Shown here piece by piece: positions 1 through 64,000 of a DNA stretch of 64,000 bases (the stretch's first letter is position 1; each line of letters starts with the position of its first letter). The translations under genes were made by a program, and so were the position numbers. The notes beneath the pieces are model-generated. The model worked only from the letters and a program-made list of their open reading frames with translations, had not been told where the DNA came from and did not search any database. The stretch is from an uncultured Arenicella sp. (GTDB lineage: Bacteria > Pseudomonadota > Gammaproteobacteria > Arenicellales > Arenicellaceae). The stretch spans positions 1 through 64,000 of the forward strand of contig CALINO010000008.1 of assembly GCA_938045295.1 (NCBI GenBank), given 5' to 3'.

Positions 1-2057
<2,057 letters not shown>

Positions 2058-2212
2058 TGCCTACCTCAGATGCTTCTACCATCATATTATTTATAAATTT
2101 TTTTATTGGTATGGGTTACAGCCCACTATCGCTGATAGCAGGCATGAAACCAATTAAACGTTACACTCTTGTTTAATTCCGACGCTCAATTTAGTATCAT
2201 CAGAATATATTC

Positions 2213-2230
2213 GGTAAACGTTTTCCATGG
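2213..2230. promoter_or_regulatory. LacI-type operator in the divergent region
   Basis: The sequence GGTAAACGTTTTCC is a 14-bp palindrome with one mismatch from the perfect GGAAAACGTTTTCC. It lies immediately downstream of the -10 box of the symporter promoter, covering the expected start of transcription, as expected for a repressor site. Two related palindromes occur upstream of the TonB-dependent receptor. The CG-centred symmetry is typical of LacI-family operators. Assignment to the adjacent regulator is inferred. Confidence 0.75.
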
Positions 2231-2259
2231 AATATAATTTGCTGACAAAGCATTGTCAA
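2231..2259 (-). promoter_or_regulatory. Sigma-70 promoter for symporter/GH1 operon
   Basis: On the minus strand TTGACA (2259-2254) and TATATT (2236-2231) are separated by 17 nt, a near-perfect sigma-70 promoter. The predicted start, near 2224, falls inside the LacI-type operator, leaving a leader of about 165 nt before the GTG at 2057. Confidence 0.7.
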
Positions 2260-2267
2260 GCATTGGC

Positions 2268-2296
2268 TTCACAAGCCAGTTAATTAGAACTATAGT
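2268..2296 (+). promoter_or_regulatory. Candidate promoter for LacI-type regulator
   Basis: TTCACA (2268-2273) and TATAGT (2291-2296) are spaced by 17 nt, each one base from consensus. The start would be near 2303, about 85 nt before the regulator start codon. It is divergent from the symporter promoter. The whole gap 2058-2386 is explained by these two promoters and the operator; I see nothing else in it. Confidence 0.5.
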
Positions 2297-2386
2297 GTAA
2301 GAAATTGGCCAGATAAGTTAGCACGACAGGAAGCCGCCAACTTGCGCCATAACAACACAAAAACATAAGAATCAAAAACGCCAAAA

Positions 2387-3424
2387 ATGTCTAACAAATT
2401 AGGTATTAAAGAATTAGCGCAACACCTTGATATTTCCATCGCGTCGGTTTCTCGTGCCCTGCACAACCCCAATCGCGTATCCAAAGACATGAGGGAACGA
2501 GTTCAGGCAGCGGCTAAAGAGTTAGGCTATAAACAAAACACATTAGCCAGCAGTTTACGCACCGCAAAAACACGCAATATCGTCGCCATCATTCCCGACT
2601 TGAGCGACACCTTTAATGCCGGCGTCATTCGCTCAATGGAAGATGCTGCGGCCAAGCGTGGCTATTCAATTCTGTTTGGTGATTCTCAAGGTGAGCGCGA
2701 GCGTGAGATTCGATACGGAGAACTCATTCAAGGAAAACGAGCCGACGGTGTTATCTTTTTCTCATCAACGCCACCGTTTCCTGAAGAAACCCTTCAATCT
2801 GATAATTTCACGGTGCCACCGATGGTCAACTCCTGTGAAGTAATGATCGACTCAGGTTATAAAATAAAAGGGCAATCAATACCTTACGTAACCATCAACA
2901 ACATTGAAGCGTCTAAAGAAATTACTGAGCATTTAATACAACAGGGCCATAAGCGAATAGCCGTCATTACTGGTGACCCTTCAACGCCGAGTGTGAAACA
3001 GCGCCTACAAGGGCACATAGAAGCTCAACAAATGGCCGGCATTGAACACTCAAGTTCGCTTGTGTTCGAAGGCGATTACACCATCGAAAGTGGGCAGAAA
3101 TTAGCGCATGACATCTTAAAGCTAAAGCATCGCCCTACTGCAATATTTTGCATGTGCGACGAGAGTGCCATTGGCTGCATGCATACGCTGAAAGAAAATG
3201 GAGTTCGTGTTCCACAAGACATCGCTGTGGCTGGTTTTGATGACATTCGTTTTGCGCAATTCAGCACCCCCACACTCACGACAATTGCTCAACCGGTAGA
3301 AGAAATTGGGCGACGTTGCTCTGAACTTCTTATTGATATAATTGAGAACAAAAGTATTAAAGAGAAACGAGTCGTGCTACCACATAAATTAGTGATCAGA
3401 GAAAGCACTCGAATACCAAATTAG
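2387..3424 (+). CDS. LacI-family transcriptional regulator
   Basis: This 345-residue protein has the usual LacI length and layout: an N-terminal helix-turn-helix (about residues 5-25, IKELAQHLDISIASVSRAL), a hinge region, and a periplasmic-binding-protein-like ligand domain with the late motif AVAGFDDIRFAQFSTPTLTT. LacI members usually repress sugar genes and release DNA on binding a sugar. It is divergent from the SSS symporter/GH1 operon, and three GGAAAACGTTTTCC-like palindromes lie in front of that operon and of the TonB-dependent receptor. I infer it is the local repressor of all three. A cupin-like gene starts 43 bp downstream and probably shares its transcript. The inducer is unknown; glucose, cellobiose or another beta-glucoside is plausible. 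Confidence 0.93.
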   Translation: MSNKLGIKELAQHLDISIASVSRALHNPNRVSKDMRERVQAAAKELGYKQNTLASSLRTAKTRNIVAIIPDLSDTFNAGVIRSMEDAAAKRGYSILFGDSQGEREREIRYGELIQGKRADGVIFFSSTPPFPEETLQSDNFTVPPMVNSCEVMIDSGYKIKGQSIPYVTINNIEASKEITEHLIQQGHKRIAVITGDPSTPSVKQRLQGHIEAQQMAGIEHSSSLVFEGDYTIESGQKLAHDILKLKHRPTAIFCMCDESAIGCMHTLKENGVRVPQDIAVAGFDDIRFAQFSTPTLTTIAQPVEEIGRRCSELLIDIIENKSIKEKRVVLPHKLVIRESTRIPN

Positions 3425-3467
3425 AACATAAATAACGCCAACCAAGCTTTTAAATAATTCTATTTCA

Positions 3468-4508
3468 ATGACTCACTCAATACCGGAATTCAGTGCTCAG
3501 CAATTTTTAAGTGAGGGCGTTGCCGCCAAGGTTTTCAAGGACAAAAAACCAGTGATCATACGAGACCTAGCGCAACATTGGCCATTGGTTGAGAAAGCAA
3601 AAAAGAACCCAATCACCGCGGCTGACTACCTTATTGCTAACGACAGCCACACGCCAAGCTACTCTATCGTTGGGCACCCCAATATTGATGGGCGCTTCTT
3701 TTATTCAGAAGATTTAACACGCAACAACTTTCAAAGTTTTGACTTGGCGCCAACCGCGGTACTTGAGCAGCTGATAAAATTTTCAGATGCCCCAGCAAAC
3801 CAAGCGCACGCATTATCAATGCAAGCCGGAAATATCAAGACGTCTTTCCCCGATTTAATTGACGAGTTTAAACTGTCAATCCTTGATCACACTATTGAGC
3901 CCAATATTTGGATTAGCAACCGTTCAAGGGTCGCCGCACATTTTGATTTAAACGACAATATTGCTTGCGTGGGTGTGGGCTCTAGAACATTCACCCTGTT
4001 CCCACCTGAGCAAGCTAACAATTTGTACTTAGGGCCAATGCTCAATTCACCAGGCGGCGTACCAACCAGCCTAGTTGATATTAAACACCCAGATTATGAC
4101 GCATTTCCTAACTTTAAAGTTGCGCTAGACAACAGCCTATCGGCAACCTTAGAGGCCGGTGATGCCATTTACATCCCATCTCCTTGGTGGCACGCGGTGG
4201 AATCTCTTGAGGCCATTAATGTCTTAGTCAACTTTTGGTGGAATGACCATATTAGCGAAGCCACACCAACCGCAAACCACGCTCTAATGCTGGCTATTTT
4301 AGCGATTTCTGACATGGATCAAGCACAAAAAGACTCATGGCAAAGTCTGTTTAATTATCTGGTGTTCAAACAGCCGGGGGATGACGATAATTATTTACCG
4401 GAAAGCTTGGATGACATTCTAAATAACCCATCGAAAAAGACTCAACAAGCGTGTGTGAATTTTTTATCTGACCAACTCAACGAACTGAAAAAAGAACCCG
4501 AGTCGTAA
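3468..4508 (+). CDS. JmjC/cupin_8-like Fe(II)-dependent oxygenase, copy 1
   Basis: A 346-residue protein of the cupin-like/JmjC fold. The likely Fe(II) triad is visible as H158-x-D160 (AHFD) and H242 (PWWHAVES), on a double-stranded beta-helix core. Relatives use 2-oxoglutarate and O2 to hydroxylate proteins or small molecules. It has no signal peptide, so it is probably cytoplasmic. It is clearly paralogous to the protein at 6126-7121; both keep FTLFPP, NLYLGP/NLYIGP and the WWH motif. It follows the LacI-type regulator by 43 bp and converges with halogenase 1. Its substrate is unknown. A role together with the halogenases is inferred only from gene position. Confidence 0.82.
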   Translation: MTHSIPEFSAQQFLSEGVAAKVFKDKKPVIIRDLAQHWPLVEKAKKNPITAADYLIANDSHTPSYSIVGHPNIDGRFFYSEDLTRNNFQSFDLAPTAVLEQLIKFSDAPANQAHALSMQAGNIKTSFPDLIDEFKLSILDHTIEPNIWISNRSRVAAHFDLNDNIACVGVGSRTFTLFPPEQANNLYLGPMLNSPGGVPTSLVDIKHPDYDAFPNFKVALDNSLSATLEAGDAIYIPSPWWHAVESLEAINVLVNFWWNDHISEATPTANHALMLAILAISDMDQAQKDSWQSLFNYLVFKQPGDDDNYLPESLDDILNNPSKKTQQACVNFLSDQLNELKKEPES

Positions 4509-4584
4509 AGCCTGGTTCGTTGCTCTACCCCACACTTAAACCGATCCAGCTAACACCCAATAACCCCACTTAAAACAAGCTAAC

Positions 4585-6129
4585 CTAAGCCACGCCTTGC
4601 TTGAGTAACATGCTCGGGCAATAGTGCTTAATAAAGTCGTTGTGTGATGGAAGCTGATTAACCATGTGTTGCGTGTTTTTATCAATCGTTTGCATGAATG
4701 ATTTCAACTCGCTTTCATCCATCATATTAACGATAGGATGATAGTCTCTGGGCTCCAGGCCTTGACCAATCATGACTTGCATCCACGAATTTTCACCAAA
4801 CAATTCTGTCGGCACTTTAAACACTCTGCCGGTTTCTCGGAACAGATCAAGCCGATGGCGTAAGCTATCAGGCACATCCATATTGGCACAAAAGCGCCAA
4901 AACTCGGTGTCTCTGCGATCGGTCACGTGATAGTGCAATACAATGAAATCTCGAATGTTTTCAATTTCAGATGACATTTGCTGATTAAATTCATTGATGT
5001 CGGCGTCAACAATGCCGTGGTGAGGAAACATCTGTACTAAGCGAGTAATTGCACGCTGAATCAAGTGTATGCTGGTGGATTCTAATGGCTCGATAAAGCC
5101 ACTGGACAAACCAATAGCAATGCAATTTTTGTTCCAATGTTTACGCCGAGTTCCGGTAGTAAACTTAATCACCCTTGGGTCGTTTAACGGGGCGCCCTCA
5201 ATATTAGATAACAAGGCACTGACCGCTGCATCATCGTCTAAGTAACGATCACAATACACTAGGCCGTTACCGACCCTTGTCTGCAGTGGAATACGCCACT
5301 GCCAACCCGCATCACGAGCAATTGAACGCGTGTACGGAATGGGGGCTTCAAGAGATTCAGTTTGAACCGCAACCGCAGAATTGCACGGCAACCAATGAGA
5401 CCAATCGTCATAGCCTGTATGCAAAGCCTGCTCAATGAGCAAACCACGAAAACCGGAGCAATCAATGAATAGGTCTCCTTCAACGGTTTCTCCATTAGCC
5501 AGCGTTACGCTTTCAATATTACCGCTGTGTTGATCTAAGTTCACATCAACCACCTTACCTTCAATTCGCGTGGCGCCGTGCTGCTCAGAAAAACCACGCA
5601 AAAATTTGGCGTACAGCCCCGCATCAATATGATAAGCGTAGTTAAGCCCATGTTTCGGTGTAATCGCAAACCGGTTATTTTCAGCCGCCACCAATTCAGC
5701 GCAATATTGACCGAAATCTTTAGCAAACCCTAATTGTTTTGCTCTTAGCCAGAAATGCTGAAAACCGGCGGCCCAACAGTCTTTACCGGTATCACCGAAT
5801 GAGTGAATGTAATCTTCTTCACGGTCTTTCCATGACTCGAATGAAATACCAAGCTTGAAGGTGCCATTCACCGCACTGACAAACTCTTGCTCGTTAATCC
5901 CAATTAATTGGTGCAAGCTCATTAATGTCGGAATGGTTGCTTCACCAACCCCTACCGTTGGAATATCGTCAGACTCAATCAAACGAACATTAAGCGTCTT
6001 ACCCAATGTTTTCGATAATGTGGCGGCCGACATCCAGCCAGCAGTGCCACCACCAACAATCACGATATTATGAATTTTAGACATTTCTTTGGAATTTAAA
6101 CTCATCGGCTTCTCAGATTGTTGGTTCAT
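4585..6129 (-). CDS. Flavin-dependent (tryptophan-type) halogenase, copy 1
   Basis: A 514-residue member of the tryptophan halogenase family. Visible features are the FAD-binding GGGTAG (26-31), the conserved VGVGEATIP (about 59-67), a lysine in GTFKLGI (K92) matching the catalytic Lys of PrnA/RebH, the family signature WQWRIP (276-281), and a Glu-Ser pair in PLESTSI (E350-S351) matching the PrnA Glu/Ser. These enzymes use FADH2, O2 and halide to make HOCl or HOBr, which a lysine delivers to an aromatic ring. With all key residues present it should be active. Relatives in receptor/SapC clusters (for example BrvH of Brevundimonas) brominate indole in vitro; natural substrates are unknown. No flavin reductase gene is nearby. 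Its start overlaps the previous gene by 4 nt. Confidence 0.9.
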   Translation of the reverse strand: MNQQSEKPMSLNSKEMSKIHNIVIVGGGTAGWMSAATLSKTLGKTLNVRLIESDDIPTVGVGEATIPTLMSLHQLIGINEQEFVSAVNGTFKLGISFESWKDREEDYIHSFGDTGKDCWAAGFQHFWLRAKQLGFAKDFGQYCAELVAAENNRFAITPKHGLNYAYHIDAGLYAKFLRGFSEQHGATRIEGKVVDVNLDQHSGNIESVTLANGETVEGDLFIDCSGFRGLLIEQALHTGYDDWSHWLPCNSAVAVQTESLEAPIPYTRSIARDAGWQWRIPLQTRVGNGLVYCDRYLDDDAAVSALLSNIEGAPLNDPRVIKFTTGTRRKHWNKNCIAIGLSSGFIEPLESTSIHLIQRAITRLVQMFPHHGIVDADINEFNQQMSSEIENIRDFIVLHYHVTDRRDTEFWRFCANMDVPDSLRHRLDLFRETGRVFKVPTELFGENSWMQVMIGQGLEPRDYHPIVNMMDESELKSFMQTIDKNTQHMVNQLPSHNDFIKHYCPSMLLKQGVA

Positions 6130-7121
6130 TGTTTTAACATGTCGCGCAACCCGCTCTTAATACTGCGTGCGGTTTGCTCGTCCATAGCACTGTAAAGCTT
6201 TTTAAGCGATTCAGGCAAATGCGAGATACTTTGCTCGTCGCGCTCGAAAACGAAATGTTGAAATAAATTTCCCCACACTTTTCGCTGTTCTTCTGGCAAC
6301 TGATTAAAGCTTAACAAGGCATGGTAAAGCGCGGCCAGTGGCGAGCCTAGGTATGCGGGTGTTTGCCGCCACCAATAATTAACCAGCACATTTAACGTAC
6401 CCAAAGATTCAACGCTGTGCCACCACATACTTGGAATAAACAACGCATCTCCAGCCTCCAGCTCAAACACTAAAGCGACTTCTTGCGCTTTTCGATACTT
6501 TGGAAACTTATCATAATCAGGCTTACGCACATCCACCAAACTAATGGGTTGGCCTGAAGGGGTAAGATCCATCGGGCCTATGTATAAGTTTTCCAACTGA
6601 TCGGGCGGAAATAAGGTAAAACGGCGGCGCCCAGCCACCACACAAGCCAAGTTACTGGGGAAATCAAAGTGTGGTGCAATTACGCTCTGATTGCCCAACC
6701 AGACACTATTCAGACACTCTAAACCACGCATATCAAGCGCATTAGCTTGCTCAAAGTTAGGCAACCAATGCTTGATCGCCGTGGAACCGACGTATTGTGT
6801 CAGCCCGCTCGCCGGCGTCAATAGTTGCTGTAACACTTGATCCAGTGGTTTTCTAAGACGCTGAAAATTAAAATCACTGAAGTCGTCGTTATAAAATATA
6901 CGCCCATCGGCACTTAAAGGCGCTTCATACACCGTAACCGGTGCCCCTTGATAAAAACTTAATAAATAATCAGACACATGCTTATCTGACAATGCGCTAT
7001 TGCGAACCACCGGCCACTCAGACACTAAACCTTTAAAAACTTGAGGTTCAGTAGCCTCTAAGCACACTTCAGGCAGGCTGGGTAGAGAAGCACCTTGATC
7101 AGTAGCACAGGTTTTATCCAT
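6126..7121 (-). CDS. JmjC/cupin_8-like Fe(II)-dependent oxygenase, copy 2
   Basis: A 331-residue paralogue of the protein at 3468-4508. Likely metal ligands are H151 and D153 (PHFD) and H235 (MWWHSVES). The central region (FTLFPPDQLENLYIGP, then SLVDVRKPDYDKFP) is closely similar in both copies. No signal peptide is seen. The gene is packed between sapC-like (TAATG overlap at 7121) and halogenase 1 (ATGA overlap at 6126-6129), so all are translated as a unit. Proteins of this type often accompany SapC and halogenases in TonB-receptor loci; the substrate is not known. Two copies on opposite strands flanking halogenase 1 point to a duplication with inversion. Confidence 0.83.
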   Translation of the reverse strand: MDKTCATDQGASLPSLPEVCLEATEPQVFKGLVSEWPVVRNSALSDKHVSDYLLSFYQGAPVTVYEAPLSADGRIFYNDDFSDFNFQRLRKPLDQVLQQLLTPASGLTQYVGSTAIKHWLPNFEQANALDMRGLECLNSVWLGNQSVIAPHFDFPSNLACVVAGRRRFTLFPPDQLENLYIGPMDLTPSGQPISLVDVRKPDYDKFPKYRKAQEVALVFELEAGDALFIPSMWWHSVESLGTLNVLVNYWWRQTPAYLGSPLAALYHALLSFNQLPEEQRKVWGNLFQHFVFERDEQSISHLPESLKKLYSAMDEQTARSIKSGLRDMLKQ

Positions 7122-7879
7122 TACGGTTTAGCTTCCAAAGCCACCTTTTTGTTGATCAAGCCACTCAACGCAGAGTGCGACGCTAACACCATAAACAACG
7201 GCATCAAAAAACCACTCTCTGAGAGCTTGCCTAATACCTCGGCCGATAAGTTTTGCACGGCTTCTTCTTTGACCGTATAAAACCCTAATAATTGTTTCAC
7301 CGAACCGTCGTTCAGTTGAATGTCTAATACAAACTGCTCGATCAAATCATTCTCGATCATGGCAGCAACAAATTTTTCAGAATGCTCGTAGCCATAATGC
7401 ACTTGCTCAAGAACCGATATCTTTTCATTAAAAAATTCAGTCGGCGACCCATCGGCATGAAATAACTCTTTGCCGTTCGCGTGATTAACACGAGGGCTGT
7501 CTGGGTCCATGGTAACAACCATAGAAGAACCATTTGGGTGGCCGTTATCATTTTCACTCGTATCGCTTCCGCTATTGGTGAAACCGATAAAGAACGGCTG
7601 CTTACGTTCCATTAATGGAATATAGCTGGCATTCCAACCAGAGTTATCAAGATACATATTCTCCCCTGGCTCAAACCCCAGCAATGCAACCGGATACAGC
7701 TGGCCAGTGTCTGAGTTTTTTTGAAAAAAGATAGGGTACTGCGACTGAACATCTCGAAACTCAGTAGGAAAGACCATCGTAAAATTTGAGCTTTCGCTCA
7801 ATTCCGGCGAATGGCAATCGAGCACCTTTACCGCGGCGTGATCTTGATGGTTAACCAACACGTGTTGGGGCATAGTCAT
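7121..7879 (-). CDS. SapC family protein
   Basis: A 252-residue protein that I recognise as SapC-like from the N-terminal block (STMVFPTEF-like region, QYPIFF, then PVALLGFEPGENMYLD) and a second block near RKQPFFIGF. The family was named from a Campylobacter S-layer gene region, but its biochemical role is unknown. No catalytic motif, signal peptide or membrane segment is evident. In many Caulobacter, Xanthomonas and marine genomes it lies beside TonB-dependent receptors, flavin halogenases and cupin-like proteins, exactly as here. It starts 5 nt after the end of halogenase 2 with a purine-rich stretch (AAAGGAGATGACT) as ribosome site, and overlaps the next gene by TAATG. Confidence 0.85.
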   Translation of the reverse strand: MTMPQHVLVNHQDHAAVKVLDCHSPELSESSNFTMVFPTEFRDVQSQYPIFFQKNSDTGQLYPVALLGFEPGENMYLDNSGWNASYIPLMERKQPFFIGFTNSGSDTSENDNGHPNGSSMVVTMDPDSPRVNHANGKELFHADGSPTEFFNEKISVLEQVHYGYEHSEKFVAAMIENDLIEQFVLDIQLNDGSVKQLLGFYTVKEEAVQNLSAEVLGKLSESGFLMPLFMVLASHSALSGLINKKVALEAKP

Positions 7880-7884
7880 CTCCT

Positions 7885-9534
7885 TTATAGTTTGGGAAAA
7901 CCATATTGTTTTACTTTGTCAGACAGGGTTCTGTTTTCAGGTAAGACAGACAACCACTTGGCCGACGCTTTTTGGTTTTCACTAAAATAGCCTTTGGCTT
8001 TTGTTTTTAATTTCTCGGCATCACGCCGAAAAGTAATATTAGGTTTAGTTTTAAAATTCATCCCGTACAAGACGTATTGAAAACTGGCGGATGAAAACAG
8101 CTCATCGCTTCTGGGGGTATCATTATGCCACGGCACACGCCCCTCCCATATTGCCAGAGACTCTTGCAATGAGTGAGGTATTGAGTCCGCATTTCGGTTA
8201 GCGGCCCAATACGGTTCATCTCGCTGGCTTAAAACATAATGAAGCTTTAAGAAATTTACTATTTTCTCCCAATGGTACGTCATGTCATCATTAAACTTAT
8301 TGGCGGCGATGTTCAACGCATCCCCTTCCAGCAATATTGCATCAGCAATTGCTTTAGCCGACATTTCGATCAAGATGAGCGCCGACGCTTCTAAAGGCTC
8401 AACAAAACCGGCAGACAATCCAACGGCAACGCAATTTTGGTGCCAGAAACGCGTCAAATACTGAGGAGAGAAACCGATCTTCTTCGGCTCTATTGAGTCG
8501 GCAACGCCTTTAGATGCGGTTGCTTCGATGTACCCACGTAAAGTGTTTAATGCGCCCTCATCGTCACAGAATTGACTGGAGTAAACGTAACCAACCCCTC
8601 GCCGAGAACTTAACCCTATGTCCCACACCCAACCACTTTGTTGTGCAGTGGAGAGTGTGGCAGAAGAAATATTTTGCTGCTGCTCATAATCAATTTGAAC
8701 CGCTAAAGCTCGATCATTAAATAACACCGAGCTCAGATCAACGCTGCCTATTTCATAATGCTGGCGAATTAAATAGCCACCCAGCCCAGTGCAATCAATA
8801 AATAAATCGCCGTGTATCGCCCCAGATGTTTTGGTATGCAGGCTGGTAATATTGCCTTTTTGCGAGCCTTTAGCTTCCGCACAGTTAACACTGGTCACAT
8901 GGTCTCGCAAAAGGCGCACGCCCAATTTTTCTACGCAATGTTTTTTCAGCACCTCTACAAATTTGCCAGCATCCAAGTGGTAACCGTAGTTGAGATTAAA
9001 ACCGAACTCCGGTGTTGAAATTTGCTTTGCTGATAATTGCTGGTCACACACAGCGGCTTGTGGGCTAACCGCTTGAGCAAACGGAACAGACTCACCAAAC
9101 TCATGAAACCATTCAGCCAAATTGATTTCATGAAACCCCGCAGGTGGGGTAAAGGGGTGATAATAATGATGGCCGTCGTTTTTTAGCCACTCTCTAAACA
9201 GAGTGCCTTGCTTTAGGGAGGCATCACAGGATTGAAAAAGTTCAGTTTCAGAAATGCCAATCTCTTGCAATGTTGAACGCATGGTTGGCCATGTGCCTTC
9301 ACCCACACCCACCGGTGGAATGTCTTGCGACTCAATGAGCGTTATATTAATGCCTTGAGCAGCTTTTGAATGGCCCGCTTTCGAATAGCCAGAGTTTGAC
9401 TGCTTGAATGCCGATTGACTGGCTAGAGGTGAACCACCGTCTTGTTCTGTTGCGCTTTTATATCGGCTAGCAAGTACCGCTGCGGTTAACCAACCAGCAG
9501 TACCCCCGCCAACTATAACCACTTCACGAATCAT
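7885..9534 (-). CDS. Flavin-dependent (tryptophan-type) halogenase, copy 2
   Basis: A 549-residue tryptophan-halogenase-family protein. It has GGGTAG (9-14), VGVGEGTWPT (about 76-85), a lysine in SLKQGTLF (K108) at the catalytic position, the WxWxI signature GWVWDI (301-306), and E382 in EPLEASAL. It differs from copy 1 in that the residue after the conserved Glu is Ala (A383) instead of Ser, and there is a Ser/Lys/Gly-rich insertion of about 35 residues (roughly 26-61) between the FAD-binding helix and the second strand. Chemistry should be FADH2-dependent halogenation; the substrate is unknown and probably not the same as that of copy 1. It is first in a run of four coupled genes and lies 193 bp downstream of the receptor gene. 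Confidence 0.87.
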   Translation of the reverse strand: MIREVVIVGGGTAGWLTAAVLASRYKSATEQDGGSPLASQSAFKQSNSGYSKAGHSKAAQGINITLIESQDIPPVGVGEGTWPTMRSTLQEIGISETELFQSCDASLKQGTLFREWLKNDGHHYYHPFTPPAGFHEINLAEWFHEFGESVPFAQAVSPQAAVCDQQLSAKQISTPEFGFNLNYGYHLDAGKFVEVLKKHCVEKLGVRLLRDHVTSVNCAEAKGSQKGNITSLHTKTSGAIHGDLFIDCTGLGGYLIRQHYEIGSVDLSSVLFNDRALAVQIDYEQQQNISSATLSTAQQSGWVWDIGLSSRRGVGYVYSSQFCDDEGALNTLRGYIEATASKGVADSIEPKKIGFSPQYLTRFWHQNCVAVGLSAGFVEPLEASALILIEMSAKAIADAILLEGDALNIAANKFNDDMTYHWEKIVNFLKLHYVLSQRDEPYWAANRNADSIPHSLQESLAIWEGRVPWHNDTPRSDELFSSASFQYVLYGMNFKTKPNITFRRDAEKLKTKAKGYFSENQKASAKWLSVLPENRTLSDKVKQYGFPKL

Positions 9535-9617
9535 AGATACTTGAGTTTTATTGATATTTACTAAAGCTTACACCAACTTGTATAAATATCATTGATATAT
9601 CGTTTAAGTAAACGGAA

Positions 9618-9664
9618 GTTGCCTCTGCATATGAGGAGAGTAACCAATCATGTGCAGAGGCAAC
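9618..9664. other. 12-bp inverted repeat between receptor and halogenase 2
   Basis: GTTGCCTCTGCA (9618-9629) is exactly complementary to TGCAGAGGCAAC (9653-9664) with a 23-nt loop. It lies about 64 nt after the receptor stop and upstream of halogenase 2, with no T-run on either side, so it is not a classical terminator. It may stabilise the receptor mRNA or set different levels for receptor and downstream genes. Confidence 0.55.
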
Positions 9665-9727
9665 CAAAAAGCAAGTTATGGTTTGTTAAATTGGGTAGGA
9701 AAACAAACCAACACTCACTAGGCCAAA

Positions 9728-12583
9728 CTAGAACTCATATCGAGCACCGACGCTGAAACGAGCACCGCTTTGAATAGCATTAATGATTTGCGATCTAGAC
9801 CGACCATACTGAGAAGTGGTTTCATCAGTGATATTAATGCCTTCAAGGAAGACCGTAAGTTGGTCACTTACGATATAACTGGCACGCGCATCCCATTGAC
9901 CATAGGCTTCAGTAAAACGTGGCCCCTGGCCAACATTAGGCTGTGTAGTCTCCTTCAAAAAGTCATCACGCCAGTTGTAAGCAACACGAAATTGCATCTT
10001 TTCATTTTCATAAAAAGCCACTAAATTCGCCGAGTCACTCAAACCTGTGATAACAAATTGCTCTTCAAGACTAAACGTATCGTAAGCCACATCTGCCTCC
10101 ACAATAGTGGCATTTGCCATGACGCCAAAGCCGGTATCGCCAAAGGTTTTCTGTATCGCAATTTCCCAACCATCAACACTAACGGCGTCTTGGTTAATTG
10201 GTGTTTCAACATCAAACACCGCCGCTACGCCCGTAGCCGGGTGGATAAGGTCTGGGAACAACACTTGATCTTGCAGGATGCCAGTACCAATAAAGTTAGA
10301 AACGTCTTTGGTGAAATAACCCACTGAAGCGTAATCGGTGTCGTTGAAATAATACTCTAAAGACAGATCAATATTTTCAGACTCAAACGGCAATAATCCA
10401 GGGTTACCTGACTTACCCGTACCTTCGCCGTTAACGCGAGTTAAGCGGTCAATGGTAAGCCCACCTTGAATGTCTTCAAAGCCAGGGCGTGAAATGGTTT
10501 CACTGTAAGAGAACCTTGCTACTAAGTTATCGGTAATGCTTAACTTAACATCCAAGTTAGGTAGGAACGCATCGTAGTCACCACTGAGCTGAGTAAAATC
10601 GCTCACAGGGTTGCCTTGCGCGTCCACTAATGGATTTACTGGGAACTCGTTGAAGCCCTCTTGCGTAATATTTGCGTACACTGGCACTAATGCTGCTGAG
10701 TCCACATCGGTCTCTTCATAACGAACACCTGCATTTATTTGCAACGGCATGTCGCCGACAGAAAGGTCGCCGGAGTATGAAACGTAAAACGCCGTTGTGT
10801 CTTCGGTGGTACGTCGGTCTGTATCAAACACGCTGCTCGGGCATAGACCATGACCGCAGTCGCCCAGTGTTGAATTGGTAGCACCTAACTCAACGGTTCT
10901 GGCAATTAAATCTTCAATATCAAATTCAAAGAACTGCACCTGTTGACGAGCATCGCCGCCGCCAAATTGATCGAAACGGCCTTCGCCCGTGGCTGGAGTA
11001 AGTAAGTCAGAAATTTGACCACGCTCTGTAGTGCCACCCCAATCATTACGTTGTACTAGCGATGACGCCGAGCGGTTATTCACTTCGGTTAATTGCACGC
11101 CAAAATTAATACGGCTTGAATCTGAAAAATCAAAACCACCGTTCAACGAGGCTTGCGACAATTCCATGCGATCAAAACGGTTATCGAAAGTACTGCCGGT
11201 AACAATAAAGTCATCCGCAGTTGGTGTGTTACGCAAACCTAAATTCAAAATCGGCACATCGCCTTCAATAATCAGTGTAGTACGATCTCGAGTAAATGCA
11301 GATGCGGCTATTTGCGACGCATCTCCAAGTGACGATGCTGGCCGACGTTCGGCCGTTGAATCATGATAATCAAAGTTAAAGCTTAAACGGTCATTAACCT
11401 GCCAATCAATATTTAAACCAAGCGATTCGTTCTCTGTTAAGCGAGCATCTCGCCCTGCTTTTAGCGTGAAATCTTGGCCTTCTAATCTTTCAGTGTAGAC
11501 CGTTGGTGTGGCGATTGAGTTACCATCAAACTGAGTTTCTTGATTGCCAAAGTTAAACCACGCACCGTAATCGGTAAACTCACGATTCACTTCCACTTCG
11601 GAATAGGTGTAATCGGCGGTGGCGCGCACACTTTCTGTGGCTTGCCATTGCAACGTTAACTGACCATTAACTCGGTCTCGAGAAAATTCTCTGAACTGAT
11701 AACCCGCTTGCTGAGGCACGGCATAAATGTCATTTGCACCCGGTCGATTAACTTGATTCGGATCATTCGTGGGTACTGTTCCCCACCCGCCTTCCTGTGC
11801 ACCAGAAAAGGTTCTCCAGCCATTTACATAAGCTTCGTTTTCACCGCTGTCACGCTCTTGCACACTGGCAATAATAGCAACACCAAATTTATCGTCATTA
11901 AAAGTATTACTGTAAATACCTGACAACTCTGGGGTAAAACTGCTGCCTAAATCGGTTGATGTATCATGTACGGCTTTAAACCCGACAACTGATTTTAAGC
12001 CTGGAGATTCTAGTGGCTTGATTGTTTTAACGTTAACGCTAGCGCCAATACCACCACTTGAAATATTAGATCGCCCGGTTTTATACACTTCAACACCGGC
12101 CACGCCTTCAGAGGCAATGTCAGCAAAATCAAAAGAACGACCTTCGTAGGTCGGCATTTGACGCCCGTTTAATGTGACAAGATTAAAGGTAGGCCCCAAA
12201 CCACGAACCGTTACTTGGCTGCCTTCACCGCGACTACGATCAATAGAAACACCGGTAATACGCTGTAAAGACTCGGCTAAGTTTGTATCCGGAAACACCC
12301 CGATGTCTTCCGCAGAAATAGCATCAACAACGCCATCAGAGTTACGCTTAATATCTTGAGAACGCTTTAGACTGCTGCGAATCCCTGTTACCACTACCTC
12401 TTCTAAAGTATCGTTAGCGACAACATTATTATTTTGATCTTGTGCATTGGCGGCTGGAAAAACCGCACCACCAACCATCAAACCAATTGCCAGAGCAACC
12501 GGCTTTGATTTAAACAACACAGGCTGACGAACTTGACGAGCCGATGACTGCACACTCAAGCTCCGATCTATTCTCTCTTTCAT
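9728..12583 (-). CDS. TonB-dependent outer-membrane receptor (Xanthomonas/Caulobacter type)
   Basis: A 951-residue receptor. An extended signal peptide ends near AANA|Q (about residue 47), a TonB-box-like segment LEEVVVTG lies at 60-67, the plug domain follows (DTNLAESLQRITGVSIDRSRG, then VRGLGPTFNLVTLNGR), and a large beta-barrel ends with an aromatic C-terminus (GARYEF). Receptors of this class import oligosaccharides or other large substrates using the proton motive force through TonB. It has two LacI-type palindromes upstream, the same type found in front of the symporter/GH1 operon, so a glucoside or cello-oligosaccharide is a reasonable substrate guess. The halogenase/SapC/cupin genes follow on the same strand. 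There is no SusD partner, as usual for gammaproteobacteria. Confidence 0.95.
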   Translation of the reverse strand: MKERIDRSLSVQSSARQVRQPVLFKSKPVALAIGLMVGGAVFPAANAQDQNNNVVANDTLEEVVVTGIRSSLKRSQDIKRNSDGVVDAISAEDIGVFPDTNLAESLQRITGVSIDRSRGEGSQVTVRGLGPTFNLVTLNGRQMPTYEGRSFDFADIASEGVAGVEVYKTGRSNISSGGIGASVNVKTIKPLESPGLKSVVGFKAVHDTSTDLGSSFTPELSGIYSNTFNDDKFGVAIIASVQERDSGENEAYVNGWRTFSGAQEGGWGTVPTNDPNQVNRPGANDIYAVPQQAGYQFREFSRDRVNGQLTLQWQATESVRATADYTYSEVEVNREFTDYGAWFNFGNQETQFDGNSIATPTVYTERLEGQDFTLKAGRDARLTENESLGLNIDWQVNDRLSFNFDYHDSTAERRPASSLGDASQIAASAFTRDRTTLIIEGDVPILNLGLRNTPTADDFIVTGSTFDNRFDRMELSQASLNGGFDFSDSSRINFGVQLTEVNNRSASSLVQRNDWGGTTERGQISDLLTPATGEGRFDQFGGGDARQQVQFFEFDIEDLIARTVELGATNSTLGDCGHGLCPSSVFDTDRRTTEDTTAFYVSYSGDLSVGDMPLQINAGVRYEETDVDSAALVPVYANITQEGFNEFPVNPLVDAQGNPVSDFTQLSGDYDAFLPNLDVKLSITDNLVARFSYSETISRPGFEDIQGGLTIDRLTRVNGEGTGKSGNPGLLPFESENIDLSLEYYFNDTDYASVGYFTKDVSNFIGTGILQDQVLFPDLIHPATGVAAVFDVETPINQDAVSVDGWEIAIQKTFGDTGFGVMANATIVEADVAYDTFSLEEQFVITGLSDSANLVAFYENEKMQFRVAYNWRDDFLKETTQPNVGQGPRFTEAYGQWDARASYIVSDQLTVFLEGINITDETTSQYGRSRSQIINAIQSGARFSVGARYEF

Positions 12584-12642
12584 GCCTTAACCTCCTAAGT
12601 TAACGTGATTCAATACATCTAATTATTTATTTTTATATTTTG

Positions 12643-12658
12643 TGGAAAACGTTTTCCA
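12643..12658. promoter_or_regulatory. LacI-type operator, perfect 16-bp palindrome
   Basis: TGGAAAACGTTTTCCA is a perfect palindrome 60 bp upstream of the receptor start codon. It matches the site at 2213-2230. A possible -10 box (TATATT, minus strand, 12675-12670) lies just upstream of it, so a bound repressor would block initiation. This supports a shared LacI-family regulon. Confidence 0.8.
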
Positions 12659-12755
12659 TTTATAAAGAAAATATAGCCCGTTAAAAACAAGAAAACACTC
12701 ACCTAATAACAGACTATTAAATTCCCAGTACTTAGTGTAACAAATTTACATATTT

Positions 12756-12771
12756 TGGCAAACGTTTTCCA
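12756..12771. promoter_or_regulatory. LacI-type operator, second copy upstream of receptor
   Basis: TGGCAAACGTTTTCCA differs from the perfect palindrome at 12643-12658 by one base. The two centres are 113 bp apart, which would allow looping by a tetrameric LacI-type protein, though tetramerisation is not shown by the sequence. It lies between the divergent-free ends of the receptor promoter and the AraC-type gene terminus. Confidence 0.7.
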
Positions 12772-12822
12772 AATAAAATTAATTCGCGTCAAAAAAGCCA
12801 ACAACCAAGCCGAGTTAACTCT

Positions 12823-14019
12823 CTATTTGAGCATGCTACCACTCGAGGCGGTGTTACGATAAGAGCTAGGCGTTGAGCCTACTATCTTCTTAAAAAATGT
12901 ATTGAACGTTGCTCGGCTATTAAAACCGATTTGCGACAACACCTCTTGAATTGGCATGTCTTGAAAATTAGGGTCGGATAAAATTTTCTGCGCTTCTGCA
13001 ATTCTGTAACGGTTTACAAACTCGAAAAAGTTGTATTGATAGTGTCGATTAATGGTGTTCGATAACAGTCGAGAAGACACATCAAGTTGCTCGGACAATC
13101 GTTTTAAGGTCAAGAAATGGCTTAAGTAAGGCTTATTCGCCGACATATGCTGCTCCAAGCGATTAACAAGCTCGGCATCAATATCAGCTTCAGTAGCACT
13201 GCTGCGCTTCTCCTCATCTTTTATGTCTTCATCGTTAGAGAAAACCACTCCCTCAAATATTTTTGACCTTGTTAGGCTAAAGAATATCAACGAACTAACC
13301 AACAAAAAGGTGGCGTAATTACCGGTTAAGCCCATGGCTTCGATATTTAAATCAAGCACGGTGTGAGCACTAAAGGTAAGGCAAACGGCCAGCAACAAGG
13401 CCCAAGCCCGGATAATCAAAAAGCCATAAACCACCACCACCAACCAACTAAAATTAACTTCTTCGAGGTTAGCGTAATAATCTCTCATGCTCTTTTGACA
13501 TCGTTTCAATTCAACAATGCACGCAATACCAAAGGCAAATCGCAAGGCTTCTCTTACCACCCCTGTTAAATGGTGCCCTAGTGAAGAGTCCATGTATTGA
13601 TGGTTGGCCACTTGAGCATGCCTGACTGAAAAATCTTGTGAAAAGAAAGTGATCGTCACCCAAATCAGGTAAACGACGGCTGGGGTTAAAAACCAAAAAT
13701 CGCGTGCCTTTAATACAAAATCTTTATACACCAATGACCTTGTATACCAGAGTAATAATGGCCCTTCTAACCAATAAGCCACTTCGAATATTCGATATAA
13801 ATTAGGCGATATATCCAGAGCAATGAATTTAAATCCATCGCCATAATTGACCAATAAGTGAAAGGGGATGAATGCTTGAATAAATAAGAAAAAAACAAAA
13901 TACCAATCGCTTCGATGGCGATTGCGAGGCACCACAAGTATCAAAAAAGCAAACAGCAGACTTTGATATATCGTGACCAGTAAAATAATGTCGTGAAAGT
14001 TAAACAACAAAAGCTTCAT
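12823..14019 (-). CDS. AraC-family regulator with N-terminal membrane domain
   Basis: A 398-residue protein. The first 240 residues or so contain about seven hydrophobic segments; the last 100 are an AraC-type DNA-binding domain with two helix-turn-helix motifs (LSEQLDVSSRLLSNTIN and the second ending IGFNSRATFNTFFKKIVGSTPSSYR). Such membrane-bound AraC proteins are common in marine gammaproteobacteria and are thought to sense signals at the membrane. The gene lies 66 bp downstream of gluconokinase on the same strand, so it may belong to the GPH/GH94/gluconokinase operon and regulate it. Its targets cannot be read from the sequence. A role in receptor control is also possible, since the receptor gene is next. 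Confidence 0.87.
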   Translation of the reverse strand: MKLLLFNFHDIILLVTIYQSLLFAFLILVVPRNRHRSDWYFVFFLFIQAFIPFHLLVNYGDGFKFIALDISPNLYRIFEVAYWLEGPLLLWYTRSLVYKDFVLKARDFWFLTPAVVYLIWVTITFFSQDFSVRHAQVANHQYMDSSLGHHLTGVVREALRFAFGIACIVELKRCQKSMRDYYANLEEVNFSWLVVVVYGFLIIRAWALLLAVCLTFSAHTVLDLNIEAMGLTGNYATFLLVSSLIFFSLTRSKIFEGVVFSNDEDIKDEEKRSSATEADIDAELVNRLEQHMSANKPYLSHFLTLKRLSEQLDVSSRLLSNTINRHYQYNFFEFVNRYRIAEAQKILSDPNFQDMPIQEVLSQIGFNSRATFNTFFKKIVGSTPSSYRNTASSGSMLK

Positions 14020-14085
14020 ACTTTCTTACAGCTGCCTTACACAATTAAAATGGCACTATAAAGTAAAGTAAGTTAATTATAAAAG

Positions 14086-14631
14086 CTACATATTATGTGC
14101 CGCTTTTGTTTTATCATTTTGTAAATAGCTTAAGCAATCGGCAACAACGTCTTGCAACGACGGGTCTACTGAAACAAGTTTGGTATTGGCTTCATTATCC
14201 GGAACTTGCATGGCCTCGAACTGGCTCGTAAGCAAAGAAGGCGGCATGAAGTGCCCTTTACGACTTTTCATGCGCTGTTCAATAGTGTCGATATCTCCAT
14301 ACAAGAATAAGCTTTTAACACTGGCTGGCAACTGAGCAAGCTGTTGGCGGTGTTGTTTGCGCAAGCCAGAAAATGAGAGAACTGTTTTTTTACCTTGGCT
14401 AATCTGCTGCTTTAAATAGTGGCAAATATCATTCACCCAAGGAATACGCATCTCATCGGTTAACGGTTTGTTGCTTGCCATTCGTTGTTTGTTCTCTTGA
14501 GAATGAAAGTCATCACCTTCAACAAACTCATAATCAAGATGCTGAGCTATAGCACGAGCAACGCTGGATTTTCCACTGCCACTGACGCCCATTACAATAA
14601 CCACGTGTGCCTGATTCTCGCGCATACTCAC
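14086..14631 (-). CDS. gntK: Gluconokinase
   Basis: A 181-residue P-loop kinase with GVSGSGKSS near residue 15-23, the gluconokinase motif EGDDFH, and the following NKQRMASNKPLTDEMRIPW block typical of GntK/IdnK. It phosphorylates gluconate to 6-phosphogluconate with ATP, feeding the pentose phosphate and Entner-Doudoroff routes. The length fits the family. It overlaps the GH94 gene by 4 nt (ATGA). That pairing makes sense if the GH94 enzyme releases gluconate from cellobionate: the kinase then captures the product. No gluconate permease is beside it, supporting an internal source of gluconate. Confidence 0.93.
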   Translation of the reverse strand: MSMRENQAHVVIVMGVSGSGKSSVARAIAQHLDYEFVEGDDFHSQENKQRMASNKPLTDEMRIPWVNDICHYLKQQISQGKKTVLSFSGLRKQHRQQLAQLPASVKSLFLYGDIDTIEQRMKSRKGHFMPPSLLTSQFEAMQVPDNEANTKLVSVDPSLQDVVADCLSYLQNDKTKAAHNM

Positions 14632-17003
14632 GGCACCAAAACTTTCACGTTGTAAGACCGTTGGTCTTCAACATTACCGAGAACAGGCTCATCCAACAGC
14701 ACACCATCAACAAACACTTGAGTGCCGTCAACGCTGGAGTCTCGAGCTACTGAAAGGTGAATCTCTGCACCTCTGAATCGCCTAAGTGCCGTAAAGTCAC
14801 TCCAACTGGCGGGCAATTGAGGCTTAATCATCAAGCCAGCTCTGCAGCCTTTCAAACCCAGCAAGCCATCAATAATTGAACGCAGTACCCAATGCACCGT
14901 GCCGGTATTAAACAACTGGCTAGATCGGCCTGCGGTACGAGGGTGTTGACGAAAAGCGCCTCGATAGTAATTCGGCACAAACACCGGCAGTTGTTGGCGT
15001 TGTAAAAGGTCGGATTCATCTGGGCCCGGAATCATCTGCCGCAGAACAGTAAATGCTTTATCAACTCGGCCAGAGGCAAACAATGCGTACGCATAGAAAG
15101 CAGAAGCATGATTGTAAATTGAACCATTTTCCGCAGAACCCGGAAACTTTTGCGTTATGCGGCCAACATCTTCACGCATTTGAGTATAAGCCGGCGACAG
15201 CATTTCAACGCCATAATGAGTTTCTAAATTGTCGTGAACCGCTTGCAACAATTTAGTTTCGCGCTCGTTATCAGCGGCGCCACTTAACATGGCCCAAGAC
15301 TGAGGGTTAAGAAATATTTTTCCTTCAGGGTCACTTTCAACCCCAAACACATTACCGTCATCGGTAATGCCTCGCGCGTAGCGGTCGTTCGACCAGCAAT
15401 GTAAGTTAACCGCTTCATTGCATGCTTTGGATATATCGACAAAGCGTTGCGCTTGTTCAGCCTTATCAAACTCAGTACAAACACCAGACCAAACCTTGCA
15501 GGCATAGGCTAATGCCAACGTCAGCCAGGCTGAAACCCCCTTACCTTTATAACCCACCATATTCATAGGGTCATTCCAGTCACCCTGCGCAATATAATTC
15601 AGGCCTCGGTCATCTTGCTGCTCGAACAACCAAGCCAACGCCTTAGAGATGCGAGAGAAAACAGAATCTTCACCACCCTCATCTCCCGGGTAAGGCAGAA
15701 CTTGGCTCAATATTGCATAATCCCCTGTTTCATCAAGGTACGCACTGAGTGCAATGGGCAACCAAACGCAATGGTCCATGTGCGGCACTTGATTGATGTA
15801 TTTTAACTCTGCGGTTTCATCGATAATGATACCGTCAGGCATGGAGCCGTCTTTGTTCTGTTGTGACAACGCCAACAGGAATGACTCTTTAGCCTTATCT
15901 GGGTTTAGATAAGACATCCCCATGTGGTCTTGCAGAAAATTACGCGTTTGCGGGTCTGTGGTCAGACGATTAACATCACCATGATAAAAAATTTGCCGCC
16001 CTAACCAGTGGTTAATGAACGCATTAAAATGTTGATCAGGGGTGTGTACTTCAATCGGCAGGCGAATACGTGAAACTGATTCGTGATAACGAGCCTTTAA
16101 CTCGTCAAACGCATTCGGCTTTGAGAATATCTCTTTGCGAATATCATGAATCTCGTTAGTGTCTTTAGCGGCACCAAATGCGAATCGCAACGCTAACGGT
16201 TCACAGGGCTCTATAACGACACGATAATGCATGGCGGCCGTCGGTGTTTCGTACTCCGAACTGGAGTCTGAAAGAAACCCTCGCTTCACCCCATCGGGCG
16301 ATGTTAAGCCGCCCTCACCTTCAAATGCCGATTGCCGAGCTTCCCACGTTTTAGGCGCAGTTTCGGCGAGCAAAAAACTATTATCTTTAAAATTTGAATT
16401 ACGAAAGTAATCTTCAACTTTTTGATAAGGCGTAATTGATGTTGCCACAATCGCGGTTAAATCATCGTCGTAGCTTGCCGCTTGATTCATCCACGACATA
16501 TAACCAAAAGGAAAGTATGGAAAGATATCTAAAGCCACATTCCTTTTACCGTGGTTAGTGACTGTCAATTGCCACATTTCCACCGGGCGGCTGGGGTGCA
16601 AATTCAAACTAAGATTAAACAGCAAATCGCCTTTACGTACTTGCCATGATATTTCGGATGCCGATGCGGTAAAAGTAAATTCACTGGCTTCGGCACGGGC
16701 AGGTTCATGCGGAATTGAATATATTGAGCCACTCTTTAGTTCGCGCACATAAAAAAAACGCCCCGGGTGATGAGCATAATAATTTTGCTCAGGCTGCATG
16801 AACGACTTCGCCTCCATATTGGGGGCGTGAGCATACTTCGCTGGCTCGGGCTGGATAAATTGAGCTGTCGCAAACCCTCGGCATGTCATTTGCAGCATCA
16901 TGCATGCATTCCACAAAAATGCACTGGCGTTCGGCATCGCGGTCGGGGAATGTAAACTAACAGCCCCTGAATCAGAGTAAGAAACCAAGGCATCTGTACT
17001 CAT
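14628..17003 (-). CDS. GH94 glycoside phosphorylase, probable cellobionic acid phosphorylase
   Basis: A 791-residue GH94 protein: N-terminal beta-sandwich (about 1-310), then an (alpha/alpha)6 barrel with the catalytic-acid motif GDWND (474-478) and a late GSAENGSIYNH segment. Cellobiose, chitobiose and cellobionic acid phosphorylases share this fold. Three points favour cellobionic acid: the length, close to 790 residues; R615 and K619 four residues apart just before GSAENG, matching as I recall the Arg/Lys pair that holds the gluconate carboxylate in the Saccharophagus enzyme; and the adjacent gluconokinase. The reaction would be cellobionate plus phosphate to glucose-1-phosphate plus gluconate, in the cytoplasm. 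No signal peptide is seen. Cellobiose phosphorylase is the main alternative. Confidence 0.82.
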   Translation of the reverse strand: MSTDALVSYSDSGAVSLHSPTAMPNASAFLWNACMMLQMTCRGFATAQFIQPEPAKYAHAPNMEAKSFMQPEQNYYAHHPGRFFYVRELKSGSIYSIPHEPARAEASEFTFTASASEISWQVRKGDLLFNLSLNLHPSRPVEMWQLTVTNHGKRNVALDIFPYFPFGYMSWMNQAASYDDDLTAIVATSITPYQKVEDYFRNSNFKDNSFLLAETAPKTWEARQSAFEGEGGLTSPDGVKRGFLSDSSSEYETPTAAMHYRVVIEPCEPLALRFAFGAAKDTNEIHDIRKEIFSKPNAFDELKARYHESVSRIRLPIEVHTPDQHFNAFINHWLGRQIFYHGDVNRLTTDPQTRNFLQDHMGMSYLNPDKAKESFLLALSQQNKDGSMPDGIIIDETAELKYINQVPHMDHCVWLPIALSAYLDETGDYAILSQVLPYPGDEGGEDSVFSRISKALAWLFEQQDDRGLNYIAQGDWNDPMNMVGYKGKGVSAWLTLALAYACKVWSGVCTEFDKAEQAQRFVDISKACNEAVNLHCWSNDRYARGITDDGNVFGVESDPEGKIFLNPQSWAMLSGAADNERETKLLQAVHDNLETHYGVEMLSPAYTQMREDVGRITQKFPGSAENGSIYNHASAFYAYALFASGRVDKAFTVLRQMIPGPDESDLLQRQQLPVFVPNYYRGAFRQHPRTAGRSSQLFNTGTVHWVLRSIIDGLLGLKGCRAGLMIKPQLPASWSDFTALRRFRGAEIHLSVARDSSVDGTQVFVDGVLLDEPVLGNVEDQRSYNVKVLVP

Positions 17004-18367
17004 TTTCCACGCTCCTTTTGACTGTCTTGAATCACCTTCAAGGTTTTGTTATCTAAATTATAAAAAAGACAGACTATAACCGCGATCAAGGCAAATACCC
17101 CTGGCGTGACGGTTTGCAGCAGGAGAATACCGTCTTGCGAAGCACTTGATTGCGCTACGTTGGCTTGATACCCAAAGAAAGCAAGAATTGCGAACATGGC
17201 CGAGGTACCACCAGCACTGCCAAGCTTTTGTGAAAAAGTGGCGGCTGAAAAGGTCATTGCCGTAGCTCGGCGGCCAAACTTCCACTCAGTGTAATCCGCA
17301 GCATCGGCGTACATTGACCACGTTAATGGCGATTTAGGCCCAAGTGCCAAGCTGATCAAGATATTAAATAAAAACATCAGTTCTATCGCTTGGGGAGGAA
17401 CAAAGTAAAACGCAACGGACAGCGTTGCCACGATGGCCATCAACGCAATTAGTATCTTTTTCTTTTCAAAGTATTTGGTTAAGAACGGGGTCATAAAACA
17501 ACCAACACCCAGAGCCAGTAATTGCGAGCCGGTATACCAACCCCAAAGATCGGGTCTTTTGGCGAAATACGTAATGTAGTAATACGCAGAACCTTGCCGC
17601 AAGGTAATGGTGATCATAATGATCAACGCCAAGACGAATAACACTACCCAAGCACGGTTATGCAGTAAGTCTTTCAAGTCTTGCTTAGGAGACGACGCTT
17701 GCTGCGGTGGCGGCGTCACTCGCTCTTTTGTCGCTAGAAACGTAATGCAAAACGCAATGGTTGCAAAAATAGCATACAAGCCCACCGACAGCTGCCAACC
17801 TGTTTTTGGGTCTGAGCTGCCCATGTAGTTGATCAGGTCTGGCGTGAATTTTCCGATCAAAAATGAGGCTGAAAACGCAAAGATAAACCGAATACTGATT
17901 AACAGGTTGCGCTCTTGAACCTGTGCCGTCATAACCCCAGACAACGATGAGTACGGCGTTGATAACACCGTGTAACAAACCATCATAAGTGTATAGGTGA
18001 CGAACGCCCATATCACCTTGCCGTCGTATGAAAAGTCAGGTGCCGTAAAAGCCAATACGACGGAAATACCCATTGGAATACTGCCCCAGAGTAAGTACGG
18101 CCTAAACTTGCCCATTCGAGTTTGCGTTCTGTCTGCCACGGCGCCCATGATCGGGTCGGTGAACGCATCAATGATTTTAGTGGCTAAAAGCAGCCATGCC
18201 AATGTGGAGGCAGTGAGGCCTAATGTATCACTGTAAAAGGCCGGCAAAAAGCTGCCAATAAGTGCCCAATAGAAGTTAAACCCGGCATCTCCAGCGCCAT
18301 AACCCAAACGTTCTTTCCAACTTAAACTGGCCAACCGAGATTGTTTTTTATTTTCTACGTACTCCAA
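17000..18367 (-). CDS. GPH-family sugar:cation symporter (MelB-like)
   Basis: A 12-segment MFS protein of the glycoside-pentoside-hexuronide group; the N-terminal motif LGYGAGDAGFNFYW and the loop KIIDAFTDPIMGAVADRTQTRMGKFRP are characteristic. It would carry a disaccharide or aldonate such as cellobionate with Na+ or H+. I place the start at the TTG at 18367, because GGGGAGG (18381-18375) lies 7 nt upstream of it. A GTG at 18430 in the same frame would add 21 residues but has no ribosome site. The last 4 nt overlap the GH94 gene (ATGA), so transporter, phosphorylase and kinase form one coupled operon. Confidence 0.87.
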   Translation of the reverse strand: MEYVENKKQSRLASLSWKERLGYGAGDAGFNFYWALIGSFLPAFYSDTLGLTASTLAWLLLATKIIDAFTDPIMGAVADRTQTRMGKFRPYLLWGSIPMGISVVLAFTAPDFSYDGKVIWAFVTYTLMMVCYTVLSTPYSSLSGVMTAQVQERNLLISIRFIFAFSASFLIGKFTPDLINYMGSSDPKTGWQLSVGLYAIFATIAFCITFLATKERVTPPPQQASSPKQDLKDLLHNRAWVVLFVLALIIMITITLRQGSAYYYITYFAKRPDLWGWYTGSQLLALGVGCFMTPFLTKYFEKKKILIALMAIVATLSVAFYFVPPQAIELMFLFNILISLALGPKSPLTWSMYADAADYTEWKFGRRATAMTFSAATFSQKLGSAGGTSAMFAILAFFGYQANVAQSSASQDGILLLQTVTPGVFALIAVIVCLFYNLDNKTLKVIQDSQKERGK

Positions 18368-18444
18368 GTTCGAGCCTCCCCACGCAATATTTTTTATAAT
18401 AGTTTTATTTTGCAAATCACTATAACCCACTCAATTGAATTAAA

Positions 18445-18479
18445 ATGTTTAACTTTCGGTATTGCATAAAGTTAAACAT
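18445..18479. promoter_or_regulatory. 12-bp inverted repeat upstream of GPH/GH94/gluconokinase operon
   Basis: ATGTTTAACTTT (18445-18456) and AAAGTTAAACAT (18468-18479) are exact inverted repeats with an 11-bp spacer. They lie about 80 bp upstream of the favoured start at 18367. The arms are AT-rich and no T-run follows, so an operator is more likely than a terminator. It does not resemble the GGAAAACGTTTTCC sites, which suggests a different regulator, possibly the AraC-type protein at the operon end. Confidence 0.55.
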
Positions 18480-18532
18480 GCAAACAACAAAGAGAAGCCG
18501 TCATCCTTAACGTTGACCGTGAAAATACTGGT

Positions 18533-18555
18533 CATAACAAAACACCGCTGGTGTT
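18533..18555 (-). terminator. Candidate terminator of thiamine operon
   Basis: On the minus strand AACACC-AGC-GGTGTT forms a 6-bp stem with a 3-nt loop, followed by TTGTTATG. It starts at the thiD stop codon (18556-18554). The stem is short and the T-run is broken, so confidence is moderate. Confidence 0.45.
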
Positions 18556-19363
18556 AAATATCGTGTTTTAGCGGCCCGTTGCCTGAACCTAAGTTCAATT
18601 GAGCCGCAATAGCCCGAGTCAGGTATTGTTTTGCATTGGCGGTCGCTTCCAACAAATCCTGATCTAAAGATAGGTTTGCTGTGATTGCAGCCGATAAAGT
18701 ACACCCGGTTCCATGAGTGTTGTTACTTGTAATGCGCTTGCCAGATAGGCGGTGATATTTATTATCACTAAAGAGTATGTCGGTTGGCTCACCATTTAAA
18801 TGGCCGCCTTTACTCAAAATAGCCGCGTTATAACCCACTTGCTTGCCTAGCTCCGCTGCCAACGCAGCCGTGGCATTCTCAAGCTCATCAATATTGACAA
18901 TGGCCGTTGTATTTACCCCCATGAAATTCAATAGGCGTATCAACTCATCCACATTCGGGGTAATCACACTGACCAACGGCACCAGCTTTTCTAATAAATC
19001 GGCAATGGCATTCTCAGCCAATAATGGCCGCCCACTGGAACTTGCCAGCACCGGGTCAAGCACGACATTACTTGCTGGATAAGCACGCAATTGAGTTGCC
19101 ACCGCAGTCACAATGTCGGCGTTATCAAGCATGCCGATTTTGACTGCATTGGGGGGAATATCACTGAGCACGGCGTTCAATTGCTGCTCAACCGTAGCGG
19201 CTGGCACCGAATGAACATGAGAAACACCTAAGGTATTTTGTGCGGTAATGGCGGTGATCACACTCATGCCATACACCTTATGCGCGGCAAATGTTTTTAA
19301 ATCGGCCTGAATACCCGCGCCACCAGAAGAGTCTGAACCGGCAATACTCAAACAGGTTTTCAT
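18554..19363 (-). CDS. thiD: Hydroxymethylpyrimidine (phosphate) kinase ThiD
   Basis: A 269-residue ribokinase-fold protein starting with the typical CLSIAGSDSSGGAGIQADLKTF and ending with the anion-hole motif region NTHGTGCTLSAAITANL. ThiD phosphorylates HMP to HMP-P and then HMP-PP, the pyrimidine substrate for ThiE. The length matches the family. It is the last gene of the leftward thi operon and overlaps thiF by 4 nt (ATGA). A candidate terminator begins at its stop codon. Confidence 0.96.
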   Translation of the reverse strand: MKTCLSIAGSDSSGGAGIQADLKTFAAHKVYGMSVITAITAQNTLGVSHVHSVPAATVEQQLNAVLSDIPPNAVKIGMLDNADIVTAVATQLRAYPASNVVLDPVLASSSGRPLLAENAIADLLEKLVPLVSVITPNVDELIRLLNFMGVNTTAIVNIDELENATAALAAELGKQVGYNAAILSKGGHLNGEPTDILFSDNKYHRLSGKRITSNNTHGTGCTLSAAITANLSLDQDLLEATANAKQYLTRAIAAQLNLGSGNGPLKHDI

Positions 19364-20346
19364 AATGCCACCGCAAGGTTGGTATAGCCTAACTCCACTA
19401 ATTGGTGCGCGGCGTTTAACGCCCGTTGACCACTTTTACACACGCACACAATGCGTTGATTAGCATTCAATTCACTGTGCCGCTGACTAAGGTCAGCCAC
19501 TGGAATATGAACAACCTCATAGGGTTTCGGCTGCTGCGTGACTTCAAGCTCGCTTCTGACATCAAGCACCGCACGCTTAGTTTCGCCTAGCATAAGTGTG
19601 TCTTCACTGATTAATTTGGCATGGTATTTGGGCTCTGGTGCGCTGCTAAAATTAACGATGTTTTGACGATAATCCCACAGGTCAAGGTACAGTAATTTAC
19701 CCAGTAATTGACTGTCGTCGTGCAAAATAACTTTTAGCACTTCCTGTGCTTGCACACTGCCCATTATGCCCACACTGGGGCCGGTGACCCCTGCGGTGTT
19801 GCAGTTATTTGCTGTTAATGGCGGCGACGGAAAAATAGCCCGCATGCTGGGGGCTGGGTTTGATTGCGTACCGCAAAACACCCCCACATAGCCACTGGTC
19901 TGTAAGACCGACGCTGACACAAGGGGCGTTCGGCTTTCAAAGCAGGTGTCGCTTAGCAGGTAGCTGACAAAAAAACTGTCGGCGGCATCCACAACCACGC
20001 TGTGTTTAGCCACCAATTGCTCAACATTGCTGGGGTTAAGCGGCTCATTAATGGCTTGAATAGTAATCTCGCTGTTCACCTGAGCTAGGCGTTTTTTAGC
20101 CGCAACCGATTTGAATTCATCAATATCATTTTCGGTGTATAAGCTCTGGCGATGCAAATTGCTTAAGCTAACACGGTCATGATCGATGATCGTAATATGG
20201 CCAACGCCAGCACCGGCCAACTGCACCGCAAGCGGCGAGCCTAAGCCCCCAGCCCCCACAATAAGCACCTGCGCGGCAGACAGCTTTTGCGCTGACTCGG
20301 AGCCAAACTGCGGCACTTGCTGTTGTCGATGATAGCGGTTGCTCAT
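19360..20346 (-). CDS. thiF: ThiF-like adenylyltransferase with C-terminal rhodanese domain
   Basis: A 328-residue E1-like protein. Residues 1-235 form the ThiF/MoeB domain with ATP-binding GAGGLGS (31-37) and NLHRQ (63-67); residues 250-328 form a rhodanese domain with active-site loop CKSGQR (303-308). It should adenylate the ThiS C-terminal Gly-Gly and pass sulfur to it. The two CxxC zinc motifs of E. coli ThiF/MoeB are absent: the first is replaced by NPAPSMRAIFP, and no second pair is seen. The usual DxxDN motif reads DAADS (120-124). C182 (NNCNTAG) is kept. The fused rhodanese may supply the sulfur that ThiI supplies in E. coli; MoeB-type function in molybdopterin synthesis is the alternative. 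Confidence 0.87.
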   Translation of the reverse strand: MSNRYHRQQQVPQFGSESAQKLSAAQVLIVGAGGLGSPLAVQLAGAGVGHITIIDHDRVSLSNLHRQSLYTENDIDEFKSVAAKKRLAQVNSEITIQAINEPLNPSNVEQLVAKHSVVVDAADSFFVSYLLSDTCFESRTPLVSASVLQTSGYVGVFCGTQSNPAPSMRAIFPSPPLTANNCNTAGVTGPSVGIMGSVQAQEVLKVILHDDSQLLGKLLYLDLWDYRQNIVNFSSAPEPKYHAKLISEDTLMLGETKRAVLDVRSELEVTQQPKPYEVVHIPVADLSQRHSELNANQRIVCVCKSGQRALNAAHQLVELGYTNLAVAL

Positions 20347-20377
20347 GGCGTTAGTGTGGGTGAATTACATCAACAGG

Positions 20378-21001
20378 TTACGTCAAGCTAAGCCATTCAC
20401 TCAAGCGTTGTTCTGGGCTTTCGTTGAGTAACACGTCGGTGACCACACAAATACTGTCGGCGCCGGCCTCATAAACGGCTGGGGCGCGTTCAATATTAAG
20501 CCCTCCGATCGCCACCAACGGCACATCGCCCACCATTTGCTTCCATTCACGCACTTTATCCACCCCTTGAGGCGCCCATTTCATGGCCTTCAAAATTGTA
20601 TGGTACACCGGCCCAAGCGCAACGTATTCAGGCTTTACGGCTAATGCGGTTTTTAACTCAGCTTGGTCGTGAGTGCTAACACCGAGCTTTAAACCATGCC
20701 TGCGAATGGCGGCTAAATCCGCGTCGACTAAGTCTTCTTGGCCCAAATGAACGAAGTCGCAACCGGCGTCTATGGCTTGTTGCCAATAATCGTTGATTAC
20801 TAACTGGCAGCCGTATTCATCGCACAGGGCTTTGCTGGCCGATATGTGTGCTTTAACCGTATTTAATGGCTGGTCTTTCATTCGCAACTGAACCAGCTTT
20901 AAGCCCAACGGTAATAAGCGCTCAAGCCAATCGGCACTATCAACAATTTGATAAAATTTTGGCAATTGAAATGCGGTGGATGACATAGCGCTGTTGTTCA
21001 T
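20378..21001 (-). CDS. thiE: Thiamine phosphate synthase
   Basis: A TIM-barrel protein of about 207 residues, with VQLRMKD near the N-terminus, the HLGQEDL block, [10 protein letters not shown], and the motif [17 protein letters not shown] followed by VAIGGL. It joins HMP-PP with thiazole phosphate to form thiamine phosphate. I choose the ATG at 21001, which overlaps the thiG stop as ATGA; a TTG three codons upstream (21010) is possible but less likely. The TKT-type residues in the phosphate loop read TILK, a small departure from the common form, but the rest of the domain is intact. Confidence 0.94.
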
Positions 21002-21867
21002 GATAACCAAAACGGTGTGCCCGCAACGGGCGTGGATGGGCGAGCCATGTCGCGAGGCTCAATGGGCTGAGACAAATACGCCGAACGCCCGGCGTTAATC
21101 GCCTGATCGAAGGCTTGCGCCATTGCCACCGGGTTGCCGGCACGCGCAACGGCAGTGTTAAGCAATACCGCGTCGTAGCCCAGCTCCATGGCCTGTGCGG
21201 CTTGCGACGGCAAACCAATACCGGCATCAATCACTAATGATGTATCCGGAAAATAATGCCGGTACGACTCCAATGCTTTGGGATTTTGCAAACCTCGGCC
21301 AGAGCCAATAGGCGCGCCCCAAGGCATTAATACTTCACAGCCAGCGGCTAATAGTTTTTCACCCACCACTAAATCGTCGGTGGTGTAAGGAAATACCTTA
21401 AAGCCTTGCTGGCACAACTCAGTGGCAGCTTCCACCAAACCAAACACGTCGGGTTGCAAGGTGTCGTCATTGCCAATCACTTCGAGTTTAATCCATGGCG
21501 TATCAAACAGCTCACGCGCCATCATGGCGGTGGTAATCGCTTCTTTAGCGCTGTGGCAGCCGGCGGTGTTGGGTAAAATTTTACAGTTACTCTGCTTTAG
21601 CAACTGCCAAAACTGTTGACCGTCTTGACTCGAACCCGATTCGCGACGTACCGACACGGTTATTATTTGTGTCTTAGATTGCTCAATGGCTTCCAGTAAA
21701 ACCTGTGGTGATGGGTACTGAGCGGTTCCTAGCAGCAATCTTGATTCAAGCTTTTGGCCATAAAATTCAAGCGCCTTGCCTGAGCCCTCCTTAGTCTTGG
21801 TCTTATTCTTAGCCTTATTCTTGGCTTGAGCCGCCTGATTATTTGCTTCAGTGGTTTTCATATTCAT
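20998..21867 (-). CDS. thiG: Thiazole synthase ThiG
   Basis: A 289-residue protein. From about residue 33 it follows the ThiG pattern: [20 protein letters not shown], the Schiff-base lysine in [16 protein letters not shown], then [16 protein letters not shown] and [17 protein letters not shown]. It makes the thiazole phosphate from deoxyxylulose phosphate, dehydroglycine (from ThiO) and thiocarboxylated ThiS. The first 30 or so residues are a Lys/Ala/Asn-rich extension ([12 protein letters not shown]) not needed by the family; an internal start would remove it, but no better ribosome site is obvious. It overlaps thiE by 4 nt and follows thiS by 8 nt. Confidence 0.95.
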
Positions 21868-21875
21868 TGCTTGCT

Positions 21876-22073
21876 CTACCCGCCCTGCATGGGCGCAACC
21901 ACTTCTACTTTACAGCCTTCGATCAACACCGTATCGGCACGCTGGTCTTTAGCCACAAAATGTTGATTAAACGCCGTGGCCACCAATAGGGCTTCATAAC
22001 CCTGCTCTACCAATAAATCGGCCAAGTTGGCTTGCTGGGTCTCAATCGTTTGACCATTAAGAATGATTTGCAT
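21876..22073 (-). CDS. thiS: Sulfur carrier protein ThiS
   Basis: A 65-residue ubiquitin-like protein beginning MQIILNGQ and ending in the diagnostic Gly-Gly (APMQGG). The C-terminal glycine is adenylated by ThiF and converted to the thiocarboxylate that gives sulfur to ThiG. The ATG at 22073 is chosen because GAGG lies 6 nt upstream; a longer form starting at 22088 would add five residues. The gene overlaps thiO by 17 nt. Confidence 0.94.
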
Positions 22074-23079
22074 CAAACACCTCATCACACAGCTTTCCGC
22101 TGTTTATAAAATCCACTACTCGCCTTGCCACCGCCGGTGCGGCTAAAAAACCGTGCCGATACAAACCGTTAACCGAAAGGCAGTTATCATTAACGCGAAC
22201 CTTGGGCAAATTGTCATTAAATGCGGGGCGCGCATCCACGCCAATCTCAATAATTTGGGCTTCGGCAAACGCCGGGTTAAGGGCATAAGCGGCCGATAAT
22301 AGTTCCAACATCGAACGCACACTGGCGCGTTTGCTGCTGTTAACCTCAAGCATGGTCGCGCCCAACATGAACACATTGTCTGGCCGCGGCACCAAGTAAA
22401 TTGGGTGGCGCGGGTGCAACAACCGCACTGGGCGGCTTAGCTCAACCTCAGGGCAGTGTAAGTGCAGCATTTCACCTTTCACACCACGCAAATCTGGCAT
22501 CAGATCGCGGGCACTTAAGCCACGACAATCCAGCACCCAATCAACCTCGCCTTTTAAGCCTTCAATTTCTGATAGGCTAAGCCTGCGATCGGTTTCAATG
22601 GTTGCGCCAGCGCTTTGGCACGCTTGCCAAAGCGACAACACCACCGCTCGTGGTTCTAAATGCGCTTCATTTTCAAACCACAGCGCGCGCGAAAAATGAC
22701 CTAAGTCTGGCTCAAGGCCAGAAATTTGCTCATTATCAAGCCAGCTCGCCCCTTGAGTTTGCTCAGAAAATTGCCGCAATAAACTTTGATCGCGCGGTGC
22801 CGCTACCACCAAACTGCCATGCGCTTGATAGCTCAATTGGTGTTGCGCCGCAAACTGCTGCCAAAAAGCCATGCTTTCAAGCCCCAGTGTTTCCACCAAA
22901 GGTTCAGCCGACTCTTGCTCACAATAAGGCGCCAACATGCCACCCGCCCACCATGAGCAACACTGCTCATCGGGGCAATGGCTGGCGGTGATAATGCGTA
23001 CCTTATAACCGGCCTTGAGTAAGTAATAGGCGCAACTTAAACCCGCTACACCGCTACCAATAACGGCAACGCTTTTCAT
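22057..23079 (-). CDS. thiO: FAD-dependent glycine oxidase ThiO
   Basis: A 340-residue amine oxidase of the DAO/ThiO family with an N-terminal dinucleotide fold (VIGSGVAGLSCAYYL, about 5-19), the WWAGGMLAPYCE segment typical of ThiO, a middle FENEAHLEPRAV block, and the C-terminal NGLYRHGFLAAPAVA. It oxidises glycine to iminoglycine for the ThiG reaction. This is the route of aerobes, as opposed to ThiH. The start is 5 nt after thiC. No key element looks missing. Confidence 0.94.
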   Translation of the reverse strand: MKSVAVIGSGVAGLSCAYYLLKAGYKVRIITASHCPDEQCCSWWAGGMLAPYCEQESAEPLVETLGLESMAFWQQFAAQHQLSYQAHGSLVVAAPRDQSLLRQFSEQTQGASWLDNEQISGLEPDLGHFSRALWFENEAHLEPRAVVLSLWQACQSAGATIETDRRLSLSEIEGLKGEVDWVLDCRGLSARDLMPDLRGVKGEMLHLHCPEVELSRPVRLLHPRHPIYLVPRPDNVFMLGATMLEVNSSKRASVRSMLELLSAAYALNPAFAEAQIIEIGVDARPAFNDNLPKVRVNDNCLSVNGLYRHGFLAAPAVARRVVDFINSGKLCDEVFDANHS

Positions 23080-23084
23080 TGTTT

Positions 23085-25327
<2,243 letters not shown>

Positions 25328-25416
25328 GCGCTGCTTCCCTCCGCCGCAATTAAACGGATCAGGTTATAAGGGTATTTCTCAGCTTGAGCAATGTTGCTCT
25401 AGCACCCCTAGCTGGC
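25328..25416 (-). ncRNA. TPP riboswitch (THI element)
   Basis: On the minus strand the conserved parts of the THI element are in order: GGGGTGC, then GCTGAGA, ATACCCTT, ACCTGATC and GCGGAGGGAAGC. These form the two-armed aptamer that binds thiamine pyrophosphate. It precedes thiC on the same strand, so TPP should shut the operon off. The promoter probably lies just upstream, near the end of the YheT-like gene. Confidence 0.95.
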
Positions 25417-25448
25417 GTTAGAATAGCACCAAACATGTAAAGAGGCGA

Positions 25449-26474
25449 TTATTTTTTGCTCGCGTTTAATATCTCTAAGGTACGGCTGTCTTGCCAAGAG
25501 TCGCCCTGCCAATTCATCAGGTAACCACAATGCCCACCATGCTTGGTAACCGTCACATGTAAATCTGGGTTGTCTGCCAGTAATTGCACGCCTTCAATTG
25601 GAATAATCATATCGTCTTCAGCAAAGTGTAAATAACAGGGGCATATGGTGTTGGCCATTTTGTCACCGTCAATGGCATAAGCATCAAAGTAACTATCAAG
25701 ATCACTGTACGAGGTGTACTTAGGAATCAAAGCCAGGTTCATCTGATCCAAGGTTTTAAAGGTCTCTAATTGTGGGCCAAAATCATATTCGGGCCAACAC
25801 TCGCGCTTTTTGCGCAAGGAACGCCGCCATTTACGCACAAAGTATTTGCCATAAATGAAGTTGCGCGGCTGATTAAGCACCGCATTGCTTTGCGCGGCAT
25901 GCACCACTGGGCAAAACGCAACAACCTGCTCTAGATTGATTGCTTTATCGTGCGCATTGGCCGCCACACGCAAGGCAAAATTACCGCCCAATGAAAAGCC
26001 AACAAGACTATAGCTCGGGTAGTCTAAGCGAGACTGAATATCGGCAATGGCGTTCATGACTTCATCAATCAAGGTTGAATTGAACACTTCTTTATTAAGA
26101 TGATGCGTATCGCCATGGTCGCGCAAGTTCAAACGAAGCACGTCGTAGCCATCATTGAGTAAGGTGGTGGCCATTGATTGTATATAGATAGACTCATGGC
26201 AGCCCTCCCAACCGTGAATTAAAATAACCAGTTGTTTGCCTGTTTGTTCGGCCGCTTGATTGTAATAACCTTGCAGCCGGCACCCTTGACCGCCATCAAA
26301 GAGCAATGACTGTTGCTCACGCTGGTATTTCTTAAATCGTCGTTCACGCCCCGCTTTTCTTGGCCACTGGCTGGATAAAATTGTTTGCAAGTGACGATTT
26401 TTAAGCCCAAACGCCGGTGTGAACGAACGGGCTGAAACATTATTTTTCATTGAAATATCAACAGACTTGGTCAT
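25449..26474 (-). CDS. YheT-like alpha/beta hydrolase
   Basis: An alpha/beta hydrolase of the YheT/UPF0017 group: the family block RHLQTI near the N-terminus, the oxyanion region LIHGWEGCHES, the nucleophile elbow GFSLGG, and a late His in KHGGHCGY. Members act as esterases on poorly known substrates; the E. coli gene is yheT. The start is uncertain. I use the ATG at 26474, which leaves the HLQT block at the same distance as in E. coli; a GTG at 26534 and an ATG at 26450 are alternatives, and none has a strong ribosome site. It converges with nothing and is divergent from the CsiV-like gene. Confidence 0.87.
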   Translation of the reverse strand: MTKSVDISMKNNVSARSFTPAFGLKNRHLQTILSSQWPRKAGRERRFKKYQREQQSLLFDGGQGCRLQGYYNQAAEQTGKQLVILIHGWEGCHESIYIQSMATTLLNDGYDVLRLNLRDHGDTHHLNKEVFNSTLIDEVMNAIADIQSRLDYPSYSLVGFSLGGNFALRVAANAHDKAINLEQVVAFCPVVHAAQSNAVLNQPRNFIYGKYFVRKWRRSLRKKRECWPEYDFGPQLETFKTLDQMNLALIPKYTSYSDLDSYFDAYAIDGDKMANTICPCYLHFAEDDMIIPIEGVQLLADNPDLHVTVTKHGGHCGYLMNWQGDSWQDSRTLEILNASKK

Positions 26475-26565
26475 TTTGGTGTGGCTCAATGATAGACTTA
26501 GCGCAACAAAGCACTGTGTGTGCGGTTTTTGCACACACTGCCCAGTAAAAATTTAATAATAAAAC

Positions 26566-27162
26566 ATGATCCCAAACATTCAAACACCTACTAATGCTTA
26601 CACTGGTAATGCTTACACTGGCGCCAATTCTAAAATAGGCGCTGTTTTAAAAGCAAAAGCCTTGCGTGCGTTTTGCGCCGTCATCGTAATGATGGGTTTA
26701 ACCCAAACCGCGCTAGCAAAAGACTATATTGTGGAAGTGGTGGTTTTTGAAAATTCCGCAAACTCAAGCATTACCGAACCACACGCTTATCAGGCACCGA
26801 AAAAACCACGCTCTCGAGCAAACACTTGGCTATTGAGCAATCAGTTACTAAATGATGAGGCCAGCAAGATAAGCGGCTCATCAGACTACGTATTACGCCA
26901 CCACTTTGCCTGGGGGCAAGAATCACTTCCTTATAGTAAATCAGCCACTTACACCGTGGTTGAAAACGACACCAAAGGCTACATAAAGGTGTACGCCGAC
27001 AGCCTCTTATTCGCCAACATTGATCTTGATTACAAAGGCTTTCGTATGGTTGAGAAACGGCGTTTAAAGTTAAATGAAAAACACTTTTTTGACCACCCTA
27101 AATTCGGTTTACTGTTGCAAGTAAGTCGGCTGGAAAAAAAGGCAAGTTCTGCCGATCAGTAA
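26566..27162 (+). CDS. CsiV-like periplasmic/outer membrane-associated protein
   Basis: A 198-residue protein with a hydrophobic signal segment (about 30-50) and a likely cleavage after TALA, followed by the IVEVVVFE start typical of CsiV-like proteins, and a C-terminal part ending GFRMVEKRRLKLNEKHFFDHPKFGLLLQV. CsiV of Vibrio is a peptidoglycan-associated helper of LpoA/PBP1a. That role is only inferred here. The stretch before the signal segment contains a perfect tandem repeat of NAYTG encoded by a 15-bp duplication, so the true start may be internal or the tail is simply unconstrained. Confidence 0.7.
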   Translation: MIPNIQTPTNAYTGNAYTGANSKIGAVLKAKALRAFCAVIVMMGLTQTALAKDYIVEVVVFENSANSSITEPHAYQAPKKPRSRANTWLLSNQLLNDEASKISGSSDYVLRHHFAWGQESLPYSKSATYTVVENDTKGYIKVYADSLLFANIDLDYKGFRMVEKRRLKLNEKHFFDHPKFGLLLQVSRLEKKASSADQ

Positions 27163-27216
27163 ACGAGCGCGCACCTGAAGTCATCGAAGGTAACAAATTT
27201 CATCAAGCACAAGAAT

Positions 27217-27246
27217 ACTAGGTGCTGTTGATAAACGGCACCTAGT
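27217..27246 (+). terminator. Candidate terminator after CsiV-like gene
   Basis: ACTAGGTGC (27217-27225) pairs exactly with GCACCTAGT (27238-27246) around a 12-nt loop. The sequence after it (AAACTGTTCTTTTAG) is only partly T-rich. It lies between two convergent genes and could serve either. Confidence 0.45.
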
Positions 27247-27304
27247 AAACTGTTCTTTTAGTAATAACGCGCATAAAGGAATCACGCGTTTAGGGTTAAC
27301 TGCG

Positions 27305-27604
27305 TTAAGGCAGCACTTTGATAAATGGCTTTACCGTGACCTTAGCAAACACACCGCCAGTGGCGTAGGGGTCTTCGTCAGCCCAGGCTTGAGCTTGCTC
27401 TAACGTTGGAAAATCAACGATCATCAAACTGCCGGTGAACCCGGCTTCAGTAGGCTCGCTACTGTCTTCAGCGGGGTGCGGCCCCACAGCCAGCACACGG
27501 CCTTCTTGATTTAACGTTTCAACGCGCGCCAAGTGCGCTGGACGTAATTCTTTTCTTAGCGCCAAACTGCCTTCGACGTCTTCACCGATCACTGCGTACC
27601 ACAT
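27305..27604 (-). CDS. YciI family protein
   Basis: A 99-residue protein of the YciI fold: MWYAVIGEDVEGSLALRKELRPAHLARVETL at the start, then GPHPAEDS and GSLMIVDFPTLEQAQAWADEDPYATGGVF. The conserved His (about residue 24) and Asp (DEDPY) of the family are kept. The biochemical role of YciI is unknown. It is the last of two small leftward genes, 18 nt after the 79-residue gene, so both are probably on one transcript. Confidence 0.9.
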   Translation of the reverse strand: MWYAVIGEDVEGSLALRKELRPAHLARVETLNQEGRVLAVGPHPAEDSSEPTEAGFTGSLMIVDFPTLEQAQAWADEDPYATGGVFAKVTVKPFIKVLP

Positions 27605-27622
27605 ACATTGTTCCTATTTTAT

Positions 27623-27862
27623 TTAGTGCAACATGTTTTGCGCCGCTTGAGCGTCTTCCACACGCTCAATTTGAATATCGCGATAGCGGTCAATACCCGC
27701 CTCTACCATTGACTGGGCAATATCAATTTTATCGTCGGGCATTAAGTCCGACACTTCATTTGAGATGGTGATGGTTACCAATGGCTGGTCTGGTGAGTCA
27801 GCACGGCGCAGTACGATATCGCCGTTTTCTAATTGAACTAATTCTATTCTTGCATCTGTCAT
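27623..27862 (-). CDS. Conserved hypothetical protein, 79 residues
   Basis: A short acidic protein (ELVQLENGDIVLRRADSP..., ending QAAQNMLH) with no motif I can name. The coding call is supported by a good ribosome site (GAGGAGAAAAA just before the ATG), the tight 18-nt spacing to the YciI gene, and codon use like its neighbours. No membrane segment or signal peptide is present. Confidence 0.75.
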   Translation of the reverse strand: MTDARIELVQLENGDIVLRRADSPDQPLVTITISNEVSDLMPDDKIDIAQSMVEAGIDRYRDIQIERVEDAQAAQNMLH

Positions 27863-28107
27863 TTTTTCTCCTCACGACACACAACCAAATATGTGCACCA
27901 TTAAACGGTTTGGTTTATAGTGTTGTTAGAGCATAAACACAAGGGGTATTGGGGAATATTTAGTGGTTTTTTGAAAAAGTAATTACAGCAAGCCATTACA
28001 GCTCCATATACGCAACCTTTTGTTGACTATCTTCAAACAAAAGGCTGCGGCCGGTGTTTCTTAAATTACAGCGCAAATTATTGTAAACATAAGCCACTGA
28101 ACACACG

Positions 28108-28896
28108 ATGACAGAAATAAACGCCGTTTTTTTTGATCTTGATGAGACATTGATCGAAAACAAACTGTCCGTAACGGATGCGTTTGTCAGAATTTATAAG
28201 GACTTTAGTAACGAATTAGGCCACGGCAAAGGCTCGGCGTTCTTCGAAGAACTCAATCAACAAACCCCCAATCTCTGGGAAGGCATGTTTGACAGCCCTC
28301 TTACCCCAGAGCGTCAATTAGTGCAGTGCTTTGAACACTGCATTGCCGCGGTGGGCTCAGTACCTCAAGCAAGGCATTTGAGCCTGGCACAAGAGATGCT
28401 TGAGCATTTTATTGATTTGACTTCCAATAATGTGGCCATTCGAGACAGCGCCAAAATGGTGCTCAAAGAACTGCATATTCGCGGTTACATTACCGGCATT
28501 ATCACTAATGGTATTGAGCGGGTGCAGTTGAGCAAAATTCACAAACTCAGGTTACATAAAAAGGTTAATCACATTGTGGTGAGCTCGCAAGCCGGTGCGC
28601 ACAAACCAATGCAAGAGGTTTTCGAGCTGGCATTAATCAAAGCCGGCGTGGCTGCTGAGCAAGCTTGGCATGTGGGTGACCACCCGACCAACGACATAGC
28701 CGGCGCAATTCGAGCCGGAATGGGGGGCATTTACTACAACCCCAAGCACCGCCCAATAGAAAACACGTTCGCCAACCTTGATGAGCGCCCTACTCACACC
28801 ATAGACCGATTGTCAGAAGTGTTGGTATTGCTCAGCGCTAAAAAAATGCAACGCGAAATGCTATTCAAAGAGTTTCTATCCGACCATGATATTTAA
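28108..28896 (+). CDS. HAD-superfamily hydrolase
   Basis: A 262-residue HAD protein: motif I FFDLDETLI (nucleophile and acid Asp near residues 10-12), motif II IITNG, motif III lysine in AHKPMQEVF, and motif IV GDHPTNDIAGA. Its helical cap of about 90 residues resembles the YjjG/haloacid dehalogenase-like C1 group, which are mostly small-molecule phosphatases. The substrate is unknown. Its last 11 nt overlap the MarR-type gene, so the two are cotranscribed. Confidence 0.9.
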   Translation: MTEINAVFFDLDETLIENKLSVTDAFVRIYKDFSNELGHGKGSAFFEELNQQTPNLWEGMFDSPLTPERQLVQCFEHCIAAVGSVPQARHLSLAQEMLEHFIDLTSNNVAIRDSAKMVLKELHIRGYITGIITNGIERVQLSKIHKLRLHKKVNHIVVSSQAGAHKPMQEVFELALIKAGVAAEQAWHVGDHPTNDIAGAIRAGMGGIYYNPKHRPIENTFANLDERPTHTIDRLSEVLVLLSAKKMQREMLFKEFLSDHDI

Positions 28897-29335
28897 TGAG
28901 CAAATAATTACTGGCTTTCTGATTCATGATGTTGCTCGCTTACGCCGCAACATCGTCAATAATGCATTGTCGGATATTGGTTTAACTCGCAGTCAACGTT
29001 GGGCTTTGGCCTACGTGGTTAGAGCCGGCAGCAAAGGGATTATTCAAGCCGACTTAGCGCGCGCCATGAACGTAGGCAAAGTGAGCCTAGGCACGACCAT
29101 CAAACACTTAGAAGACGCTGGGCTGATAAAACGAGAACAAGACCCTGACGATTTACGAGTTAAGCGCGTTACCGCCACGGATCAGGGCTTAGATGCCACC
29201 ATTCAAATGACCGTGGTTGCCGAACGCTTAAATAAAGAATTCTGGAAAGGCATTAGTAAACAACAATTCGCCGAATTTAGTAACCTGCTTGAAGTGATGA
29301 TGGGCAACATGCTGGAAATGGATCAACAAGGCTAA
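28886..29335 (+). CDS. MarR-family transcriptional regulator
   Basis: A 149-residue winged-helix protein. The recognition helix is in DLARAMNVGKVSLGTTIKHLEDAGLI and the wing in EQDPDDLRVKRVTATDQG, as in MarR/SlyA proteins. MarR proteins respond to small phenolic or oxidant ligands, often controlling efflux genes. It overlaps the HAD gene by 11 nt. No palindromic site near it stands out. It is followed by the convergent YkvA-like gene. Confidence 0.92.
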   Translation: MIFNEQIITGFLIHDVARLRRNIVNNALSDIGLTRSQRWALAYVVRAGSKGIIQADLARAMNVGKVSLGTTIKHLEDAGLIKREQDPDDLRVKRVTATDQGLDATIQMTVVAERLNKEFWKGISKQQFAEFSNLLEVMMGNMLEMDQQG

Positions 29336-29394
29336 AGCGTTAGCGCCAATGTGAAAGAGCTGGGGAATTTACCAGCCACACCGAATAAACGGTT

Positions 29395-29904
29395 TTATTT
29401 TTCCTGCTCAGGCTCAATCTCTTCAATAGGATTAGACGCCTGTTGATGCTCCCACAGCAAAAACTTTTCGGCTTCTTCTTTGACCGCAGAAAAGGTCCAG
29501 GCCAATAACGCGGCGTCATCACTTAACCCAAATATCGCAATAAAGTCGGGCAAGGCATCCAGCGGCATTACAAAATACACCAAGGCGGCAACGATCATCG
29601 CCAATTTATCCAAGGCAATGTCACGATACTCACCTTTGGCATACGCGGCCACTAAACGCACCATCACCTTAATACTTTCTAAAGTTTTACCAATTGGGCC
29701 AAGAGCCTGTTTTTGACTCTTTTGACTTACCTTTTCCAGCAGTGAAAGCAGCCGCTTTGGGCTTTGCAGCAATGAAACCACCATTTTTTTGGACTTGCGA
29801 TACGCCCAAGTTCGCGCCCATTTATTGGAGGCGCCAGAACTCTGTTTACTCTCAGAGCCCTGTTTGTTATCAGCAACCGGTTTTGAAGTGTGGTTTTCTT
29901 GCAA
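29395..29904 (-). CDS. YkvA-like membrane protein (DUF1232)
   Basis: A 169-residue protein. After a polar, Ser/Lys-rich N-terminus, residues 85-145 match the DUF1232/YkvA pattern: AYAKGEYRDIALDKLAMIVAALVYFVMPLDALPDFIAIFGLSDDAALLAW, with the hallmark P-x-D-x-x-P-D loop between two hydrophobic helices. The function is unknown; these are small inner-membrane proteins. It lies 34 bp downstream of argB on the same strand and may be cotranscribed with it. Confidence 0.85.
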   Translation of the reverse strand: MQENHTSKPVADNKQGSESKQSSGASNKWARTWAYRKSKKMVVSLLQSPKRLLSLLEKVSQKSQKQALGPIGKTLESIKVMVRLVAAYAKGEYRDIALDKLAMIVAALVYFVMPLDALPDFIAIFGLSDDAALLAWTFSAVKEEAEKFLLWEHQQASNPIEEIEPEQEK

Positions 29905-29938
29905 AGTAATACGCCGCGTAGGTTTGTCGAATATATGC

Positions 29939-31275
<1,337 letters not shown>

Positions 31276-32850
31276 ATGGCCAATACCCCAGCGACGAATA
31301 CACATCAACATTCGCTTAAGCTCACGGCGCTTGGCTTGGCTTTTATTTTATTGGCTGGCTGTAATCCTGCTCGAATAAATGAGCTACCAAAGACACCTCA
31401 GGTGGACTTACCCAAACAATACGAACAGACCAGTGATGTCATTGTTGAGGTTGATGAGCCGGCGAAAGAAGTTGTAATTGAAGAGCCTGAACCAAAGCCG
31501 GTTGAAGATGGCTGGGTTCGCAATTTTGGTGATGAACAGCTCAGTGCCCACGTACAGAAGGCGTTGCTTAACAACCCCGATTTATGGGGGTCTGCGTCAC
31601 AACTTAGAAACGCCATTGAACAAGTCACCATTACTGGGGCGGCTCTTTGGCCAAGTTTGCGCATACAAGGTTCAGCCAGTCTGTCTGAAAGTGGTTCAAA
31701 CAACATAACAAGCACTAGCACCGACACCGTCACTCCAGAAATACGCAGTATTGGCGGCACCTTAGACATCAGCTGGGAAGCCGACATATGGGGCAAACTA
31801 AGCAATCGTAAAAAGGCCGCGGCACTGGGTGCACAAGCGCAAACTGAAATTTATAAAGCCGCCGAACTCAGTTTGGCCGCCAATGTAAGCCGAGCTTGGT
31901 TTAACGTTATTACCAATAAATTACAGTTAGACTTAGCTCAACGCCGGCTTAGTAGCTTTCAACGCACCGCCAAATTAATTGAAGAAAACTACGAACGCGG
32001 CCTAAGGTCAGCACTGGATGTTTACCGCAGCCGCACAGACGTGCAAATTCAACGCTCTTCATTAGCCGACTCAAAGTTTAACTACTTGCAGTCATTGCGG
32101 GCATTTAAAACACTGCTAGGCCAATACCCAGATACCTCACTGGCGTTCAATGCTAAATTGCCAGAACTGACTGATTCGGTCAGCGTTGGGCTTCCGGCAG
32201 AACTTCTAACTCGCCGCCCTGATATTAAAGCCAGCCAGTTGCGTTACGAAGCCAGCATTGCCAACGCCAAAGCGGCTCGCCGAGACCGATTCCCGACCTT
32301 AAGCTTTACCGGCACTATTGGTGAAAGCCGCGACACTATTAACCGCGTTTTTGATCGAGATAATATGATCGAGCGCTTTATTCTCAATTTAACCACACCG
32401 GTGTTTGCCGCAGGTCAATTACGCTCACGTGAAAACCAAGCTTATAACGATGTCGAATTAGCCTACGCTAATTTAGTAAGAACCTCGTTAACGGCGTTTG
32501 AAGAAGTGGAAAACACGCTCTCACGCGAGGTGTTGTTAAAACAGCAATATAAAGCCAATACCGCGGCGGTAAAACTTGCGCAAGATGGCTTGGATTTAGC
32601 CATTGACCGCTATCAAGCGGGTATTGAAAACTACAACACCATACTGGATTCACAGCGCAGTTTATTTAATTCAATGAGTAATGAAATAAACATACGCAAT
32701 GCATTATTACAAAATCGTATTGGCATTCATTTGGCCCTGGGAGGAAACTTTGCTAACTCTCCACTACCTAATGACGCGGATAAAATAGAACTGCCAAGTC
32801 CGATTAAATCGATTGAAAGCAAAAACAAATCTCAGCAACCTAACCCGTAA
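31276..32850 (+). CDS. RND efflux outer-membrane lipoprotein (TolC/NodT family)
   Basis: A 524-residue outer membrane factor. A lipobox LLAGC places the lipidated cysteine at residue 29. Two OEP repeats follow with the expected coiled-coil and beta-barrel strands; LTRRPDIKASQLRYEASIANAKAARRDRFPTL-type sequence in the second half is typical of NodT/OprM proteins. It forms the outer channel for the pump encoded just downstream, 17 bp before the adaptor gene. A proline- and acid-rich stretch (about 40-75) separates the lipid anchor from the first repeat. The exported substrate is unknown. Confidence 0.93.
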   Translation: MANTPATNTHQHSLKLTALGLAFILLAGCNPARINELPKTPQVDLPKQYEQTSDVIVEVDEPAKEVVIEEPEPKPVEDGWVRNFGDEQLSAHVQKALLNNPDLWGSASQLRNAIEQVTITGAALWPSLRIQGSASLSESGSNNITSTSTDTVTPEIRSIGGTLDISWEADIWGKLSNRKKAAALGAQAQTEIYKAAELSLAANVSRAWFNVITNKLQLDLAQRRLSSFQRTAKLIEENYERGLRSALDVYRSRTDVQIQRSSLADSKFNYLQSLRAFKTLLGQYPDTSLAFNAKLPELTDSVSVGLPAELLTRRPDIKASQLRYEASIANAKAARRDRFPTLSFTGTIGESRDTINRVFDRDNMIERFILNLTTPVFAAGQLRSRENQAYNDVELAYANLVRTSLTAFEEVENTLSREVLLKQQYKANTAAVKLAQDGLDLAIDRYQAGIENYNTILDSQRSLFNSMSNEINIRNALLQNRIGIHLALGGNFANSPLPNDADKIELPSPIKSIESKNKSQQPNP

Positions 32851-32867
32851 GCCATTGCGATAAAACC

Positions 32868-34460
32868 ATGAGTGACGATTTAGAATTAAACATTCCTTAC
32901 GACGAAGAACCGACTAAAGAGAAGTTCAGCTCTCGTGTCGGCACGTTAGCTGGGTTTCTACCACGTAAGCTTCGAATAGTAATCACAATAGTCTTGATCA
33001 CGGCTGCGATCATTACATTGCTTAATGTTTTCAAGCCCACAGCGCCTAAGCGCCCTATTCCTGAAACCGTGGTTAAAGTTGAAGTCATTGAAGCTAGCCG
33101 GGGCAATTACCCGGTGATTGTGAGCACCAACGGCACGATTCAGGCCGACACCCGCGGCAACATGGTGTCGCAGATCAGAGGTGAGATTGTCAACGTCTCT
33201 GATAACTTCAAAAACGGCGGTTCTTTCAAAGCTGGTGATGTTTTAATTGAAGTGGATCGACGCGACTACCAAGCCGAAGTCAGCCAAGCAATATCAGCGG
33301 TTTCTCAAGCGCAGGCAAATCTTGAGCAAGAGCAAGCGCTGGCGAAACAAGCCGAGCGAGACTGGAAACGCCTAGGCAAAACTGGGCCAACGCCAATACT
33401 GGTTGCACGCAAACCACAAATGGCCGCCGCCAAAGCACAAGCGGAGTCAGCCAAAGCGCGTTATGAAACGGCTCAACTAAATTTGGATAGAACCAGCATT
33501 ACCGCTCCCTACGATGGGCGCGTTATTCAGCGTAATGCCGTGCTGGGGCAATACGTGAGTATTGGTACAAATTTGGCTGAAATTTTCTCCACTGATGGCG
33601 TTGAAGTTCGCTTACCCGTCAGTCAAGACGAATACACACAACTTGGCTTAGACCAGCTATATTCAGACACAGCGGCCCCCATTACCGTTGTCATCAACAG
33701 TCAATTAGGTTCTCAGCAATACCAGTGGAACGCGGTGGTCACTCGAACCGACAGCACCTTTGACTTAACCACTCGGCAAATTGACGTCATTGCTGAGGTC
33801 ATTGACCCTTTTGGCAAAAGCGGCAACACACCGCCATTGAAAATCGGCCAGTTTGTGAACGCCGACATTCAAGGCCGAGTCATGGAAAATGTCATTACTG
33901 TACCGAACAAATCATTACGTGAAGGCAGCTACGTGTTCACCGCTCAAGGCAGCACGCTAACACGCACACCTATCACCATTGCATGGCAAGACGATAAAAA
34001 TGCGGTCATCAGCGCAGGCCTTAATGAAGGCGACATTGTGGTAACCACCTCGTTGAACAGCACGCTTGCTGGGGCAAAGGTAAAGTTCGATGACTACAGT
34101 GCGAATAGCGCGGCGGATACTCCAGTAGTTGAGGACTCTGATGTTATCGTTGAGGACTCTGATTTTACGGTTGAGGACTCTACAGTTAGTGATGACGCAA
34201 GTAGTGACGCAACTAGCACAGAACAAATCATCGAAGACACTATTACGACAGAGAGTGACGGTGAAACTACGGTAGAAAGTGATGCTGATATCAGTATTGA
34301 CAGCAGCCTGAATGCCACGGAAAGCGCATCAGAACCGGTTGCACCAACACAAGAGTTGCCGCAACCCGAGAGCCCAACTAACGAAGCATTAGACAGTGCG
34401 GAGCAAAATGCAGCACCGTCACCCAATGTAACGTCAACCAGCTCTGCGGCCACTCACTGA
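32868..34460 (+). CDS. RND efflux periplasmic adaptor (membrane fusion protein)
   Basis: A 530-residue adaptor: one membrane segment (about 34-52), lipoyl halves around GEIVNVSDNFKNGGSFKAGDVLIEVD and TSITAPYDGRVIQRNAVLGQYVSIG, an alpha-hairpin of Gln/Ala-rich coiled coil between them, then beta-barrel and membrane-proximal domains. It bridges the pump and the outer channel. Odd feature: the last 120 or so residues form an acidic, Ser/Thr/Glu-rich tail, including three repeats of VEDSD-like sequence from a 21-bp DNA repeat at 34128-34190. The family normally ends soon after the membrane-proximal domain, so this tail is an addition. It should be periplasmic and disordered. Confidence 0.92.
   Translation: MSDDLELNIPYDEEPTKEKFSSRVGTLAGFLPRKLRIVITIVLITAAIITLLNVFKPTAPKRPIPETVVKVEVIEASRGNYPVIVSTNGTIQADTRGNMVSQIRGEIVNVSDNFKNGGSFKAGDVLIEVDRRDYQAEVSQAISAVSQAQANLEQEQALAKQAERDWKRLGKTGPTPILVARKPQMAAAKAQAESAKARYETAQLNLDRTSITAPYDGRVIQRNAVLGQYVSIGTNLAEIFSTDGVEVRLPVSQDEYTQLGLDQLYSDTAAPITVVINSQLGSQQYQWNAVVTRTDSTFDLTTRQIDVIAEVIDPFGKSGNTPPLKIGQFVNADIQGRVMENVITVPNKSLREGSYVFTAQGSTLTRTPITIAWQDDKNAVISAGLNEGDIVVTTSLNSTLAGAKVKFDDYSANSAADTPVVEDSDVIVEDSDFTVEDSTVSDDASSDATSTEQIIEDTITTESDGETTVESDADISIDSSLNATESASEPVAPTQELPQPESPTNEALDSAEQNAAPSPNVTSTSSAATH
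34128..34190 (+). repeat. Three 21-bp tandem repeats inside adaptor gene
   Basis: GTTGAGGACTCT recurs at 34128, 34149 and 34170, a strict 21-bp period that keeps the reading frame and yields V-E-D-S repeats in the acidic tail of the adaptor. The middle of each unit varies. Repeat slippage could change tail length between strains. Confidence 0.8.
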
Positions 34461-34499
34461 GTTAGCCGACAGATTACAGCGATATGAGGTTGAGCAACA

Positions 34500-37400
34500 A
34501 TGATTGAATGGTTTGCTCGTAATTCTGTGGCCGCCAATTTATTAATGGTGGCCATTGTGGTGATGGGCATTTTTTCGGCCTCGAAAAACATTCCATTAGA
34601 AGTTTTTCCGTCGTTCGATGCTGATCGCATCACGATCAGTACCGCGCTCAGAGGAGCCACGCCAGAATCAATTGAAGACGGCGTTACCCGGCGAATTGAA
34701 GAAGCTATTTACGATTTAGAAGGCATTGAAAAAGTTCAATCACGCAGCGTTGAAGGCCGCTCAACCGTCATTGCCGATATTACCACTGGTTACGATCGGC
34801 AGATCATACTTAATGACATCAAACTCAGGGTTGACGCGCTTAGCACACTGCCATCATCCGCTGAAAAACCGGTTGTTTCGCTCAGCGAATTCAATGGAGC
34901 CGTTATTTTTCTGGGGGTTCTGGCGGACCCAGCACAAAACATTAGCCCGAAGTTTCTGCGCCAAGCCGCGGACAAGGTGCGCTTGGATTTATTGCGCAAC
35001 CCTAATATTTCAAAAATCGAATACAACGGCGCCACCAACTATGAAATCAGCATTAACGTACCTTCCGATGTGCTCGATGCTTATAACTTAAGCCTCAACG
35101 ATGTTGCTCGTAAAATTCGTGAAGGCTCTGCGGACATTTCCGCAGGCAATATTCAATCTAACTCTGGCGATATCCTAGTACGTACCAATGGCCAAGCCTA
35201 TACCGCCGCCGAGTTTGCTCGCATTCCGATCATCAGTGGCAACGAGGGTTCTAAACCCATTGTGCTTGAAGACATTGCGACAATCTCAGACGGTTTTGAA
35301 GAACAGCCCCTGATCACTCAATTTAACGGCAAACCGTCGGTCATGCTGGAAGTGCTTAGAGTGGGAGATCAAAGCGCCATCAAGGTGGCCGATGCGGTTC
35401 ACGCCTACATCGCTGAGAACCAAGAGTCATTACCCACCGGCATTTCGTTGGAATTTTGGGACGACGACTCCTTGGTCATCAAAGCTCGCTTATCAACCTT
35501 AATTTCCAGTGGTATTCAGGGCGGCATCTTAGTACTGATTTTACTGTCTTTATTTTTAAGGCCGGCCATCGCCTTTTGGGTATTTATTGGCGTGCCCGTC
35601 AGTTTTATGGGGGCCTTACTTTTTATGCCCTTCGTCAACGGCACCTTTAACGTTATCAGCTTGTTCGCCTTCATCACGGTGTTGGGGATCGTGGTCGACG
35701 ATGCCATTGTTACCGGAGAAAGCATTTACCGGCGCATGCGCGATGGCGAAGATTCATTATCGGCCGCCATTACAGGCACTCGGCAAATCGCGGTGCCGGT
35801 CACGTTTGGCATCATCACCACGGTGGTTGCGTTTGCGCCATTAGCCAACTTAGGCAACACCCGTTTAGCGTTCATCGCCTCGCAAATACCGATGGTGGTT
35901 ATTCCGGTGCTGTTAATGTCGTTAGTCGAATCTAAACTCGTGCTTCCGGCTCACTTAAGCCACATTAAGCCTCGTACCGATGAACAACGTGCCGGCTGGC
36001 TAGCACGCACGCAAATGCGCATTTCACGCGGGTTTGAAAACGCCATTAAAGAACACTATCAACCTTTTTTAGAGCGGTGTTTGAACAATAAAACAGTGAC
36101 CTTGGCAATCATACTCTCAGTATCGGCCGTGACCGTTGCGTATGCGCAGCTTGGCCATACTCGTTTTACTTTCTTTCCGAGGGTTGAGTCTGAAGAAATA
36201 AGATTTTCATTGGCCATGCCCGACACCACGGCGTTTGAAACCACGCATAAGCACATTCAAACCATTACCCGCGAAGTACAGGCTCTGCAAGAGGAGTATC
36301 GAAACCCGGACAATGGCGTTTCAATCATTCGACACGTGTTTTCCAGCAGTGGCAGCTCTGGCCGCACAAATAAGGCATCGGTGGGTCGCGTGAGTGTTGA
36401 ACTGATTCCTCCGCCTGAGCGTCATATTAAGATCAAAGCCTCTGAAATTGCCAATATTATTCGTAAAAAAGTCACGCCACTCATTCCGGGGTTTGAGTCA
36501 TTCAGTGTCAGAGCCAGCACCGGCCAGGGGCAAAGCCCGATTAATGTGGAGTTATCCGGAGCTAGCCGAATAAGAATGAGCGAAATGATCGAACTTATTC
36601 GCAACCGACTCAATACCTACCCTAACGTTTACGACATTCAAGACAACTACTCAGGGCGTAAAGAAGAACTTAACATTGTGCTGAAGCCTGCCGCCTACGC
36701 ATTGGGCTTAAGCTTGTCAGACGTGGCCACCCAAGTGCGTAATTCTGTGTTCGGCCTACAAGCTCAACGCATTCAACGAGGCCGAGACGAAGTGCGGGTT
36801 ATGGTGCGCTACCCATTGCAAGAGCGCTCATCCATTGAAGACTTAAAATCACTGCCGATTAAAGTGGCCGCCAGCAACACTGAATTACCGCTGTCAGACA
36901 TCGCTGATTTTAAACCAAGCACCACTCCGGCTACCCTGTACCGACTTGAACGCAAAGGCATACTTAATGTCACCGCCGACGTGGATAAAAAGAGCGTAGA
37001 CATGCCAGCACTGATGAGCGACTTACAAGCCTATATGGTCGAATTACGCTCGCTCTACCCAGAAGTGGCCGTGACTTATCGAGGCGAAGCCGAAGAACAA
37101 CAAGAGTCAAACCAAAATTTGTTCTCAGGTTTGATATTGGTGCTCATTACAATCTACGCCCTGTTGGCCATTCCGTTTAAATCTTATGGGCAGCCATTCA
37201 TCGTCATGTCGGTGATTCCATTCGGCGTTGTCGGCGCCCTGCTTGGCCATATCATCGTACTCAGAGATCTCTCGTTTTTAAGCATCATCGGCATGATGGC
37301 GCTGACCGGCGTGGTCATTAACGACAGCCTTGTGCTAGTTGATACCATTAACAAATTACGCCAACAAGGGCGCTCCGTTTACGAGGCCATTTCGGAAGCC

Positions 37401-37682
37401 GGCGCCATTCGATTTCGACCCGTCATGCTCACCTCGATCACAACCTTCGCCGGCTTAACGCCGTTGTTGCTCGATTTTAGTACGCAAGCTGAATTTTTAA
37501 AGCAAATGGCAATATCACTGGGTTTTGGCATTTTGTTTGCCACCGTCATCACACTGATTCTGGTGCCCATTAACTATTTGCTGGCGTATAACGCCAAACA
37601 CGCGTTGCTACGTTTTTGGCATGGCAACGACGACACTAATGCAGCAATAAACAATCAACCATTTTATGGGAGCAAGTCATGA
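34500..37682 (+). CDS. RND efflux pump subunit 1
   Basis: A 1060-residue AcrB-like inner-membrane transporter with 12 membrane segments and two large periplasmic loops. The N-terminus MIEWFARNSVAANLLMVAI is typical, and membrane segment 4 carries the proton-relay pair in GIVVDDAIVTGES. The C-terminal half has the matching ALTGVVINDSLVLVD segment. It uses the proton gradient to expel drugs or other small molecules through the adaptor and outer channel. It starts 39 bp after the adaptor gene and its stop overlaps the next pump gene (ATGA). Which substrates it exports is not known. Confidence 0.94.
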   Translation: MIEWFARNSVAANLLMVAIVVMGIFSASKNIPLEVFPSFDADRITISTALRGATPESIEDGVTRRIEEAIYDLEGIEKVQSRSVEGRSTVIADITTGYDRQIILNDIKLRVDALSTLPSSAEKPVVSLSEFNGAVIFLGVLADPAQNISPKFLRQAADKVRLDLLRNPNISKIEYNGATNYEISINVPSDVLDAYNLSLNDVARKIREGSADISAGNIQSNSGDILVRTNGQAYTAAEFARIPIISGNEGSKPIVLEDIATISDGFEEQPLITQFNGKPSVMLEVLRVGDQSAIKVADAVHAYIAENQESLPTGISLEFWDDDSLVIKARLSTLISSGIQGGILVLILLSLFLRPAIAFWVFIGVPVSFMGALLFMPFVNGTFNVISLFAFITVLGIVVDDAIVTGESIYRRMRDGEDSLSAAITGTRQIAVPVTFGIITTVVAFAPLANLGNTRLAFIASQIPMVVIPVLLMSLVESKLVLPAHLSHIKPRTDEQRAGWLARTQMRISRGFENAIKEHYQPFLERCLNNKTVTLAIILSVSAVTVAYAQLGHTRFTFFPRVESEEIRFSLAMPDTTAFETTHKHIQTITREVQALQEEYRNPDNGVSIIRHVFSSSGSSGRTNKASVGRVSVELIPPPERHIKIKASEIANIIRKKVTPLIPGFESFSVRASTGQGQSPINVELSGASRIRMSEMIELIRNRLNTYPNVYDIQDNYSGRKEELNIVLKPAAYALGLSLSDVATQVRNSVFGLQAQRIQRGRDEVRVMVRYPLQERSSIEDLKSLPIKVAASNTELPLSDIADFKPSTTPATLYRLERKGILNVTADVDKKSVDMPALMSDLQAYMVELRSLYPEVAVTYRGEAEEQQESNQNLFSGLILVLITIYALLAIPFKSYGQPFIVMSVIPFGVVGALLGHIIVLRDLSFLSIIGMMALTGVVINDSLVLVDTINKLRQQGRSVYEAISEAGAIRFRPVMLTSITTFAGLTPLLLDFSTQAEFLKQMAISLGFGILFATVITLILVPINYLLAYNAKHALLRFWHGNDDTNAAINNQPFYGSKS

Positions 37683-40600
37683 TTGAATGGTTCGCTAAAA
37701 ACCATGTGGCCGCCAATTTGTTGATGATCGCCATCATCATTACCGGCATTCTGGCAATAAAAAGAGACATTCCGTTAGAGCTGTTGCCCGATCTGGATTT
37801 AGAAACGATCACCATTACCACGGTACTGCCCGGTGGCAACCCAACCTCAATGGAGCAAACCGTTACCTCGCGCATTGAAGAAGCCGTGGCCGATGTAGAA
37901 GGCGTTAAAGAGGTGGGGTCGCGCAGCTCTGAAAATGTATCAACTGTGTTTGTGACCATTAACTCCGGCTACGACGAACAAGAAGTTCTGAGTAATGTAA
38001 AAATTCGCGTCGACGCTCTCAACACCCTGCCTTTGGATGCCGAACGCCCTATTATTCAATTGGCCGAGGTGCTGGTTCAGGTCATTGGTGTCTCGGTCTA
38101 CAGCGAAGTCCTCACTTACGACGAGCTGTATAATTTAACCGCTAAGGTACGTGAAGAGTTACAGCAAGTTGACGGCATTACTCGCCTAGGCCGAATACAA
38201 GCCCCACCACGCGAAATTCATGTGGAGATTACGCCTGACACGCTTAGAAAGTTCAACCTTACCTTGGCCGACGTTGGCCAAGCGATTCAACGTAACTCGG
38301 TGGACATTTCGGCCGGTAATCTTAAAACGCGCGACGGCGACATATTAATCAGAACCAACGGCCAGGCGTATCAGGCTGAAGACTTCAGAGCCATTCCGGT
38401 CACCAACTCAGGTGACCGTGTCGTGTATTTACGCGACATTGCCACGGTGATAGATGGCTATCAATTAGTGCAGGTTGAAACCGAATACAATGGCAAGCCG
38501 GCCCTTACCTTTGACACCTTCCGCATCGGCAAGCAAAGCACCATTGAGGTGGCCACCTTAGTAAAGAATTTTATTGCTGATTACCAAGACAAACTGCCAA
38601 CTGGAGCAAAGCTAGGCACCTATGGAGACACCTCCAGCGTTGTTGGTAGCCGTTTATCCACCTTGGTTACCAGCGCATGGCAAGGCGGCTTATTAGTCAT
38701 GGTATTGTTGGCTCTGTTTTTAAGACCCGCCGTGGCCTTTTGGGTAGGCATTGGCATTCCGGTGTGCTTCTTAGGCGCCTTTGCCTTAATGCCGCATTTT
38801 GGCGCCTCGCTTAACATGCTAACCATGTTCGCCTTTTTAATTGTATTGGGCATTGTGGTTGACGATGCCATTGTCACCGGCGAAAACATTTATCGACACA
38901 TGCGACAAGGCATGCCACCCTCTGAAGCCGCCATTTTCGGTACCAAAGAAGTGGCCGTGCCGGTGACTTTTGGCGTGGTGACCACCATGGTTGCGTTTGC
39001 GCCATTACTTGCCATCGATGGGGTATTGGGTAGCTTTGCAAAGCAAATACCCTTGGTGGTAATTCCCGTTTTAGCGTTTTCGTTGGTTGAATCCAAACTC
39101 ATTTTGCCGGCTCACATGAGCACCATTAAGGCGCGAGACGAAAGCCAAATTGGCACGTTGGGCCGCATTCAACAAAACTTTTCTCGTGGTTTTGAAAACG
39201 CCATTATTAAAGTGTATAAGCCGTTTTTAAACCGCTGCGTAAATAATAAAACCGTCACCATTGTTTGCGCTGTGTGCGTGTTTGCATTAGTGATTACAAC
39301 CGCCAGCACCGGTTGGTTAAAATCGTCTTTTGTGCCCAAATTTGAAGACAATGCGGTTTACATAAAGCTCTCGATGCCCTCCACAACTGGCTACGACACC
39401 ACCAAGAAACACATTCAAAACATCATTGGTGCGGCGGATCGAATTCAAGATGAATTTATTAGCCCGGTCACTGGAAAAACCGTATTCCGTTACAATGTTT
39501 CCGTCAGCGGTTTAACCTTTGGCAATGATGGTGGCTTATCTTTTGGCACCAACTTAGGGTTGGCGATTATCGAAGTCGAAGCCGATAAAGACATCATGGG
39601 CGACATTTCCATTAAAGACATCCAAAACCGCTTAAGGGAAGAGATTGGCGAAATACCCGGCGCACAAAAATTAAGCCTGTCGTCGGAGTTTAACGACCCT
39701 GGGCGCCCAGTTGAAATAGCCATCTACGGTAACGACACTGAATCGCTCAAACAAGCCGTAGATGACATTCGCACGTATTTGTCCTCTTACCCTGGACTGT
39801 TTGACATTCAAGATAATATTTCTTCAGGTAAAGAAGAAATACAACTACAGGTGTTGCCGCTGGCTGACTCACTGGGCTTGTCCATGGCCAATATTTCCAA
39901 TCAAGTTCGCCAAGCCTTGTTCGGCTTTGAAGCGCAGCGCATTCAACGCGGGCACGATGAAATTAAAGTGATGGTGCGTTACCCAATATCAGACCGCTCA
40001 TCAATTAACGACATTGCCAACTTACCCATCAGTGTGGCAAATACGCAGAGCACCATTCCTTTATCGCAATTGGCGGCCTTTGAACCAAGCACCAGCCCTT
40101 CAGCGGTGTATCGTAAGGATCAACGCCGCAATGTGTCTGTCACGGCGGATATGGACACTAACCAAATAAATGAAAAGGTACTAAATGCAGACCTCATTAA
40201 CTATTTAGACGAATACTTCGCGGCACAGCCGCAATTAGACTACAAGCTTGAAGGTCAGGCTGAGAGTGAACGCGAAGCAAATGCCAGTTTTCTAATTGGC
40301 TTTATTCTAGTGATATTGGCCATTTACGCCTTACTGGCAATTCCATTTAAGTCATTCAGTCAGCCCTTCATTGTGATGTCAATTATTCCGCTGGCGATCA
40401 TTGGCGCCATCATTGGCCACATCCTTCTTGGCTTGGCGTTCTCCATGCTTAGCGTTATGGGCATATTGGCATTAACCGGCATCGTAGTGAATGACAGTTT
40501 GGTATTGGTGGACTACATCAACAAGCAACGAGCTCGTGGCGAAGACATCATGCAAGCGGTGTTAACCGCCGGTGAAGTTCGCTTCAGGCCGGTAATGCTG

Positions 40601-40834
40601 ACCTCATTAACCACCTTTTTTGGCTTATTGCCGTTAATGACTACCTCAGACACGCAGTCTCAAGCCTTAGTGCCAATGGCGGTGTCACTCGGCTTTGGCA
40701 TTTTGTTTGCTACCCTGATTACCTTGGTGATTATTCCGGTTAACTATCTCATTTTTCACCAAATTGGCCTGTGGTGGAACAAAGAAGACAAGCCTAATAA
40801 GCCAAAGCCTGATAACAATTTCGTCTATGAATAA
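37679..40834 (+). CDS. RND efflux pump subunit 2
   Basis: A 1051-residue second AcrB-like protein, similar throughout to the one upstream (MIEWFAKNHVAANLLMIAI; GIVVDDAIVTGEN; ALTGIVVNDSLVLVDYINK). Both keep the paired Asp of membrane segment 4, so each could carry protons. The 4-nt overlap with subunit 1 and the single adaptor suggest a mixed trimer such as MdtBC of E. coli, though two separate homotrimers sharing one adaptor are possible. The operon ends 40 bp downstream at a strong terminator. Confidence 0.93.
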   Translation: MIEWFAKNHVAANLLMIAIIITGILAIKRDIPLELLPDLDLETITITTVLPGGNPTSMEQTVTSRIEEAVADVEGVKEVGSRSSENVSTVFVTINSGYDEQEVLSNVKIRVDALNTLPLDAERPIIQLAEVLVQVIGVSVYSEVLTYDELYNLTAKVREELQQVDGITRLGRIQAPPREIHVEITPDTLRKFNLTLADVGQAIQRNSVDISAGNLKTRDGDILIRTNGQAYQAEDFRAIPVTNSGDRVVYLRDIATVIDGYQLVQVETEYNGKPALTFDTFRIGKQSTIEVATLVKNFIADYQDKLPTGAKLGTYGDTSSVVGSRLSTLVTSAWQGGLLVMVLLALFLRPAVAFWVGIGIPVCFLGAFALMPHFGASLNMLTMFAFLIVLGIVVDDAIVTGENIYRHMRQGMPPSEAAIFGTKEVAVPVTFGVVTTMVAFAPLLAIDGVLGSFAKQIPLVVIPVLAFSLVESKLILPAHMSTIKARDESQIGTLGRIQQNFSRGFENAIIKVYKPFLNRCVNNKTVTIVCAVCVFALVITTASTGWLKSSFVPKFEDNAVYIKLSMPSTTGYDTTKKHIQNIIGAADRIQDEFISPVTGKTVFRYNVSVSGLTFGNDGGLSFGTNLGLAIIEVEADKDIMGDISIKDIQNRLREEIGEIPGAQKLSLSSEFNDPGRPVEIAIYGNDTESLKQAVDDIRTYLSSYPGLFDIQDNISSGKEEIQLQVLPLADSLGLSMANISNQVRQALFGFEAQRIQRGHDEIKVMVRYPISDRSSINDIANLPISVANTQSTIPLSQLAAFEPSTSPSAVYRKDQRRNVSVTADMDTNQINEKVLNADLINYLDEYFAAQPQLDYKLEGQAESEREANASFLIGFILVILAIYALLAIPFKSFSQPFIVMSIIPLAIIGAIIGHILLGLAFSMLSVMGILALTGIVVNDSLVLVDYINKQRARGEDIMQAVLTAGEVRFRPVMLTSLTTFFGLLPLMTTSDTQSQALVPMAVSLGFGILFATLITLVIIPVNYLIFHQIGLWWNKEDKPNKPKPDNNFVYE

Positions 40835-40872
40835 ATTGGCTAGCAAACTCTTGGCAAGTTAATAACAAAGAT

Positions 40873-40909
40873 AAAAAAGGCGAGTACAAAACCTGTACTC
40901 GCCTTTTTT
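40873..40909. terminator. Bidirectional intrinsic terminator
   Basis: A 16-bp stem (40873-40888 with 40894-40909, core GGCGAGTACA/TGTACTCGCC) around a 5-nt loop, with an A-run on the left and a T-run on the right. It lies between the convergent RND operon and gpsA, so it can end transcription from both sides. Confidence 0.93.
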
Positions 40910-40970
40910 AATTCACTACTTTAATCAGTGGCAAAACTGACTCGTCACCGCTGAGCTATTTAAACCATTT

Positions 40971-41007
40971 GAACTAGTCGTACTCAGCTGAACTAGTCGT
41001 ACTCAGC
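40971..41007. repeat. 18-bp tandem duplication at gpsA 3' end
   Basis: GAACTAGTCGTACTCAGC occurs at 40971-40988 and again at 40990-41007, a 19-bp period. The right copy contains the last codons and the stop of gpsA; the left copy repeats them outside the gene. It looks like a local duplication. Confidence 0.75.
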
Positions 41008-41991
41008 ACCCACTTTTCTACCAAGTAAGCCTTCAAACGTTTGCTGCGGTGTTTTACGCCCTTCAATCACATTTAACACATCGGCCGCGATGGGCATTTC
41101 TATGCCCTGCTTTTGCGCCAGACGAATCACAGTAGGTGCGCTTTTAACACCCTCAGCCACCATCACCATTTCAGAAATAATCTGTTCAATGGAACGCCCC
41201 TTACCCAATTGAACCCCCACTTGGTGATTGCGACTTTGCGGGCTAATGCAAGTGGCTAATAAGTCGCCCATGCCGGCCAAACCGGCAAAGGTTTCAGCAC
41301 GGCCACCCAGCGCCACGCCCAAACGCGTAATTTCAGCTAAGCCGCGAGTAATTAACGCCGAGCGAGTGTTATCACCCGCCCCTAAACCAATGCCCATGCC
41401 GACCGCAATGGCAATGATATTTTTCAATACCCCGCCAAGCTCACAGCCAACCACATCATCATTGGTGTACACACGAAACACGCCATGGTTAAATACTTTT
41501 TGCAGCTCTTTAGCAATGTTGTCGTCTTCAGTTGCAATCACGCTGGCCGCGGCTTGCCCGGCAACAATTTCACGTGCCAAATTAGGCCCGGTTAGCACCC
41601 CTACTGGGTGGCGCGGCAATTCTTGCTCAATGACCTGCGTCATTCTTAAATCAGACTCTTTCTCTAAGCCTTTGGTCAAACTGATCACCGGCACCCAAGG
41701 CCGCAAATAGGGCCGCACTTCAGTCAATACTGACCGGAACGAATTAGACGGAACCCCCATGACCAACACGTCGGCAAACTCAGTGACTTTGGCAAGATCT
41801 GTGCTGGCAAAAAGCGTGTCTGGCAATATAGCGTCGGGCAAATATTTTCGGTTGGTGTGATCACGGTTAATCTCTTCAACCGTTTCAGGGCTGCGCGCCC
41901 ACAGCGACACATCGGTGTTTTGTGCCAATAATGAAGCCACTGTCGTGCCCCAAGAACCGCCACCAATGATACTTACTTTTAATTTATTCAT
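40993..41991 (-). CDS. gpsA: Glycerol-3-phosphate dehydrogenase [NAD(P)+]
   Basis: A 332-residue protein with the NAD-binding start VSIIGGGSWGTTVASLLA, the SLTKGLE substrate loop, the catalytic-lysine block ELGGVLKNIIAIAVGMGIGLGAGDNTRSALITRGL, and the AGMGDLLATC segment. It reduces dihydroxyacetone phosphate to sn-glycerol-3-phosphate, the backbone for phospholipids. The length is standard. It is followed upstream on the same strand by plsB and plsC-like genes, making a short route from glycolysis to phosphatidate. A bidirectional terminator lies beyond its stop. Confidence 0.97.
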   Translation of the reverse strand: MNKLKVSIIGGGSWGTTVASLLAQNTDVSLWARSPETVEEINRDHTNRKYLPDAILPDTLFASTDLAKVTEFADVLVMGVPSNSFRSVLTEVRPYLRPWVPVISLTKGLEKESDLRMTQVIEQELPRHPVGVLTGPNLAREIVAGQAAASVIATEDDNIAKELQKVFNHGVFRVYTNDDVVGCELGGVLKNIIAIAVGMGIGLGAGDNTRSALITRGLAEITRLGVALGGRAETFAGLAGMGDLLATCISPQSRNHQVGVQLGKGRSIEQIISEMVMVAEGVKSAPTVIRLAQKQGIEMPIAADVLNVIEGRKTPQQTFEGLLGRKVGAEYD

Positions 41992-42045
41992 ACCGATGCT
42001 CTGTTTACAGCCTGCCGATGCATATTAAAGAACTTAAGGTTACCT

Positions 42046-44349
42046 TCAATCAATATCATAAGGTATCGCAAACGCCCGGATTTGCTCAACCCGGTGCGAT
42101 AATACCCTAAAACGGCGGCTCACATTCTGCCTCTTTTCAAGCAAGGCCGGCTCGCCAGTTTCAATAACTCCGTAACCGTGCATCACTTTGTAGGCATTTT
42201 TAAACAAACTCAATCCAATTGACGCCTTACTGGAAATACGGCGTTGTAAATACGCTTGATGGCCGTATTTAAATGCGGCGGACACCGCGCTTTTTTCATC
42301 TAAGGTTTGATCATGCGGCAAGCGTGCAAATACGTCGGCCATCACTCGATAAGCCTCAATGTAGGGCAACAAACTGGCGTGCGCGATTAAAGGCAACATC
42401 TCTTGTAAAAATTCCAATGAGCTGTCTTTATTGCTAATTCTGTTCTGCCAATCGGGGTCGTGGTATTCGAGCATGGCGCTGATTTGACGCGCGAACTCTT
42501 CTCTTGGCGCATAGAAAAACTCATACTTGAACATCTCACGCAAGCGATACGCTTCGTCCCAAAAGTCTGCCAGCGCATCACCCTCACTCAAGGCGGCCGT
42601 TACCAAAGCCAGTTCAGCAATGGCTTTAGGCACAAAATGGTGCACGATGGTATTACGATAATAGCTCGCCATCGCATGCTGCTCGGCTGGCACAGCGTAA
42701 ACGGTCTCTGGCCCTTCATCGTAGTGATGTATCAACCCAGAATCGACCATATGGCCAATGAGTTTCATCATATTCTGGCTCTCACTGGCATCAAAATCGC
42801 TGGTGAACTTAATCGAAAAATGCTCGGCCCATGCTCGCAATGCGGCCATGTTCTCAGTAAGCTCATCAATACTTTGAGCCCTTGGGGCAGCGCCTAACAA
42901 GGACATAGACATTAATGCGGTGAGAGTGATCGGCGTCACTCGGTTAACCTCAACGCCCACTTTAAATGCGGTTTTTTCAAGCGCCAAGCGGTCTTCTCCA
43001 AAGGAGGCTTTGTTAACCACAACCGGGTCACCAAAGTCCACATAGATGCGACCCAGTGGCTGACGCATTCTGCGCAAGTATGAAATAAACCAACTTAACG
43101 ACTCAGGGCGCTTAATGCCCCCGCTTTGCTCGGCGGCATAATCTTTAACGTCGTTATTCATGTCGTAGTTTATCGCCACGGGAATAATATGTAAGCCATC
43201 GGCACTGGACTCTTGCATCGCATCCATCACATATTTGAGCATGCCATAGCGCGGTGGCATTAACTTACCCACCCGCGAACGCGTTCCTTCAAAAGACCAC
43301 GTTAGTGGAAAGCGCTTTTCTAACAAATAGCCCAAGTATTCACGTAACACTAATTTGTACAGTGGTTTGTCGTGGAAGGAGCGACGAATAAAAATAGCTC
43401 CGGCTCGGCGAGCTAAAAAGCCAACGCCGGCAAACGCCATGTTAATGCCCCCCATGGTGTGCGGCGGTGGAAAGTCGTGCTCAAATAAAATAGATTGAAT
43501 GGTAATACCATCCATATGCGTCTTGTGTGTCCACAATAATGCCGTTGGGTGTTCGCGCACAATGGCTCGATATTGCTCCAGTTTTTCAAGATCGACGACT
43601 AATTTATTTTCATAGCCTAAGGAAATAACCCAGCGGTTAAACGCCGCCGCCACGTCCAACCAAAAGATATGCGGCGTGGCCACCAGTTCTTTAAAGTAAG
43701 GCAACGCTTTTGTACGTAACTCTTCTTCGCTCTTTCCTGTGTCTTGAATTATTTGTTGTAAGCCGCGTTTGTAGCGCGCGCTGGCTCGCACCTGCTTCGA
43801 TACTTGCCGTGGTACTTTATAACGGCTACCGCGTAAACGGCGTTCAGCCACTTCCAACGCTAACGAAGCTTGCTCTGCTACATAACCAGCCAGCGTATCG
43901 TCTATGGGGACAATGGCCTCACGCTGCTCATAGCGCTGACGTAAGTCTTGCAAGGTAGCCGGCTTACCTAATATGCATTGCGCTTTCTCCGGGGCAGCTT
44001 GCAGAATGGCCTGTGCCTTGCGCTGATTAGGCCGGCGTGGGTTATGTATTAAGTCTCGCCAACGAGGTTTTGTGTTTAGATCATCTAACTTAGTTCGCCA
44101 CACCACCCTCACTGGTACCACTAAGGCATCGTCGGGTATGGCAAGTGCAATATTTAAACGGTCAATGGGAATGTGCTCTGGGTCTTGCACTATGGGCACC
44201 ACACAGTGACTCACCACCCCGGTATATTGAGCCTCGGCTTTAGTGCTATTTAACCAATCCAGTATTAGGGTTTCTTCGACACTGTGAGCAGCGTCAATGA
44301 TGTATAAAACATGCTGAGCTGTGACTGACTCCCATGGGTTGATCGTCAT
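42046..44349 (-). CDS. plsB: Glycerol-3-phosphate acyltransferase PlsB
   Basis: A 767-residue acyltransferase, near the length of E. coli PlsB (about 800). The HX4D catalytic motif is HKTHMD (275-280), preceded by hydrophobic sequence; block III is EGTRSR (354-359), and the GAIFIRRSF block lies between them. It transfers a fatty acyl group from acyl-ACP or acyl-CoA to position 1 of glycerol-3-phosphate at the inner membrane. Between the HAD-PlsC gene (1 nt away) and gpsA, it fits a phosphatidate-forming operon. Divergence from enteric PlsB is clear, so a specialised storage-lipid role is possible. Confidence 0.9.
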   Translation of the reverse strand: MTINPWESVTAQHVLYIIDAAHSVEETLILDWLNSTKAEAQYTGVVSHCVVPIVQDPEHIPIDRLNIALAIPDDALVVPVRVVWRTKLDDLNTKPRWRDLIHNPRRPNQRKAQAILQAAPEKAQCILGKPATLQDLRQRYEQREAIVPIDDTLAGYVAEQASLALEVAERRLRGSRYKVPRQVSKQVRASARYKRGLQQIIQDTGKSEEELRTKALPYFKELVATPHIFWLDVAAAFNRWVISLGYENKLVVDLEKLEQYRAIVREHPTALLWTHKTHMDGITIQSILFEHDFPPPHTMGGINMAFAGVGFLARRAGAIFIRRSFHDKPLYKLVLREYLGYLLEKRFPLTWSFEGTRSRVGKLMPPRYGMLKYVMDAMQESSADGLHIIPVAINYDMNNDVKDYAAEQSGGIKRPESLSWFISYLRRMRQPLGRIYVDFGDPVVVNKASFGEDRLALEKTAFKVGVEVNRVTPITLTALMSMSLLGAAPRAQSIDELTENMAALRAWAEHFSIKFTSDFDASESQNMMKLIGHMVDSGLIHHYDEGPETVYAVPAEQHAMASYYRNTIVHHFVPKAIAELALVTAALSEGDALADFWDEAYRLREMFKYEFFYAPREEFARQISAMLEYHDPDWQNRISNKDSSLEFLQEMLPLIAHASLLPYIEAYRVMADVFARLPHDQTLDEKSAVSAAFKYGHQAYLQRRISSKASIGLSLFKNAYKVMHGYGVIETGEPALLEKRQNVSRRFRVLSHRVEQIRAFAIPYDID

Positions 44350-44350
44350 G

Positions 44351-45907
44351 TTATTTATTCGCAGCCTTGATTGTTTTTACTGCGGCAGTTTTCATGGCGG
44401 TGTTTTTGGCTTGAGTGTTTTTGACTTTAGCCTTCTTGCTATTGCTTACTTTGGATATTGCCTTTTCTTTAGGCTGGTATTGCATTTGATCCAATTCTTC
44501 AAGAAACATGTCTCGCACTTGATCAACATGCTTATCAATGTCTTTTACTTTCCAGTCAGACGTTTCTACTGGCGGCAGCACCGTTACTTTTACCGTGGCC
44601 GGTTTAAATACGTATTGCCCTCTGGGGGCTACGTCAATGGCATTATGGATAACAATCGGCACAATCGGCACGCCGGCTTGCATCGCGATATGAAAAGCGC
44701 CTTTTTTAAAGCGGCCTAAATTGGTGGACGTTGAGCGCGTGCCTTCCGGTGCCACGCACACCGACCGCCCTTCTTTTTGAATCACATCAATTAATGGCTT
44801 CATGGCTTCTTTTGCCGATCTCGCATTGTTTCGATCAATCAACACGGTGCCGGCGAATTGCATTAGCTGGCCAAAAACCGGCACATCACCAATTTCTTTT
44901 TTACCTATACCCGCCAAGTCTCGCCGTAATAACGTAGGTAAAATCAACACGTCGGCTTGGCTTTGGTGATTAAACACAAACACACAAGGGCGCGCCTTCC
45001 ATGCATTTTCCTCGCCTTTAATGTCTAACTCTAAGCCGGTTAACGCACACGCTGTGTCGGCAAACAACGAGATGGAAAAGTTGCGTGTTTTATTCAACGA
45101 CCCAGTTAAAGCGTAGATCGGAATACCCGCTAGGAATGAAGTCACCAGACTCATTTGCGTGGCAAAGGTTCGCACGTATTCGCTGAGTTTTGCATTACCC
45201 CGGCTTTGAAAATCTTGCACTGGCCAACCGCGGCCACGGGCAATATGCCGCAAGCGGCTATTCGGATTTAAGGGGCGAGGGTTGCCTACGTGCTCTAACA
45301 ACTGAATGTCTTCGTCGCTGTCGCTGTAAAAAAAACTCTGGGCAAGATCGATATTAAATTGCTCAGCTAATTGCTCGGCCGCATCAACCTTGCCCATTCC
45401 ATAACACGTTGGCCGTACCACCGAGCCAGTAAACTTACCATCCACCACTTCTAATTGAGAGCACTTAACGTGCGGAATATTGAGTTCGCGTGCCGCCGGC
45501 ATCACCTGATATGGCGTGGCCGCTGATACTAATGCAACGGTATGGCCTTTTTTTAAATGCGCTTCAATCAGAGCCCGGCTTTCGGGGTAAATCAGTTTGG
45601 CAATGTGCTTTTTATACAGCTGTTCTGAGAAGGTTAAATAGTCTGACTCATCAATGCCTTCCATGAATTGCGATGCCATGGTGAGCATGATTGAAAAGTC
45701 CATGTTTCCCAAACCAAATTGCGCCATCACCTTAGCCAGCTCTACCAGCTGTTTAGGTGAGATATCACCACGCTTAACCTGTTCGCGCAAATAGGTGGTG
45801 GCTGAATAGCCATGAATGATGGTGCCATCAAAATCAAAAAAGGCACCAATAGTCGGCCCTTCCGGCAGGGCTTTTATTTCTTTTGTCACATTAGTATATA
45901 AATCCAT
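44351..45907 (-). CDS. HAD-IB phosphatase / PlsC acyltransferase fusion
   Basis: A two-domain protein of about 518 residues. Residues 20-240 form a SerB-like HAD-IB phosphatase (DFDGT with Asp25 and Asp27; SDSDEDI as motif IV). Residues 270-480 form a PlsC-type 1-acylglycerol-3-phosphate acyltransferase with HX4D as HQSQAD (314-319) and PEGTRS (387-392). The acyltransferase would make phosphatidate; the HAD domain may dephosphorylate lysophosphatidate, phosphatidate or another ester. The C-terminal 40 residues are Lys/Ala-rich. I start at the ATG at 45907, which has GGGG 5-8 nt upstream, and not at 46027. It lies 1 nt before plsB. Confidence 0.9.
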   Translation of the reverse strand: MDLYTNVTKEIKALPEGPTIGAFFDFDGTIIHGYSATTYLREQVKRGDISPKQLVELAKVMAQFGLGNMDFSIMLTMASQFMEGIDESDYLTFSEQLYKKHIAKLIYPESRALIEAHLKKGHTVALVSAATPYQVMPAARELNIPHVKCSQLEVVDGKFTGSVVRPTCYGMGKVDAAEQLAEQFNIDLAQSFFYSDSDEDIQLLEHVGNPRPLNPNSRLRHIARGRGWPVQDFQSRGNAKLSEYVRTFATQMSLVTSFLAGIPIYALTGSLNKTRNFSISLFADTACALTGLELDIKGEENAWKARPCVFVFNHQSQADVLILPTLLRRDLAGIGKKEIGDVPVFGQLMQFAGTVLIDRNNARSAKEAMKPLIDVIQKEGRSVCVAPEGTRSTSTNLGRFKKGAFHIAMQAGVPIVPIVIHNAIDVAPRGQYVFKPATVKVTVLPPVETSDWKVKDIDKHVDQVRDMFLEELDQMQYQPKEKAISKVSNSKKAKVKNTQAKNTAMKTAAVKTIKAANK

Positions 45908-46082
45908 ACAACCCCAACACCGCATACCTTCTGCGGCTGAATTCGCTTCAATCAGCGTACTATTTAGTCTAATACTACCTAATAATCGGTCTTTTACAAG
46001 ACACAGTGCTACATATGACGTTAACATTATCTTAGTAACATGACAGAATAATCACACGCTACTTAAAAGGAATACCGTCACT

Positions 46083-47690
46083 ATGAAACAGCTTTCAGCT
46101 CAAGATGCGCAATTTTTGTATATGGAAACTAACAAAAGTTTGTCGCACGTTACTTCCGTTGCCATACTTGACCCGTCTACGGCACCCGGGGGAAAAGTTC
46201 GTTTTAAACACATTATTGAACATGTGCGCAGCCGCTTACACACCTCCCCTATTTACAAACGCCGCATCTATCACGTGCCACTTGAGCTGGATTACCCCTA
46301 CTGGATTGAAGACGAGCATTTCGATATCGAATACCACATTCGTCATAGCCGCTTACCGCACCCAGCTGATTGGCGGCAGCTGTGCATTCATCTTGCCCGT
46401 TTTCATACCCGCCCGCTTGATATGCAGCGCGCGCCGTGGGAAATGTACGTGATAGAAGGCTTAGACAACATTAACGGCATTCCTAAAGGCTGCTACGCGG
46501 TGGCCACTAAAATTCATCATTCGGCCGCTGATGGCATGGCCATTGTGAACTTTTTTGGTGGATTATTGGATTTAGACCAAGCCGGCACGCCAGTAATGCC
46601 AAGCGAAAAGAGAGTCAACTCTCAGCGCTTTGAAAAGCCAAGCCCAATGCAAATGGCGGCTCGTGGCGTCATCAACGGCTTACGTTCGCCATTGAACGTG
46701 GCTCAATCAGTGATGCGTCATGCTCCGAGCATTATGCAGAATGCACAAAGGCAGTTTTTACAACACAAGCGAGAAAACAACGAGCCAAAGCAACGAGTGC
46801 CAATAACACGGTTTAACTTAGAAACCTCGCCGCACCGGGTGTTTGACTCCACGGTTTTCAATTTAATTGACTTTAAACCGATTCGCGGGGCAGTAAAAGG
46901 CGCCACCATTAACGATATTATTTTAGCCGTTTGCTCTGGTGCCTTACGCAAATACTTAGGTCACCATAAAGAATTACCCGGCGAGTCATTAAGAGCGTTT
47001 GTGCCGGTCAATGTTCGTGCCCCCAAAGGCAGCCTAAAAGAAACCGAGCAACCGGGGAATAACATCAGCACAATGTCGCCATTGCTGTACACCAACATTG
47101 AAGACCCTTTGGAGCGCCTGCAAGCCATTTACCAAGAAACCAAAGCACAAAAGGCCACGCGCAAAGGGTTATCGGCACGGCTAATGACCGACGTTACCCG
47201 CCACATACCGGCCAGCACGCAGCTGTTGGCCGCACGCTTAGCCATGCGTTCTGAAATGGCTGGCCGCATGACCAACGTGTGTATTTCAAACGTTCCTGGG
47301 CCACAAGTGCCGGTGTTTATGAATGGTGCCAAGGTAATTACACAAATGGGCTTAGGGCCATTGAGCGATCGCATGGGCTTGTTCATTTTAATTAGCAGTT
47401 ACAACGGCGAAGTGAGCTTTTCAATCACCTCTTGCCGCCGAACATTGCCCGACATAGAACTGTTTGTAAGTTTTATTAACGAAAGCTTTGCTGAATTACA
47501 AACCTCCGCCGTAAGCGCTAAAGTCAAATTGAAGAATGAAGCTAAGAAAAGGGCTGAGAAAGGAAATGATAACGAAATAAAGAAAGTCGCCAAAAAAACG
47601 ACGACGAAAACAACACGGAAAAAGGCAAAGAAAAAAGTCACTAAGAAGACGGCTTCTAAAAAAACGATTAAGAAAACGGCAGCGTCATAA
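46083..47690 (+). CDS. Wax ester synthase/diacylglycerol acyltransferase (WS/DGAT)
   Basis: A 535-residue protein with the active-site motif HHSAADG (145-151) and the second family motif SNVPGP in the C-terminal half. WS/DGAT enzymes join acyl-CoA with a fatty alcohol or diacylglycerol, giving wax esters or triacylglycerol for storage. It is divergent from the HAD-PlsC gene and next to PlsB, so substrate supply is local. The last 50 residues or so are a Lys/Thr/Ala-rich tail (KKATTKTT-like repeats) absent from the usual 460-residue enzymes. The tail could bind nucleic acid or the lipid droplet surface; this is speculative. Confidence 0.92.
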   Translation: MKQLSAQDAQFLYMETNKSLSHVTSVAILDPSTAPGGKVRFKHIIEHVRSRLHTSPIYKRRIYHVPLELDYPYWIEDEHFDIEYHIRHSRLPHPADWRQLCIHLARFHTRPLDMQRAPWEMYVIEGLDNINGIPKGCYAVATKIHHSAADGMAIVNFFGGLLDLDQAGTPVMPSEKRVNSQRFEKPSPMQMAARGVINGLRSPLNVAQSVMRHAPSIMQNAQRQFLQHKRENNEPKQRVPITRFNLETSPHRVFDSTVFNLIDFKPIRGAVKGATINDIILAVCSGALRKYLGHHKELPGESLRAFVPVNVRAPKGSLKETEQPGNNISTMSPLLYTNIEDPLERLQAIYQETKAQKATRKGLSARLMTDVTRHIPASTQLLAARLAMRSEMAGRMTNVCISNVPGPQVPVFMNGAKVITQMGLGPLSDRMGLFILISSYNGEVSFSITSCRRTLPDIELFVSFINESFAELQTSAVSAKVKLKNEAKKRAEKGNDNEIKKVAKKTTTKTTRKKAKKKVTKKTASKKTIKKTAAS

Positions 47691-47805
47691 GTGTGCAAAA
47701 AATCAGAATAAATGCATTTCTTAATTTACAAATGTACAAAAAAATAACGTTTAATAGTTCGCTCACAAAGCAAAGAAAGCACAGTTAGCTTCGGGAAGGA
47801 TGAAG

Positions 47806-49527
47806 ATGGAGCAGGATCGTTACCCCATTGCCATATGCATGGCAGGCGCCGTATCGGCTGGCGCATACTCGGCTGGCGCCATGTCAGTATTACTTCAAGC
47901 GCTGCGCCGCTGGGAAAACGCCGAGTTAGCATTACCCAAGCGCCCCAAACACCGCATAGAAATAAAAGGCATGAGCGGTGCATCGGCAGGTTCCGTGCAA
48001 GCGGCGTTATCAAGCCTTGATATTTTCTCAAGTGACACTCAGCAAGAACTCGGTGTTGATGCTTGGTTTTCGGTGTCAATCAGCAAATTACTGGAAACTC
48101 AAGACCTTGACGAACCAGACGCTGCAGTAAAGTCCGCATTAAACTCAAACTACTTTCGAGAATTGACCACCGAAGTGCTCGCCAAACACTCGTGGAGTAC
48201 CGCATGGCCAAGTTACGTGAGCCCGAATTATGAAATTCGTCTATCGGTGACTAACCTACGCGGTGTGCCTTACAACATTGCGCTGCCTAAATTGAACCGT
48301 ACTGAATTTGGCATGAGCCACCATAACGAGTACTTACATTACCGCTTTGTGCCCAATGACAGCGAGCCTCACTCTGAGCCTGTTTACTATGTGCAAATGG
48401 GCAATGACGCCGGCTTACCTGAACTCGCCAACGGCGCACTTGCCAGTAGCGCCTTTCCATTGGCGTTTGAGCCAATTAAAGTGAACCGCCCCACGCTAAC
48501 AAGCAACGAAGACATTCACGACCAACGTAAGTGGTTGGCGCCAGAAACCGTAGAACAACAACCAGATCACACCAAAGCGCTTTACAAAGAAAATACCTGC
48601 CCGCCTCAATGGAATAGCCAATACGGAAACAAAGAAAGTTTTTACGCCGTGGATGGCGGTGCTACCAACAACGAACCCTTATTAGAAGCGTTTAAATTAT
48701 TGTTTGGCGACAAGCTTGCTGATTGGGGCGACTTAAGCGACGTAAATAAGCCTGATAAGCGTAAAGATGGCCGTGTGTTATTGATTGACCCATTTCCAAA
48801 CTCATTGGACTTACACATAAAAGAAGACGCCATGCGGCTCGATAAAATTTTGGGCATGTTGAAGTCAACATTAATTCGCCACGCACGATTTTCAGAACCC
48901 ATTATGGTGTCTGAACGCTTAAAAGAACGCGTTGGCTTGGTCTACCCGTCGAACCCACTCAGAGACCCTGCGGATAATGACCAACGCCCTGAAGACCAAA
49001 AAATGCTGTCAATAAAAAGCGGCGCACTCAGCGGCTTTGCTGGTTTTTTAAAGCGTGACTTTCTAGAGCACGACTATGAACTGGGGCGCTTAAATATGAG
49101 GCGTTTTTTGCGTTACCACTTTTCATGGCCAATCGACCACCCAAGAGTCAAAGACGATCAAACCTATATAGACGCCTGGTCATTTCACGATGAAAAACGT
49201 AATGAGCAACGCGTGCCCATTATTCCGGTTTACAGTAAAAACAACGATGACTTTGTGATTTTTGAAGCGCCGAACAGTGACCGTGAAGAATACTACCGAA
49301 CAGGCTTACAACCGTTCCAAAAAAAGTTCACCCAAGACGACAAAAAAAGCTTAACCAAAGGCTTAAGTAAGCGGCTGGGCGTGGTGGTAACAAAGTTAAT
49401 GCACGCACACAACGTCGGCAGGCTAGTGGTGTGGGGCTGGCAATTGTTCGGTAAAAAAACCTTATCTAAAAAAATTGTGCAAACCGTTGAAACCAGTTTA
49501 GAAGTACAAGATTTGATCGAAAAGTAA
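47806..49527 (+). CDS. Patatin-like phospholipase family protein
   Basis: A 573-residue patatin-type hydrolase. The nucleophile elbow is GASAG (58-62, Ser60), the oxyanion region is CMAGAVSAGAYSAG near residues 11-24, and the dyad Asp is in AVDGGATNNEPL (Asp283). Such proteins cleave acyl groups from phospholipids or neutral lipids. The start at 47806 is preferred over the ATG at 47800, because GGGAAGGA ends at 47800, five nt before it and would overlap the earlier ATG. It is downstream of WS/DGAT on the same strand (116 bp gap) and may mobilise stored lipid. No signal peptide is seen. Confidence 0.87.
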   Translation: MEQDRYPIAICMAGAVSAGAYSAGAMSVLLQALRRWENAELALPKRPKHRIEIKGMSGASAGSVQAALSSLDIFSSDTQQELGVDAWFSVSISKLLETQDLDEPDAAVKSALNSNYFRELTTEVLAKHSWSTAWPSYVSPNYEIRLSVTNLRGVPYNIALPKLNRTEFGMSHHNEYLHYRFVPNDSEPHSEPVYYVQMGNDAGLPELANGALASSAFPLAFEPIKVNRPTLTSNEDIHDQRKWLAPETVEQQPDHTKALYKENTCPPQWNSQYGNKESFYAVDGGATNNEPLLEAFKLLFGDKLADWGDLSDVNKPDKRKDGRVLLIDPFPNSLDLHIKEDAMRLDKILGMLKSTLIRHARFSEPIMVSERLKERVGLVYPSNPLRDPADNDQRPEDQKMLSIKSGALSGFAGFLKRDFLEHDYELGRLNMRRFLRYHFSWPIDHPRVKDDQTYIDAWSFHDEKRNEQRVPIIPVYSKNNDDFVIFEAPNSDREEYYRTGLQPFQKKFTQDDKKSLTKGLSKRLGVVVTKLMHAHNVGRLVVWGWQLFGKKTLSKKIVQTVETSLEVQDLIEK

Positions 49528-49617
49528 CGCTCTGATGACGGTTTGCTATTGATGCCGGTTTTTGAGAGTTAGCTTATGTAAAAAACACTGAAAACCGCAG
49601 TTACATCAGCCTCTGTA

Positions 49618-49632
49618 TGTTATATTATTACA
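49618..49632. promoter_or_regulatory. Zur-box-like palindrome upstream of MerC-domain gene
   Basis: TGTTATATTATTACA differs at one position from the E. coli Zur core TGTTATAWTATAACA. It lies 26 bp before the start of the MerC-domain gene, where a repressor would act. The site is AT-rich like its surroundings, so chance must be considered. The zur gene itself is not in the window. Confidence 0.5.
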
Positions 49633-49657
49633 TATTAGTTTTTAACCCCTGTTTCTT

Positions 49658-50077
49658 ATGAGCCGCACCTCACAATTAGACAAATTTGCAATATTGTTAT
49701 CAGGCATTTGTTTGGTGCATTGCTTAGTCGCGCCACTGGCGCTGACCTTGATACCCATATTCTCACTTACCACCTTTGTGGAAGACGTTGTGTTCCATCG
49801 CCTCATGCTGTGGGTTGTGGTGCCAACCAGTATTGTTGCTCTATTTATTGGCTGCAAAAAACACCGTTTGTGGTCCATTGCTTTAAGCGGTGTGTTCGGC
49901 ATTGGCATTTTGTTCGCCGTGGCATTTCTAGGCCATGACCACATAAGCGTTGGCGCTGAAAAAGTAGCTACATCAATTGGCGGACTGTTACTGGCCTTGT
50001 CTCACTACCTAAACTACAAAGCCTGCCAAAGTATTACCTGCGAAAGCAGTAATTGCACTCAAGAGCACCATCATTAA
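49658..50077 (+). CDS. MerC-domain membrane protein
   Basis: A 139-residue protein with four hydrophobic segments and the MerC hallmark Cys pair in SGICLVHCLVAPL (about residues 18-23), plus a Cys/His-rich end (CQSITCESSNCTQEHHH). MerC imports Hg(II) in mercury operons, but no mer gene is present. Chromosomal MerC-domain proteins in gammaproteobacteria often lie near Zur-type regulators, and a Zur-box-like palindrome lies just upstream here. Zinc uptake is therefore a reasonable inference. The His/Cys tail would bind a soft or borderline metal. Confidence 0.83.
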   Translation: MSRTSQLDKFAILLSGICLVHCLVAPLALTLIPIFSLTTFVEDVVFHRLMLWVVVPTSIVALFIGCKKHRLWSIALSGVFGIGILFAVAFLGHDHISVGAEKVATSIGGLLLALSHYLNYKACQSITCESSNCTQEHHH

Positions 50078-50307
50078 TATTGTTAAACGCTTAGGTTTGC
50101 TTCATACAGCTCTCTAAACACAGGGTGATAACGACATCACCCATAATTTCTTAGTCGATACAGGGAAAATGTACACTAGAAAAAGCAGGCAGAAGCTGCT
50201 CCAATTTTACTTCGGGAGCCAAATTAAATATAAATAAATAACCACGCTCTCAGTTATGGCTATACTAAAACAGCGAATTCTAAATACCACTTAGAAAGAC
50301 GAATGCC

Positions 50308-50664
50308 ATGATACTAAAATGCCACTGCGGAAACGTTCAACTCACCGTTGAGCACACCCCCCAAACTCTCACTGCTTGCAATTGCTCAGTATGTAACCGT
50401 TACGGTTCCTTGTGGGGCTATTACACACCGCAACAAGTGAAAGTTGACGTTCAAAGTAACGAGCTTACTCGCTACCGCTGGGGCAAAGAACACCTTGATT
50501 TTGTCAGTTGCAGTAAGTGCTCTTGCCTAACTCACTACGAAACCACAGAAAACGTTAGCGAACAAAAAGTTGGTGTTAATTTTCGTATGGCACCTCAAGC
50601 GTTAACCGCGCCCATCAAGGTACGCCACTTTGATGGCGCTGACACATGGAAATACCTCGATTAG
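50308..50664 (+). CDS. GFA/CENP-V family zinc protein
   Basis: A 118-residue protein of the GFA fold: CHCGNVQL near the start, CNCSVCNRYGSLWGYY, and CSKCSCLTHYE, which give the cysteines for two zinc sites. The founding member, Gfa, accelerates addition of formaldehyde to glutathione, though many relatives have other or unknown roles. Single gene with its own spacing on both sides; a 230-bp gap precedes it in which I see nothing certain. Function in formaldehyde handling is not demonstrated by the context. Confidence 0.88.
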   Translation: MILKCHCGNVQLTVEHTPQTLTACNCSVCNRYGSLWGYYTPQQVKVDVQSNELTRYRWGKEHLDFVSCSKCSCLTHYETTENVSEQKVGVNFRMAPQALTAPIKVRHFDGADTWKYLD

Positions 50665-50765
50665 CCATAACTCAAAATTTGCTTTAATCTATGCTTGAGG
50701 GCAATAAGCTTTAATATCTGCTTAGGGTAGCTTACAGACTTAACTTAAATTTAAGGAGTAACACG

Positions 50766-51416
50766 ATGAAATCACGGTTAGCCAATCTTTATAAAACCAA
50801 TAAAGCTTTTTTATTGTTCCTAGTATTAATGTTTGCCTTTAGAAGCGCGATAGCGGACTGGAATGATGTGCCCACCGGCTCGATGAAACCCACCATCATC
50901 GAAGGTGACCGAGTCATGGTGAATAAAATGGCTTATGACATTCGCCTGCCCTTTACCCATATTTCGCTGCTTAAAATGGCGGACCCGCAACGAGGCGACA
51001 TTATCGTGTTTGACTCAAAGGCCTCAGACAAACGTTTAATCAAACGAGTGGTTGGCGTTCCCGGTGATGTGGTTGAATTAAGAAGTAACGTTTTGTATAT
51101 CAACAACCAACGTCTGTCGTATCAAGACCTTAATGATACGCACACCACCAGCGACAAAATTGAAAATCTATTAGGTTTAGAACACGCCATTCGGGTTAAG
51201 AAACACGGCTCATCGTTATCAAGTTTTGCGCCAACACGGGTGCCCAAACATTATTATTTAGCGCTTGGTGATAACCGCGATAACAGTGCCGACTCCAGAG
51301 TGATTGGCTTTGTCCCTAGAAACGAAATTGTCGGGCAATCTGGTCATGTTGTTATGTCATTGAATTACGATAATTATTACTTACCGCGCGCGGATCGTTT
51401 TTTTCATAAACTCTAA
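50766..51416 (+). CDS. lepB: Signal peptidase I
   Basis: A 216-residue S26A peptidase. One N-terminal hydrophobic segment (about 13-30) anchors it. The catalytic Ser39 is in PTGSMKPT and the general-base lysine is K93 in LIKRVVG; box E is GDNRDNSADSR. It removes signal peptides at the periplasmic face of the inner membrane. It is shorter than E. coli LepB (324), with one membrane segment and small inserts, so it may be a second, minor signal peptidase. A good AAGGAG ribosome site lies before the ATG. The usual partner lepA is not adjacent. Confidence 0.9.
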   Translation: MKSRLANLYKTNKAFLLFLVLMFAFRSAIADWNDVPTGSMKPTIIEGDRVMVNKMAYDIRLPFTHISLLKMADPQRGDIIVFDSKASDKRLIKRVVGVPGDVVELRSNVLYINNQRLSYQDLNDTHTTSDKIENLLGLEHAIRVKKHGSSLSSFAPTRVPKHYYLALGDNRDNSADSRVIGFVPRNEIVGQSGHVVMSLNYDNYYLPRADRFFHKL

Positions 51417-51502
51417 ATATCAAAGCTAAACTAAAACCTTAACTATAGACACCGGTTAGTAAACCGTTGCAAGTGGTCAAAGTAACACTTTAGAAAAATC
51501 AC

Positions 51503-51889
51503 ATGAACGAAAAAAAAACTTACGGTAATGGCTCTGGCTTTATGCGCCCCTGGAAAGCCTTAGAGTGCTCAATAAAAGGGCTTAAGGCCGCCTTCAAACA
51601 CGAGAGTGCTTTTCGTCAAGAATTGGCTTTTGCCTGTTTTTTTGTGCCATACGGTTTATGGATTGGTGACTCCCTGACACAAAAAATGTTCTTGTTAAGC
51701 TTGGTACTGCTAGTACTGGTGTGTGAATTATTAAACTCGGCCGTAGAAGCCGTGGTCGACCGTGTGGGTGAAGAGTTTCACGAACTCTCTGGTCGCGCTA
51801 AAGACCTTGGCTCAGCCGCCGTTTTACTATCATTACTATTCACAGGCTTATGCTACGCTTTAGTCACTTATGAGCACTTTTCTAATTAA
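51503..51889 (+). CDS. dgkA: Diacylglycerol kinase
   Basis: A 128-residue three-helix membrane protein with the DgkA signature ELLNSAVEAVVDRVGEEFHELSGRAKDLGSAAV, containing the catalytic Glu and the nucleotide-site residues. It phosphorylates diacylglycerol to phosphatidate, recycling lipid from periplasmic glucan or LPS modification. Length and motif match E. coli DgkA. It lies 86 bp after lepB on the same strand, possibly on a shared transcript. Confidence 0.95.
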   Translation: MNEKKTYGNGSGFMRPWKALECSIKGLKAAFKHESAFRQELAFACFFVPYGLWIGDSLTQKMFLLSLVLLVLVCELLNSAVEAVVDRVGEEFHELSGRAKDLGSAAVLLSLLFTGLCYALVTYEHFSN

Positions 51890-51962
51890 TTTTTGCCCAA
51901 GCGTAGCCGCTCTAATTTAACGAAAACGCCACGTAAAAGAACTCAAGCATTACTATATTCAC

Positions 51963-53075
51963 ATGACTGATCGTTACCGCTTATACGGCGCAGAGTTTTC
52001 TCTCTACTCAGGTAAGGCACGTTCTTACCTGCGTAAAAAAAACATTCCGTTTGACGAAATTACGGCAACCGTTAAGCAATACAAGAAGTTCATCGTCCCC
52101 CGCACTGGCGTGCGTTATATACCCGTAGTACAAACACCTGATGATCATGTGCTTCAAGACACCACGGTTATTATTGATGAGTTAGAGAAACGCTTCAGCG
52201 ATCATTCGGTTTACCCCAACACACCAAAGCAACGTTTAGTGTCGCTGCTACTGGAAGTGTATGGTGACGAATGGCTGGTCATACCCGCCATGCACTATCG
52301 TTGGAACTACCCCGCCACCAATGCCGATTTTATTCATCAAGAATTTGGTTCTTTAGTTGCCCCCAACGCGCCCGCATTCATACAACGCTTTTTAGGTAAA
52401 AAACTGGGCAGTAAATTCAGCGCCATGGTGCCCAAACTTGGTGTGCATGAGCATAATATTACCGCCATAGAGCACTCTTACGTTGAGTTATTGAGTGACC
52501 TACAGGCGCACTTTGAACAACACCCATTTTTGCTGGGCGACAAACCGTGCATTGCTGATTTTGGATTTATTGGGCCGCTGTACGCTCACCTTTTTCGAGA
52601 CCCAGCGCCAGGCAAATTAATGCGCGCCAAAGCCCCCGCAGTATGTGCATGGGTTGGGCGCATGACCAATGACTCGCCAGCTCTATGCCGTGGCGAATGG
52701 CTGGAAAACGACGAAATACCTGAAACCTTACTGCCCATACTCAAACGTATGGCACGAGAACAATTACCGGTACTGGCCAACACCAACCAACGGCTTGATG
52801 AATGGCGTGCAGATAACCCAAACACAGCCGAGGTTAGCCGCCTGCTGGGCTCTCACCAATTTAGCATTGGTGGCATACAATCCGAACGCGCAATACAACC
52901 TTACTGCTTATGGATGTTTCAACGCCCGGTGGACTATTATCAAAGCTTGAGCGCTGACTTATTAGAGAACCACAGTGTGAACGCACTGCTGTCACAAACC
53001 GGTTTTGCAGACGCGCTAAGTGCTGGGCTAAGCAATCGCTTGGTTCGTAAAGACAATAAATTGCAGTTTGCTTAA
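51963..53075 (+). CDS. Glutathione S-transferase family protein
   Basis: A 370-residue protein. The first 80 residues form a thioredoxin-like GST N-domain (YRLYGAEFSLYSGKARSYLRKK, then YIPVVQTPDDHVLQDTTVI with the cis-Pro), followed by an all-helical domain containing HPFLLGDKPCIADFGFIGPLYAH, the GST N-capping motif. Beyond about residue 240 there is a further 130 residues not found in the standard 210-residue enzyme. The substrate is unknown. A Ser/Tyr catalytic residue near the start (SLYSG) is plausible. It is a single gene downstream of dgkA. Confidence 0.85.
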   Translation: MTDRYRLYGAEFSLYSGKARSYLRKKNIPFDEITATVKQYKKFIVPRTGVRYIPVVQTPDDHVLQDTTVIIDELEKRFSDHSVYPNTPKQRLVSLLLEVYGDEWLVIPAMHYRWNYPATNADFIHQEFGSLVAPNAPAFIQRFLGKKLGSKFSAMVPKLGVHEHNITAIEHSYVELLSDLQAHFEQHPFLLGDKPCIADFGFIGPLYAHLFRDPAPGKLMRAKAPAVCAWVGRMTNDSPALCRGEWLENDEIPETLLPILKRMAREQLPVLANTNQRLDEWRADNPNTAEVSRLLGSHQFSIGGIQSERAIQPYCLWMFQRPVDYYQSLSADLLENHSVNALLSQTGFADALSAGLSNRLVRKDNKLQFA

Positions 53076-53140
53076 CGTAGAGATTTAGAAGATTTATTTA
53101 AAGCCTTATGGCTCAAAAGCTTCTGGATTAACTTGCAGGT

Positions 53141-53971
53141 CTAAGACTTTTTGCTTGAGTTTTTGGGCTGAGCTTTTTTACGGTAAGGTCGATTACCACC
53201 CGAGCGATTCGCATTAGGCCGCCGAGCTTGTGTGCGGTGGCGAAACTCTTCGGCTTTTACAAAGCGCCATTCGCCTTCGGCCAACTTACCTAAACGCAAC
53301 TCACCTACCCTTACTCGCTTTAAACCGCTGACATAAAGCCCAACCGCTTCGCACATGCGTCTGATTTGACGCTTCTTGCCTTCACGCAAAATGATTTGTA
53401 ATTGGTCAGGGTTAAGTTGACGCACTTTGGCGCGCTTTAAAGGCATACCGTCTAACTCAAGACCAAAAGTGAGTTGCTCTATGCGCTCTTGGTTGATGCC
53501 ACCATTCACTCGCACTAGATATTCTTTTTCCAACTCAGTGTCAGCGCCGATTAACTGTTTGGCTATTCGGCCATCTTGAGTTAACACCAGCAGTCCTTGC
53601 GAATCAATATCCAGCCTGCCTGCGGGGGCAAGACCTTTGAAATGTTCGGGTTTAAGTTTATTGCCAGTTTGCTCTGTTTCCGAGTGCGTATCGGCCGTAA
53701 TCAGCCTAACCGCAGGCACGTAATCATCTTCAGCCTGCCCTGAAACGTAGCCCACGGGTTTGTTGATCATAATGGTAACGCGCTCATTCTGCATGGCTTG
53801 AGCGCGTTGGGTTAGCTCAATACTGACACTTTCAGGAAATTTAACCCCGAGCGTATTGACGCGTTCACCGTTGACTAACACCAAGCCTTGTTCGATCAAC
53901 TTATCCGCCTCACGGCGCGAACATAAGCCGCGCTGTGACATTAATTTAGATAAGCGAACCAACTCAGTCAT
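53141..53971 (-). CDS. RsuA/RluB/RluF-family pseudouridine synthase
   Basis: A 276-residue protein with an N-terminal S4 domain ([30 protein letters not shown]), the catalytic Asp in [14 protein letters not shown], and the [25 protein letters not shown] block. It makes a pseudouridine in rRNA. The GRLDxDSQGL and GEWR elements resemble RluF (23S U2604), but RluB-like specificity cannot be excluded. The C-terminal 35 residues are basic (Arg/Lys/Asn-rich), as in RluF and RluB of other bacteria. It follows purB by 21 nt on the same strand. Confidence 0.88.
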
Positions 53972-53992
53972 GGCAATGATGCAAACGGTAAA

Positions 53993-55378
<1,386 letters not shown>

Positions 55379-55490
55379 TCAATCGCGCCAAAAGGCAGTA
55401 GTGAAAGTGTGACTAAATTTGGGGCGGAATGTTACCATAAACAGTTCAAAGCTCTTAGTGTTCATAACGTAAAAGTGTTCAAACTGTAAA

Positions 55491-56180
55491 ATGACCTTTA
55501 ATTGGCAACAATACTCCACTGCAGAACTGCGTAAACACGCTGTGGCCACTTTTCGTGAAGGCGGAGGCTCGCGCCCAGACGTGTTATTAATTGACATTGA
55601 AGGCCATAAAGCGGTGCTTAAAGACCAAGGCGGCGCGGATAAATGGTTTGCCTTATTGATTGGCCCCATTCTAAATTGGCGAGAATGCAAAGCATTACGT
55701 AAGCTAGCCGCAGTACCATGCATACCCGATTTATTAAGCGTGCCGGATAAACGTTCGTTTCTAATGAGCTATCACGAGTCGGAACAAATTACCCGGCTCA
55801 CTCGTATTCAGCCTGACTGGCCGGTTTTTTTTAACAAGTTAAGCGCTGCTATTGCTGACGTACACCAAGCTGGAGTGGCGCACAACGACCTTCGCAACCC
55901 CACTAACACACTCATTACCGCCGATGGCGAGCCCATATTGGTTGATTTGGTGGCGTGTTTTTGCCAAGGCCAAGTTTGGAATCGGCCAAACCAATGGTTG
56001 TTTAAAAAGTTTTCTCAAGTAGACCGCTCGGCCATCACCAAGATAAAAAGCAAGGTTGCCCCAGAACTGATTACAGACAACGACATTAAGCCTGAAGAAA
56101 TTGCCGGCAAGGCGGGCATGGCGGCCAAAGGTTTAGGCCAGTGGATACGTAAGTTATCTCGGCGCTTATTTACCCATTAA
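55491..56180 (+). CDS. Small kinase-like protein (RIO/Kdo-kinase type)
   Basis: A 229-residue protein with a compact protein-kinase-like fold. Visible points are the ATP lysine in KAVLKDQ (about 43), the catalytic loop HNDLRNPTNTLI (with the Asp and Asn of HxD-N), and a DLV (in place of DFG) in ILVDLVACF. It resembles lipopolysaccharide-core or RIO-type kinases. It lacks a signal peptide. The substrate cannot be stated. It is single, divergent from purB and convergent with cyoE. Confidence 0.75.
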   Translation: MTFNWQQYSTAELRKHAVATFREGGGSRPDVLLIDIEGHKAVLKDQGGADKWFALLIGPILNWRECKALRKLAAVPCIPDLLSVPDKRSFLMSYHESEQITRLTRIQPDWPVFFNKLSAAIADVHQAGVAHNDLRNPTNTLITADGEPILVDLVACFCQGQVWNRPNQWLFKKFSQVDRSAITKIKSKVAPELITDNDIKPEEIAGKAGMAAKGLGQWIRKLSRRLFTH

Positions 56181-56204
56181 GTGCTCGACGTTGCTTTGAC
56201 CTAA

Positions 56205-57128
56205 TTACGCAAACAACCCAGACAAATACCCTAACGCGTACGACCACAAGTAATGATCCACCAGCATCACGGCAAATAAATACATTAGGTATTTAATGGA
56301 ATAGAAAAATGTTCGACGTGACAACTCATCACTGTAATTACGATACAGTTTCAACACGTAATACATAAACCGAGCGTTCAAATACAAGGCGCCAATTAAG
56401 TAAATACCGCCAAACATGTGAATAGTGAACGGCAATAAAGTAACCGCCACTAAAATGTATGTGTAGAGCAGTATTTGCAGGCGGGTGAACTCTTCACCGT
56501 GCGTTACCGGCAACATAGGCACGCCGGCTTCGGCGTATTCTTCACGACGATAGAGAGCCAACGCCCAAAAGTGTGGCGGCGTCCAGGCGAAAATAATCAA
56601 GAACAACAAACACCCTTCTGGAGTAATGGCGTTGGTCATCGCGGTCCAGCCCAGTAATGGCGGGGCGGCGCCCGCGGCACCACCAATCACAATATTTTGT
56701 GGGGTGGCGGGCTTTAAGAATACCGTATAAATAATGCCGTAACCGACCATAGAAACAAACGTCAGTATGGCGGTGAGCGTATTGACCCACATCACTAAAA
56801 TCACCATGCCGGCCACACACAATAAGGCGGCAAACACCACGGCTTGCCACACATTGAGCCCACCTGTGGCTAAGGGGCGGTTTTGCGTGCGTGCCATAAT
56901 CGCGTCAGCGCGCATATCTATAATTTGATTCATGGCGGCACCTGATGAAGCTGCCAAGCCAATGCCTAATGAGGCTAATACGATGGTGATAAAGTCTGGC
57001 CAACCGGGTACGGCTAAAAACATACCCACAATGGCCGTGAACACAATCAACATCACCACACGCGGCTTGGTGAGGTCGTAATATTGCTGAATAGCGTGAC
57101 TTAATGAGGCTTGATTTGTCATGTTCAT
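56205..57128 (-). CDS. cyoE: Protoheme IX farnesyltransferase (heme O synthase)
   Basis: A 307-residue UbiA-family prenyltransferase with about nine membrane segments. The substrate motif is NQIIDMRADAIMARTQNRPLATG (split here as NQIIDMRADAI and ARTQNRPLATG), and the second Asp-rich motif region is YRREEYAEAGVPMLPV. It farnesylates heme b to heme o for heme-copper oxidases. It belongs to the leftward group with a thioredoxin-like protein and SURF1. No heme A synthase (ctaA) lies between, where it is usually found, so the oxidase may use heme O, or ctaA is elsewhere. Confidence 0.95.
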   Translation of the reverse strand: MNMTNQASLSHAIQQYYDLTKPRVVMLIVFTAIVGMFLAVPGWPDFITIVLASLGIGLAASSGAAMNQIIDMRADAIMARTQNRPLATGGLNVWQAVVFAALLCVAGMVILVMWVNTLTAILTFVSMVGYGIIYTVFLKPATPQNIVIGGAAGAAPPLLGWTAMTNAITPEGCLLFLIIFAWTPPHFWALALYRREEYAEAGVPMLPVTHGEEFTRLQILLYTYILVAVTLLPFTIHMFGGIYLIGALYLNARFMYYVLKLYRNYSDELSRRTFFYSIKYLMYLFAVMLVDHYLWSYALGYLSGLFA

Positions 57129-57161
57129 CTAATACCTAATAATATCTAACATCAAATCACA

Positions 57162-57782
57162 TTAACGGCGCGACTTTAACAGGCGTTTCAAGTCTTTGTT
57201 TATGTACTTAGGCTCCGCATCACTCGGGTAGCTAATCATTAACAAGCCTCTAGAATCCACGATATAAAAACGGTCAACCAAGTCATCACCGTCAATATTT
57301 TCGGGGGCTAATTGCGTAGCCCATTGTGCTAATTCGTTGGCATCGGCGGCATACACTTCAACCGGCTGATACTTTTTTGCCAAATCACGCGCCACATCAA
57401 TAGACAAGCCCGAGTACACAAAGACCGAGCGCAAACGCTCAAGATGTTTACCTTGCATGGCTCGTAATTGGCGACTATTTAATATGCTTTGCTCACAGGC
57501 AGTACCGCATTTGCCTTGCGCAACAACCAGAAACAGCCACATATCCTCATCAGCATAGTCAGATAATTTACTCGTATAAGCGGTGTTCACATCGACCAGC
57601 GATAATTCGCTCAACTCTCTAACGGGCGTGTACAAGTCACCGTAATTGTTGAACTGGCTAGGCTTGTATAAAAACGCGCCGACAATGGGCGCCAAGAACA
57701 CAACAAAAATCGCAATGAGTTGCACACGATTCCAAAATACGGTTTTAGAATCAAGAGTCTGATTGACGTTTTGCTTACTCAT
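57162..57782 (-). CDS. Membrane-anchored thioredoxin-like cytochrome oxidase assembly protein
   Basis: A 206-residue protein with one N-terminal membrane segment (about 20-40) and a thioredoxin-like domain. It carries a CxxxC motif (GKCGTACEQ), as in SCO-type copper chaperones, and a late YIVDSRGLLMISYP strand. Between SURF1 and cyoE it occupies the place of the small assembly gene found in Pseudomonas-type cox clusters. I infer a role in copper or thiol handling during oxidase assembly. It is shorter and more divergent than a standard SCO1, and the usual SCO histidine was not located. Confidence 0.72.
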   Translation of the reverse strand: MSKQNVNQTLDSKTVFWNRVQLIAIFVVFLAPIVGAFLYKPSQFNNYGDLYTPVRELSELSLVDVNTAYTSKLSDYADEDMWLFLVVAQGKCGTACEQSILNSRQLRAMQGKHLERLRSVFVYSGLSIDVARDLAKKYQPVEVYAADANELAQWATQLAPENIDGDDLVDRFYIVDSRGLLMISYPSDAEPKYINKDLKRLLKSRR

Positions 57783-57814
57783 AATAAATTACGCTTAAAA
57801 TAGACAAAAATTAT

Positions 57815-58600
57815 TTATGGTTTTGCTTGCGTTCGCCTTCTCAATAACAAGAACAAACACAACAATGAAAACACCAAAGCCATAGCAAACCATTGAACGG
57901 CGTAAGCTTTGTGCTTGTTGACCCAGCTGTCGTCAATGGTATTCCATCGAGTAACTAAGCCATCACTTCCCGCTTTTTCGGGCGCCAATTCTAACATTAA
58001 AGGCAGCACACTTACCCCTATTTGCTGCGCATACTTGTCAATAGGTAAATACTGCCAAACTATGCCCTCACTGACGGGGTAGTCTTCTTTCCATAACGGC
58101 GGCTTAGGGTATGGCAGCGCCAACCGCCCATTTAAGGTGACTGTATCCGTTGGTGTTGCAAATGCAGGCAAGTCTTGCCGAGTTTCACCAGCCGCAATCC
58201 AGCCTCTCGACACCATGACCATTTGTTCAGAATTCACCGGCTGAAATGCCGTAATTACCTGATACCCGCCCCTATTTTGATGCACCTGATTTTCGATCAA
58301 AAGCGAATATTCAGCTTGATATTGCCCGCGTATCGTCAATGGGCGAAACCGATAATCATCAAAAAGTGTTTTTTGCGTATCAGCTGGCAGTGTGTGTACA
58401 GTTTTAAAAGACTGAACTAAGTCATCTAACTCAACCGGCACCTTACTATTGAGCAGCACTTGATCAACCAGAGTCTGACGTTGCTCAGCCCGGTCTAGTT
58501 GCCAAACACCCAAACGCAACATCACCAAAACCAACACGACAGCCAGCATCAGCAGCACTGGCAATACATAAGGTTTAGTGGAAGGATTAGGCTCAGTCAT
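57815..58600 (-). CDS. SURF1 family cytochrome oxidase assembly protein
   Basis: A protein of 261 residues from the preferred ATG at 58600. It has membrane segments at both ends (near residues 11-30 and 235-255) and the SURF1 patterns LGVWQLDRAEQR, FRPLTIRGQYQ, GYQVITAFQP and VMVSRGWIAAG. SURF1 helps insert heme a into subunit I. A longer reading from 58717 is unlikely, since the extra 39 residues have no SURF1 similarity and would overlap the divergent DUF2909 start. It is the first gene of the leftward assembly group. Confidence 0.92.
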   Translation of the reverse strand: MTEPNPSTKPYVLPVLLMLAVVLVLVMLRLGVWQLDRAEQRQTLVDQVLLNSKVPVELDDLVQSFKTVHTLPADTQKTLFDDYRFRPLTIRGQYQAEYSLLIENQVHQNRGGYQVITAFQPVNSEQMVMVSRGWIAAGETRQDLPAFATPTDTVTLNGRLALPYPKPPLWKEDYPVSEGIVWQYLPIDKYAQQIGVSVLPLMLELAPEKAGSDGLVTRWNTIDDSWVNKHKAYAVQWFAMALVFSLLCLFLLLRRRTQAKP

Positions 58601-58716
58601 TCGCAACTTGCTCACCAAGATGATATAAACTAAAGCGACGATAGCACAGAGCGCGCAAGTAAACGCTTTGTTTTTTGGCCTTGCGCCGCAAATTGCGTTA
58701 CCGAACGGAAGATTCA

Positions 58717-58986
58717 ATGACCACTAAAATTGTCATCATCGTATTAATGATTGCCATGATCATTAGTTTGGGCTTAGGGCTGTATCACTTACTAAAAACA
58801 CCCGACGAGCGTGATAATGGCGATAAATTAGTAAAAGCCCTGACGTGGCGAATTGGTATTTGGATCGTACTGTTTGCGTTTATTTATTTATCAATTCGCA
58901 TGGGCTGGATTACCCCTAGTAATTCCGTGCACCCGGTGCGCTTTAATCAAGAACAGCAACAACGCATTGATGAGACTGATAATTAA
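58717..58986 (+). CDS. DUF2909 twin-membrane-segment protein
   Basis: An 89-residue protein with two membrane segments (about 4-20 and 45-64) and a short polar tail. DUF2909 proteins lie in cytochrome c oxidase clusters just before SURF1 in pseudomonads and relatives. Here the gene is divergent from SURF1, which is unusual. The ATG at 58717 has GGAAG 6 nt upstream; the longer reading from 58675 lacks such a site. Function is unknown beyond its link with oxidase assembly. Confidence 0.82.
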   Translation: MTTKIVIIVLMIAMIISLGLGLYHLLKTPDERDNGDKLVKALTWRIGIWIVLFAFIYLSIRMGWITPSNSVHPVRFNQEQQQRIDETDN

Positions 58987-59079
58987 TTTATAAATTAAAA
59001 GAGCAAGTTCAAGTTATTAAAAACACGATTAGTTTACTGGGCTTTCAGCTTGAACAACCTTAGGAATAATAAATTATTT

Positions 59080-61080
59080 TTACTCTCCAAAAGCTCTCAT
59101 AATCGCTTTAATTGCTAAACATAACGCGACAAACCCTAGATACCAACTGAGCGAGTTATTGGCCATTCCGGATAATGCACCCTTATTTTTGTGTCGAATC
59201 AGATTATTGCTACGCTGGCGCATACGCTCAACCTTCTCTCTATGCTTTTTGATTTCACTGCCTGCGGCAACGTAGTCTCTCAGTGGTGTAACACGGGTTA
59301 AGTAATGTAGTTGATTGCCCTTTATATTTTCTACTAAATCCATGTACTCAAAAGCATGTGAGTCTATTTTTTCTGTAGATAGATCCATATCCGGCCGTCG
59401 GTCATAAGTTACAAAAATTTCGTGCTGGACTGTACCGTCTAAATCAATACGAGCAGGGAAATCATCGGAATTTGGCACCGTGAATTCGCGATAAAAGTCC
59501 GTCAATAACTCGATATGCTTATTTTCATGACTTTTCCCGAGATCTACGATCTGATAATGTTCTAGCGTAGTAAGTTTATTTAATACATGATCATCTTGGC
59601 TTATCTCTATAGCCTCAACAACACTTAACTGTAAGTCAGTATCTCCTTTGGCCCATTCTAAAAAATCTTGTTGATATTTTGACTTTTCGTTAGAAGAAAA
59701 ATAAGACCGCATGTTATCTGCCCTGTGGGAAAAGTAAACACGCTCAATCTCCAATACCGCACCGGATTTATCTTTCGGCAATTTAAACCGATGAGTTAAC
59801 TCAAATACTCTATTTGAAATTAACCTAGTGACATTTATCAATTCACCACCCTTTTTAAACAACGGCAAGCCAACTCCGTAATTAAGCTGTGCCATATGTT
59901 CAAAATCACCCTCCTGCTTTTGAATTGTAGGGTCTATATAGTAATGGTTACCTTCAAACTCAACGCCAACAATCATGTGATTAAAATGATAGGGGGACGG
60001 ATTAAACTCCTTAACTTTCTCTCCATAACTAGTATTAACCAAAATATGATATGCATTAAGCCCTAGAGCCGTGAGCATCGACACCATTAAATTTGACTTG
60101 TCTTTACAATCACCAGAACGTTTTTTTAAAGTTCGTTCAGAGGGTTTAGGTGTGTGTGTAAACACACCATGATTCTCCCCACGGTAACGAACATTATTTT
60201 GCACAAATCGAATCACCTTTAGTGCTTTGCTTTCAAGGCTATCTTCGTCTGAAAAGATATTCAGTGTCATAACATCAGCAAAAGACATTGAGCTAATAGC
60301 ATTATTGTCTTCAAAGTACTCATATAAATACTGGCTTATGTCATTCCAACTTGCTTTAGAAGATACTTGTAAAAAGCTTCCCCAGACCCAGTTCGGAGCC
60401 GAGCTGGGCATTCTTTCAATTGGAATATCAAAATACTCTCGTTCAAACTCAGAACCAGGCTCTATTATCTCGGGGTAGCTCTCATCTTTTTGATTATTTA
60501 GTCCTTGATAGAGAATATTTAATTGTTTTTCTGATTTATTAACTATTCGAATCGATTGAAAATTAACTGGGCAAGTCCAACTTAATGAAAAATTTACAGA
60601 ATAATGACGCCCGTGAAATGGGTGCTCATTTTGTATTTCAATAATTGTTGAACGAAACTGTAAATGATCTCCTACTCGCAAATCATCCACTGAGATACTG
60701 ACGGTAATCCGGTTATCAGTAATATGGCTTTCTAAAGATCTCTCTCTTTGAATAGCTGATATATTTTCCTCATCAAGCGCATCTATTTTCTCACCATCAC
60801 GAAAAATACTTAACTCATGAATGACTAGTACCTGAGACCCTTGGTGCAGTTCCGTCAATAACAAAGAAGCGTCTTCAATTCGTGAGGCATCATTGATGCA
60901 TTGATAAGTGTCGCGGTAGGAAGATATTCTACTATCCTCTACAAGCTCTTGATAATCTGCCAAAGGGTAACTAAATGGGGACTCTCCATCCTTGTCATAC
61001 TTTAAAACCTGGCGTTCCTTCACCCAACTAGGAGCCACATCAATCGAATAAATTTCCATTCCAGTTTTCAACATATCCAT
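59080..61080 (-). CDS. DUF3857/transglutaminase-like domain protein
   Basis: A 666-residue protein. An N-terminal DUF3857-like beta domain (about 1-260) is followed by a transglutaminase-like domain with Cys in RSGDCKDKSNLM, His in YHFNHMIVG and Asp in YYIDPT, a full catalytic triad. A single membrane segment lies near the C-terminus (about 645-660), after a basic stretch. No signal peptide is present, so orientation is uncertain. DUF3857/transglutaminase proteins are common in Bacteroidetes and marine gammaproteobacteria; the function is unknown. The gene is visibly AT-richer than its neighbours, a hint of transfer. The start is not certain, as no strong ribosome site was found. Confidence 0.85.
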   Translation of the reverse strand: MDMLKTGMEIYSIDVAPSWVKERQVLKYDKDGESPFSYPLADYQELVEDSRISSYRDTYQCINDASRIEDASLLLTELHQGSQVLVIHELSIFRDGEKIDALDEENISAIQRERSLESHITDNRITVSISVDDLRVGDHLQFRSTIIEIQNEHPFHGRHYSVNFSLSWTCPVNFQSIRIVNKSEKQLNILYQGLNNQKDESYPEIIEPGSEFEREYFDIPIERMPSSAPNWVWGSFLQVSSKASWNDISQYLYEYFEDNNAISSMSFADVMTLNIFSDEDSLESKALKVIRFVQNNVRYRGENHGVFTHTPKPSERTLKKRSGDCKDKSNLMVSMLTALGLNAYHILVNTSYGEKVKEFNPSPYHFNHMIVGVEFEGNHYYIDPTIQKQEGDFEHMAQLNYGVGLPLFKKGGELINVTRLISNRVFELTHRFKLPKDKSGAVLEIERVYFSHRADNMRSYFSSNEKSKYQQDFLEWAKGDTDLQLSVVEAIEISQDDHVLNKLTTLEHYQIVDLGKSHENKHIELLTDFYREFTVPNSDDFPARIDLDGTVQHEIFVTYDRRPDMDLSTEKIDSHAFEYMDLVENIKGNQLHYLTRVTPLRDYVAAGSEIKKHREKVERMRQRSNNLIRHKNKGALSGMANNSLSWYLGFVALCLAIKAIMRAFGE

Positions 61081-61196
61081 TCCCGATAATGTAGAGTCAG
61101 TATTTTTTAAGCATCAACTTTCATATTTCTACAAAACTACGTTTGCATAGCAATACTATCAAACTTTAGCTAATTTTTGTTTTATCGAAAATGTTA

Positions 61197-62456
61197 CTAA
61201 GCATTTATTCCAGCCACATACCCCGATGACCATGCCCATTGAAAGTTGAACCCGCCTAAGTGGCCAGTGACATCCAGCACCTCACCCACAAAGAATAAAT
61301 TGGGGGTGGTTTTGTGTTGCATGGTTTTGGATAATACTTGCCCTACGTCTACCCCGCCCTTGGTCACTTCAGCGGTTCGGTAGCCTTCTGTGCCGGAAGG
61401 CGTTATACACCACTGGTGCAAATCGTTGGCCACATCGAATAACCGTTGTTGCTTGATTTCTTGCAGTGGTGTGCGTGATAACTCTGGCCACCAATTTTCG
61501 ATCAAACTTAATGCTAACGATTTCGGCAACGCTTTTGCTAATACAGCCTGTAACTGCGCTTTGGGCGATTGCTCTTTAGCCTTGATTAATTCAACACGCA
61601 TATCACTGTTTGGCAATAAGTCGATGGTGACCGCTTCACCCAATGCCCAATAATTTGAGAGCTGTAATACACAGGGGCCACTTAAACCGCGATGAGTGAA
61701 TAACATGCTTTCATAAAACTGTTTGCTTGGCACACTGATTGTCACCGGCAATGACACACCCGACAGGCTGGCCACAAAATCTAGCCAGCGGCCACTTAAG
61801 GTAAACGGCACCAACGACGCCGACCTTGGAACAAGCTCAAGACCGAACTGTTGCGCAAGTTGATAACCTAAGCCTGTTGCACCGCCTAAGCTGGGTATTG
61901 ATAAACCGCCGGTGGCAACCACCACGCTTTGGCATGCATAGCGTTTGGAGTCGGCTTGCAAATTAAAATTAACACGCGCCTCGACGCTTAGCTCATCAGC
62001 CGCTGGTTCACCGACTTTAACCGGAGTGACTGAAGTGACCGACGTATTCAGTGCAAACTCAACCCCGTTCTGCTCACATTCGCTAACAAGAACTTTCAAA
62101 ATATCTTTTGACGAGTGGTCGCAAAAAAGCTGGCCGTGATCCTTTTCATGATATTCAACGCCGTACGCCGCCACTAAACCGATAAAATCCCAATTACTGT
62201 ATTGGCTTAGTGCTGATTTCACGAAATGCGGGTTCTGGCTCAAGAAATGTTCAGCTTTAACTTCCAGATTGGTGAAATTGCAACGACCGCCGCCCGACAT
62301 AAGAATTTTTTTGCCTAACTTATTGCTCACCTCAATCACCAATACTGTACGCCCGCGTTTACCGGCCGTGGCCGCGGCCATTAACCCAGCGGCGCCTCCT
62401 CCGAGAACGACAACATCGTAAAACGAATCGTTTTTTAAACAAGCATCTGTCGTCAT
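61197..62456 (-). CDS. HI0933/YhiN-type FAD-dependent oxidoreductase
   Basis: A 419-residue flavoprotein. The FAD-binding start is VVVLGGGAAGLMAAATAGKRG, the HI0933 block KLGKKILMSGGGRCNFTN follows, then ATGGLSIPSLGGATGLGYQLAQQFG, and the C-terminal GEVLDVTGHLGGFNFQWAWSSGYVAG. Proteins of this family are poorly characterised; some relatives (BaiN) reduce bile-acid or other enone double bonds. The length is close to the E. coli YhiN of 400. It is single, 205 bp from the divergent ppc start. Confidence 0.92.
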   Translation of the reverse strand: MTTDACLKNDSFYDVVVLGGGAAGLMAAATAGKRGRTVLVIEVSNKLGKKILMSGGGRCNFTNLEVKAEHFLSQNPHFVKSALSQYSNWDFIGLVAAYGVEYHEKDHGQLFCDHSSKDILKVLVSECEQNGVEFALNTSVTSVTPVKVGEPAADELSVEARVNFNLQADSKRYACQSVVVATGGLSIPSLGGATGLGYQLAQQFGLELVPRSASLVPFTLSGRWLDFVASLSGVSLPVTISVPSKQFYESMLFTHRGLSGPCVLQLSNYWALGEAVTIDLLPNSDMRVELIKAKEQSPKAQLQAVLAKALPKSLALSLIENWWPELSRTPLQEIKQQRLFDVANDLHQWCITPSGTEGYRTAEVTKGGVDVGQVLSKTMQHKTTPNLFFVGEVLDVTGHLGGFNFQWAWSSGYVAGINA

Positions 62457-62661
62457 TTGAGTTAATTCGGTGGGAAAGTTACGTCGGTGCAGAGTATAAC
62501 GATTATCCAGACCGGCCTAAACACCCTCTTCAGCGGTTTACATTAGAATGTCGCCACTATTTTTAGTCAAATTAATGGCAGTATCCATGCATGAAACTTT
62601 CTTACAGAATTGACGCGCGGTATACTCCGGCTGTTTGCAATTTCATTAGGTAACAAGATCA

Positions 62662-64000
62662 GTGAACCCACCCATTAGTGCTCTTGGCGAAAACGCCAAA
62701 TTATTACCCGATTTACTCGGCGAAGTTATTCTAGAACAAGAAGGCCAAGCGGTTTTTGATGCGGTTGAGCTTTTACGCAAAGGCTTTATTCAACAACGTC
62801 AAACGCCAAGCCCCGAGCGTCATAGCGAATTAATCGCTGCCATTGAAGCCATGAATGTGGATTCCGTTGATCGCGTCATTCACGCATTCAGCACGTTTTT
62901 CCATTTGGCTAATATCAATGAAGAACACGCCAACCAAAAAGCCCGCAAGCAAGTTGAAGAAGCCGGCGAGACTTGGAGTAATTCATTTTTAGACACCATT
63001 ACTGGGTTTAAAGAGCAAGGTAAGAGTTTGGATGAGGTAATGTCACTGATTGGCAACCTGAACTACTACCCTACGTTCACTGCGCACCCAACCGAAGCCA
63101 AACGCCCTATTGTGCTAGAAGCGTTGCAACGTATTCACAAAGAATACCAAGTACTGACTAGCGGCCATGTGTCTGAAGCTGAAGCCGAAGAATTTAGGCA
63201 TCGCTTAAAGGCCATGATCCAAATTTTTTGGAAAACTGAAGCGGTAAGGCCAGCAAAGCCAACGGTTTACGATGAAATTGAAAATTCGCTCTATTATTTT
63301 CGCGAAAGCATTTTCAATTGCCTACCCGAGATCTATCGCGACTTAGAGCACGCCATAAAAACCGTATACCCAGATGCTCGCGGTGATTCATTGAACCTGC
63401 CTAACATTGTGCAATTTGGCACTTGGGTTGGCGGTGACCGTGACGGCAACCCGTTTGTTACCCCTGAAATCACACGCAACGCTTTGCGCATGCAACAACT
63501 TGAAGTATTGCAAGAGTATGTGCGCCGCGTTGAGCATTTAAGCAAAATATTCACTCACAGCGCCGACCAAGTCAGCTTGTCTCCCGAGTTTGAAGCGTCA
63601 ATGCAACGTGACGATATACGTTTAACTAAGTACCTTGGTGATAAACACTTAACTGAGCCCTATCGCCGCAAACTGAGCTTTGTGAAACTTCGCTTAGAAA
63701 AAACCATTCACATTGTGGAAATGCACTTAGGTGATGCCACTCCGTCGTTTGACCCGTTGGCGTTTAAAAACGAAGACGAGTTTCGTGACGAAATCATGCT
63801 GGTGCGCAACTCTTTACGCCACCACAACGAAGGTAATATCACTCGCGGTAGTTTGAAAGCCTTATTACGCTTGCTCGACACCTGCGGCTTTTACCTATCG
63901 AAAATGGATATACGCCAAGAGTCGACGCTGCATTCGCAAGCCATTCACGAAATTGGTTTGACCTTGGATGAGCCCATTGACTACTCGGTCATGAGTGAGC
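62662..64000 (+). CDS. ppc: Phosphoenolpyruvate carboxylase, N-terminal part (cut by window edge)
   Basis: An open frame from the GTG at 62662 runs to the window edge without a stop (446 codons). It has the PEPC N-terminal motif FTAHPTEAKR, the block GTWVGGDRDGNPFVTPE, and late sequence RLLDTCGFYLSKMDIRQES. PEPC carboxylates phosphoenolpyruvate to oxaloacetate, refilling the TCA cycle. The AKRP after TAHPTE differs from the enteric form (TAHPTEIVRR), so it is of a divergent bacterial subgroup. The GTG start has only a weak upstream AGG, and the C-terminal catalytic lysine region is outside the window. Confidence 0.93.
   Translation, partial: MNPPISALGENAKLLPDLLGEVILEQEGQAVFDAVELLRKGFIQQRQTPSPERHSELIAAIEAMNVDSVDRVIHAFSTFFHLANINEEHANQKARKQVEEAGETWSNSFLDTITGFKEQGKSLDEVMSLIGNLNYYPTFTAHPTEAKRPIVLEALQRIHKEYQVLTSGHVSEAEAEEFRHRLKAMIQIFWKTEAVRPAKPTVYDEIENSLYYFRESIFNCLPEIYRDLEHAIKTVYPDARGDSLNLPNIVQFGTWVGGDRDGNPFVTPEITRNALRMQQLEVLQEYVRRVEHLSKIFTHSADQVSLSPEFEASMQRDDIRLTKYLGDKHLTEPYRRKLSFVKLRLEKTIHIVEMHLGDATPSFDPLAFKNEDEFRDEIMLVRNSLRHHNEGNITRGSLKALLRLLDTCGFYLSKMDIRQESTLHSQAIHEIGLTLDEPIDYSVMSE

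Follow-up and report, generated by a model that had tools for sequence, protein, structure and literature searches.

A cassette of halogenase, SapC and cupin genes beside a TonB-dependent receptor: a possible unit for the modification of exported proteins

Genes and features of the locus

The window analysed here, a stretch of 64,000 nucleotides from an uncultured Arenicella sp. (contig CALINO010000008.1), contains at positions 3468-12583 a gene cluster that is confirmed as real, with its catalytic motifs intact; one Cupin_8 gene lies on the plus strand, and the genes for a flavin-dependent halogenase (FDH1), a second Cupin_8 protein, SapC, a second halogenase (FDH2) and a TIGR01782 TonB-dependent receptor lie on the minus strand. 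The respective positions are 4585..6129 for FDH1 (514 aa), 6126..7121 for cupin 2 (331 aa), 7121..7879 for SapC (252 aa), 7885..9534 for FDH2 (549 aa) and 9728..12583 for the receptor (951 aa). The tight coupling described in the first-pass annotation holds for the four genes from FDH1 to FDH2 (a 4-nt overlap of FDH1 and cupin 2, a 1-nt overlap of cupin 2 and SapC, a gap of 5 nt between SapC and FDH2), but not for the receptor, which is separated from FDH2 by 193 nt, nor for cupin 1 (3468..4508, plus strand; 346 aa), which lies on the strand opposite to the cassette, 43 nt behind a LacI-family gene (2387..3424, plus strand; LacI and Peripla_BP_3 domains). The latter has a divergent operator region in common with the gene for an SSF sodium:solute symporter (210..2057, minus strand), assigned by domain match.

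FDH1 and FDH2 match PF04820 (Trp_halogenase) with 639.2 bits (5.1e-192) and 360.7 bits (1.6e-107), respectively, the curated cut-off being 21, and both contain GxGxxG, the catalytic lysine and glutamate, and the GWxWxI motif (K92, E347 and GWxWxIP in FDH1; K108 and E379 in FDH2). K92 and K108, named as catalytic lysines in the first reading of the DNA, fall into a single alignment column; among 163 aligned halogenases the catalytic Lys and the catalytic Glu are each kept in 162, the G and W in all 163. The best PDB match of FDH1 is 6y1w (Xcc4156; E 1.4e-200), aligned to residues 16 to 506 with one short gap, and 6frl (BrvH), like Xcc4156 an indole-type flavin halogenase, is matched as well (8e-136); the catalytic motifs are common to all three. 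The best PDB match of FDH2, aligned over its whole length, is 2pyx (E 3.8e-140), a tryptophan halogenase by its PDB title; an insertion of about 24 residues, between 28 and 60, sets FDH2 apart from it. Both proteins are thus predicted to be flavin-dependent halogenases of the BrvH/Xcc4156 type; short substrate loops and an open site are reported for 6y1w (PMC7336383).

Both cupins match Pfam Cupin_8 (8.6e-57 for cupin 1, 1.5e-65 for cupin 2), and the HxD...H metal triad is invariant across 32 aligned sequences that include the two; in cupin 2, the invariant residues are H151, D153, H235 and R166. Arg166 occupies a putative 2-oxoglutarate-binding position, presumably the place where FIH has the lysine that binds 2-oxoglutarate. 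The PDB matches of cupin 1 are the protein hydroxylases FIH and JMJD5 (best E 2.4e-14), which share HxD...H, with FIH presumably differing at the place of Arg166. In agreement with their first description as Fe(II)-type JmjC/cupin proteins, both are predicted to be Fe(II)/2-oxoglutarate-dependent Cupin_8 oxygenases with the metal triad.

The assignments of SapC and of the receptor were also borne out. SapC scores 199.8 bits with PF07277 (cut-off 28.9; 5.8e-59); a fold search with its AF2 model (pLDDT 94.5) returned no match among PDB structures, so that the fold gives no function for the protein. The same family includes SapC from the S-layer loci of Campylobacter fetus, whereas the SapC of the window is tied to halogenase genes and to a TonB receptor. 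The receptor scores 649.8 bits with TIGR01782 (TonB-Xanth-Caul; cut-off 310), and its AF2 model (pLDDT 85.3) matches PDB TonB receptors; it is therefore predicted to be a TIGR01782 TonB-dependent receptor. The closest solved folds are mainly siderophore and heme receptors, as expected of most TonB receptors.

Three putative LacI-type operators were located, CGGTAAACGTTTTCCA (2212..2227) in the stretch that separates the SSF symporter gene from the LacI gene, and TGGAAAACGTTTTCCA (12643..12658) and TGGCAAACGTTTTCCA (12756..12771) upstream of the receptor. This specific operator occurs above chance level; the generic LacI pattern WGNNANCGNTNNCW, also tried, occurs at chance level and was rejected. 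Operators of the specific type connect the receptor with the SSF symporter, the LacI-cupin genes and one further receptor that lies outside the window, to which extent the suggested regulation in common with glucoside genes stands, but none was found at the GH94/MFS block. The gap between receptor and FDH2 (9535..9727, minus strand) encodes a strong RNA hairpin (-61.2 kcal/mol, z -8.4). In homologous gaps of 40-350 nt, z is -2 or lower in 43 of 53, versus 8 of 61 control pieces, with z-scores based on plain base shuffles and controls taken from coding pieces.

Recurrence and sugar context of the cassette

From at least 591 FDH1-anchored loci the best 80 were analysed, with gene calls from custom HMMs and mechanical ORFs; 67 of these 80 have at least 7 kb of upstream DNA. 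Of the 67, 46 show the full order TBDR-FDH2-SapC-Cupin-FDH1 and 62 have a receptor upstream of FDH1; the coupled genes of the cassette are spaced by 30 nt or less in 56/61, 52/65 and 39/52 cases. The cassette is found across alpha-, beta- and gammaproteobacteria, and since the same gene order recurs in distant bacteria, its conservation is far beyond chance. A second cupin gene on the opposite strand past FDH1, as in the window, occurs in 3 of the 67 loci and in L074, L075 and L082.

The loci were also searched starting from the receptor. In a search of 274 genomes (five and three receptor candidates scored per genome), cassette genes lie beside all eight receptors not at contig ends; in 398 genomes (two candidates per genome; G000 and G012 are counted in both searches), they accompany 40 of 53 receptors, 39 of these with a halogenase, and the other 13 have no cassette within regions of about 18 kb. 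One receptor without cassette (L257) lies in a locus resembling a full glucan locus, and one locus (G652) has receptor and cupin and no PF04820 match. Of the 31 halogenases (>200 bits) of five genomes, 27 are no more than about 9 kb away from a TIGR01782 receptor above cut-off, and 17 of 40 such receptors are clustered with a halogenase, at up to 12 kb. In same-genus comparisons (excluding L079 and G143:C27), the best halogenase and the best receptor of the other genome share a locus in 37 of 46 cases, a partner fidelity which linked inheritance alone would be enough to give. By tree order, halogenases adjoin at least five receptor lineages with different sugar genes, clade statements on receptors being drawn from the order of the leaves and from two support values; this makes a sugar-specific small molecule unlikely as substrate.

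The flanks of 65 loci resemble the laminarin/beta-glucan utilisation loci of Proteobacteria, with which they share GH3, GH16, GH1, MFS_2, LacI and a TonB receptor: GH3 is present in 27, GH16 in 21, GH1 in at least 10 (more may lie past the ends of the truncated flanks) and LacI-family genes in 31, the window included. Starch-type and sugar-acid-type loci, too, have related halogenases next to their receptors. In contrast to laminarin/beta-glucan loci, the halogenase cassette is added, and the window has a GH94 gene (14628-17003) as the only glycosidase-family gene and no GH1, GH3 or GH16 among the 39 of 43 ORFs of at least 150 aa scanned (all but those starting at 20378, 29395, 37679 and 41228); nor do these 39 include an NRPS/siderophore synthetase, RiPP synthetase or lanthipeptide gene. 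The GH1 enzyme of the first-pass annotation is therefore not among them, whereas the suggested tie of the cassette to sugar uptake is supported, for beta-glucosides/glucans, by the flanks and the LacI-type operators.

Of 19 loci with a SapC paralogue and no halogenase, hand-picked among 51 matches, 14 contain an ORF of at least 1300 aa and the other 5 have none over 1300 aa, compared to 2/20, 3/49 and 5/80 in control loci not matched for GC. As spurious long ORFs can arise at high GC, the nine loci with GC of at most 0.57 were also counted separately, and five of them contain such an ORF. Export proteins were seen near such paralogues (OEP and HlyD in L101, HlyD in L095), but not at halogenase-linked SapC.

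Receptor residues and the presence of the cassette

When alignment columns of 102 linked and 13 orphan receptors were compared, no residue was found to track the cassette cleanly. Fifteen columns differ, of which 14 fail at least one of two test cases, a linked receptor close to the orphans (L187) and an orphan nested among linked receptors (L231). F790 alone agrees in both and comes nearest to tracking the cassette, albeit with an imperfect fit (F in 89% of linked receptors; W in 11 orphans, Y in one, F in one), and may serve as a lead for a cassette-linked residue. Six conserved Trp columns are all kept in 13 of 13 orphans. At thresholds of 90%/40%, no column separates loci with two halogenases from those with one, and only Q602 separates loci with SapC from those without.

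Other candidates were rejected. W342 at first appeared to mark the cassette (95% of 79 linked versus 32% of 22 unlinked receptors), but the tree shows a clade effect, orphans of the same clade retaining W342. R866 and N870 likewise seemed to mark it, each being replaced in 10 of 13 orphans, but the nested orphan L231 keeps both; outside the clade, unlinked receptors keep R866 in 21 of 21 and N870 in 11 of 21. As no residue cleanly follows the cassette, the receptor as substrate stays a proposal.

Possible clients of the cassette

Relatives of the cluster had been said to be known around BrvH; this is true of a second halogenase gene, which lies upstream of brvH as well (PMC5945002), but SapC, cupin and TonB do not occur in the main text of that paper, nor SapC and TonB in the main text on Xcc4156 (PMC7336383). 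The accessible text of PMC8269204 is likewise free of the three terms, that of PMC11337851 reports a halogenase among ocean transcripts and describes no such operon, and our literature search found no paper describing the TBDR-FDH2-SapC-Cupin-FDH1 operon. A natural substrate is named for neither BrvH nor Xcc4156 in the main texts; the authors of the latter propose larger, possibly peptide, substrates (PMC7336383), and the open site of BrvH was compared by its authors with MibH (PMC5945002). MibH is a peptide tryptophan halogenase with a large peptide substrate from a lanthipeptide pathway, from which the window differs by having no lanthipeptide gene in the ORFs scanned.

Of the explanations considered, the most likely is that the cassette serves, in the cytosol, to modify a protein destined for export, with the receptor as its client. 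That it is a conserved protein-modification unit tied to a beta-glucan/beta-glucoside receptor, and that this receptor itself is modified, we propose tentatively, at somewhat less than an even chance; a little less probable still is the fuller proposal that residues of the TonB receptor or another exported surface protein are both halogenated and hydroxylated before export, with SapC as escort, and that this is the natural job of BrvH-type halogenases. With sugar present, LacI would leave its operators, and receptor and enzymes would be made, the hairpin keeping the amounts of the enzymes below that of the receptor; SapC may hold the receptor precursor, still unfolded, in the cytosol, where the halogenases, with FADH2, and the cupins, with Fe(II) and 2-oxoglutarate, could halogenate or hydroxylate chosen residues before export. 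The active site is open in solved relatives of FDH1 (PMC7336383, PMC5945002). That a surface or receptor protein is modified was one of two ideas put forward initially; it fits better than the other because the halogenases are associated with receptor type and very large ORFs are frequent in the vicinity of SapC paralogues, although no residue of the receptor tracks the cassette cleanly. The search for the natural substrate of BrvH/Xcc4156-type halogenases is narrowed to exported proteins of sugar-uptake loci by this recurring operon, in which SapC and a JmjC-like cupin accompany a glucan receptor in three classes of Proteobacteria; if the proposal is true, there would be a new halogen-based protein modification in the bacterial envelope, tied to sugar uptake, and a role for SapC.

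Against the receptor as client stand the lack of a cleanly tracking residue, the 13 of 53 receptors with no cassette nearby and the fact that linked inheritance could suffice. The first two, and the large ORFs adjoining SapC paralogues, would also be accounted for if the client were another exported protein or peptide (a secreted glucanase, TonB or another surface protein) and the receptor were linked via shared regulation only. This is unlikely, since the recurring neighbour is the receptor (62 of 67 loci), with GH16 in 21 and GH3 in 27 of 65 flanks, and since cassette gaps of mostly 30 nt or less leave no room inside for a precursor-peptide gene. The second initial idea was halogenation of an aglycone freed by GH1; more generally, the substrate could be a free aromatic small molecule, either a glucoside aglycone or some other aromatic that enters the cell along with the sugar. 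The loci are indeed beta-glucoside/glucan loci, yet related ones are of the GH3/GH16 glucan type, and glucans, to our knowledge, have no aromatic aglycone. The lack of GH1 in the ORFs scanned and the occurrence of related halogenases in starch-type and sugar-acid-type loci speak against an aglycone, and a small-molecule substrate, which leaves SapC unexplained, is improbable; BrvH does brominate free indole, but the low activity made its authors question whether indole is its substrate in nature (PMC5945002).

Two further alternatives are more remote than these. The cassette might make or process a halogenated siderophore-like metabolite imported by the receptor, as jumonji-like enzymes were reportedly linked to halogenated siderophores in a 2010 NAR article; the closest receptor folds are in keeping with this, though expected of most TonB receptors, whereas the flanks consist of sugar genes with LacI-type operators and the scanned ORFs include no NRPS or siderophore synthetase, which makes it the least probable explanation of all. 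Hardly more probable is that the halogenases produce hypohalous acid or serve to consume reduced flavin, or that the cassette masks the receptor from phages or bacteriocins that would enter through it. Surface receptors are common phage entry points, and a masking function would agree with a cassette that is not always present beside the receptor; the recurring gene order and the cupins, however, suggest a defined substrate.

Genes, operators and the gap hairpin

All genes claimed for positions 3468-12583 in the first-pass annotation are present as open reading frames with domain matches or, for the receptor, a profile match: a Cupin_8 protein on the forward strand (3468-4508) and, on the reverse strand, the flavin-dependent halogenase FDH1 (4585-6129), a second Cupin_8 protein (6126-7121), SapC (7121-7879), the second halogenase FDH2 (7885-9534) and a TonB-dependent receptor (TBDR) of TIGR01782 (9728-12583). 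The catalytic lysines named there, K92 (FDH1) and K108 (FDH2), share one alignment column, with Lys in 162 of 163 halogenases; in the same alignment, a Glu is kept in 162/163 and GW in 163/163. Both window cupins carry an HxD...H triad, invariant across 32 aligned sequences. The close packing described for the group stood in part: FDH1, cupin, SapC and FDH2 form a tightly coupled run, but the receptor is 193 nt apart, and the hairpin in this gap (9535-9727) is strong, at -61.2 kcal/mol (z -8.4). Homologous gaps reach z <= -2 in 43 of 53 cases versus 8 of 61 coding control pieces (plain base shuffles); the hairpin perhaps sets receptor versus enzyme amounts.

Matches to the LacI-type pattern TGGNAAACGTTTNCCA lie upstream of the receptor (12643, 12756) and between SSF symporter and LacI-cupin genes (2212); at up to two mismatches these three window sites compare with 0.53 expected, three being reached in 2 of 100 shuffles. 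At up to one mismatch, the whole genome holds four sites and the backwards-read control pattern one; the fourth site, on contig C8 (C8:102391), lies about 40 nt ahead of the probable start of another receptor that has no cassette. This second TIGR01782 receptor, outside the window (L196, 6544-9444; G000:C8:99543-102443), has the same operator near its start. The GH94/MFS_2 block (14-18 kb) lacks a TGGNAAACGTTTNCCA site.

Recurrence beside receptors

A search started from 11 aligned FDH1 sequences gave at least 591 loci, the best 80 of which span alpha-, beta- and gammaproteobacteria. Among the 67 of these 80 with at least 7 kb upstream, a TIGR01782-like receptor stands upstream of FDH1 in 62 (all save L118, L145, L148, L178 and L186) and the full order TBDR-FDH2-SapC-Cupin-FDH1 occurs in 46; median intergenic gaps in FDH1-anchored loci are -4 nt (SapC-Cupin), 7 nt (Cupin-FDH1) and 8.5 nt (FDH2-SapC). 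Of the 31 halogenases scoring >200 bits in five genomes searched in full, 27 have a TIGR01782 receptor above cut-off no more than about 9 kb away; the four without one are G143:C27, two in G167, and G256:C3:339108, directly downstream of what its sequence suggests is a TonB receptor of another kind. Seen from the receptor, 17 of the 40 TIGR01782 receptors above cut-off in these genomes share a cluster (up to 12 kb) with a halogenase.

Among 274 gammaproteobacterial genomes, receptor alignment A4 (three candidates scored per genome) picked out 10 receptors in 6; two of these receptors lie at contig ends, and all 8 others are near a halogenase. A wider search (two candidates scored per genome) gave 53 receptors in 36 of 398 Pseudomonadota genomes; three were already known and linked. 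For the remaining 50, 49 loci were fetched: cassette genes are present in 37 (a halogenase in 36) and absent from 12, which together carry 13 receptors. In two congeneric genomes, three consecutive halogenase genes follow a single receptor (L072 8133-12901; L073 6313-11001), and an FDH1-type halogenase stands right behind an apparent TonB receptor of another family in L079 (5516-9602).

Candidate clients of the cassette

We tentatively favour reading the cassette as a cytosolic modification unit that would have the receptor as its client. Large or peptide substrates are suggested in passages of the structural papers on the FDH1 relatives Xcc4156 (PMC7336383) and BrvH (PMC5945002). Within one genus, halogenase and receptor stay with the same partner in 37 of 46 comparisons; linked inheritance would give the same result. 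In the leaf order of the tree, receptors linked to a halogenase fall into at least five lineages. Orphans here are receptors lacking cassette genes in the DNA fetched; most of those in the main clade of 116 receptors sit close to the base, where linked L187 is also placed, and orphan L231 is nested. All 13 orphans retain the six Trp columns. Fifteen other columns distinguish 102 linked from 13 orphan receptors (85%/35% thresholds); the linked residue is found at 11/15 in L187 and at 13/15 in L231, and F790 is the only column that tracks linkage in both. Residue 790 is Phe in 89% of linked receptors and Trp in 11/13 orphans. No receptor column tells loci with one halogenase from those with two, and Q602 is the only one that sets SapC apart from no-SapC loci. 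From these comparisons, the receptor as substrate would seem strong in linkage and weak at residue level. Five genomes whose receptor is unlinked or accompanied only by a cupin were searched for halogenases; four of them (G579, G621, G549, G553) have some elsewhere, so action in trans is possible. G652 gave no PF04820 match in the genome search; in its locus L225 (4744-8864) the receptor is followed by a cupin.

That another exported protein is the client is a possible, lesser reading. The SapC family, PF07277, has 51 matches in 40 of 274 gammaproteobacterial genomes, and 19 of 20 fetched regions chosen by SapC lack a halogenase as judged by a purpose-built HMM. Of these 19, 14 have an ORF of >=1300 aa, against 2/20, 3/49 and 5/80 in controls that are not GC-matched; among the nine of the 19 whose GC is 0.57 or less, 5 have one. 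OEP and HlyD (L101) or HlyD (L095) lie near halogenase-free SapC, and three giant proteins from SapC regions gave no informative match in a Pfam scan, so the connection between SapC and the export of surface proteins is suggestive. The structure model of SapC is confident (pLDDT 94.5) and has no match among solved structures (best Foldseek E 0.032; Z >= 2 in 0/995 chains). Action on a small molecule is unlikely; its earlier form, halogenation of an aromatic aglycone freed by GH1, fared badly, as the sugar context and the lack of GH1 in the 39 of 43 window ORFs scanned, where GH94 is present, argue against it. Protection or redox roles appear improbable, and siderophores slightly more so; part of the probability is given to none of these readings.

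All parts of the cassette belong to known families. An open-access literature search found no paper on these gene combinations and, for halogenase plus TonB receptor, nothing on this operon in the portions of text covered. A 2010 article on jumonji-like enzymes reportedly may mention such neighbourhoods. As the BrvH paper also has a gene-cluster figure, its main text naming none of SapC, cupin and TonB (PMC5945002), we make no claim to first sight of the operon; what the cassette does is a testable question.

Sugar context and neighbouring genes

The commonest families flanking 65 SapC-containing loci are LacI (31), GH3 (27), GH16 (21), MFS_2 (14), DUF6445 (11), MFS_1 (10), GH1 (10) and SSF (7), all lower bounds because the flanks are cut; the names come from clusters in which one member was scanned against Pfam, except SSF, which was named by reading only. 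This is a beta-glucan profile. Of the halogenase-receptor pairs elsewhere in the same genome, that on contig C42 lies by amylase/glucoamylase-like and that on C32 by sugar-acid-type genes (functions read from sequences); the pair on C90, at a contig end, adjoins no catabolic gene. In the window, thiamine synthesis genes (ThiC, ThiG, ThiF-like, kinase; 18554-25013) come after the sugar genes. A DUF6445 gene lies within or beside the cassette in 11/65 loci (e.g. L143 11548-12273 and relatives) and is possibly a further member of the system. A carbamoyltransferase and a TPR protein adjoin the cassette in L082 (3039-6988), and a second protein that looks similar occurs in L145 (11580-13622).
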